Below, piece after piece: positions 1 to 35,241 of a DNA stretch of 35,241 bases. The stretch comes from Chlorobiota bacterium (lineage in GTDB: Bacteria; Bacteroidota; Bacteroidia; Bacteroidales; VadinHA17). A program made the position numbers and the translations under genes. The stretch lies in contig JAADHC010000014.1 in NCBI GenBank assembly GCA_013152085.1, forward strand, positions 1-35,241, written 5' to 3'. The stretch's first letter is position 1, and each line of letters starts with the position of its first letter. The notes under the pieces were generated by a model, which saw nothing but the letters and a program-made list of their open reading frames with translations, did not search any database and was not told the DNA's origin.

Positions 1-89
1 CGGCTTACCGACAGGGCATCAGCCAGGGCCTGCTGGGTAATTTCCGTCTTTGCCCGCATTTCCCTGAGATGATTATTGATCGTTTCCAT
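1..89 (-). CDS. XRE-family HTH transcriptional regulator, 5' part only
   Basis: Only the first 29 codons are in the window; the gene continues past the left edge. The protein begins METINNHLREMRAKTEITQQ and continues ALADALSVSR, the typical start of an XRE/Cro-type helix-turn-helix (compare the family pattern TQEELAEKLGVSRQ). It is therefore a DNA-binding regulator, but nothing can be said about a C-terminal domain. The ATG at 87-89 is preceded within 15 bases by a Bacteroidota -7 box embedded in an inverted repeat, which suggests autoregulation. It could equally be the antitoxin of a toxin-antitoxin pair; the missing downstream gene would decide this. Confidence 0.75.
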   Translation of the reverse strand, partial: METINNHLREMRAKTEITQQALADALSVS

Positions 90-96
90 AACGATA

Positions 97-127
97 CAAA
101 TGTACATAATAATTTACATTTTGTCAA
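97..127 (-). promoter_or_regulatory. Promoter of the XRE gene overlapped by an inverted repeat
   Basis: Read on the minus strand, TTGACA (122-127), a 17-base spacer and TACATTTG (97-104) fit the Bacteroidota pattern of a -33 TTG and a -7 TAnnTTTG box. AAATGTA (98-104) and TACATTT (115-121) form an inverted repeat inside the promoter. Further TTTACATTT copies occur near 143 and 181. The layout is what an autorepressor operator would look like; this is inference from sequence only. Confidence 0.5.
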
Positions 128-224
128 GTATTATTTACATTTTTTTTTTAAAAAATCATATTTAATATCTGATGATGTAATTTACATTTCCATCTGATCC
201 ACGAATTTAAATGAATAAAAAGGC

Positions 225-437
225 TTTTTGCCGGACACCTCGCTTCAGTCAGGCAGGCAGGAGTGGTCTCAGATCGGAACGCGATTAATCGCGTTCCGAC
301 CAGCGCTCCGGGACTCCATTATACCGGTAAAGATAACATTCAGTCAATCAAATGTTTCGATTGTCTCCTGATATATATATTATCCTAAAAGATGTTTTCA
401 GAATTTAAGATATATATTAGTCATCACCGGTGTCCGG
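225..437. repeat. Small palindromic element bounded by CCGGACACC / GGTGTCCGG
   Basis: CCGGACACC at 231-239 is matched in inverted orientation by GGTGTCCGG at 429-437. Between them, 274-299 is a perfect 26-bp palindrome with arms TCGGAACGCGATT and AATCGCGTTCCGA. No coding potential is evident. The structure fits a miniature inverted-repeat or REP-like element, but no target-site duplication was identified. The -35-like TTTTT run preceding CCGGACACC is shared with the copy at 611-625. Confidence 0.45.
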
Positions 438-625
438 AGAAAATTGGAAAATATGACAAATTGATAATTACTCTAAATTTAATAGCTAATTATCAGTCGT
501 TTATAATTGAGGGCTAAAGCCCATTTTTATGATTTGCGTCACTAACCCCAGGCTTAAGCCTGGGGTTATGGAATCGTTAGTAAATAAGGGCTTTAGCCCA
601 TCACTGTAAATTTTTACCGGACACC
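429..625. repeat. Nested inverted-repeat element with a 26-bp palindrome core
   Basis: GGTGTCCGG followed by AAAATT (429-446) is mirrored by AATTTTTACCGGACACC (609-625). Nested inside are GATAATTA/TAATTATC (463-470, 487-494), GGGCTAAAGCCC (511-522) facing GGGCTTTAGCCC (588-599), and a perfect 26-bp palindrome at 543-568 with arms TAACCCCAGGCTT and AAGCCTGGGGTTA. The concentric arrangement is typical of REP/BIME-like elements mobilised in trans by IS200/IS605-type (RAYT) transposases; that assignment is inference. No transposase is present in the window. Confidence 0.5.
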
Positions 626-650
626 ACTGATTAGTTATATTATTCGTGAA

Positions 651-754
651 AACAATACGTGGATAATTTATTTTAACTACGTAGATATTTTATTTTAACT
701 ACGTAGATAATCATACTGTAACTACGTAGATAATTTATTTTAACTACGTAGATA
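651..754. repeat. Iteron-like tandem array of CTACGTAG sites, 22-23 bp period
   Basis: The unit AACTACGTAGATA occurs exactly at 675-687, 697-709, 720-732 and 742-754, with a degenerate fifth copy ending at 665 (AATACGTGGATA). Start-to-start distances are 22, 23 and 22 bp, and the linkers are near-identical ATTTATTTTA. Each unit contains the 8-bp palindrome CTACGTAG (677, 699, 722, 744). A regular array of palindromic sites at about two helical turns suggests cooperative binding of a dimeric protein on one face of the DNA. It lies downstream of the small membrane protein and over 550 bp upstream of the XRE gene. Confidence 0.7.
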
Positions 755-820
755 ATTAGATCTGCGTATATATTCCTGATCATATTAAAGATTCTTATCC
801 ATGCATAAATATTCGCCAAA

Positions 821-1180
821 TCAGAAGAATATAAAAACCGTTACCAGGATAACAGCGTTGACAGGTATCCCGATCCGCGAGTCGGGCCAGCCGATGACAG
901 ACATCACCAGAGAGACAATGCAAAAAGTTATTGTAAAACTCTTCCAGGAGGGAATGGTAAACCAGATACCTGCAGCCGAGAGCATCATGGCAAGGAAAAG
1001 CATTAACCAGATCACCCCGACAATCCGGATTCCTGTATTCCCTACATCAACTTTTCCTCCAAGCAGGGTGGTTTTATAGGCCATCCCTTCCGGGCTTGCC
1101 ATCTTCCAGGGAACCATAAAACCTACCAGATGAGCGATACCATGCAACAGTATTAAAATAAAAAGTACAATCCGCATCAT
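821..1180 (-). CDS. Small integral membrane protein, unknown function
   Basis: This is a 119-residue, strongly hydrophobic protein with about four predicted membrane segments (roughly residues 2-23, 50-73, 80-97 and 104-119). The N-terminus contains HGIAHLVGF, a phrase I associate with small uncharacterised membrane proteins in several phyla. No catalytic motif is visible, and no function can be assigned. The start is an ATGATG pair; upstream sequence shows only a weak purine-rich stretch as ribosome-binding signal. It is transcribed divergently from the eIF2B-like gene with 96 bp between the starts, and it ends very close to the CTACGTAG array. Confidence 0.65.
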   Translation of the reverse strand: MMRIVLFILILLHGIAHLVGFMVPWKMASPEGMAYKTTLLGGKVDVGNTGIRIVGVIWLMLFLAMMLSAAGIWFTIPSWKSFTITFCIVSLVMSVIGWPDSRIGIPVNAVILVTVFIFF

Positions 1181-1276
1181 ACCAGGATTTTTCTTGTTAC
1201 CAAGATAGAAAATTCCATTAATATTAAGAAAAACGAACCGGATCTTTCATTTCCGGTCAATCCTTACTAATTTTAT

Positions 1277-2182
1277 ATGATATCGGATCACAAGCTCATG
1301 CAGGAGATCAATAAAGTTTTTAACCGGGTTGCTGCCGATAACCTTTCCGGTTCGGGTGGGTTACTCAGGCAGTTAATACAAGGGTTGCTGGAATGTTGCA
1401 GCCGGGATCAGCATTTGTCAATGGCCGAAAAAAGGGTACTGGAACATATCCTGATTGATTTTCTGCAGAAGATGCAGGATTTTGCCATCATCAGGCATTT
1501 CACAGACCGGTTGCTGAATCATGTGCAAAGCCGGGAAAGCATAACCTTCGGAGATATCTGCGATTACGTTTTATCCTACCGGCAATCGTGGAGCGATGTA
1601 CAAACCCGCCAGGCCATTTTTTTTCTTAACCATTTTCCCCTCAAAGGCAAAACCATCCTGACCCACAGCCAAAGCTCAACGGTTCAGGAAATCATCCTGG
1701 CACACACGAACCCGAAAGAGCTGCGGATCATACAGACCGAATCGCGGCCTGCCATGGAGGGACGCCGGCAGGCGCGCAAACTGGCTGAGTCAGGATTTGA
1801 GGTGATCCTGATCACCGATACGGGCTACACACCCTTATTAAAAGATACCGAGATGGTTCTTTTGGGAGCCGACACGGTCTATTCCGATATTTTTATCAAC
1901 AAATGCGGGACATGGGCGCTTGCCTTGCTGGCACGTAAACATGATATCCCCGTATATGTTGTGGCTGACAGCAGAAAATTCATTAAGGAACCTGCACCAC
2001 CGGAACTTATCGTACCGGGCAACAAACCACCCGAAGAAATTCTTGAATTTCCCCCGGACCGGGTCAATCCTTTGAATCATTATTTTGAGGCCATCCCCAC
2101 CCGTTCCGTTACCGCTTTTATAACCGAAGACCACATCATACCGGGACAGGAAATGCCCCTGACAGCACTCGAAAAGAAATAA
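1277..2182 (+). CDS. eIF2B-alpha-like / aIF2B-ribose-1,5-bisphosphate isomerase superfamily protein
   Basis: The 301-residue protein has the two-part architecture of the superfamily that includes eIF2B alpha/beta/delta, methylthioribose-1-phosphate isomerase (MtnA) and ribose-1,5-bisphosphate isomerase. The N-terminal 115 residues are helical. The Rossmann-like C-terminal part shows ILTHSQSST (127-135), TESRPAMEGRRQA (154-166), LLGADT (195-200), INKCGTWALALLARKH (207-222) and VYVVADSRKF (226-235). In the isomerases the first motif carries a catalytic cysteine (THC); here it is Ser131, and the loop before NKxGT is one residue shorter, so ordinary isomerase activity is doubtful. A regulatory sugar-phosphate or nucleotide-binding role is possible but unproven. 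Confidence 0.8.
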   Translation: MISDHKLMQEINKVFNRVAADNLSGSGGLLRQLIQGLLECCSRDQHLSMAEKRVLEHILIDFLQKMQDFAIIRHFTDRLLNHVQSRESITFGDICDYVLSYRQSWSDVQTRQAIFFLNHFPLKGKTILTHSQSSTVQEIILAHTNPKELRIIQTESRPAMEGRRQARKLAESGFEVILITDTGYTPLLKDTEMVLLGADTVYSDIFINKCGTWALALLARKHDIPVYVVADSRKFIKEPAPPELIVPGNKPPEEILEFPPDRVNPLNHYFEAIPTRSVTAFITEDHIIPGQEMPLTALEKK

Positions 2183-2186
2183 TAAA

Positions 2187-2208
2187 AGCAGGAGATTTCT
2201 CTCCTGCT
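2187..2208 (-). terminator. Intrinsic terminator between convergent genes
   Basis: AGCAGGAGA (2187-2195) and TCTCCTGCT (2200-2208) form a 9-bp stem with a TTTC loop. Read on the minus strand the stem is followed by TTTTATTATT, so it is a proper rho-independent terminator for the DUF4340 gene. On the plus strand there is no T run, but the hairpin begins five bases after the stop codon of the eIF2B-like gene and may serve it too. Confidence 0.75.
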
Positions 2209-2238
2209 CCTCCACCCTATTTGAACATTACTGATTAA

Positions 2239-3207
2239 CTAACGCCCGGATTTATTCAGGAACTTTGCTTTTGGGACAAAAAACATTTTATAGATCGAAC
2301 TGTCTTTATCGGCGAACCAGGTTTCGGGATTCATACTCGAGTTCATCACAAAATGGTATCGCGGATCACGGTAAGCTTTGATTACTACGGGATCCATGTT
2401 ATTTCCTTCGGCCGTAATCTGGAAATCCGGGTTTGCCGGGGGATCATAATTATCCGCAAAATCAGCATACCGCCTGAACGTCCAGTCAGCCAGGTAATTT
2501 GCCATACCGGCAGAATCAGCCGGTGCCCCCTCAACATTCCACAGACTGTCGGCATATTGCACGACAAAGCCGGAATCTGCCGGATAGGTAAAAGTAAATT
2601 TTCGCAGGTTGCTCCGTGTGGTCCGAATGAAGAGATGATCCCGCCATGCATCAAAGTTCTGGTTAAACGACAATGCCAGGAACCCGTCAACCTCGTAGAC
2701 TTCCTTTTGATTACCAGGGCGAATGTATGAGGATCCCATTACGCGACCCTGGTAGCCGCCGTACATTTGAGCATTTTTATCTACGGTAAACTTTCCGATA
2801 TACAGGTCAAGGGTTTTCTTATGACCTTCCTGTACCACCAGGCGGGTAGCCGTCGAATCGGTCACGCTATAGTCATCCCATGCGGTATCACTTACAGCTG
2901 CCAGACGTTTGGGACGGATATGTATGATCTCGTTTAACATATTCCGTACACTTCCGGCTTCTACCGGAGCTTCCTTCTTCCCTTTTTTAATCCTCCATTT
3001 GTCACCTTTCCTCGTTATCTCCAACGCTGCCCCTTTTTCGGCTTGCGGATAGAGTATTATGGATGTAACCTTTGCCGTATCCACCTTAATCAGGTCCCGT
3101 TTCAGAGAACTTTCGGTTTTCCTGGTCCTGATCTGCAACAGAGCAAGGATACCGATCAGAACAATAAAAACAATCAACAGCGTTTTTACATTGTTTTTTT
3201 TAGCCAT
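2239..3207 (-). CDS. DUF4340-domain protein, ABC transporter partner
   Basis: I place the start at the ATG at 3205-3207 (MAKKNNVKTLLIVFIVLIGI), giving 322 residues. The frame stays open upstream, but that extension overlaps the end of gldG and is not protein-like. Residues 7-25 form one membrane anchor. The remainder is an extracytoplasmic domain with repeated beta-strand patterns (ITRKGDKWRIKKG; ADSLWNVEGAPADSAGM) as seen in DUF4340, a domain regularly encoded beside GldG/ABC_transp_aux proteins. The gene is the last of the four-gene operon, 28 bp after gldG. It is probably a periplasm-facing accessory subunit of the GldAFG-like ABC complex; its biochemical role is not known. Confidence 0.8.
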   Translation of the reverse strand: MAKKNNVKTLLIVFIVLIGILALLQIRTRKTESSLKRDLIKVDTAKVTSIILYPQAEKGAALEITRKGDKWRIKKGKKEAPVEAGSVRNMLNEIIHIRPKRLAAVSDTAWDDYSVTDSTATRLVVQEGHKKTLDLYIGKFTVDKNAQMYGGYQGRVMGSSYIRPGNQKEVYEVDGFLALSFNQNFDAWRDHLFIRTTRSNLRKFTFTYPADSGFVVQYADSLWNVEGAPADSAGMANYLADWTFRRYADFADNYDPPANPDFQITAEGNNMDPVVIKAYRDPRYHFVMNSSMNPETWFADKDSSIYKMFFVPKAKFLNKSGR

Positions 3208-3235
3208 GATATTTCGTTTTTTCCGGATGGTTAAA

Positions 3236-4738
3236 CTATGAATAATCCTCTTCCATACGCCGCATACGGACGCTCCGGTTTCGCTGCATGCGATAGAATC
3301 CATAAGCGAGGGCCAGGAAGATGGGCAACAGGAAATTAAGGTATTTCAGTAATGTTTTGGTCGAATCCTTCAGTTGTTTCAGCGGGCGGGCTGTGATCCC
3401 CCGGTTGCGCAACCCGATCAGTCCGGTATCATCCGAAAGATAATCGATACTGTTCACCAGGAGGTTTACATTATCCGGGGATACCTGCTGGGCGGAGCCT
3501 ACCGGAAAATCACCATCACCGATTACGATCATTTTTGCCGGGACTTTTCCTCCGAAATTACCGGAAAGTTCGGCCATAACCACCAGGTTTTTATCCGGAA
3601 AATCGCTATCAGTCCACTGCTTTTGTATATCGAAATAGACCGGAGGCGCCACTGTTCCGGACTGGCCGGAAGTAAAAGCCAGCGGAGTAAACACTTTCGT
3701 TGAGTCGCCGGTATATTCTATCGGGCTGGCGAATTCCATGACTACAGCTTCCAGTCCTGAAGTTGCCGGATGGTCGGTAAAATGAGAAATAACAGGAAGG
3801 TAAGGGAACATTACATTCGTCTGAAAGCGGAAGGGACCCTGTTGTTGCTGAACGGTAACACTACCACATTTTGCATCAATGGCAAACACATCCTTCACCC
3901 TGATCCCCTTGCTCAGGAGCCAGGATTCAAGACCGGTACTTATCGCACTGCCGTATGCAGTCTGAAAGTCTCCTTTCACCCTGTTGATCGCTACCAGAAT
4001 ATTTCCACCACGGGCCATGAACCGGTCAAGGGCCTGAAAAACAAATTCGGGAATACTGTCCGAAGGTCTGATCACAGCTACCGTTTTAATCCCATCAGGA
4101 ACTTCGGTCGAATCGGTAAGCGTGAGACCCCGGATATCATACAATACACTTAAATTTTTCCTTACCTGTGGCATATCACCGATTGCCGGCTGCCCATAAC
4201 CCTGCAGAATGGCAATATGTGGTTTGTTCACCACCGATATTTTCTTGATTGCCGATGAGAGGGCATATTCCATAGCTCCTCCCGGCTGGACAAAAGGGAT
4301 AACCTCTTTCCGGTCGCCCATAGAAACCAGTGCCCCCAGGTAAGCCTTTTGTTGCTTCATCTGATCTTTCTCCCTGACATTGATCATAACCGGTTGAATA
4401 CCGTTTTGCAGGGCTTCCTGTTCCGTCTTTTCATCCTCGTTGGGATTAACAAATTCGTACACCAGCATTCCTTTTGCCCTGTTGGTGTATTCAATCAGCA
4501 TATCCTTAAAATCTTCCCTGGTTTGCCCTATGGAGGGAGGAAGATCTTTTGAAAAATATGCGGTTACCGTAACCGGTTCATTCAGGTTTTTCAGAATATC
4601 TTTTGTCGCTTTACTTAAAGTGTACGTATGGCCTTCCGTAAGGTCGAGGCGATAAAAGAGTTTGTCGGAGATCAGGTTAACGACGATCAGTATTGCAGCA
4701 AACAGTACGGTTGACAGAACAATATTTTTTTTCTTCAT
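3236..4738 (-). CDS. gldG: GldG-like ABC transporter auxiliary subunit
   Basis: The protein has 500 residues: an N-terminal membrane anchor (about 7-24), a large extracytoplasmic region of ABC_transp_aux/GldG type (LTEGHTYTLSKATKDIL near 34-50, NEPVTVTAYFSKDLPPSI near 53-70, HIAILQGYGQPAI near 172-184) and a C-terminal membrane helix (about 468-487) ending in a basic tail. This length and two-anchor topology match GldG of the Bacteroidota gliding-associated ABC transporter. GldG-like proteins also occur in non-gliding bacteria beside generic ABC-2 exporters, so motility cannot be inferred from this alone. It follows gldF by 18 bp and precedes the DUF4340 gene in the same operon. Confidence 0.85.
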   Translation of the reverse strand: MKKKNIVLSTVLFAAILIVVNLISDKLFYRLDLTEGHTYTLSKATKDILKNLNEPVTVTAYFSKDLPPSIGQTREDFKDMLIEYTNRAKGMLVYEFVNPNEDEKTEQEALQNGIQPVMINVREKDQMKQQKAYLGALVSMGDRKEVIPFVQPGGAMEYALSSAIKKISVVNKPHIAILQGYGQPAIGDMPQVRKNLSVLYDIRGLTLTDSTEVPDGIKTVAVIRPSDSIPEFVFQALDRFMARGGNILVAINRVKGDFQTAYGSAISTGLESWLLSKGIRVKDVFAIDAKCGSVTVQQQQGPFRFQTNVMFPYLPVISHFTDHPATSGLEAVVMEFASPIEYTGDSTKVFTPLAFTSGQSGTVAPPVYFDIQKQWTDSDFPDKNLVVMAELSGNFGGKVPAKMIVIGDGDFPVGSAQQVSPDNVNLLVNSIDYLSDDTGLIGLRNRGITARPLKQLKDSTKTLLKYLNFLLPIFLALAYGFYRMQRNRSVRMRRMEEDYS

Positions 4739-4756
4739 CTTTTCAGCACTTTAAGA

Positions 4757-5476
4757 TTAAATATTCCGTTTTGCCAGTGAATCCTCTGCCATTTTCAGTC
4801 CGAGGACGATTAATGACAGGAAGTAAATCAGATCTTTGGTATCCAGCACACCTCTGGCCATACTTTCGAAATGCGTGGAGACAGAAAGGAATGAGAAAAT
4901 CTCTCCGGTGAGTCCGGTAAAGCTGCTGGCCAGAACGTCAAAAAGAATGTGAAAGAAGAGACCGATAAAAATGGCTGTCATAAAAGCCACAATCTGATTT
5001 GAGGTAATGCTACTGGCATATAAACCAATGCTGATATAAACGGCACTCATCAGGACCAGGCCGAGATAACCACAGAAAACGGCGCCCGAATCAAGGTTTC
5101 CGATACTGGAAACCGTGATCACGTATGGCAGCGTAAAAAGCAATGAAATGATGATCAGGGTAAGGGCTGCTGTGAATTTACCCAGCACCACGTCACGGTC
5201 GCTAACCGGTTTGGTAAGCAGCAGTTCGAGCGTTCCCGACCTGTTCTCTTCGGCCAGTAAACGCATCGTTAGTGCCGGAATAAAAAAGAAAAGTGTCCAG
5301 TAGGCAATACTGAAAAACGAACGGAGGCTGGCTTGTCCCGACATAAAGATATCACTACCGAAAAGCCAGGTAAAAAATCCGCTGAATGCGAGGAACAGCA
5401 CCAGCAGGATATAAGCAATCAGCGAATCGAAATACGACCGCAATTCTCTTTTGGTAATAATCCATATAGGTTTCAT
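4757..5476 (-). CDS. gldF: GldF-like ABC-2 permease
   Basis: This 239-residue membrane protein has six predicted helices (about 18-40, 55-72, 103-123, 134-156, 162-186 and 215-230). The ABC-2 family coupling stretch RLLAEENRSGTLELLLTKP (72-90) follows helix 2, and VSDRDVVLGKF (91-101) precedes helix 3. Length and motifs match GldF, the permease of the GldAFG transporter. It lies 18 bp downstream of the ATPase gene and 18 bp upstream of gldG, so the subunits are almost certainly co-translated. The transported substrate is unknown. Confidence 0.87.
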   Translation of the reverse strand: MKPIWIITKRELRSYFDSLIAYILLVLFLAFSGFFTWLFGSDIFMSGQASLRSFFSIAYWTLFFFIPALTMRLLAEENRSGTLELLLTKPVSDRDVVLGKFTAALTLIIISLLFTLPYVITVSSIGNLDSGAVFCGYLGLVLMSAVYISIGLYASSITSNQIVAFMTAIFIGLFFHILFDVLASSFTGLTGEIFSFLSVSTHFESMARGVLDTKDLIYFLSLIVLGLKMAEDSLAKRNI

Positions 5477-5494
5477 CTTATTATAGCTGATTTA

Positions 5495-6424
5495 TCAATT
5501 CATGGTTAACTCGCGGAAAACATCTTCGAGCTTGGTTTCCACAGGTGTAAGCTCGGTAATCACCCATTTTCTGGCTACACACAGGTTAAAAATCTCCCGG
5601 GCCAGGTCATGATCGGGTTTGGACTGAATTTCGAAACGGTTCCGGTTTCTGTCAATAAAGTCAACGACACTGCTACCGGGGAGTTCCTGCAAGGCCTTAA
5701 ATATTTCGTTAGGATCACCATCTTTGATCCCGGCTTTTATCATGTCCTGACCCTGGGCCTGTTTTCGCAGGTTTTCGGAAGTCCCGTCCGCGACGATCTT
5801 TCCCTTATTTATAATAAGTATCCGGTCACAGGTAGCTTCAACTTCAGGAAGGATATGGGTACTCAGAATTACCGTTTTATGTTGTCCCAGTTCACGGATC
5901 AGTTTTCTGATCTCTACAATCTGGTTCGGATCGAGGCCTGTTGTCGGTTCATCCAGAATGAGTATTTCCGGATCATGAATCAGTGCCTGTGCCAATCCCA
6001 CGCGTTGTTTGTATCCTTTGGAAAGTTCACCGATTTTTTTGTGTTTTTCAGCATTCAGGCCGCAAACCCGAACCATTTCCCGTATTCTTTCATCAATTTT
6101 TTCTTTGGGGATTTCCTGTAACCCGGCAACAAATTCCAGGTAATCCAGCATGGGCATGTCATCATACAGCGGATTATTTTCAGGCAGATAACCGATATGC
6201 CTTTTTAGTTCATTGGCATATTCCGGCATAGATTTTCCCCCGATCTTTACCACCCCTTTATCAGGGATCATATAGTTGGTTATGATTTTCATGGTTGTTG
6301 TTTTGCCGGCACCGTTAGGTCCGAGAAAACCCAGTATTTCACCTGTTTTTACATGAAAACTGATAGAGTCCACAGCGCGCTGCAGACCATACGTTTTAAG
6401 CACATTTTCAACCGTTATGTCCAT
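5495..6424 (-). CDS. gldA: GldA-like ABC transporter ATPase
   Basis: A complete 309-residue ABC ATPase: Walker A GPNGAGKT (35-42), signature LSKGYKQRV (134-142), Walker B ILILDEP (154-160) and the H-loop histidine at about 190 (STH). A C-terminal extension of about 90 residues (from TSENLRKQAQG onward) is typical of ABC-2 exporters. Its position as first gene of an operon with gldF and gldG identifies it as the motor of that transporter. Upstream, 6425-6668 holds a possible -7 box (TATTTTTG, minus strand, 6528-6535) and a GTGTG/CACAC dyad (6551-6567). Orthology to GldA itself rather than a general exporter ATPase rests mainly on gene context. Confidence 0.88.
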   Translation of the reverse strand: MDITVENVLKTYGLQRAVDSISFHVKTGEILGFLGPNGAGKTTTMKIITNYMIPDKGVVKIGGKSMPEYANELKRHIGYLPENNPLYDDMPMLDYLEFVAGLQEIPKEKIDERIREMVRVCGLNAEKHKKIGELSKGYKQRVGLAQALIHDPEILILDEPTTGLDPNQIVEIRKLIRELGQHKTVILSTHILPEVEATCDRILIINKGKIVADGTSENLRKQAQGQDMIKAGIKDGDPNEIFKALQELPGSSVVDFIDRNRNRFEIQSKPDHDLAREIFNLCVARKWVITELTPVETKLEDVFRELTMN

Positions 6425-6668
6425 AGTTGTAGTGATTTATATATTTTTCCATTGAATCTGCTCATGGACTATTCTTTAATGCAAAAGGCTCAAATCCAAA
6501 TCATTGTTTCCTTTAAATTTAGAAGAACAAAAATATAAAGTTTCTCCCTTGTGTGATTTAAGCACACGACCATTTAACAATTTTTAACAGTTACAGGAAT
6601 GAAACAGCCTGTCCTTTTCGAGATGATTTGCGGAAATATTTTACCTGCGGTAAACAGGCTATCTTAAG
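6425..6668. promoter_or_regulatory. Intergenic region upstream of gldA
   Basis: This non-coding stretch carries a minus-strand TATTTTTG (6528-6535), matching the Bacteroidota TAnnTTTG box, about 105 bp upstream of gldA. A dyad GTGTG-N7-CACAC lies at 6551-6567. Next to the preceding LolA-like gene is a short hairpin, TTTACC/GGTAAA (6640-6654), nested within a longer AGCCTGT/ACAGGCT pair (6606-6612, 6654-6660). The hairpins may end transcription of the export operon, but they lack a clear T tract. Confidence 0.35.
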
Positions 6669-7469
6669 TTATTGTTTCTGAAGATATGCCGTTGTAAACA
6701 TGGAAGCATTAACATCAGGATTATACCGGACCTGTAATATCCGCAGCCAGGACGTTCTGTTATTGATTTTATTTTCCATTGAAAGCCAGCGGGCCATACT
6801 TTTCCCCCCTGATCCGGAAACCGGTTGAATATCTTTAGCATGGAGGACTTTTACCAGTGTGCCGTTTTTATCATAATAATGAGCTTCGCGAAGCATGTAA
6901 TCACTTTTGCCGATATAAACTTCCTTACGGGCAAATCCATAAGTTATGATCAGTTCATGACTTACAGGGATCATATCAATCACAAAACATTCCATACCAT
7001 CCACAGATTGTTCACCTTTGAGGGTAAGCGTAAAATCATCCAGATTCGGTGCGGACATATCGGCATTTGAGAATTCCGAGCCCATAAAACTTTTCCCTTT
7101 CTCGGAACTTACAATTCTACGGACTTTTCTTAATGCCGGAAGATACATCCACATATCATCATTTTTATTCTCATAATCGAAAATCAGCAGGCCGGTACCC
7201 TTAACATCAGCAGGTTCCAGAAACCGGATGATCCTTTTTTCGACACCCGGCTGACTCAGTGAGGCCATGGCAATCTTGCGGATTCTTTCACCGCCCCGGT
7301 TATTCAGGATATGCAGTTCGGTGACCGATTCCATCCCTTTAAACCGGGAAACTTCACGTGATTTCCGCATAATCGTCTTTGCTGTCGGCTGTCCGCAAAC
7401 CAGCGGACTCACTGCCATCATAAGGAAGATGGATACAACGGCAACATTCTTGTTTCTTATCTTTATCAT
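6669..7469 (-). CDS. Outer-membrane lipoprotein-sorting (LolA-like) protein
   Basis: The 266-residue protein has a signal peptide (residues 1 to about 26, ending PLVCG before QPTAKTIM); the residue before Cys is Val, so this is not a good lipobox and signal peptidase I cleavage is likelier. The mature part has the pattern of the LolA-like family found next to MMPL/RND exporters: KRIIRFLEPADVKGTGLLIFDYENKNDDMWMYLP at 78-111 and SFMGSEFSNADM at 127-138, followed by a half-barrel of alternating strands. It is the third gene of the operon, 11 bp after the MMPL transporter, and probably shuttles a lipid-like substrate across the periplasm. Confidence 0.85.
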   Translation of the reverse strand: MIKIRNKNVAVVSIFLMMAVSPLVCGQPTAKTIMRKSREVSRFKGMESVTELHILNNRGGERIRKIAMASLSQPGVEKRIIRFLEPADVKGTGLLIFDYENKNDDMWMYLPALRKVRRIVSSEKGKSFMGSEFSNADMSAPNLDDFTLTLKGEQSVDGMECFVIDMIPVSHELIITYGFARKEVYIGKSDYMLREAHYYDKNGTLVKVLHAKDIQPVSGSGGKSMARWLSMENKINNRTSWLRILQVRYNPDVNASMFTTAYLQKQ

Positions 7470-7480
7470 TGTTTTTATGT

Positions 7481-9820
7481 TTACATGGCTTTTTTTACGT
7501 GAACAGGTATTGATCTTTCTTTAGCTTCGGGTTTTTCTTTTCGTAAAGGCTCAAGGAATCCGGGCTTTATCACGAGGATAAGGGCAGGTATAACGACCAG
7601 GGCACCGATCAGGCAGGCGGTAATGGATACAACAACAAGAAATCCGAAAAACCGGATAGGTGTAAAGGATGAGATCAGCAGGGCTGAAAAACCTACAATA
7701 ACCGATAAGGCATTAAATACAATACCACGGCCTGTTGTGGTTAGTGCCCTGTAAACGGCATCCCCGGATTCATAGCCTGCCCTGCGCTCTTCACGATATC
7801 GCCAGATATAATGAATAGTATAATCCACGCCGACGCCGATCATGATCGAAGAGAGCATAGCGGTAGCCACATCGAGGGAAATCCCCGCATAACCCATCAG
7901 GCCGAACAGGATGATAACGGCTGCCACCAGCGGAACAGATACAAACAACCCGGAAGGGACCGACCTGAAGATCAGCATCACCAGGATGCTGACAACGAGG
8001 ATAGCTGCCAGTAGCGACCGCATTTGTCCGGTGATGATCAATTGGGATAATCTGGCATTGATGTATCCATATCCGCCAATACCGGAAAATGCAGGATCAT
8101 TTTTAACCATATTATTAATCTTGTCTACAACCCCGTTTATAACATTTGTACTTCCGTCATTTATTCGTACCAGCATTTGTGCATTCCGGTAATCAAAATC
8201 GACCAGTTGTTCAAAATCTCCGGGATCACCACTCATGGAATAGAGCACAAAGTATTGGGCTATGGCATCCCTGCTGTCCGGGATCCGGTCATAATGCGGA
8301 TCTCCCGGATCATTCAGGGCTTTGCTCATTTCATGAATCGCATCGGTGATACTTACAACGTTACCGATATGCGGATCTTTCTTCAGGGCATTTCCATACT
8401 TTTCCATCCGGTGCAACAGGCGCGGATCTTTAATATCGCCGGTGAACCAGATGGAAAGGTCCTCGGCCCCGCCAAAATGCTGATTCAACAAATCGGCACT
8501 TTTCCTCACCGGATGATTTTTCGGAAAGAAATTTTCAATATTGGCATCCACCCTGACCAGGAATAATCCGCCGGCGGCAATAAGGATAACCACAGCCGTA
8601 ACAGCCAGCACTCTCCGGGGATGCCGGACAATCCCCCGGCCCATCCGGGCAAGAAAGACCTCAAGAACATGTTTGCCTCCTTTTCCTTTCGCCCTGGTTT
8701 TAGGGGGTACTTTAAGTAACAACAGTATCGCCGGGATGAAAAACAGGCTCATCATCAGGGCAAAAGCGATACCAACAGCAGCCAGGATCCCCAGTTGGCG
8801 TGCCGGAACAAGAATATGAGAAAGCAAACCAAGGACACCGGCAACCGTAGTTAATCCGGTAAGTAAAACAGGACGGGAAAGGCGTTTAACAATGGTGCGC
8901 ACAAGTTTACTCCGGTTGAGGATTTTTCCCTCGGCATTCAGTTCCTGATACATGGCAATAAGGTGAATGCCATAATCATTGGCAATCGCTATTAGCATAA
9001 CCGGCAGGAGAATGGCAATAATAGTCACTTTCCACCCCAGCAAAGGCATAAGTCCCATGGTTACGATGATCGACATGGCCACAACAGCAAAAGGCAACAC
9101 CACCCCTTTCACCTGTCTGAATGCCAGGAGCAACATCACGATCATCAACCCCAGCGCCGCCGGCATCAGAATGCTCATATCTCTCGATATTTCTCCGGCA
9201 ATAGAAGCTTTAAGTACCGGCATCCCGCCAAAAAAAACTTCTTCGTTTCCCGGTTCGTTATTGACAAGCTTTTTAATTTCAGGAACCAAAACATTGTTTT
9301 CCGTATTTTTGTTCAGTGAAATAAAAATGGCGGTCATCCGGTAATCCGGTGAGAGCACTTTGCCATATACCATTTCATTACCGGTAAGCCTCTTCCTCAA
9401 CGATTCCAGTCCTTCCGTGTCTTTGGGAATTTGTTCGACGGCAGGTGATACGATCATGGCACCATCGTCACCCCGGATATCCTTTGCATCAAATAACGAA
9501 TTCGTACGGTCCACACCCTTGACCTGCCTGATCCTGTTCACTGTTTTTTCAATCCGCGTTAAGGTGGCCGGATTCAGGATATCATCTGCCCGGTAAAGGA
9601 CGACCATCATATCCGAACTTCCGAAAAGTTCGTTAATCCGGTCGGTATTGGCTCGTGCATCCAGGTGTTCCGGAATCATGGCGTCGATATTCGGGTCGAT
9701 ATCAAGCCGGGGTAACCACAATGCAAAGAACAATGTAATCAAAACAGACACAGCTATAATGGGCCATTTGTATTTCTCAATGAATCTGTCTGCCCGCATA
9801 TATTTATGGTGTTTGTTCAT
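7481..9820 (-). CDS. MMPL/RND-superfamily transporter
   Basis: This is a 779-residue transporter with the duplicated RND layout: a single helix (about 19-37), a large periplasmic loop (38-212), five helices (213-370), then the same order again (helix 404-423, loop 424-600, helices 601-752). The proton-relay type motifs NDYG (281-284) and GVDY (664-667) lie in equivalent helices of each half, as in MMPL and hopanoid-exporter-like proteins. It sits 21 bp after the outer-membrane barrel gene and 11 bp before the LolA-like gene. Together they make a plausible inner membrane-periplasm-outer membrane export route, probably for a lipid or hydrophobic molecule. Confidence 0.88.
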   Translation of the reverse strand: MNKHHKYMRADRFIEKYKWPIIAVSVLITLFFALWLPRLDIDPNIDAMIPEHLDARANTDRINELFGSSDMMVVLYRADDILNPATLTRIEKTVNRIRQVKGVDRTNSLFDAKDIRGDDGAMIVSPAVEQIPKDTEGLESLRKRLTGNEMVYGKVLSPDYRMTAIFISLNKNTENNVLVPEIKKLVNNEPGNEEVFFGGMPVLKASIAGEISRDMSILMPAALGLMIVMLLLAFRQVKGVVLPFAVVAMSIIVTMGLMPLLGWKVTIIAILLPVMLIAIANDYGIHLIAMYQELNAEGKILNRSKLVRTIVKRLSRPVLLTGLTTVAGVLGLLSHILVPARQLGILAAVGIAFALMMSLFFIPAILLLLKVPPKTRAKGKGGKHVLEVFLARMGRGIVRHPRRVLAVTAVVILIAAGGLFLVRVDANIENFFPKNHPVRKSADLLNQHFGGAEDLSIWFTGDIKDPRLLHRMEKYGNALKKDPHIGNVVSITDAIHEMSKALNDPGDPHYDRIPDSRDAIAQYFVLYSMSGDPGDFEQLVDFDYRNAQMLVRINDGSTNVINGVVDKINNMVKNDPAFSGIGGYGYINARLSQLIITGQMRSLLAAILVVSILVMLIFRSVPSGLFVSVPLVAAVIILFGLMGYAGISLDVATAMLSSIMIGVGVDYTIHYIWRYREERRAGYESGDAVYRALTTTGRGIVFNALSVIVGFSALLISSFTPIRFFGFLVVVSITACLIGALVVIPALILVIKPGFLEPLRKEKPEAKERSIPVHVKKAM

Positions 9821-9841
9821 AGTCTTATCATTAAAATATCC

Positions 9842-11176
9842 TTAGAAACAGATTTTGCATTGCATATACAGTCCGTTCAACAAAGGGCCGACCAAATCGT
9901 ATAATGTATTCTGTTTTCCGTCAAAATGCTGCCATCCGCCGGTAAGGGAAAGTCCGTCAGACACATTCCACTTTACTTGTGCCCTGATCAATGATTCTCC
10001 GGTTGTCAGGTTGGTTTCGCCGTAACCTTCGATGTTCACATTCTCTTGTCCCGGCGACCAGGTAGCATGTAATGACAGGGTATGCTGACTTCTTTTTGTC
10101 TGGCGGAACATTAACCGGTTATAGAAAAGAAGCATCTGATCCGGCATGACCGCAGGCCCGGAACCCGGTTCCGGAACCTCCCGGAACTTCGTAACACAGT
10201 AGCCGGAATATTGCACGATCATAGTGAGATTCCCCAATGTTTTATCCAATCCTGCAACCCAGCGAATATCCGGCAGGGCCACATGAATGTCGTGATCATA
10301 CCCTTTGGTCTGCCTGTAGGCAACCTCACCGCGTACACCGAAACTTCCCAGCGTTGTGGAAAAATCCGCGCCGGCGATTTTTTCCCTGAACGGCTCCTCT
10401 CCGATCACCGGAACAAAAGTAGAATCCACAGGCTTATAACCCCCGAAAGAAAATAAGGGATAGGGATCGAACCCATCAAACCAGGATAAAGAGAAATCAA
10501 CAGCCGGATAAGTAAAATCCATTTTCATGGCATATCCACTGTTTTTCAGCGTTTTCTGAGGAGACTGAACAGCAGGGACTTCCATTTCAGGTGGCAACAC
10601 ATCCCGGGTAACCGGAATGATTGAAGGCCGGTAAACCGGGATCCATATCCCCTGGAAAAAAATATGTGTCCCGACATTTATTTTCCCGTTGAACAGGAAA
10701 TTGCCCATCCGGATATCATCGGGATCAGGAGAATGAAACAAAGGGTTTTTCGGTGTGATCAGGTCTGTAGGATTGTTACTGTCTGCCCTGCCCCAGGCAA
10801 TAATCTGACGGCCTGTACATAGCGATACCGGTCCGAGATGCACATGAATATAAGCCTCTCTTAAATCCAGGCCATAAGGTTCATAACCGTTCTCCATACC
10901 ATCCCGCAGACGAAACGAAAGTTTGCCGTCACCAAATTTACCGGATTTGGCAAGCAGGTTTATTTCCCCGCCTGAGAACAGTGCTTTGGGTTCAATATTT
11001 TCCTTATCGACGGTCTTTCCTGCCCAGGCCAATCCACGAATATAGCCGGAAAGAGACCACGCCTGATTATCCCCGCCTGAAACACTTTGCTCAAACAATC
11101 CCTGGGCTTGTAAACCCCCGGTTAACAACCAACCGATAAATACAATAATTGCTGATATTCTGACTGGCTTACGCAA
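9842..11176 (-). CDS. Outer-membrane beta-barrel protein (DUF1302-like)
   Basis: This 444-residue protein has a signal peptide (cleavage near LQA, residue 24), alternating amphipathic strands and a terminal phenylalanine, the signature of outer-membrane barrels. REAYIHVHLGPVSLCTGRQ (106-123), IIAWGRAD (125-132) and NPTDLITP (135-142) resemble the core of DUF1302-type barrels, which are encoded with MMPL transporters and LolA-like partners in other phyla. It is the first gene of the export operon. The only start that fits is a TTG at 11174-11176 with AAGAAAG just upstream; the frame closes with a TGA a few codons before. The specificity of the channel is unknown. Confidence 0.78.
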   Translation of the reverse strand: MRKPVRISAIIVFIGWLLTGGLQAQGLFEQSVSGGDNQAWSLSGYIRGLAWAGKTVDKENIEPKALFSGGEINLLAKSGKFGDGKLSFRLRDGMENGYEPYGLDLREAYIHVHLGPVSLCTGRQIIAWGRADSNNPTDLITPKNPLFHSPDPDDIRMGNFLFNGKINVGTHIFFQGIWIPVYRPSIIPVTRDVLPPEMEVPAVQSPQKTLKNSGYAMKMDFTYPAVDFSLSWFDGFDPYPLFSFGGYKPVDSTFVPVIGEEPFREKIAGADFSTTLGSFGVRGEVAYRQTKGYDHDIHVALPDIRWVAGLDKTLGNLTMIVQYSGYCVTKFREVPEPGSGPAVMPDQMLLFYNRLMFRQTKRSQHTLSLHATWSPGQENVNIEGYGETNLTTGESLIRAQVKWNVSDGLSLTGGWQHFDGKQNTLYDLVGPLLNGLYMQCKICF

Positions 11177-11318
11177 CAGCTTTCTTATTAAGGATAAAAC
11201 ACTGCATCAAAAATATGGAGCAGAATATTGCATATCGCCCATACCAAGCGGATTGTACGGTAACATTGTGTAAACCGCGCTGTTTGGACGTAAAAACGTT
11301 ATAAATCAGAAAAGCCGG

Positions 11319-12422
11319 TTAACTGCTGATCACTTTTACGCGATACTGGGACGGAGTCATTCCGGTATAGCTTTTAAAAATACTATTGAATGAAGACTTG
11401 GAATTAAAGCCGGAATCGAAAGCAATACCCAGCAAAGTATAATTATTATAGGCAGGATTTTTCATTCTGTGTATCACTTCCTTGACACGATATTCATTGA
11501 TAAATGTATAAAAGTTTTTATCCAGTCTTTCATTGATCACCTGTGTAAGATGATGTCTGGAGATATTCAGTTTCACCGAAAGATCATGTATGGTCAACTC
11601 ACCGTTCAGGTAGGGTTTCTCAGACTCCATGTATGCCAGTAATTTATCCATGTATTTTTGTGCATCAGTTTCCTTCAGTCCCGATCGTTCATATTTAGGT
11701 TCAATCTCCTGATTCACAGGTCTGCTATTATAGTAATCATATATTTCCTGTTGCTTATATCCATAAATACTAAAAGCAAAAGCAAACAAGGTAAGGCCGG
11801 CATAAGAAAAAATCAAAGGATCGTATGACTCACTATGACCCAGAATGTTAAAAGCACCGGCAATAAACATAGTCAGATAAATTACAGAAAAACTAATGGA
11901 CACACCCTTCAGCCAGTTCAGGGTTATTTTCTCCGAAGTAAAGGAATAGAGGTCACGGATTCTTTTCTGATGCCTGCCAATAAGAATAAATGAAAGAAAA
12001 CTATACACGGAGATAGAGATAATAAAAGAGAGTCCGTATACCATCCGGAGAGCAAAGTAAGCATCCTGTCTGAAAAAATCATGGAGGACAATCACCTGGC
12101 GTTGCCGGTAAATGAATGTCAGAACAAAGAATACCAGGAAAGGAATGAAATGTCCCCAATAATACCATTTAAAATGAGGCTTTCCCGATATCAGGAATCT
12201 TACATAGAGATACATCAACGGGCCATATGTAAACGGTATAAAAGTAAAGGCCAGCAACTGGTTATAATATTCCTTACCTAATGAAAAGATCATTTCAAAG
12301 CCAATCAGGAACAACCAGGCAGCCATCACCTTATCGGAAAGTTGCTTGGGACGTTTTGTAGCAATCATCAGTGCTGCAAAAAACGACTGTGCGATACCAA
12401 TGTACAAAACCGGTTCCAGCAT
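11319..12422 (-). CDS. AraC-family regulator with N-terminal membrane domain
   Basis: The protein has 367 residues. The first 215 or so form about seven membrane helices; the C-terminal 100 residues are an AraC DNA-binding domain with two helix-turn-helices (LTIHDLSVKLNISRHHLTQV near 276-295, and LLGIAFDSGFNSKSSFNSIF at 330-349, then GMTPSQYR). Membrane-bound AraC proteins of this layout are common in Bacteroidota and likely link a membrane or external signal to transcription. It lies 142 bp upstream of the barrel-MMPL-LolA operon on the same strand and may control it, though no operator could be recognised. The start ATG is at 12420-12422. Confidence 0.85.
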   Translation of the reverse strand: MLEPVLYIGIAQSFFAALMIATKRPKQLSDKVMAAWLFLIGFEMIFSLGKEYYNQLLAFTFIPFTYGPLMYLYVRFLISGKPHFKWYYWGHFIPFLVFFVLTFIYRQRQVIVLHDFFRQDAYFALRMVYGLSFIISISVYSFLSFILIGRHQKRIRDLYSFTSEKITLNWLKGVSISFSVIYLTMFIAGAFNILGHSESYDPLIFSYAGLTLFAFAFSIYGYKQQEIYDYYNSRPVNQEIEPKYERSGLKETDAQKYMDKLLAYMESEKPYLNGELTIHDLSVKLNISRHHLTQVINERLDKNFYTFINEYRVKEVIHRMKNPAYNNYTLLGIAFDSGFNSKSSFNSIFKSYTGMTPSQYRVKVISS

Positions 12423-12562
12423 GTTTCCGTGAAAACCTAATTCAGCGCGAAATTAAGAGAAATTATCTACAAATCCACAAACACCGAATCAACGGGGACA
12501 ATTTTTCATGCACGTACAAGCGAGTCCATATGATAAAATTGGTTAATTTTGAGAAAGAAGAT

Positions 12563-13537
12563 ATGAAAAGGCAACCCTACATATTTTGGATCATTCTGGC
12601 TATACTTCCTTTTTATAGCCTGAATGCACAGGTAACCGTTTTCCCGGTAGTTGACAAAGCCACCGGGCCCCATCCGGTACAGGTCATCCGTGTGGAAATC
12701 ACTTCCAATTATACTATTATTGACTTTTATTATGCCCCACGGCAAACCGGTACATGGCTGTGTATTAACAAGAATTTCTATATCACCCCCAGTGGTTATG
12801 ACGAAAGAAAATATATGATATTGGCGCAGGGTATAGATATCTGTCCTAAAATGACAAAAGTAAGTTCAATGAATAATGATCTTCAGTTTCACCTTTACTT
12901 TCCCCGTATTGCCAAAGGGGTATTTAAAATTGATGCGGTTGAATCAAAAAACGGCCTGAATTTTATCGGTATTCACGTCAATAATAACGGGCGGTTGTTC
13001 CAACCACCGGGAAATGACTCTGTTTCCGTAGCAGTATTTGTCCGTTCACTGCTTTCAAGAGAAGCTTCTACAGACAGTATCGAAGGATTATGGATCCGGA
13101 AAACAGTAAAAAGTCATTATACTAATCAAAATACGCTTATCGAGGAACATACCGAGGTGCCAGATACGGTAGCAATAACATCCCGCAGTGGTATTTATCA
13201 CCTTTACAGCATAGATGGTTCCGTTATGCCTGAAACCATAACAAAGCTTACGGGAGATTTTGGCTATTTTTATAAAAAACAAATCCCTGAAGTATCATCC
13301 ACCGGTTCCGGATACATTGAATTTAAAGACATCGATCATTTCGCTGTTTCGTTCTTTCTGCCTGTAAGGCTTGCCCGTTTTGAGTTGTTGGGAGATTACA
13401 TAGAAGGAGATCAGGTTGAAGAGATTCAGGAATACCGTCGTCTGACAACTGATGAAATGCGTAAATTAACAGAAAAAATCAGAGAACAGCTTAAGCGTAA
13501 CCACCCGAACGAAAATAAAAAAGATGTTAAAGATTGA
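12563..13537 (+). CDS. Secreted protein of unknown function upstream of trmD
   Basis: I choose the ATG at 12563 because it gives a clean signal peptide ([20 protein letters not shown], cleavage near NAQ, residue 23) and follows the purine-rich AGAAAGAAG. The open frame extends upstream to 12371, but that part overlaps the AraC gene. The mature protein (about 300 residues) shows beta-rich halves: an N-terminal [20 protein letters not shown] region and a later [27 protein letters not shown] region. The C-terminus is charged and helical ([20 protein letters not shown]). I do not recognise a family. Its stop lies inside trmD (14-bp overlap), so the two are translationally linked. Confidence 0.75.
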
Positions 13538-14228
13538 TATTATCACCGTTTTTCCCGAGATACTGGAAAGTCCTTTTTCTCATTCGATTATCCACAGGGC
13601 ATTGGAAAAAAAGCTGACAGAAATCCGGATATACAACCTGAGGGATTTTACCTCAGATCGATACAAAAGTGTTGATGACTATCCTTATGGTGGCGGTGCA
13701 GGTATGGTAATGAAAATCGAACCTGTGTATAAAGCCTTAAAGTCCATAAGTAATGGCGTTAATGTTAATGAGGTAATATATACCACTCCCGACGGGGAGC
13801 CATTTACCCAACCGATAGCCAATTATTTATCAACCTGTCAACATATTATTATTCTTTGCGGTCATTATAAAGGGATCGACCAGCGTATAAGGGATCATGC
13901 TATAACCCGTGAAATCTCGATTGGCGACTATGTTTTATCAGGAGGCGAACTTGCCGCTGCAGTAATCACGGATGCTGTCGTCCGCCTGATACCCGGTGTG
14001 CTGGGAGATGAAACATCAGCGCTTACAGATACGTTTCAGGACGGTTTGCTGGCACCTCCGGTATATACCAGGCCTGCCAACTTCAACGGATGGAAAGTCC
14101 CGGATATTTTACTTTCCGGTGATCAGTCCGGGATTGATCAATGGCGAATGGAACAATCTATGGAAAAGACAAAAAAACTCAGACCGGATCTTTGGAAAAA
14201 AATGGAAGATCATGAAGACCGTGAATAA
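13524..14228 (+). CDS. trmD: tRNA (guanine-N1-)-methyltransferase TrmD
   Basis: TrmD methylates N1 of guanosine 37 in tRNAs with G at position 36, using S-adenosylmethionine in a trefoil-knot fold. The 234-residue protein has usual family length and motifs: [10 protein letters not shown] at the start, [13 protein letters not shown] (55-67), [12 protein letters not shown] (111-122) and [11 protein letters not shown] (132-142). Arg154 and Asp169 occupy the positions of the catalytic/substrate residues known in the E. coli enzyme. The ATG lies inside the end of the upstream secreted-protein gene. Unlike in many bacteria, no rimM, rpsP or rplS is adjacent here. Confidence 0.96.
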
Positions 14229-14341
14229 ATCATTATTTTGTTTACATATGTGGAAAGAGGAAAAATCTTACGTGTTAACAAGGTTCCGGATTAAAAGTAT
14301 TTTTTCACTTTAGTTATATAATAATTAAAAGACTTTCATTT

Positions 14342-14539
14342 ATGGGCCTTTTCACTGCCATTCCCGTACTGATTGCGCTGATCGTTATTGCTATCTTTAT
14401 TTTAAATATGCTTGATTTCGTTTCTATAGAGAAAGCAAATACACCCTTTGCCAAAACCATTCTGATTATTTCATTTCTGATCATATTTGTCTTTGTCTTG
14501 TGGTTTGTTGTTGAGTTAATAGGGCCCATATCACGCTAA
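14342..14539 (+). CDS. Small two-helix membrane protein
   Basis: A 65-residue protein with two predicted membrane helices (about 4-22 and 39-61) joined by a short loop with DFVSIEKANTP. Its amino-acid make-up is what a real membrane miniprotein would have, and it sits alone 113 bp after trmD. No homology is recognised. The upstream stretch is A+T-rich (TTATATAATAATT at about 14314), but no TAnnTTTG box was found, and the ribosome-binding signal is weak. It could also be non-coding. Confidence 0.55.
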   Translation: MGLFTAIPVLIALIVIAIFILNMLDFVSIEKANTPFAKTILIISFLIIFVFVLWFVVELIGPISR

Positions 14540-14633
14540 TCATCAACAGATTTTCTTTTGCCTGTACGATACGGTAACTTGGAAGTTTTGTTCTAAATTT
14601 GTAACTTATGAAAATTCAAGAGGTGTACAGAAA

Positions 14634-14664
14634 TTGTTTTATTGACAAATTATTTGTAACCTTG
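14634..14664 (+). promoter_or_regulatory. Possible promoter of the coiled-coil gene
   Basis: TTG (14634-14636), a 20-base spacer and TAACCTTG (14657-14664) approximate the Bacteroidota -33/-7 arrangement (one mismatch in TAnnTTTG). The -7 box ends 24 bases before the ATG at 14689. A better-matching TAAATTTG at 14594-14601 lacks a suitably spaced -33 element. Confidence 0.3.
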
Positions 14665-14688
14665 TGAACAATAATGTATTAGGATTTC

Positions 14689-14853
14689 ATGGCGCGAAAG
14701 GGTACAGCATGGTGGAAATCTCTAAATCCTTTCTCAAAGCTTTTGGAGACGCGACGAGAACTTAAAAAGCTTAGTCAACAGAGGGAAAAGCTTGAGAAAG
14801 AACTCAAGGATATTGAGGAGAAGAGAAAAAAAGTTCTCTATCTCAAACAATAA
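14689..14853 (+). CDS. Small basic coiled-coil protein (54 residues)
   Basis: ATG at 14689 to TAA at 14851-14853 encodes 54 residues beginning MARKGTAWWKSLNPFSKLLE. From about residue 20 the chain is a highly charged helix (RRELKKLSQQREKLEKELKD, then IEEKRKKV) with leucines at heptad-like spacing, so it should form a coiled coil. AGGA lies 4-7 bases before the start (14681-14684), and a candidate promoter is just upstream. I recognise no family. It lies 115 bp before the AbrB-like gene in the same direction and may be co-transcribed with it. Confidence 0.6.
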   Translation: MARKGTAWWKSLNPFSKLLETRRELKKLSQQREKLEKELKDIEEKRKKVLYLKQ

Positions 14854-14879
14854 TGGATTCCTGATAACCATATTTTGTT

Positions 14880-14962
14880 TTCAAATATTTTGTTTATTCA
14901 AATTATTATTTACCTTTGTTATATATTTTAATATATATTTTAATATATAATTCAAAAAATCA
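14880..14962. repeat. A+T-rich region with a TATATTTTAA repeat before the AbrB-like gene
   Basis: The stretch is almost entirely A and T, and 14920-14951 repeats ATATATTTTAAT twice with a partial third copy. It sits directly upstream of the AbrB-like start at 14969. AbrB-type proteins prefer flexible A+T-rich DNA, so this could be an autoregulatory site, but no exact promoter box is identifiable. Confidence 0.4.
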
Positions 14963-14968
14963 AGTATA

Positions 14969-15154
14969 ATGAGTCGTCGGCCAAATAAAGAAAAAAACAT
15001 CCGGATTCTCAACAAAACAGGGGGAAGCAGTTATTTTATCACCCTTCCGATAGATTTTGTTGAGAAACTCAACTGGCGGAAAGGCCAGAAACTTGAAGTC
15101 ACCCAATCAGGGAAAAAACTGATCATTACCGACTGGGAACCCCACAAAAAATAA
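14969..15154 (+). CDS. AbrB/MazE/SpoVT-like DNA-binding protein
   Basis: The 61-residue protein has the swapped-hairpin AbrB pattern: a basic N-terminus, RILNKTGGSSYFITLPIDFV (12-31), EKLNWRKGQKLEVTQSGKKL (32-51) and IITDW. Proteins of this fold bind DNA as dimers and are either transition-state regulators or antitoxins. No toxin gene follows: the next 270 bp are non-coding, so it would be an orphan. From memory, short AbrB proteins ending in a KLIITDW-like phrase are abundant in Patescibacteria (CPR), so acquisition by transfer is possible but unproven. Confidence 0.75.
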   Translation: MSRRPNKEKNIRILNKTGGSSYFITLPIDFVEKLNWRKGQKLEVTQSGKKLIITDWEPHKK

Positions 15155-15427
15155 TCCTTTTATTAGTTCATCGAAACAGTGGTTTTTGTTTTCCCTATTG
15201 ATTCGTCTCATTCGGGCGTAAAATCGCATCTCCGGTATTATACATAAAAAATGTTATTCTTTTTTCAGTTTATAATCCAAGCCGGATTAAATAAAAAATA
15301 ACATAAAAACCCATTCCGTATAAAATGGTTACCATAGAAACTTTAATACCACCGCCGGAAGAGATTGTGAATCCTCTGTTGTAAGCCTGAGCGAACGCCG
15401 CTCACAATTTCATTCATAAACATCTTT
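15155..15427. other. Non-coding gap
   Basis: No convincing coding frame is seen. The only structure is a hairpin TGAGCG-AACGC-CGCTCA (15388-15404), overlapping a longer ATTGTGA/TCACAAT pair (15364-15370, 15402-15408). It is not followed by a clear T tract on either strand, so I do not call a terminator. Confidence 0.4.
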
Positions 15428-15784
15428 TTATTTTATCTCTTTCAGTATTTTCTGAAACTTCCTGTTATCTACGAAAGCAGAAAAACTTTTCTCTCCGACG
15501 ATTTGACGGTAGTCATTAAAACCTTTATCAACAGCACGTTGTAATTCCGTGATTACCTGACCGGCATTTCCTGTTTCGGCATGCAAAACGGCAGACAGAT
15601 ACCAGGCGTCCGGGTTATCCGGATCGATGATCCTGTAAATCTGAATGAATCTTTCTGCCATCGGGTATTCGTGTTTCAGGATTGCCGAATGCACTTGCAT
15701 ATATGCAGCCAGACTCAGGAAATTCAATATCCTGATGGTAATAAAATCCTGATTAAAGGATATTACCCGGATCCAACCCTGCAA
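15428..15784 (-). pseudogene. Remnant of a TPR protein, C-terminal part
   Basis: The open frame encodes about 118 residues that look like the end of a tetratricopeptide-repeat protein: two helix pairs around HEYPMAERFIQIYRIIDPDN (38-57) and PDAWYLSAVLHAETGNAGQV (58-77), then a ELQRAVDKGFND helix and a closing FSAFVDNRKFQKILKEIK. There is no good start: the first possible codon is TTG (15782-15784), preceded in frame by a TAG four codons upstream, and the first ATG is at residue 29. An 82-bp intergenic repeat starts 15 bp upstream, where the N-terminal coding part would be expected. I infer that the front of the gene was lost; a genuine short TPR gene is the alternative. Confidence 0.5.
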
Positions 15785-15798
15785 CCAGGCTCCTCGCT

Positions 15799-15880
15799 AA
15801 GTTTGATTGTTGAAGTATGAAGGTTGAAGTGTACTTCATCGATCATCATTCATCCTTCATCCTTCCCTTAGTGCCCAGGA
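15799..15880. repeat. 82-bp repeat, copy A
   Basis: This copy differs from copy B (15931-16012) at only two positions. It contains TGAAGT-GT-ACTTCA and repeated TGAAGGA/TCCTTCA-like words giving a long imperfect hairpin. Its last nine bases (TGCCCAGGA in plus-strand reading) are the 3' acceptor end of a tRNA-Leu on the minus strand. Confidence 0.85.
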
Positions 15881-15919
15881 TCCCAACCGAAAGCGTCGGG
15901 ACACGGCCAAAAGCGGCCA
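15872..15919 (-). pseudogene. Broken tRNA-Leu, 3' fragment with replaced T arm
   Basis: Reading the minus strand, the variable arm TGGCCGCTTTTGGCCGTG (15902-15919) is identical to that of the intact tRNA-Leu at 16028-16045. The end TCCTGGGCA also matches. Between them the T arm is replaced by an unrelated 20-base hairpin (TCCCGACG...GGTTGGGA), so no TTCGA loop exists. The anticodon arm and the 5' half are missing. It cannot be a functional tRNA. Confidence 0.75.
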
Positions 15920-15930
15920 TTCCCGTTCTG

Positions 15931-16012
15931 AAGTTTGATTGATGAAGTATGAAGGTTGAAGTGTACTTCATCGTTCATCATTCATCCTTCATCCTTCCCT
16001 TAGTGCCCAGGA
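15931..16012. repeat. 82-bp repeat, copy B
   Basis: 80 of 82 bases agree with copy A (differences only at the sixth-unit TTG/ATG and the GATC/GTTC positions). Its end overlaps the 3' end of tRNA-Leu(GAG), so the duplicated segment included the tRNA acceptor arm. Confidence 0.85.
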
Positions 16013-16089
16013 CAAGAATCGAACTTGCACGGCCAAAAGCGGCCACCAGGCCCTCAACCTGGCGCGTCTACCAATTCCGCCACCTGGGC
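16004..16089 (-). tRNA. tRNA-Leu, anticodon GAG
   Basis: The 86-base gene starts GCCCAGGTGGCGGAATTGG and ends TCCTGGGCA. The acceptor stem is 7 bp (GCCCAGG/CCTGGGC). The anticodon arm is CCAGG-TTGAGGG-CCTGG with GAG in the centre. A long variable arm (GGCCGCTTTTGGCC) marks a class II tRNA, and the T arm contains GTTCGATTC. CCA is not encoded. It reads CUC/CUU leucine codons. Confidence 0.96.
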
Positions 16090-16095
16090 GTCTGA

Positions 16096-16177
16096 AAGTT
16101 TGATTGATGAAGTATGAAGGTTGATGTGTACTTCATCGATCATCATTCATCATTCATCCTTCCCTCGGTGCCCAGAA
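16096..16177. repeat. 82-bp repeat, copy C (more diverged)
   Basis: The same unit with about six substitutions relative to copies A and B. It lies between the two intact tRNA-Leu genes and runs into the 3' end of tRNA-Leu(CAG). Copy spacing is 132 bp (A-B) and 165 bp (B-C), fitting successive duplications of a repeat plus tRNA-Leu segment. Confidence 0.8.
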
Positions 16178-16252
16178 CAGGACTCGAACCTGCACGCTCT
16201 TGCGAGCACTAGTCCCTGAAACTAGCGCGTCTACCAATTCCGCCATCTGGGC
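16169..16252 (-). tRNA. tRNA-Leu, anticodon CAG
   Basis: The 84-base gene starts GCCCAGATGGCGGAATTGG and ends TTCTGGGCA. The acceptor stem is 7 bp (GCCCAGA/TCTGGGC). The anticodon arm is CTAGT-TTCAGGG-ACTAG with CAG, and the variable arm is GCTCGCAAGAGC. The T arm carries GTTCGAGTC. CCA is not encoded. It reads CUG codons. Upstream (16311-16334) an inverted repeat GCTACAA/TTGTAGC and a TATTTTTG box on the minus strand may belong to its promoter. Confidence 0.96.
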
Positions 16253-16356
16253 TTATTTACTTAAATAATAATATTGCAAAGAACAATGTAATTTCCAATT
16301 TCAAAATCGGGCTACAAAAATATAAAATTGTAGCAAAAAAACATATCTCCGGGTCA

Positions 16357-17886
16357 TTATTTAATTACAGCCCAGCCGGGAAGTGCAAGAGAATGGAAAT
16401 GCAGGATACCGGGTTCGATCAGGTAGATGAATACATAGATCAATAATACGCCAGACATATTTAACCAGAAACCCGTACGTATCATGGTGCGGATACGTAT
16501 TCGTTCTGTACCAAAAACAATGGCGTTTGGCGGTGTTGCGGTAGGCAACATAAATGCCAGTGAAGCAGCCATGGTGACAGGAATGATAATCATAAACGGG
16601 TTAATCCCTATACTAACAGCCAAACCGGCAAAGACAGGCAACAACATTTGTGTCGATGCTGTATTGGAAGTCAATTCGGTAAGGAAAGACATCATGGTTG
16701 TAATGGCCAGGATAATCCAGATTGGCCGGAACTGACCGACCCACCGCAATTGTTCCCCAAACCATATTGCCAGGCCTGATGTTTCAAAGCCTTTGGCCAA
16801 TGCAAACCCACCCCCAAAAAGCAGGATCATATTCCATGGCAGACGGTTGGCCGTTTTCCAGTCCATAATACGCTGACGGGGTTGATTCTTTGAAGGAATC
16901 AAGAAAAGAAAAATCGCAGCTGCGATAGCTATGGTACCATCATTAATATATTCGGGATGACCGAAAATCTGTGACCATCCGGGAATTTTGAAATGTTCAA
17001 AAGATATCCCGGTTCGGGTAATCCATAACAGCGCCAGCACAACAAATGTTGACAACACGACTTTTTGTTCCTGACTTATTTTATCAATGGTATGATATTG
17101 TTCACGTAATGATTGAATGGAAAGATGCTCCCACTTTGCTTCCGGTTTATAAGAGAAATAAAGTAATACCCAGGCAACGGCGAGCATACTGACAGAAATA
17201 GGTAGCCCAATGATCATCCATTGGGAAAAGGTGATTTCCGGAGCTTTTGGAAAAAGGATGGTAAGCATTTTTACAAGGACCAGATTAGGCGGAGTTCCTA
17301 CCAGTGTTGCCATCCCGCCAATAGATGCACTATAGGCAATGGCAAGAAAAAGACCCGTAGAATATTTTTTTACATTTGCGGCAGAAGTATTTCTTTCCAG
17401 CTCCTTAACAATGGAAAGCCCGATAGGGATCATCATCATGGCCGTTGCCGTATTGGATATCCACATCGATAAAAATGCCGTAGCTACCATAAACCCCAGC
17501 AACAGCCTGCCCGGACTCACACCAATGGCAATCATGATCTTCAGGGCAATACGCTTATGCAGGTTCCATTTTTCCATAGACAAGGCAACAATGAATCCAC
17601 CCAGGAACAGGAAGATAATATGATTGAAATAAGTAGAACTTACGGTGGAACCATTCATCACACCAAGGGCAGGAAAAAGTACTAACGGTAATAAGGCCGT
17701 AACGGCCAGGGGAACAGCCTCCGTTACCCACCAGACAGCCATTAATACAGCAACAGCAAGTGTTCTGGTAACCTCAGGATGTCCGGGTTTAAGATCAGTA
17801 AAAAAAATAATGAGCAAAAAAGAGAGCACTCCCAATACCAGTCCCCAGAAAGACACCGGTTCAAATAAGCGAGACAATTGTTTCAT
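16357..17886 (-). CDS. SLC13/DASS-family sodium-coupled anion (dicarboxylate) transporter
   Basis: A 509-residue membrane protein with roughly a dozen helices. The two SNT motifs that bind substrate and sodium in the DASS family are present: ISNTATAMMMIPI (143-155) and ELTSNTASTQMLLP (404-417). TLVGTPPNLV (194-203) and FGGGFALAKGFETSGLA (357-373) are further family hallmarks. Such proteins import dicarboxylates, citrate or sulfate with Na+; which substrate is used here cannot be told from sequence. It is a single-gene unit between the hydrogenase terminator and the tRNA-Leu genes. Confidence 0.93.
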   Translation of the reverse strand: MKQLSRLFEPVSFWGLVLGVLSFLLIIFFTDLKPGHPEVTRTLAVAVLMAVWWVTEAVPLAVTALLPLVLFPALGVMNGSTVSSTYFNHIIFLFLGGFIVALSMEKWNLHKRIALKIMIAIGVSPGRLLLGFMVATAFLSMWISNTATAMMMIPIGLSIVKELERNTSAANVKKYSTGLFLAIAYSASIGGMATLVGTPPNLVLVKMLTILFPKAPEITFSQWMIIGLPISVSMLAVAWVLLYFSYKPEAKWEHLSIQSLREQYHTIDKISQEQKVVLSTFVVLALLWITRTGISFEHFKIPGWSQIFGHPEYINDGTIAIAAAIFLFLIPSKNQPRQRIMDWKTANRLPWNMILLFGGGFALAKGFETSGLAIWFGEQLRWVGQFRPIWIILAITTMMSFLTELTSNTASTQMLLPVFAGLAVSIGINPFMIIIPVTMAASLAFMLPTATPPNAIVFGTERIRIRTMIRTGFWLNMSGVLLIYVFIYLIEPGILHFHSLALPGWAVIK

Positions 17887-17954
17887 GGATGATACTCCTG
17901 TATAAAAGAAAGCTAAAAGTAAAAAAAAATAAAACAGATAGGAACGGAAATAAA

Positions 17955-17980
17955 AAAAACGCCCGTTTCAGGGCGTTTTT
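17955..17980 (-). terminator. Bidirectional intrinsic terminator at the end of the hydrogenase operon
   Basis: AAAAACGCCC (17955-17964) and GGGCGTTTTT (17971-17980) form a stem with a GTTTCA loop on the plus strand; on the minus strand the G+C-rich stem is likewise followed by a T run. It lies about 20 bp after the mini-HyaC stop and 70 bp upstream of the SLC13 transporter start, so it closes the hydrogenase operon. Confidence 0.85.
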
Positions 17981-17998
17981 CATCCTTAAAAACAATTA

Positions 17999-18226
17999 TT
18001 ATTCCGTGGTAACATTTTCATCAATAAACTTCCAGCGGGAGTATTTATTCCCAAGAAATGCCCAAAAGATACGCAGCAGAAAGTTAAAAAAGAAGATATA
18101 GGCAAACAGGAAATGCAGAAACCAGTGTATCCCGAACCGGTAGTTAAAGGAAGCCTCTGTTTCTTTCTGAATGATCAGCGGCTGTCCGATAAAATAACCG
18201 GTAAGGAATTCCCTTTGTGTTGGCAT
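17999..18226 (-). CDS. Truncated [NiFe]-hydrogenase cytochrome b subunit (mini-HyaC)
   Basis: The 75-residue product is recognisably HyaC: LTGYFIGQPL (8-17) and IHWFLHFLFAYIFFFNFLLR (33-52), then IFWAFLGNKYSRWKFI, match the segment around TGYFIG...RLIHF...RIYWAFVGNRYSRELFI of E. coli HyaC. Family members have about 235 residues and four helices. Here the first helix with its RIWHW heme ligand and both C-terminal helices with their histidines are absent, leaving one helix. The gene still has an AGGAGG site (18239-18244) and ends in frame just before a strong terminator. It is either a decayed gene or a minimal anchor; it should not bind heme b in the usual way. An in-frame TAA sits four codons before the ATG. 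Confidence 0.7.
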   Translation of the reverse strand: MPTQREFLTGYFIGQPLIIQKETEASFNYRFGIHWFLHFLFAYIFFFNFLLRIFWAFLGNKYSRWKFIDENVTTE

Positions 18227-18238
18227 CTGAATCCGTTA

Positions 18239-18244
18239 CCTCCT
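18239..18244 (-). promoter_or_regulatory. Strong Shine-Dalgarno site before mini-HyaC
   Basis: AGGAGG on the minus strand, located just after the hyaB stop and 12 bases before the ATG. The spacing is long; an in-frame ATT six bases after it could be an alternative start, but ATG is preferred. Confidence 0.6.
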
Positions 18245-18245
18245 G

Positions 18246-19967
18246 TTAAAACGTTTGTAACTGATGAACATACGTGCCTTTTTCATCATACATATGAACA
18301 GCACATGCAATACACGGATCAAAAGAGTGTATTGTTCTCAGAATTTCAAGGGGTTTCTCCGGATCGGCAATCGGTGTACCGATCAGTGAGGATTCGCACG
18401 CAGACATCTGCCCGTACGGATCACGCGGTGATGCATTCCAGGTACTGGGAACAACAAGCTGATAATTATCAATCACTTTATCCTTAATGACAATCCAGTG
18501 CGCCAGTGCCCCCCTGGGTGCTTCGGATAGTCCGACCCCTTTGGCCTCGTCCGGCCATGTTTTAGGATCCCATTTGCTGTTATTGAACGTACGGGTATCC
18601 CCGTTTTTGATATTCGAAATCAGTTGATTAAAGATTTCCATCGCCCATCCGGCCACCAGTTTCGTTTCAAGGCCACGTGCTGCCGTCCGGCCCAGCGTGG
18701 AGAACAGCGCAATAACGGGTACATCCAGATGTTTTAATGCAGCATCGACCACCTCTTTAAACTCATCACGTCCGGATGCATAGCCAACCAGCACTCTGGC
18801 TAATGGGCCTACCTCCATAGGATGCCCTTTCCATCGTGGTGTCTTAATCCACGAATATTTTCCTGCTACATTTAATTGATCGTATGGTGGTTCCGGTCCT
18901 GTATATTTTAGGTTTGTTTTCCCATTCCATGGATGCTCACCGGTAGTATCTCCGTCAGTATATTCATACCAGGAGTGTGCAATATATTCCTGAATCTGTT
19001 CCGGATCCGTGCCGTCAATCTCCATGACCTCATTGAGGTTTCTGTTGAGGATCACTCCCCGCGGGAATTTAAATTGGGAAACATCCTGGTATCCATTCAC
19101 CGGCAGATCACCATAAGCAAGATAGTTGGTCAGCCCGCCACCTATGGCTCCCCAATCATTCTTATAGAACGAGGCAATGGCCAGCAGATCGGGAATATAT
19201 ACCTGCTCGACAAATGTTTTTGCATCTTCAAGAAGTTTCTGAACCATCGCAAAACGCTCTGCGTTCAAAGCGTTGGCTTCATCCAGGTTTATTGCACAGG
19301 GTACTCCTCCAACCAGGTAGTTCGGATGTGGATTTTTCCCTCCGAAGATGGCATGAACCTTGACGATTTCCTTCTGCCATTCCAGTGCTTCGAGATAATG
19401 GGCTACGCCGATCAGGTTCACTTCCGGAGGCAGTTTGTATGCCTTATGTCCCCAGTAACCATTCTGGAATATTCCAAGCTGACCACTTTCTACAAATTTG
19501 GTGATTCTCTTCTGAAGATCGCTAAAATAACCCGGTGAATTTCTAGGCCAGTTTGAAAAAGACTGGGCCAAGCCGGCGGCAGCAGCAGGATCTGCTTTGA
19601 GGGCGGAAATAACATCCACCCAGTCGAACGCATGCAGATGGTAAAAATGAACTACATGATCCTGCATGTACTGAGCAGCAAACATCAGGTTACGGATCAT
19701 TTCGGCATTGGGCGGAACAACAATATCGAGAGCATCCTCAACGGTTCTTACCGAAGCCAGGGCATGGACGGTAGTACATACACCACAAACCCTTTCGGTA
19801 AAGGCCCAGGCATCGCGCGGATCCCGTCCTTTAAGAATTTTCTCTATCCCCCGGACCATTGTCCCTGAGTTGTAAGCGTCGACAATTTTTCCGTCCTGTA
19901 TCTCTACTTCAATACGCAGATGTCCTTCTATTCGTGTAATCGGATCAACAACAATTCTTGCAGTCAT
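18246..19967 (-). CDS. hyaB: [NiFe]-hydrogenase large subunit
   Basis: The 573-residue catalytic subunit of a group 1 membrane-type uptake hydrogenase, which oxidises H2 at a NiFe(CN)2CO centre. Nickel-binding motif L1 is RVCGVCTTVH (59-68; Cys61, Cys64, His68) and L2 is DPCIACAVH (550-558; Cys552, Cys555). After His558 a 15-residue tail (MYDEKGTYVHQLQTF) remains for removal by the maturation protease after nickel insertion, agreeing with hyaD in the same cluster. TRIEGHLRIE at 11-20 is the conserved N-terminal signature. AGGAGG lies five bases before the ATG. It follows hyaA by 42 bp. Confidence 0.97.
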   Translation of the reverse strand: MTARIVVDPITRIEGHLRIEVEIQDGKIVDAYNSGTMVRGIEKILKGRDPRDAWAFTERVCGVCTTVHALASVRTVEDALDIVVPPNAEMIRNLMFAAQYMQDHVVHFYHLHAFDWVDVISALKADPAAAAGLAQSFSNWPRNSPGYFSDLQKRITKFVESGQLGIFQNGYWGHKAYKLPPEVNLIGVAHYLEALEWQKEIVKVHAIFGGKNPHPNYLVGGVPCAINLDEANALNAERFAMVQKLLEDAKTFVEQVYIPDLLAIASFYKNDWGAIGGGLTNYLAYGDLPVNGYQDVSQFKFPRGVILNRNLNEVMEIDGTDPEQIQEYIAHSWYEYTDGDTTGEHPWNGKTNLKYTGPEPPYDQLNVAGKYSWIKTPRWKGHPMEVGPLARVLVGYASGRDEFKEVVDAALKHLDVPVIALFSTLGRTAARGLETKLVAGWAMEIFNQLISNIKNGDTRTFNNSKWDPKTWPDEAKGVGLSEAPRGALAHWIVIKDKVIDNYQLVVPSTWNASPRDPYGQMSACESSLIGTPIADPEKPLEILRTIHSFDPCIACAVHMYDEKGTYVHQLQTF

Positions 19968-19972
19968 AATAA

Positions 19973-19978
19973 CCTCCT
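19973..19978 (-). promoter_or_regulatory. Strong Shine-Dalgarno site of hyaB
   Basis: AGGAGG on the minus strand with five bases before the ATG at 19965-19967. Most other genes here lack such a site, as usual in Bacteroidota. Confidence 0.75.
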
Positions 19979-20009
19979 GTTTTATTCGTTTTGATCTTCA
20001 GGTTTTTGT

Positions 20010-21080
20010 TTACCTTCCCGGATCAGTATTCTTTTCCGGATGTTTGTTAACGGTATACGTAGTCATATTGGTAACGGCGGCCATACCAACAGTAAGGCTG
20101 ATACCATCGGCAGTGGTTTCCGTACCCAAGTCGGGGACACTGGAGAAAATCTCATAGAACGGACCATTGTCCCAGAAGTACGCCTCGCTGCATCCTATAC
20201 ACGGATGGCCTGATTGTATCGGGAAGCTGGTTCCTTCATTCCACTTAATCACTCCACAGGAGTTATAGGTTATAGGTCCGCGGCATCCCATTTCAAAGAA
20301 GCAGTAACCGCGTTTTGCATTTTCATCATCGAAAGACTCAACAAAGAGACCGTCATCGAAGTTTGTACGGCGATAGCAAGTATCATGTACTCTGCAGGAA
20401 TAAAAGACCTTAGGTCGGCCCAAACCATCTAATTGGGGAATCCTGTCAAAAGTCAGGAGATGTACCACCACACCGGCCATCACTTCGGCAACCGGAGGGC
20501 ATCCGGGCACATTGATAACCGGTTTACCTTTGATCAGCCGCTTAACCGGTGTTGCTCCCGTTGGATTTGGTGCAGCAGCCTGTACATTTCCGTAACAGGA
20601 ACAACTTCCCCAGGCAATAATCGCTTTGGCCCCTTCAGCAGCTTCCTGAAGAATTTCATAAGCAGTTTTCCCTCCAATACAACAGTATGTATTATTCTTT
20701 GTAGGTACAGATCCTTCTACCATCAGCAAATATTCACCATAGTATTTTTCCATGGTCTGATGGAGGTTTTCTTCAGCCTGTTGGCCGGCAGCAGCCATCA
20801 GGGTTTCGGTATAATCCAGTGATATCTTATCCAAGATAATATCAGCCACAATGGGGTGGGACGAACGGATAAAACTCTCACTACAGCCGGTGCACTCCTG
20901 GAAATGCAGCCAAACTACCGGCAGACGGGACTTCATTTCCATGGCCTGAACAATCCGGGTAACCCCGCTATATTCAAGGCCCATCATCGCACCCATCATA
21001 CCGCAGAATTTAAGGAAATCGCGGCGCGAATAACCTTTTGAGCGTATTTCCTCATACAAAGTTGGAGTTTTTTTAGACAT
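20010..21080 (-). CDS. hyaA: [NiFe]-hydrogenase small subunit, Tat-exported
   Basis: The 356-residue Fe-S subunit has a Tat signal (SRRDFLK, 18-24), so the enzyme faces the periplasm. Proximal [4Fe-4S] ligands are CTGC (Cys63, Cys66), GSC (Cys160) and PGC (Cys194). Distal ligands are His232, Cys235, Cys260 and Cys266; the medial [3Fe-4S] cluster has Cys275, Cys294 and Cys297. The two extra cysteines that create the oxygen-tolerant six-Cys proximal cluster are missing (CTGC not CTCC; YGN where E. coli HyaA has WGC), so a standard, oxygen-sensitive centre is likely. An unusual Cys162 follows Cys160. The C-terminal anchor (GISLTVGMAAVTNMTTYTVN, 326-345) is homologous to, but much less hydrophobic than, typical anchors. 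Confidence 0.96.
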   Translation of the reverse strand: MSKKTPTLYEEIRSKGYSRRDFLKFCGMMGAMMGLEYSGVTRIVQAMEMKSRLPVVWLHFQECTGCSESFIRSSHPIVADIILDKISLDYTETLMAAAGQQAEENLHQTMEKYYGEYLLMVEGSVPTKNNTYCCIGGKTAYEILQEAAEGAKAIIAWGSCSCYGNVQAAAPNPTGATPVKRLIKGKPVINVPGCPPVAEVMAGVVVHLLTFDRIPQLDGLGRPKVFYSCRVHDTCYRRTNFDDGLFVESFDDENAKRGYCFFEMGCRGPITYNSCGVIKWNEGTSFPIQSGHPCIGCSEAYFWDNGPFYEIFSSVPDLGTETTADGISLTVGMAAVTNMTTYTVNKHPEKNTDPGR

Positions 21081-21358
21081 TACTGTTAAATGGTTTATTG
21101 GTGAATCCCTTTCATTTTTTTAGTTTTTTCTCCTTTTAGTTGATACCTGTCTCACTTTCGAACTGCCCGTAAGGTTAACATCTTCACCCAATTCAGGCTT
21201 TCATAATTCTTTAGAAAATTCTATGCAAATAATCTGTCCCTTACAGTAAAAACGAGCCATACATTGATGACCTGATTCAGCGGAACTAGTCACCGTGTCA
21301 TTCATCCCAAGTCCAGACACAAGCATAACATTTGTGAATAACGATTTGTTACTTCCAG

Positions 21359-21374
21359 GTCAATAGTAATGCCA
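21359..21374 (-). promoter_or_regulatory. Candidate sigma-54 promoter of hyaAB
   Basis: On the minus strand TGGCATTACTATTGAC aligns with the consensus TGGCAYRNNNNTTGCW with correct GG-N10 spacing; the -12 dinucleotide is GA instead of GC and one further position deviates. It lies 279 bp upstream of the hyaA ATG. An 8-bp inverted repeat AAGTCCAG/CTGGACTT (21309-21316, 21406-21413) brackets it. The nearby gene for a sigma-54 activator supports the call. Confidence 0.45.
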
Positions 21375-21483
21375 AATTATTATTATCGTAACACATTCAT
21401 CAAGCCTGGACTTAACAATCTGATACACTGACATCTAAGTAATACGATGCGATAACCTACGCTTATAGAGAAAAACAAATGAT

Positions 21484-21521
21484 CCCGATGATATGCGGGT
21501 TTCCGCAGATGATCTGCGGAA
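21484..21521. promoter_or_regulatory. Two adjacent dyads, candidate enhancer for the sigma-54 activator
   Basis: TTCCGCAGAT and ATCTGCGGAA, separated by one G, form an almost perfect dyad at 21501-21521. Directly next to it CCCGATGATATGCGGG (21484-21499) has the same GATGAT centre with CCCG/CGGG ends. They lie about 120-150 bp upstream of the candidate sigma-54 promoter, a usual distance for activator sites. There is no T tract on either strand, so a terminator is unlikely. Confidence 0.5.
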
Positions 21522-21624
21522 TACCGTAATTTACACTTTTTTACTTTACGATAGGTGGTGTAAGAAAACATTAAATTTCCAGAACCTGAATAAGAAATAA
21601 ACGAACCAGATTGTTCAATGAAGG

Positions 21625-22629
21625 TTAATTAGAAAGTACAAAATTCCTGTGATGATCAGGAGTCACGATGCTGTATTTCTTGGCCTTGTCCCGGAAAGTG
21701 GACAGACTTAAACCCAGCAATCTGGCTGCTTTACTTTGATTATTATGGCTATTCTTCATGGCCAGCCTGATTAAAGTTTTTTCAAGGCATGATACAACAT
21801 CATTAAAGCGGACATGACTATAAACAAAACAATCCCGACAACTTTTAACAAGTGTTTCTCCCGCATCTGAATGCCTGATCTCATGGGGCAGTTCATCCAT
21901 GGTGATTCCCTTGTCCGCAAACAAACTAACCCGATGAATAACATTTCTCAGTTCACGTACATTGCCCGGCCAGCTATAGGACAACAAGGCATTCAATGCA
22001 TCAGGTAGTATCCTAAGCGATTTCTCAGGGGCATAATGTTTTAAGAAATGCTCTATTAACAACGGGATATCGTCAATCCTTTCGCGCAGGGGAGGTATAA
22101 TTACCGGCACCACATTCAACCTGTAATAAAGATCTTCGCGAAAAGATTTTTGCCGGACAAGTATTTTGAGGGGAACCTTTGAGGCGGATATTACCCGGAC
22201 GTCAACGTGTATATGCTTTATACCACCTACACGCATGAATTCCATATTTTCCAGAAAACGTAATAATTTTACCTGCATGTCCAGTGGCACATCATCAATA
22301 TCATCAAGGAAAATAGTTCCGGTATGTGCAACTTCTAACAATCCTTTCTTACTTTCCCCTGCACCGGTAAAAGCGCCTTTTTCATATCCGAAAAGTTCGC
22401 TGGATAACAATTCGTGGGGAATAGAGGAAAGGCTTACCCTGACTAAGGGGCGGGAATGACGCCGGCTGGCTTTGTGAATATACTCTGCAAAAATCTCCTT
22501 GCCAACCCCTGTCTCACCAATCAGCAAAACAGTAGAAGTGGTATTGGCAATCTTATTCACGCTTTGAATAATCCGCCGCATTTCCCTGTTCCGTGTGATA
22601 ATTGCTACTGATGTATTGACGGGTTTCAT
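21625..22629 (-). CDS. PspF-like sigma-54-dependent transcriptional activator
   Basis: The 334-residue protein has a AAA+ domain and a Fis-type DNA-binding end. Walker A is GETGVGKE (38-45), the sigma-54 contact loop is GAFTGA (85-90), Walker B is TIFLDD (105-110), and REDLYYRLNVVPVIIPPLRE with SWPGNVRELRN completes the family signature. NQSKAARLLGLSLSTFRDKAK near the C-terminus is the helix-turn-helix. No receiver or sensor domain precedes the AAA+ core, so its activity must be controlled by another protein, as with PspF, or by abundance. It lies between hypC (11 bp gap) and hyaA (544 bp gap), so hyaAB are its probable targets. Confidence 0.93.
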   Translation of the reverse strand: MKPVNTSVAIITRNREMRRIIQSVNKIANTTSTVLLIGETGVGKEIFAEYIHKASRRHSRPLVRVSLSSIPHELLSSELFGYEKGAFTGAGESKKGLLEVAHTGTIFLDDIDDVPLDMQVKLLRFLENMEFMRVGGIKHIHVDVRVISASKVPLKILVRQKSFREDLYYRLNVVPVIIPPLRERIDDIPLLIEHFLKHYAPEKSLRILPDALNALLSYSWPGNVRELRNVIHRVSLFADKGITMDELPHEIRHSDAGETLVKSCRDCFVYSHVRFNDVVSCLEKTLIRLAMKNSHNNQSKAARLLGLSLSTFRDKAKKYSIVTPDHHRNFVLSN

Positions 22630-22640
22630 GATGATCCAGT

Positions 22641-22916
22641 TTACTCCCTCGGTTGTTTCTCATCCCGAGGAAGGTCAAGGTCTGCCAGTTCACCCATGGT
22701 TTTCAAGGCATACAGCGTTTCCAGGGCATCCTGTTCATCCACCTTACTTAAGGCCATACCTACATGGGCTAAGACATAATCTCCTACTCCCACCTCTTCA
22801 GGCAGCCATTGTATACAAACGTCTGCAACCATACCACTGAAATCCACCCTGGCCATTTTCAGTTCAGGATCGGTATCATTAATCGAAATAATCCTTCCGG
22901 GAACAGCTAAACACAT
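22641..22916 (-). CDS. hypC: Hydrogenase maturation chaperone HypC/HupF
   Basis: This 91-residue protein begins MCLAVPGRII, the invariant N-terminus of HypC; Cys2 carries the Fe(CN)2CO precursor with HypD and contacts the large-subunit precursor. The body (ARVDFSGMVADVCIQWLPEE and VGDYVLAHVGMALSKVDEQD) matches the beta-barrel core and C-terminal helix of the family. It is followed after 11 bp by the sigma-54 activator gene. hypA, B, D, E and F are not in the window and must lie elsewhere. A Bacteroidota-type promoter is directly upstream. Confidence 0.95.
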   Translation of the reverse strand: MCLAVPGRIISINDTDPELKMARVDFSGMVADVCIQWLPEEVGVGDYVLAHVGMALSKVDEQDALETLYALKTMGELADLDLPRDEKQPRE

Positions 22917-22936
22917 TACTACTGTTATTTAATTAA

Positions 22937-22967
22937 CAAATATAAATAAACTCACGTAATAATACAA
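22937..22967 (-). promoter_or_regulatory. Bacteroidota-type promoter of hypC
   Basis: On the minus strand a TTG (22965-22967), 20-base spacer and TATATTTG (22937-22944) match the -33/-7 pattern. The predicted transcription start lies about 14 bases before the hypC ATG. Confidence 0.5.
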
Positions 22968-23044
22968 TAATAAATAATATACTTTGCAACATATTACCGG
23001 TAAAAAATCATTTAAGCCAAAATGAACGAGACTTTGGTTCCGGG

Positions 23045-23503
23045 TTATAGTAGCATAATTAATTCCCGGACTTTTTTGAAAATGATTTTCATACTCTTTG
23101 ATACATTAGGAGTAAGTTCCGTTCCCATCACAGCAAAGGAGTTCACCGAAACTGTCACCAGAAATAATTCCGGCATTTGCTCGGTTATCTGCAATGCATC
23201 AATCAAATCCTTCAAGCCAATATCATGAGCACCAAGTGAAGGTGGGAAATCGTACGAAAACCGGGGTTTAAGCAAAGAAACAGTACCAGGAGGGTCAGTA
23301 CTGAGCGTGGCATCAATCATCACCACTTTCCTGTATTTTGCCATCTCCGACAACAATTGAAAACCTCCTGTCCCCCCATCAAGAAAAACAACATACCTGG
23401 GCCATTTTTTTTCCTGAAGATATTTTATGGCATGTACTCCGACACCTTCATCTCCCATCAGTACATTTCCAATACCCAGAATCAGTATTTTATCATGATT
23501 CAC
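23045..23503 (-). CDS. hyaD: Hydrogenase maturation endopeptidase
   Basis: The protease removes the C-terminal tail of the nickel-loaded large subunit. The 152-residue protein has the HybD/HyaD fold signature GIGNVLMGDEGVGVHAI (10-26) and nickel-sensing residues: Glu19 (or Asp18), Asp64 (MIDA) and His93 (AHDIG), equivalent to Glu16, Asp62 and His93 of HybD. The start codon is GTG (23501-23503). It is the first gene of the hydrogenase cluster; a 128-bp gap with a promoter separates it from hypC. Its presumed substrate is HyaB with the DPCIACAVH site. Confidence 0.93.
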   Translation of the reverse strand: MNHDKILILGIGNVLMGDEGVGVHAIKYLQEKKWPRYVVFLDGGTGGFQLLSEMAKYRKVVMIDATLSTDPPGTVSLLKPRFSYDFPPSLGAHDIGLKDLIDALQITEQMPELFLVTVSVNSFAVMGTELTPNVSKSMKIIFKKVRELIMLL

Positions 23504-23570
23504 AAGTTATTCTTTTGCGATAAATATAATCACTTTTTCCAAATGGGAAGTCCCCTACGACCAGGACAGG

Positions 23571-24842
23571 CTATCCCAAACGGGTGAGAAAAAAACCGGT
23601 AAAGATTCCAAGGTAGTTTCCGATTACATATCCGATTATCCCTGTAGTAAGTCCCGAAATGATCACCTCCCGGTTACGCAGGGCACCGGCAACAACCGGC
23701 ACAAACGGAGGGGAATAGATCAGAGCCGTGGATGTAATAATCACGGTATCGGAATCAATTCTGAAAATCATCGAAAGGAAAATATGGATCAGCAGCGATC
23801 CGAAATACACCAATGCAACATACATCATCAGGTCAAGATATTCAATATTCAGCATTCTCCGCAGATCAGCCATCGAAGAGACAACCAGACAGAAAACAAT
23901 AATCAGGTACATACCGGTCTGATAGGTCTTTTCAATCCTGTTTATGGCGGGGATCAGTGCCAAACCCAACCCCAGGGTTGTAATAGTCAGGATCACCACA
24001 GCCATCATGGATTTTTCGCCGGCCAGTAATCCCAAAGCCCCGCCAGTGGCAAAGATCAGAATCGATAAACCGAAAGCAAGCAACAATCGAGGGAAAATCC
24101 GGCGTGAAAATATCCCCGAGTAATCATCCATCTCCTTCGCCTCTTGTTCAAGTTGTTCTACAGGAATATCCGTATTGTTAAATTTAAACGGCGGCAGGAA
24201 GATCCGGAAAAATCTCTGTGCAACAGTTAATAAAAAGAGCAGGCAAACAGCACCTATAACAATATCGGTAGTGTGTGTCATGATGAAAATATCCGGATCA
24301 ACGTTCAGGGCGGTTTTTATCGCCGCCAGGTTTGGGGTTCCACCCGAATATATACCGATAAGCATCCCTGCAATTTTACCCAGTTCGGGAATTTTGGACC
24401 TGAAAATAAAATATCCTGCAAATACGACAACGACTACGGAGATCAAGGCCAGGATAAGGGAAAGGAAGGTTGTACCTGCCAGGCGAAACCATTTACGGAT
24501 ATCCAGTGAAAACAATAAAAGCGGTATAGCCAATGGTATGGTAATGGTTGTTATCATATCCTGAACGGAAGCGATCTGGTTGCGTACAACATCATGATAT
24601 GTGATTGTCCCCTTTGAAAACAACTCCTGCACCTGGTCTGCAGGTAATGCGGTCTGGCCCTGCACAAGCTGATGATACATATCCGACACTGCCGGAAAGA
24701 TCCCGATATTTCCCAGCAACAAACCAATTCCATAAGCAAGCACAACCGCACCTACTTTATATAGAAAAGTAGATTTTGAGGTTGCATAAATAAGAAGTGC
24801 CGGAAAGAGGAAATAAAAGAGAACAAGGATAACCATATACAT
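23571..24842 (-). CDS. DUF819-family integral membrane protein
   Basis: From the ATG at 24840-24842 the protein has 423 residues and about 11 membrane helices. An upstream TTG in the same frame would add 19 polar residues and seems less likely. GYFIFRSKIPELGKIAGMLI, GIYSGGTPNLAAIKTAL and the cytoplasmic loop around EQEAKEMDDYSGIFSRR are typical of DUF819, a transporter-like family of unknown function. The stop lies 67 bp upstream of hyaD on the same strand; whether it is co-transcribed with the hydrogenase genes is unclear and no functional link is known. Confidence 0.85.
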   Translation of the reverse strand: MYMVILVLFYFLFPALLIYATSKSTFLYKVGAVVLAYGIGLLLGNIGIFPAVSDMYHQLVQGQTALPADQVQELFSKGTITYHDVVRNQIASVQDMITTITIPLAIPLLLFSLDIRKWFRLAGTTFLSLILALISVVVVVFAGYFIFRSKIPELGKIAGMLIGIYSGGTPNLAAIKTALNVDPDIFIMTHTTDIVIGAVCLLFLLTVAQRFFRIFLPPFKFNNTDIPVEQLEQEAKEMDDYSGIFSRRIFPRLLLAFGLSILIFATGGALGLLAGEKSMMAVVILTITTLGLGLALIPAINRIEKTYQTGMYLIIVFCLVVSSMADLRRMLNIEYLDLMMYVALVYFGSLLIHIFLSMIFRIDSDTVIITSTALIYSPPFVPVVAGALRNREVIISGLTTGIIGYVIGNYLGIFTGFFLTRLG

Positions 24843-24899
24843 ATCTGAATTGTTTTTATGGAGATTCAAATCTATAATTTTTTTTTTATATGCTATCAA

Positions 24900-25083
24900 G
24901 GAATGAATTACCTCGGCACAAACTGCAGGGTTTCATATTGCACATAAATATATTATTCATTATTTACACCGCGACAGATGGGGAATATAACTCTTTTGAG
25001 TTACGATGTGCTATGCAATCCGAATCAGTTCGTCTTAATGATCTTAAGGTGTCTTCGACTTTCAAGATCATGGTTTCACTGAT
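24900..25083. other. Short intergenic region with an imperfect hairpin
   Basis: GATCTT (25040-25045) and AAGATC (25064-25069) enclose a partly paired stem with a TTC loop. It lies downstream of the channel gene but has no T tract. Nothing else is recognised here. Confidence 0.3.
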
Positions 25084-26829
25084 TTAACGGAGGATTTTCC
25101 GTACAAAAGCAACCGTGAAATAGGACATCATAAACAGGCCGACAAAACCTTCAAAACCTGAGATCCACCGGATAATTCCCGAAGGATAATAATCGCCATA
25201 ACCAATGGTAAGAAACGTAATGGCACTGTGGTAAAATGCAACGGCAACGCTGGATAATTTATCCGGATCTCCCAGGGAAGATACAATATGTGTATCGAAA
25301 ATAAACGGAAGAAAGATGTATATAAGTGTAAAAATCAGGAATGAAAATACCATGGAAATGAGCACCCTTACAGGATCGGTGGCATAGAGTCCGATTTTAT
25401 CAAAGACAAGCCATTTAAAACCAAATTGCGGCCATGCCCACAGCCAGTACCATTTGCTTTTCTTTTTCTGCACTTCCAGATCGGCTATTGCTTCAAATCT
25501 TTTAAACTGAACATAAGCCTTGTCTTCATCCACATACTGGCCTGTCACACTGAAATTTTCTTTCAGTATTCTGAATTGTTCGGCTTTCAGGCGATTACTA
25601 CTCTCCTGTTTACAGATCATTTTCTGCACTTCATTATCCTGCCAGTCGATATATATTCTGCCCAAAAGGCGCATTCCCGCGAGGTTCATAACATCAATCA
25701 TTACTTCCTGATCATAAGGCTGGAAGTCAATAATATCCCGTGCAATCGTATCTGACAAATCCAGGTAACCGCAATGAGCAACCCGCAGATCGAGATAATG
25801 ATCCAGATGACATGACTGCAGGCTTAACAGCCCGAATCTCCCGCCAAGGAATGAAATATCTCCTTCTCCCATATCACTCTTTTCAAAAAACAGTTCCGCA
25901 TTTTCAAACTCAGCCAGTTCGAAACTTACGGATCCTTTCCCCAGGGCAGCACGTTTAAAGCTGAAACGTCCGCTCAGCATCTCACTACCTTCGAAAGTTA
26001 TTTCCCCCTGTCCGAATACCGACCGGTTAAAGTTTATCCGGCCTTTATTGAATTCCACCGCCCTGAAATCCACACGGCAGTCACCAAAATCAGCCCGCTC
26101 GAAGCTGATGTCCCCTTTACCGAATTTGGCATAATGGAAATCAACCTTACCGCTTTTCACCCGCATAATTTTAAAGCTGACATTTCCTTCACCAAAATCA
26201 GCATTGATAAAAGAAAGTTCTCCACGGTCAAATTCACAATTGGCAAAAGAAACCTCCCCCGGACCAAAGGAACAATATTGAAAATCCTTTTTCCCTGCGC
26301 CAAATACCGAATTATTAAATTTCTTAATTCCGGCACCAAAACTCACATTACCAAAATCCACAACCCCCTCCCTGAAATACACATGATCGAACCGCACATC
26401 TCCGTCACCAAAAAAAACTGAATTAAAACTGACCGGGCCATAAGCAAAATGTGTTTCATCAAAAACCACCCCGCCCTCTTCAAAACGGGCAAATGAAAAA
26501 TCCGTTCCGAATTTTGATTCATAAAAAGCTGACGAAGACTGAAACGAGCGGATGATAACTGTGGATTTTTTCTCCAGTCCGCGAGTACTTCTGTATTCCG
26601 TAAGAGAAAAGTTGTGCACATAACACTGATCCAGGATCACCGGCTTGCCTTCATCAATCCATTTGTAGATTTCTTCGTTTTCCTGATATCCCAGGATTTC
26701 TACAGCCAGTTTGGTTTTCTTGTTATCAAAGAATGTAATAATGGCTGTTTTGGGATGAACAATATGGTTGTCGGAAGTGAATTTCAGATTTTTAATATCC
26801 ACTGTATAATGATCGTAGTCAGTACGCAT
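25084..26829 (-). CDS. Ion channel with an N-terminal dodecapeptide-repeat beta-solenoid
   Basis: The 581-residue protein has three parts. Residues 1-115 are an unrecognised globular domain. Residues 116-331 are exactly 18 consecutive 12-residue repeats with consensus F-G-x-G-x-V-x-F-x-x-x-x, without insertion or deletion; phenylalanines recur at positions 1 and 8 and glycine at 4. After a bridge (KENFSVTGQYVDEDKAYVQF, 423-442) residues 486-580 form a two-helix pore: TM1 (486-511), pore loop SAITFLTIGYGDYYPSG (535-551) and TM2 (555-577). TIGYGD is a K+ selectivity filter. Pentapeptide-repeat domains fused to such pores are known in bacteria, but here the period is 12, so a different right-angled solenoid is implied. 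It probably assembles as a tetramer with a large cytoplasmic needle. Confidence 0.85.
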   Translation of the reverse strand: MRTDYDHYTVDIKNLKFTSDNHIVHPKTAIITFFDNKKTKLAVEILGYQENEEIYKWIDEGKPVILDQCYVHNFSLTEYRSTRGLEKKSTVIIRSFQSSSAFYESKFGTDFSFARFEEGGVVFDETHFAYGPVSFNSVFFGDGDVRFDHVYFREGVVDFGNVSFGAGIKKFNNSVFGAGKKDFQYCSFGPGEVSFANCEFDRGELSFINADFGEGNVSFKIMRVKSGKVDFHYAKFGKGDISFERADFGDCRVDFRAVEFNKGRINFNRSVFGQGEITFEGSEMLSGRFSFKRAALGKGSVSFELAEFENAELFFEKSDMGEGDISFLGGRFGLLSLQSCHLDHYLDLRVAHCGYLDLSDTIARDIIDFQPYDQEVMIDVMNLAGMRLLGRIYIDWQDNEVQKMICKQESSNRLKAEQFRILKENFSVTGQYVDEDKAYVQFKRFEAIADLEVQKKKSKWYWLWAWPQFGFKWLVFDKIGLYATDPVRVLISMVFSFLIFTLIYIFLPFIFDTHIVSSLGDPDKLSSVAVAFYHSAITFLTIGYGDYYPSGIIRWISGFEGFVGLFMMSYFTVAFVRKILR

Positions 26830-26882
26830 ATCCGCTCAGAATAAGTAACCAAAATAGGAAAGATTCTCCAAATCACAAAAAA

Positions 26883-29789
26883 CTACTCCCGGTCACGACA
26901 GGTATCTGCAAAAGGACAATATTTACACCGGTCAATGATTTCAGTCTGTTCAAACGGAATTTCCCGGTTTAACATCTTGAGGATTAACCCGGAGAGAGAA
27001 TCTTCAAATTCAGCATGAATGTCACGGTAATCGTTTAATTTCTCATTATCCAGAATCAGCCGCATATCCGGTTTTTCCAAATGCATCATCCTGAGGAAAT
27101 AAAGTTGCGGCTGAATACTTTCATTATTGTTCCTGTACCTCATCCATGAATACAAAAAGATCTGGAATGCACCACCGTTACGTTTTTTATCCGAAGGATC
27201 AAACAGCGTCCCGATATTTTTAATTTCCTGCCCCGGGCTGCCTGTTTTATAGTCGATAATATGCAACAGGCCGTCACGGATATCAATCCGGTCGATCTTT
27301 CCTTTTAGTATCACCGTTCCCGCAATATCAGCATTATCCGTCTCAAGATTACATGCTACCGGCTCTTCCAGCTCTTTTATCGTAAAAGGCGCCTGGCACT
27401 TATCAAACCGCAGAGTCTTCAGGATAAATTTTCTGACTGCATGCTTCAGAATATTTCTGAATCCGCCTGTACCGTCCGTAACCGTATGTCCCTGAGAAGG
27501 AAAAATTTCCTGAAATGCCTGATCTATAACCTCCTCAACCGTAGTCTGATCGCCTGTCAACCTGTCAAACATTTCCGGAGTTACCGTTTTTTCCAGATAA
27601 GGCCGGTAGATCAGTTCCATGGCCTTGTGATATAATGTCCCCATCAATGCCTGATCAACATCGTCGGTAAGCTCATCGGGTTCGCGGATATCTGCAATAT
27701 AGCGAAAATAAAACCGGAGGGAACAATCAATGTAGGTATTGAGGGCACTGGGAGAAATCCCTTCAGCCAATATTGCCTTCAATTTCTTCATAACAGGATC
27801 ATCTTTGGCGATACGGATCTGCGGTGCGGTTTTCATTTCCGGGGTAAACGCCAGAGTTTGCCGTGTTAAGGTCATTCCCAGTAAATATTCAAGCTGAGGG
27901 ATAAACCTGCTCATTTCTCCGGTCTGACCACCTTCCGCATCCGTATGATACACGAGGGCAACCTCACGGGCACGCTGGATCAGCCTGAGAAAATAATAGT
28001 TATAAACGGTATCATGATAGTCAAATGTCGGCATTCCGAATCCTTTGCGAAGATTATACGGAATAAAAGAATTCACTGCAGAGATACCTTTAGGCAGTGC
28101 TTTTTCGTTTACGGACAAAAGAATGACCCTGTCAAAATCGAGAAGCCGGGTTTCCAGCATTCCCATAACCTGGAGACCGGCCAGCGGTTCACCGTAAAAG
28201 GGTATCTTTACCGTACCTGCCATCCGCGTAAGCAGTTTCAGGTAAAGGATAAAAGTATTCCCTGTCTCTTTTCCGGGTTTCAGCACCGGCCACAGGTCAC
28301 GGTAATCTCCCAGGGAATCATTTAAACGGTTTATCAGAATATACAACTGATAATAGGCTTCCACATTAAACCCGTTCCCTGCCTGATCTTCCGGATGATC
28401 TGATTCAGGCGGAACAACTAGATAGTAAAGGACGTCTGTTACGTGCCGTGAAAGCATAAAAGCATCAGGCTCAGGCTCAAACAGCGGTTTTAAAATACCT
28501 GTATCCGGAAGGTCAGCCGGATCAATCCACAGGATATTCAGTTTTTTCACCCTTTCCTCCCACTGTTTCCAGACCGGAGAACGTAAATGATTTACTACCG
28601 GATGATGCATAATCTCGAGAATCCTGGTAGTATGAAAGCGTAAACTCTTTTTATCCCGCAGTGCGTGGATATGCAGTTCCATAACCAGTGAGAACAAACC
28701 GAAAACAGGCGTATTCTTTACCGGAAACCCCATGGTTATATTGATTTCCTCAATCTCCGCGGGAACGGCATGAACAACCGGAAGCAACAACTGTTCATCG
28801 GCCAGTACCAGGGCTGTCCTTTCCGCCCTGAATCCGGGTTCACGGTTCCATTTTCCGATAAGTTTTTTTACAACAGCCGATTGTGCTGTGCGCGCAGGTG
28901 CTGTATATATCTCTATCCGTTTCTTATCAACGGTCAGGTTGTTAAAAATTCCGGCATTTTCCGGAGGCGGGAATTTATTTTTATACCTGCGGATAAAGGT
29001 TCCGGCGTCACGTCCCGTACCGGCACTCATTTCAGGATTTTCAAGATAAGCTACATCATAATCCCAGAAAAATACCCCTCGTGTACTCCTTTTAAATTCC
29101 TCAAAAAGCTTCTCCTCAGCAGGTGTGAGTGCATGAAAGCCGGCAAAACAGACCTTCTCCCACCTGTTCCCAGGAAGTTTACCATCTTCTGCCATCCCGG
29201 CAACTTTCCGGTACAGTCTTCCTTCATAGGCCATCTCTTTTCCTGCAAGCCGCTGATTAAATAAAGTATAGATCTTTCCCAGGTGTTCCCACAGGGAAGC
29301 AAAGGCCCTGCTTTCATCCGATTCCCGGTTTCCGGGAAAATGATCCCAGAACTGCCGGATCAGTTTCTTTTGTTCATCGTCCAGGTAGGAAATCTCAATG
29401 GTCTTCAGCGATTTCAGGTTTTTAAACAAATCATCCGCATTTACGAGATATTTATCCAGATCATCGAAATCCCCCAGGAGCATCTCCCCCCACGGATAAA
29501 AACTGTCGAGCGGTTCCTGTTGTTCCCCCGGTAAAACTTCAGACCATACCCTGTACAGTTCCATCACCAGCGGAACCGTATCGGTTACGGACATCCCGGT
29601 GAGATGTTCCATCAGGTTGCGAATGGTAAAAATCTGCGGTGACCATACCGTGCTACCGGCAAGATGGGAAAGATGATGCTGAAACCACAAACCGGCCCTG
29701 CGGTTCGGAAAAATCATTGCTACCCGGTGCAGATGCTCGGGGTGATTTTTCAGTATATAACCGGCAATATATTCGAGAAATGCTGTCAT
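26883..29789 (-). CDS. addB: AddB-like helicase-nuclease subunit
   Basis: The 968-residue protein is the second subunit of an AddAB-type double-strand-break resection enzyme. It has a degenerate SF1 helicase body (MIFPNRRAGLWFQHHL at the start, FDRVILLSVNEKALP near 552-566) and a C-terminal RecB-type nuclease. The active-site phrase IIDYKTG (Asp846, Lys848) is present, and four cysteines suited to an Fe-S cluster bracket the nuclease: Cys689 (YIDCSLRFYF), Cys955, Cys958 and Cys964 (CKYCPFADTC). Its ATG overlaps the end of the radical SAM gene by 4 bp, and addA lies just beyond. Only 53 bp separate it from the channel gene downstream. Confidence 0.88.
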   Translation of the reverse strand: MTAFLEYIAGYILKNHPEHLHRVAMIFPNRRAGLWFQHHLSHLAGSTVWSPQIFTIRNLMEHLTGMSVTDTVPLVMELYRVWSEVLPGEQQEPLDSFYPWGEMLLGDFDDLDKYLVNADDLFKNLKSLKTIEISYLDDEQKKLIRQFWDHFPGNRESDESRAFASLWEHLGKIYTLFNQRLAGKEMAYEGRLYRKVAGMAEDGKLPGNRWEKVCFAGFHALTPAEEKLFEEFKRSTRGVFFWDYDVAYLENPEMSAGTGRDAGTFIRRYKNKFPPPENAGIFNNLTVDKKRIEIYTAPARTAQSAVVKKLIGKWNREPGFRAERTALVLADEQLLLPVVHAVPAEIEEINITMGFPVKNTPVFGLFSLVMELHIHALRDKKSLRFHTTRILEIMHHPVVNHLRSPVWKQWEERVKKLNILWIDPADLPDTGILKPLFEPEPDAFMLSRHVTDVLYYLVVPPESDHPEDQAGNGFNVEAYYQLYILINRLNDSLGDYRDLWPVLKPGKETGNTFILYLKLLTRMAGTVKIPFYGEPLAGLQVMGMLETRLLDFDRVILLSVNEKALPKGISAVNSFIPYNLRKGFGMPTFDYHDTVYNYYFLRLIQRAREVALVYHTDAEGGQTGEMSRFIPQLEYLLGMTLTRQTLAFTPEMKTAPQIRIAKDDPVMKKLKAILAEGISPSALNTYIDCSLRFYFRYIADIREPDELTDDVDQALMGTLYHKAMELIYRPYLEKTVTPEMFDRLTGDQTTVEEVIDQAFQEIFPSQGHTVTDGTGGFRNILKHAVRKFILKTLRFDKCQAPFTIKELEEPVACNLETDNADIAGTVILKGKIDRIDIRDGLLHIIDYKTGSPGQEIKNIGTLFDPSDKKRNGGAFQIFLYSWMRYRNNNESIQPQLYFLRMMHLEKPDMRLILDNEKLNDYRDIHAEFEDSLSGLILKMLNREIPFEQTEIIDRCKYCPFADTCRDRE

Positions 29790-30772
29790 TCTTTTCCGTA
29801 AAGTATCCGGGTTTCCACAGGTTCATAATATTTTCCCTGCCAGGTATTTTTTTCTTCCATATACCGGAGGATCTCCTCAAGTATTGTATAAGTCCTTCTT
29901 CTGCCCCAATCGGGTGCAATCAGAAAATCCGGAGGCGTTTCACCTGTCAGGCGGTCAATCTGAATGTTTGGATTCAGGCGCTCAAGAAACCGTACGATAA
30001 AAGGGATGTATTCTTCGTGTGAAAACAACGGGAAATCCATCGGATTACTCCGGTATTGTTCTGCCATCACCGTACCCTTGACGATCTGCAACTGATGAAA
30101 TTTCAATGCATCAAACGGCAGGGCTGAAAGAGTCACCGCCTCGGCAAGCATCTCATCACGGCTTTCCCCCGGCAGGCCGAAAATAATATGGCCTGTGGTT
30201 CTGATTCCTTTTGCAGCGGTTTTTCTTACCGTTTCTTCAGTCTTGCTGAAGGTATGTCCCCTGTTTATTTTTTCCAGTGTTTTGTCATAACAGGATTCTA
30301 TCCCGTACTCCACGGCCACAAAATATCGTTCCTGCATCCCGGCAAGGAAGTCCAGTATCTTGTCGTCAATGCAATCGGGACGGGTGGATATGACCAGCCC
30401 CTTCACTCCGGGAACATCTAAAGCTTCCTTATAAAGCATTTTAAGTTTGCCGGGCGGAGCATAGGTATTGGAATAAGCCTGAAAATAAGCCAGGTAATAG
30501 TTTGACCTGCGATACCTGCGCCTGTGAAATACGATCCCTTCTTCGAGTTGCTGTTTTACGGATTTTTCAGGCCGGCAATATGAGGGATTAAAGGCATCAT
30601 TGTTACAATATGTACATCCACCGCGTCCGTACGTACCATCCCTGTTTGGACAGGTAAAACCGGCATCAATCGAAAGTTTTTGCACCCGTTCACCGAACAG
30701 CCGTTTATAAAAGCCTGCCGTACTGTTCAGACGTCGTGAATCACCCCAGGGATATATTTTTTCTGCCGTCAT
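29786..30772 (-). CDS. Radical SAM protein, TIGR01212/YhcC family
   Basis: The 328-residue protein resembles the YhcC family: GERVQKLSIDAGFTCPNRDG (27-46), then GRGGCTYCNN, giving Cys41, Cys53 and Cys56 (C-X11-C-X2-C) as ligands for the SAM-binding [4Fe-4S] cluster. GLVISTRPDCIDD, EYGIESC and HIIFGLPGESRDEM are typical radical SAM barrel motifs. The reaction is unknown; the family is related in sequence to Elp3-type proteins. The gene overlaps addA by 32 bp at its start and addB by 4 bp at its end, so all three are translationally coupled. The start ATG (30770-30772) is supported by the family-like N-terminus. Confidence 0.88.
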   Translation of the reverse strand: MTAEKIYPWGDSRRLNSTAGFYKRLFGERVQKLSIDAGFTCPNRDGTYGRGGCTYCNNDAFNPSYCRPEKSVKQQLEEGIVFHRRRYRRSNYYLAYFQAYSNTYAPPGKLKMLYKEALDVPGVKGLVISTRPDCIDDKILDFLAGMQERYFVAVEYGIESCYDKTLEKINRGHTFSKTEETVRKTAAKGIRTTGHIIFGLPGESRDEMLAEAVTLSALPFDALKFHQLQIVKGTVMAEQYRSNPMDFPLFSHEEYIPFIVRFLERLNPNIQIDRLTGETPPDFLIAPDWGRRRTYTILEEILRYMEEKNTWQGKYYEPVETRILYGKE

Positions 30773-33700
30773 TTTCTTTCTTTTCCGGATGAATAAATTC
30801 CTTCTTTTCGAGTGTTACATACCAGATCACTCCGGTTACCGGCACATATCCCATACCCGAAAGGCTTTTCATATAACGCTTTACCTGGCTGCGGTAGCCG
30901 GGTTCTTCCTTTTCCCCGAATTTATAATCCACGACCACAACCTCTTTGTCTCTGACCATCACCCTGTCTGGTCTGAGGAAGGCTCCGTCCGGCCTGATCA
31001 GGGGCATTTCGTTTAACACTTCCCACGTACCCGAAAACCATCCGGCTGCCTCAGGATCACGGATTATCTTTCGCAATCTTTCCACATACTGCTGTTCTTC
31101 ATTCACAGGGATCATCCCTTCCCTGACAGTCCTGCGCACAACGGGTTCAATATCCGCCGAAGTATAAATGCCGGCAAGCAATTCATGAAACAGATTTCCC
31201 CGGTCTATTTTTTCAGTCTGTCCGGTTTTTTTCAGCAGAAAATATTTTCGCCCCCGGGGTAAAAAACGGACACGGTGCAATACAGGCGTTACGGGAAACT
31301 CTCCCACCGTTTCCGGTACGGGAGTCACCCTCTTTTCCCCGGGTGGTTCATAAGAACCAAATTCCGCCACATCCTGCTCCTGTGTGTGGACATCACGCAT
31401 CTTCAAAACATCGTCATCCCGTTCTTCCTTCAGTTTTTCCATTACGTTATAGATAAACGTTCCTGTTGTTGCTGTTCCTTTATCACTGCAGGCAAAAACG
31501 TACATCTGACTGATTGCCCGTGTAAGCGAGACATACACCAGATTAAGATTGTCAATATATCTTGAAACCTTTTCGTGCAAATACTCTTTACTGAAAAGAG
31601 AATGTAAAAGGAGATTCTTCGAAACAACAGGAATATCACGCATCATATCAAATGGTTTCCGGTCGCTGTGGCACCATAAAATATCCGGGTTATTCCCACC
31701 CGTGATCTCAAAAGCCCAGTCGGCAAAAGGCAGAATAACGACATCCATTCCCAGCCCCTTTGCTTTATAGATGGTCATCACCCTGACCGCATTCAATCCT
31801 TCGGGCATTGGAATTTTTTCATCTTTTCCCTGTTCTTCCCACCAATTCAGGAAAGATGAAATGCCGGTTCCGCCCTGTAAGGTATGATCCAGTGCTTTGT
31901 TTTCGAGTGCATACAAAAACGGAACTTCGCCGGACAGTTTTCCAAGGCCGAAATATCTGATTACTTCCCTGATGATTTCGGTTAACGGTAAACCACCCAG
32001 CCGGTCAAAAAAAATTTCATCCAATCCGGAAAGAAAATATTTCCATCGTTCCCTGCCGGTCATTCCGGCAGCAGAAGCATCCGTAAGCGGTCTTGGTTTT
32101 GCATCCACCGGGATGACCGGACGCAATACCGTATAATAAAACCGGCTGAATATCAACAAATCGTCCGGCTGTTGCATAAGCTGTAACCATTCAATAACCA
32201 GCCGTACCGCCACCGACTGGTCCAGATCCAGGGCCTCATCCGAAATAACAGAAAAACGCGGGCTGTCCGGATGTTCCTGCTGCCATGCGATCAGATCCCT
32301 GACCATGCGGGCCCCTTCTTCGTTTTTTCGCACCAGCAGTGCAATTTGTCCCGGCTCATATCCGTCACGAATCAGGGAATCTACTTTTTCGCAAACGGCT
32401 GCCGATGCTGCGTCCTGCCAGTTGTCATGATCCTTTTTACTGAAAAACCGGAAATATACATAACCACCGGAAACATCCTTATTATCCGGCAGGTCCTGAC
32501 GAAGTTTGTCAAAACTGTATGCAGTGCGGATCAATTCCGTGTATTCCGAGACATCATCAATTGCCATAAGCGGCCGTTGCTTATTCATTTCCCGTATTTT
32601 GTTAATATATGCTTCCATAAGCACTTCCGGGGCGATTCTGAAAAAGGCATTGTTAAACCGGACAATATTTTCCCGGCTACGGTAATTTTTTTTAAGCGGT
32701 ACGCTTTTGATCTGTTCCGGCAGAAAATCTTTTGGAACTTCCTTTACCATAATGGCCCAGTCACTGTTCCGCCACCTGAAGATCGACTGTTTGATATCTC
32801 CCACCAGCATCAAATCATCCCCCCGGGCAAGGCTGTCTTTTAACAACGGACGAAGGTTATGATATTGAAAATGCGATGTGTCCTGGAACTCGTCAAGCAG
32901 ATAATAACGAAAATGCTGCCCGATCTTTTCATAAATAAACGGCAACTCATTGTTCCCGATGATCCCTTTCAGAAAACGGTTCACCTCGGCAATCAGGAAA
33001 CGGTTTTCCTCCCTGATCCACCGGTGAATATACTCCCGGAGCATGATCTGCACACCATACACGTGCAATGTCGATACAAGCGAAGTTGCAGCGGCATACG
33101 CCGGAAAATGAGTGGTATAATATTGCGCTATCTCCCTGAACAGCGGCAGCAGTTCGTGATGAACGAGGTGTTGTTTCTCCGTATCATTCCGGTCGGATTT
33201 TGGCAGAATGTTTTCCGGATCATCGAGCGCCCTGATGAAATAAGAAGTGTGGTGCAGATTGCCTTCCATCATTTTCGGAAACATGGATGGTACACTGCTT
33301 TTTTTGTAACTGAAATCTTCGGGAACCATCCCGTACTTTTCAAGAATCTCCATCCCGGTCTTTCCCAGTTCCTTTATGCGGGTTTCATAGCTTTTGATGA
33401 TCTTATAGAGCTCTTGCTGAAATTTACTGATCAGTTCCAGGGGATTGCTACTGCCCGGAACAAGAAAATTTTCAGAAAAGACCTGGCTGCCTTCACGTAT
33501 CAGTTTGGTCCGGATATCCCATTTTCCTTCCTCACTGTACCGGTCTACAAAATCCACCAAAAACCGGAATAACGGTTCCCCGGGCCTGCTTTCCTCGAGC
33601 ATCCGGTCAACCGACTCAGCTACAGCCTGCCGGTTGTCCAACTCAATCACATATCCGAAAGGCAGTCCCGTTTCACGTGCAAACTCACGCATTACACGCT

Positions 33701-34079
33701 GAAAGAAGCTATCAATCGTATAGACGGAAAAAAAAGAATAATCAAACAAAAGATCCCGCAGTACTTCACGGGCACGTTTGATCACTTCATCACCGGAACC
33801 GTTCAGGGCTTTTTTAAGATCAGGAAGGTACGCTGCAGCTTGTTTCGCTGCCGGATCCGAACTTCCGGAAGGGTTCCCGAGTAACGTAAGTCCGTACAGA
33901 ATCCTGAGAATTCGTTCTTTTATTTCAGCCGTTGCCTTGTTGGTAAAGGTTACCGCCAGCACGGAACGGTATCCCGCCTGTCGGGACAATATAATCGAAA
34001 GATACCGTGTTACCAGCGCAAAGGTTTTTCCGGCTCCGGCCGATGCTTCAAATACATATAAAAAGGAAGGAAGATTCAT
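30741..34079 (-). CDS. addA: AddA-like UvrD/RecB-family helicase-nuclease
   Basis: The 1112-residue SF1A helicase is the motor and one nuclease of AddAB. Walker A is ASAGAGKT (12-19), followed by AVTFTNKATAEIKERI (42-57; motif Ia). Walker B is LLDEFQDTS (394-402), then LMLVGDIKQSIFRWR with the motif III arginine region. AVRVMTIYKAKGLGMDVVILPF is motif V/VI territory, and LVYVSLTRA a later motif. The RecB nuclease near the C-terminus has VVVDYKFGE with Asp1051 and Lys1053. No Cys cluster is seen, consistent with AddA. It is the first gene of the addA-radical SAM-addB operon. Confidence 0.93.
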   Translation of the reverse strand: MNLPSFLYVFEASAGAGKTFALVTRYLSIILSRQAGYRSVLAVTFTNKATAEIKERILRILYGLTLLGNPSGSSDPAAKQAAAYLPDLKKALNGSGDEVIKRAREVLRDLLFDYSFFSVYTIDSFFQRVMREFARETGLPFGYVIELDNRQAVAESVDRMLEESRPGEPLFRFLVDFVDRYSEEGKWDIRTKLIREGSQVFSENFLVPGSSNPLELISKFQQELYKIIKSYETRIKELGKTGMEILEKYGMVPEDFSYKKSSVPSMFPKMMEGNLHHTSYFIRALDDPENILPKSDRNDTEKQHLVHHELLPLFREIAQYYTTHFPAYAAATSLVSTLHVYGVQIMLREYIHRWIREENRFLIAEVNRFLKGIIGNNELPFIYEKIGQHFRYYLLDEFQDTSHFQYHNLRPLLKDSLARGDDLMLVGDIKQSIFRWRNSDWAIMVKEVPKDFLPEQIKSVPLKKNYRSRENIVRFNNAFFRIAPEVLMEAYINKIREMNKQRPLMAIDDVSEYTELIRTAYSFDKLRQDLPDNKDVSGGYVYFRFFSKKDHDNWQDAASAAVCEKVDSLIRDGYEPGQIALLVRKNEEGARMVRDLIAWQQEHPDSPRFSVISDEALDLDQSVAVRLVIEWLQLMQQPDDLLIFSRFYYTVLRPVIPVDAKPRPLTDASAAGMTGRERWKYFLSGLDEIFFDRLGGLPLTEIIREVIRYFGLGKLSGEVPFLYALENKALDHTLQGGTGISSFLNWWEEQGKDEKIPMPEGLNAVRVMTIYKAKGLGMDVVILPFADWAFEITGGNNPDILWCHSDRKPFDMMRDIPVVSKNLLLHSLFSKEYLHEKVSRYIDNLNLVYVSLTRAISQMYVFACSDKGTATTGTFIYNVMEKLKEERDDDVLKMRDVHTQEQDVAEFGSYEPPGEKRVTPVPETVGEFPVTPVLHRVRFLPRGRKYFLLKKTGQTEKIDRGNLFHELLAGIYTSADIEPVVRRTVREGMIPVNEEQQYVERLRKIIRDPEAAGWFSGTWEVLNEMPLIRPDGAFLRPDRVMVRDKEVVVVDYKFGEKEEPGYRSQVKRYMKSLSGMGYVPVTGVIWYVTLEKKEFIHPEKKENDGRKNISLG

Positions 34080-34196
34080 TTATCCGTTAAAAATACAAAA
34101 TCTTACATGGAAAGCGTTCAGGAAGTTGTTGAATGTACAAATTCCGGAAAGAATAAATAAAATTTTCTGCTAATTTTGTAAAAAATCAACCTGAAA
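34080..34196. promoter_or_regulatory. Divergent promoter region of addA and the aldo/keto reductase
   Basis: TAATTTTG on the plus strand (34171-34178) fits the Bacteroidota -7 box and lies 18 bases before the reductase ATG; no well-spaced -33 TTTG was found. For addA no box fits well. Both genes must start within this 117-bp gap. Confidence 0.4.
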
Positions 34197-35189
34197 ATGA
34201 GATATACAGCTGACAAGAACCGATATAAAGAGATGATGTATAACCGCTGCGGAAACAGCGGTTTGTTGTTACCTGCCGTATCGCTGGGGTTATGGCACAA
34301 CTTCGGCCATGTAGATCATTATGACACGGCACGTGAAGTACTTTTCACCGCTTTTGATCACGGAATCACCCATTTCGACCTGGCCAATAATTATGGTCCG
34401 CCTCCCGGAAGTGCCGAGGAAAATTTTGGAAAAATCCTCCGTAATGACCTCTCTGCCTATCGTGATGAAATGATCATATCCACTAAAGCGGGGTATCTGA
34501 TGTGGGACGGGCCTTACGGTGAATGGGGTTCCCGGAAATACCTGCTGGCCAGCCTCAACCAGAGCCTGAAAAGAATGGGACTGGAATATGTGGATATTTT
34601 CTACTCCCACCGTTTTGACCCCGACACACCGATTGAAGAAACCATGGGGGCGCTTGCTACGGCTGTTCACCAGGGAAAAGCCCTGTATGTGGGTATCTCC
34701 AATTATGATGCTGAAACCACACGGAAAGCCGCTGAAATTCTTGAGTCGCTGGGGACACCCTGTCTGATTCATCAACCCAAGTATTCCATGCTCGAAAGAT
34801 GGGTGGAAAAAGGACTGCTGGATGTACTCGAAGAAAAAGGTATCGGTTGTATTACCTATTCACCGCTGGCGCAGGGCCTGCTGACCGACAAGTACCTCAA
34901 CGGTATCCCCGAAAATTCCAGAGCGGCCAAACCCCATGGGTTCCTCCGGAAATCAGCCATTACAGATGACCTGATCAGGATGTTACGTAAACTGAACAAT
35001 ATGGCTAAGGACAGGGGACAGAGCCTGGCTCAGATGGCACTGTCCTGGGTATTAAAGGATCCGAGAATTACTTCCGTATTGGTAGGCGCACGGTATAAAG
35101 AACAGCTGCTCGATTCATTGCAATGCCTGGAGAAAACGGGATTTTCAACCGATGAACTTGAAGTGATTGACAGTTATCTGGCAGGGTAA
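34197..35189 (+). CDS. Aldo/keto reductase, YghZ-like
   Basis: The 330-residue NAD(P)H-dependent oxidoreductase has the AKR barrel tetrad: Asp in HFDLANNYG (near 60), the Tyr of the same motif, Lys in IISTKAGY (near 97) and His in DIFYSHRFD (near 138). SEENF-type and STKAGYLMW phrases, GISNYDAETTRKA and HQPKYSMLERWVEKGLL match the YghZ/L-glyceraldehyde-3-phosphate reductase subgroup. The C-terminal cofactor motif is VLVGARYKEQLLDSL. Likely roles are detoxification of small aldehydes or methylglyoxal, but the substrate cannot be deduced here. It is transcribed alone, divergent from addA. Confidence 0.93.
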   Translation: MRYTADKNRYKEMMYNRCGNSGLLLPAVSLGLWHNFGHVDHYDTAREVLFTAFDHGITHFDLANNYGPPPGSAEENFGKILRNDLSAYRDEMIISTKAGYLMWDGPYGEWGSRKYLLASLNQSLKRMGLEYVDIFYSHRFDPDTPIEETMGALATAVHQGKALYVGISNYDAETTRKAAEILESLGTPCLIHQPKYSMLERWVEKGLLDVLEEKGIGCITYSPLAQGLLTDKYLNGIPENSRAAKPHGFLRKSAITDDLIRMLRKLNNMAKDRGQSLAQMALSWVLKDPRITSVLVGARYKEQLLDSLQCLEKTGFSTDELEVIDSYLAG

Positions 35190-35241
35190 TTATCCGCAGG
35201 TTATAGATGATCCGGTCAGTCTTATAATAAATTAATATATA

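What the first reader, a model, noticed from the sequence alone, without database searches (positions are those of the whole stretch)
25084..26829. Potassium-channel-like pore fused to 18 perfect-period 12-residue repeats
Residues 116-331 are 18 uninterrupted copies of F-G-x-G-x-V-x-F-x-x-x-x, exactly 12 residues each, followed by a TIGYGD two-helix pore. Pentapeptide-repeat channels have a period of five; a strict period of 12 with two Phe per repeat and a Gly turn implies a different solenoid, possibly one turn per two repeats. The N-terminal 115 residues are also unassigned. A rigid cytoplasmic rod on a tetrameric pore could be a novel gating or tethering device.
Basis: partly seen in the sequence, partly recalled or inferred. 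Interest (0 to 1): 0.75.

Follow-up and report, generated by a model that had tools for sequence, protein, structure and literature searches.

The report
Solenoid-armed potassium channel family in Bacteroidota
This gene encodes a two-helix potassium-type channel carrying a long coiled protein arm in front of the pore; the arm's 12-residue repeat and the arm-plus-pore layout are each already known elsewhere, and the nearest solved structure is HalA, a DNA-gated bacterial immune channel, so this is a distinctive new version of a known kind rather than a new kind.

Summary
Observation confirmed with corrections. ORF 25084-26829 (-) encodes 581 aa with 18 gap-free 12-residue blocks (residues 116-331; lag-12 matches 69 against 19 expected, 0 of 2000 shuffles) and a C-terminal TIGYGD two-helix pore. 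Only 3 of 18 blocks carry the full FGxGxVxF, and about 150 residues separate repeats and pore. The repeat is not new: three actinobacterial 'pentapeptide repeat-containing proteins' have the same period 12 and score strongly to Pfam Pentapeptide_3. The layout (solenoid, helical collar, 2TM pore at the very C-terminus) also occurs in haloarchaeal and Aeromonas proteins, and the best solved match to the last coils, collar and pore is HalA (Z 12.5, 212 residues), the ssDNA-gated Hailong channel. In Bacteroidota it forms a family of nearly fixed length with conserved polar residues on the central coils. In 39 of 79 loci it lies directly behind an AddB-like nuclease gene; in 0 of 14 further copies from the class. 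Best reading: a K+ channel gated by ligand or partner binding to its cytoplasmic solenoid. Ligand unknown.

The parts
25084..26829 (-). ORF of 581 aa: N-terminal cap, beta-solenoid, helical collar, 2TM K+-type pore
   Evidence: AlphaFold2 model mean pLDDT 91.3
26521..26829 (-). N-terminal cap, residues 1-103: mixed beta/alpha, conserved in the family, no family match found
   Evidence: strands and helices; alignment A4; no Pfam match to this part; best PDB sequence match E 0.51
25837..26484 (-). 18 repeats of 12 residues (residues 116-331), 24-residue coils in the model
25987..26280 (-). central coils, residues 184-281, with conserved polar residues (Q184, N197, N209, K220, D230, H232, E244, R245, D254, R256, N268, R269, E280); that they face outward is inferred from the repeat register
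25630..25836 (-). last, less regular solenoid coils, residues 332-400
   Evidence: from residue 344 on superposed on HalA
25393..25629 (-). helical collar, residues 401-479, with invariant Q418 K423 G430 E435 D436 Y439 F442 R444
   Evidence: hhalign to an Aeromonas solenoid channel across collar and pore, E 1.9e-14
25090..25374 (-). pore domain, residues 486-580: outer helix, pore helix, filter, inner helix that ends the protein
   Evidence: PF07885 E 1.7e-9; helices 486-510, 527-541, 552-580
25192..25209 (-). selectivity filter TIGYGD, residues 541-546
   Evidence: T541, G543, G545 invariant in the 69 aligned proteins; filter variants
26883..29789 (-). AddB-like PD-(D/E)XK nuclease, 53 nt upstream on the same strand
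   Evidence: PF12705 E 1.1e-35; TIGR03623 and AddB models match below their cut-offs; directly upstream in 39 of 79 loci
29786..30772 (-). MnmL/YtqA radical SAM tRNA-modification protein
   Evidence: TIGR01212 E 1.3e-91, above cut-off
30741..34079 (-). AddA/RecB-like helicase-nuclease
   Evidence: PF00580 E 7.4e-35; RecB-like helicase and AddA models match below their cut-offs

Best explanation
A tetrameric two-helix K+-type channel of the inner membrane. Each subunit carries a cytoplasmic beta-solenoid arm (two 12-residue repeats per 24-residue turn), joined through a helical collar to the outer helix of the pore; the inner helix ends the protein, so there is no C-terminal gating domain. The arm is the sensor: a ligand or partner binds the conserved polar face of the central coils, the collar moves, and the outer helix opens or closes the pore. 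Shown by tools: sequence, solenoid model, pore family, collar similarity, conserved residues, HalA-like fold of the C-terminal 238 residues. Inferred: tetramer, K+ selectivity, cytoplasmic side, outward position of the conserved residues, gating through the arm. Unknown: ligand, sign of gating, physiological role.
For: Ion_trans_2 matches 69 of 69 aligned proteins, with T541, G543, G545 invariant. AlphaFold2 model pLDDT 91.3, pTM 0.80, strands recurring every 24 residues. The C-terminal 238 residues modelled alone match HalA best: Foldseek E 2.5e-3, probability 1.00; VIA Z 12.5, rmsd 3.2, 212 residues over model 1-238, whereas the next rows (Z 10.8 and below) mostly align the pore alone. The full model also has HalA as its only Foldseek hit with E <= 0.001. 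Collar plus pore align to an Aeromonas channel (hhalign E 1.9e-14, 155 columns), and pore plus part of the collar to a haloarchaeal pentapeptide channel (E 8.1e-15, 142 columns). Repeat positions 9 and 10 are more conserved in the central nine repeats than outside (difference 0.17 in JSD, permutation p 0.009, 38 representatives at 70%). Length is nearly fixed: 53 of 68 aligned relatives show no coil-sized indel.
Against: No function, ligand or tetramer was tested; only a monomer was modelled. pLDDT is 69-87 over residues 481-581, and the second model is weaker (81.9). Foldseek E-values for HalA are modest (9.1e-4, 2.5e-3), and PDB sequence searches did not list HalA (the list was cut at 60 of 293). 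A third channel, L108, aligned only over the pore (84 columns). The centre effect is not special to positions 9 and 10: position 5 has nearly the same difference (0.166, p 0.03), position 12 p 0.03, positions 3, 5 and 12 together p 0.006, core positions 1 and 8 p 0.02; only position 3 shows none (p 0.51). The solenoid could equally serve assembly or tethering.
Confidence: 0.55

Rival explanations
1. A HalA-like DNA-gated channel tied to AddAB: single-stranded DNA or DNA-end products made or removed by the AddAB-like nuclease in the same operon bind the solenoid and set the channel, so that a phage blocking or replacing this activity opens it.
For: Nearest solved fold is HalA bound to oligodeoxyadenylate. 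An AddB-like gene is directly upstream on the same strand in 39 of 79 loci with gaps of 14-232 nt, and somewhere in the held flank in 43. The label is spread over several supported parts of the channel tree (7 changes, at least 5 forced by starred branches). Channel and AddB distances correlate (Mantel 0.60, 0 of 2000 permutations as high, 29 loci). HalA is held shut by HalB-made DNA (passages of PMC13275509, and PMC12657230).
Against: 0 of 14 full or near-full copies from other genomes of the class have AddB nearby (2 of the 14 are the same DNA as L053 and L055; 3.9-4.7 kb upstream were held for 13 and 1.4 kb for L102; a very divergent AddB could be missed). MnmL sits in the same operon without an obvious link. 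The solenoid is acidic overall (25 K+R, 34 D+E). No HalB-type nucleotidyltransferase was seen among the genes scanned; a cytidylyltransferase (CTP_transf_3, scanned in L056; same gene family in L058, L059) precedes the channel in three loci. Distances of AddB and MnmL correlate as well (0.64) and channel and MnmL less (0.37, 10 of 2000), so this shows shared descent only.
Confidence: 0.1
2. The solenoid is a structural spacer or tether: it sets the distance between the pore and a cytoplasmic or neighbouring-subunit partner and has no sensor role.
For: Regular, confidently modelled solenoid; near-constant length in 53 of 68 aligned relatives; the conservation peak is partly a general centre effect.
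Against: Charged residues conserved at 73-92% on the central coils; a plain spacer would not need them.
Confidence: 0.2
3. A constitutive or membrane-tension/osmotic K+ leak channel whose N-terminal arms are only an assembly platform.
For: No constant neighbour outside the AddB-linked loci; the 10 neighbour proteins scanned are transporters, enzymes, a regulator, TPR and outer-membrane proteins.
Against: Collar and inner helix hold many of the invariant columns, which suits a gated coupling; no direct data either way.
Confidence: 0.15

Closest known systems
HalA of the Hailong anti-phage system (PDB 9nyi)
   Same: Best structural match: last coils, helical collar and 2TM pore superpose over 212 residues (Z 12.5); only Foldseek hit with E <= 0.001 for the full model.
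   Different: In HalA at most 65 residues precede the matched part (match starts at HalA residue 66); here nine turns plus a cap precede it. HalA works with the DNA-synthesising HalB; no such partner was seen here, and no sequence match to HalA was listed.
Haloarchaeal 'pentapeptide repeat-containing protein' channels (P0005, Halalkalicoccus; P0006, Halomicrobium)
   Same: Same order: repeats, linker, 2TM pore at the very C-terminus.
   Different: Their repeats are classical pentapeptides (self-identity at lag 12 is 0.04 in both; peaks at lags 5, 10, 15 or 20). The N-terminal cap was not compared.
Actinobacterial 12-residue 'pentapeptide repeat-containing proteins' (P0002-P0004)
   Same: Same period 12; 31.6-38.3% identity to the window protein over the matched stretch.
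   Different: No channel match in Pfam; other N-terminal sequence, hydrophobic as read by eye.
Pentapeptide repeat proteins such as EfsQnr (PDB 2w7z)
   Same: Found by Foldseek with probability 0.99.
   Different: E-value only 0.037; classical coils have 20 residues (PMC8145042) against 24 here.

Membership tests
Two-helix K+-type channel (PF07885) | Curated profile score and TxGYG-type filter | tested here: met
   37.9 bits against cut-off 22.5; 69 of 69 aligned proteins match at E <= 0.01; T541, G543, G545 invariant
Two-helix K+-type channel (PF07885) | Tetramer that conducts K+ | not testable with these tools
   Only a monomer could be modelled; no assay
Pentapeptide repeat protein (PF13576 Pentapeptide_3) | Profile score above the curated cut-off | tested here: met
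   27.9 bits against 27, marginal; 17 of 69 aligned proteins match at E <= 0.01; the three actinobacterial period-12 proteins match strongly
Pentapeptide repeat protein, classical definition | Contiguous five-residue repeats, four per coil (PMC8145042, abstract) | tested here: not met
   Self-identity 0.14 at lag 5, 0.05 at lag 20, 0.32 at lag 12, 0.35 at lag 24; coil of 24 in the model
Pentapeptide repeat protein, classical definition | Right-handed quadrilateral beta-helix | tested here: inconclusive
Hailong HalA | Solenoid end, helical collar and C-terminal 2TM pore in HalA's arrangement | tested here: met
   Z 12.5, rmsd 3.2, 212 residues, HalA 66-356 on model 1-238
Hailong HalA | Adjacent HalB nucleotidyltransferase gene | tested here: not met
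   The two flanking genes are DUF819 and a PD-(D/E)XK nuclease, and none of 21 window proteins scanned with Pfam is a nucleotidyltransferase (not every window ORF was scanned). In relatives no gene family other than AddB, MnmL and AddA recurs in more than 21 of 79 loci; 10 neighbour proteins of relatives were scanned, one being a cytidylyltransferase
Hailong HalA | Binding of single-stranded oligo-dA and gating by it | not testable with these tools
   The HalA paper is not held, so its DNA-contacting residues could not be compared

The most novel reading that the evidence does not exclude
A vertically inherited relative of the Hailong channel in which the long solenoid arm reads DNA or nucleotide products of the AddAB-like helicase-nuclease encoded in the same operon, linking DNA-end processing or its sabotage by phages to membrane K+ conductance.
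Probability: 0.08. Interest if true: 0.8.

Novelty: new variant of a known kind. Interest (0 to 1): 0.42.

Why it matters
Solenoid-arm channels are found here under names such as pentapeptide repeat protein or potassium channel family protein, and HalA shows that one such channel is an immune effector gated by DNA. This Bacteroidota family has a different, 24-residue-per-turn arm, a nearly fixed length and conserved polar residues on the arm, so it is a good place to ask whether arm-gated channels are a general signalling class outside phage defence. Its linkage to AddAB in part of the family gives one concrete hypothesis to test.

Tried and rejected
Rejected: a new repeat family (same period 12 in actinobacterial pentapeptide proteins). 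Rejected as general: AddB partnership (0 of 14 further copies). Rejected as informative: the rows (Z 15.8-22.4, phage tailspikes, polysaccharide lyases and the like), which are generic long beta-helices; HalA was not among the 50 rows shown there, and that absence says nothing.

Led nowhere: PDB sequence searches did not list HalA with the window protein, its parts, its profiles or two other channels (two searches showed 60 of 293 and 60 of 151); N-terminal cap against PDB sequences (best E 0.51); viral contigs with A2 (56 pattern matches, none a relative); phages (no match); PADLOC (nothing for the channel); profile A3 in the phylum (28 of 296 genomes at E <= 1e-8, but beyond the window's own genome only partial matches, at best positions 97-239 of 239, other channels as far as three were read). 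Literature searches (also 33, 35 for HalA) listed no paper, by title or start of abstract, on this family or on a 12-residue pentapeptide-like repeat on a channel; the library holds only open-licence papers. The promoter scan found 5 sites against 4.9 in shuffles, and no terminator-like site lies just behind the gene.

Rows dropped: one search kept 80 of 85 confirmed stretches, 79 distinct loci. A1 holds the window protein and 68 of these 79; left out were L010, L022, L033, L042, L050, L062, L064, L071, L074, L075, L077 (cut, ambiguous letters near the start, or stops in the match frame). A2, A3 and A4 hold 27, 50 and 31 chosen loci plus the window. The tree holds 85 rows: the window, 72 of 79 loci with readings of 460 aa or more, and 12 of 15 second-set loci (L097 and L099 are the same DNA as L053 and L055; L105 is a remnant).

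Full report
Observation. The ORF at 25084-26829 (-) is real and encodes 581 aa. Residues 116-331 are 18 gap-free blocks of 12. Lag-12 self-identity is 69 matches against 19.1 expected, with 0 of 2000 shuffles as high. The motif is looser than stated: 3 of 18 blocks carry the full FGxGxVxF, 10 of 18 fit F..G.[VIL].F, and the eighth residue is Phe in 18 of 18. The pore starts about 150 residues after the last block.

Structure. With an alignment of the window protein and 68 of 79 related loci, AlphaFold2 gives mean pLDDT 91.3 and pTM 0.80. Secondary structure repeats at lag 24 (identity 0.89) far better than at lag 12 (0.62) or 20 (0.45). After the solenoid come the collar helices (401-406, 412-429, 432-457, 459-479) and the pore (486-510, 527-541, 552-580), and the inner helix ends the protein.

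Known repeat. tblastn of the window protein in plasmids finds 73 records, 64 of them Streptomyces, none covering 80% of the query; of the 30 listed, 28 have an annotated feature, 27 called pentapeptide repeat-containing protein. Three were read: self-identity peaks at lag 12 (0.55, 0.51, 0.64), and Pentapeptide_3 scores E 5e-29, 1e-16 and 7e-36. The window protein passes the same model narrowly, and 17 of 69 family members match it at E <= 0.01. The repeat is thus a known, already annotated kind, although it does not fit the classical definition of four five-residue repeats per coil (PMC8145042, abstract and passages seen).

Known layout. The last 238 residues match 17 plasmid records at E <= 1, best E about 6e-5. 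Eleven are haloarchaeal, named pentapeptide repeat-containing protein (7) or potassium channel family protein (4); one is an unannotated Aeromonas protein; the other five are channels of other bacteria. Two haloarchaeal proteins were read: classical pentapeptides followed by a pore at the very C-terminus. The Aeromonas protein aligns over collar and pore (hhalign E 1.9e-14); a Bacteroidota channel, L108, aligns over the pore only. Modelled alone (pLDDT 81.9), the last 238 residues match HalA best: Foldseek E 2.5e-3 and probability 1.00, VIA Z 12.5 over 212 residues, HalA 66-356. The next rows, other ion channels at Z 10.8 and below, mostly align the pore. HalA is the channel of the Hailong anti-phage system, held shut by DNA made by HalB and released by phage exonuclease (passages of PMC13275509; PMC12657230; PMC12657218; the original paper is not held). 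That HalA's DNA-binding part is called a crown domain is recalled, not read.

Family. The 79 loci from genome contigs have titles of Bacteroidota (Acetofilamentum checked), but that search reaches close relatives only and was capped. A match at E <= 1e-10 was found in 34 of 59 genomes of the family, fragments included, and 16 of 247 of the class, the window's own genome included in both. No phage record matches. Coil-sized changes are rare: 8 of 68 lack 23-24 residues and 7 of 68 carry 68-87 more; by reading the tree, each set lies in one supported clade, so two events suffice. The loss of 24 fits one turn; the gain, mostly 83-87, is about seven repeats or three and a half turns, which a 24-residue turn alone does not explain.

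Conserved face. Positions 9 and 10 of the repeats are more conserved in the central nine repeats than outside (difference 0.17, permutation p 0.009), with K220, H232, E244, R256, N268, R269 and E280 at 73-92% in 38 representatives. Other positions rise in the centre too: position 5 by nearly as much (0.166, p 0.03), positions 12 and 1/8 less (p 0.03, 0.02), position 3 not (p 0.51). So part of this is a general centre effect. I read the charged residues as a binding or interface face; that they point outward is inferred from the register, and the call does not show their role.

Neighbourhood. The gene lies 53 nt behind an AddB-like nuclease in a same-strand run AddA-like, MnmL, AddB-like, channel. 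In the 79 relatives AddB is directly upstream in 39; 35 have another neighbour and 5 show none. In L061 and L071 a CstA-like gene replaces MnmL between AddA and AddB (only the L061 copy was scanned). The adjacency label needs 7 changes on the tree, at least 5 forced by starred branches, against a mean of 28 in shuffles; counted with the four loci where AddB is near but not adjacent it needs 6. That fits an old linkage with losses, or several gains. It is not general: 0 of 14 full or near-full copies in other genomes of the class have AddB nearby (two are the same DNA as L053 and L055, and L102 had only 1.4 kb upstream). I therefore keep the AddAB-DNA idea as a low-probability rival.

Verdict. 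A real, well-conserved, arm-bearing K+-type channel family. Each element has a known relative; the combination of period-12 solenoid, cap, nearly fixed length and channel is a new variant. Mechanism: gating through the cytoplasmic arm is my best reading, by analogy to HalA and from the conserved residues, not from any test.

Noticed in passing
window 18246-23503 (-): NiFe hydrogenase cluster: large subunit 18246-19967, small subunit 20010-21080, sigma-54 activator 21625-22629, HypC 22641-22916, HycI protease 23045-23503.
   Followed up: no
window 23571-24899 (-): DUF819 membrane protein directly downstream of the channel; also behind the channel in 7 of 79 loci (L002-L007, L074), all close relatives.
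   Followed up: partly
window 16003-16089 and 16167-16252 (-): Two tRNA-Leu genes (gag, cag) close together.
   Followed up: no
L108:442-1857 (+): Another Bacteroidota channel with a long, possibly solenoid N-terminal part, followed by a gene at 1921-3186 with Cys pairs that recall an HNH-type nuclease (motif recalled, not tested); could be a defence-like pair.
   Followed up: partly
L107:613-1848 (+) and L112:1495-2601 (-): Related C-terminal pores with a different N-terminal part, helical-looking in L107 and pentapeptide-like in L112 (read by eye): the same pore end seems to be combined with several sensor domains.
   Followed up: partly
L022, L042, L050, L071, L075, L077, L105: Copies with stops in the match frame or reduced to a remnant; some may be real decay, some assembly errors.
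   Followed up: no
P0002-P0004 (L081, L083, L082): Actinobacterial plasmid proteins with long arrays of the same 12-residue repeat behind another N-terminal part, near recombinase, transposase or ATPase genes in two of the three records.
   Followed up: partly
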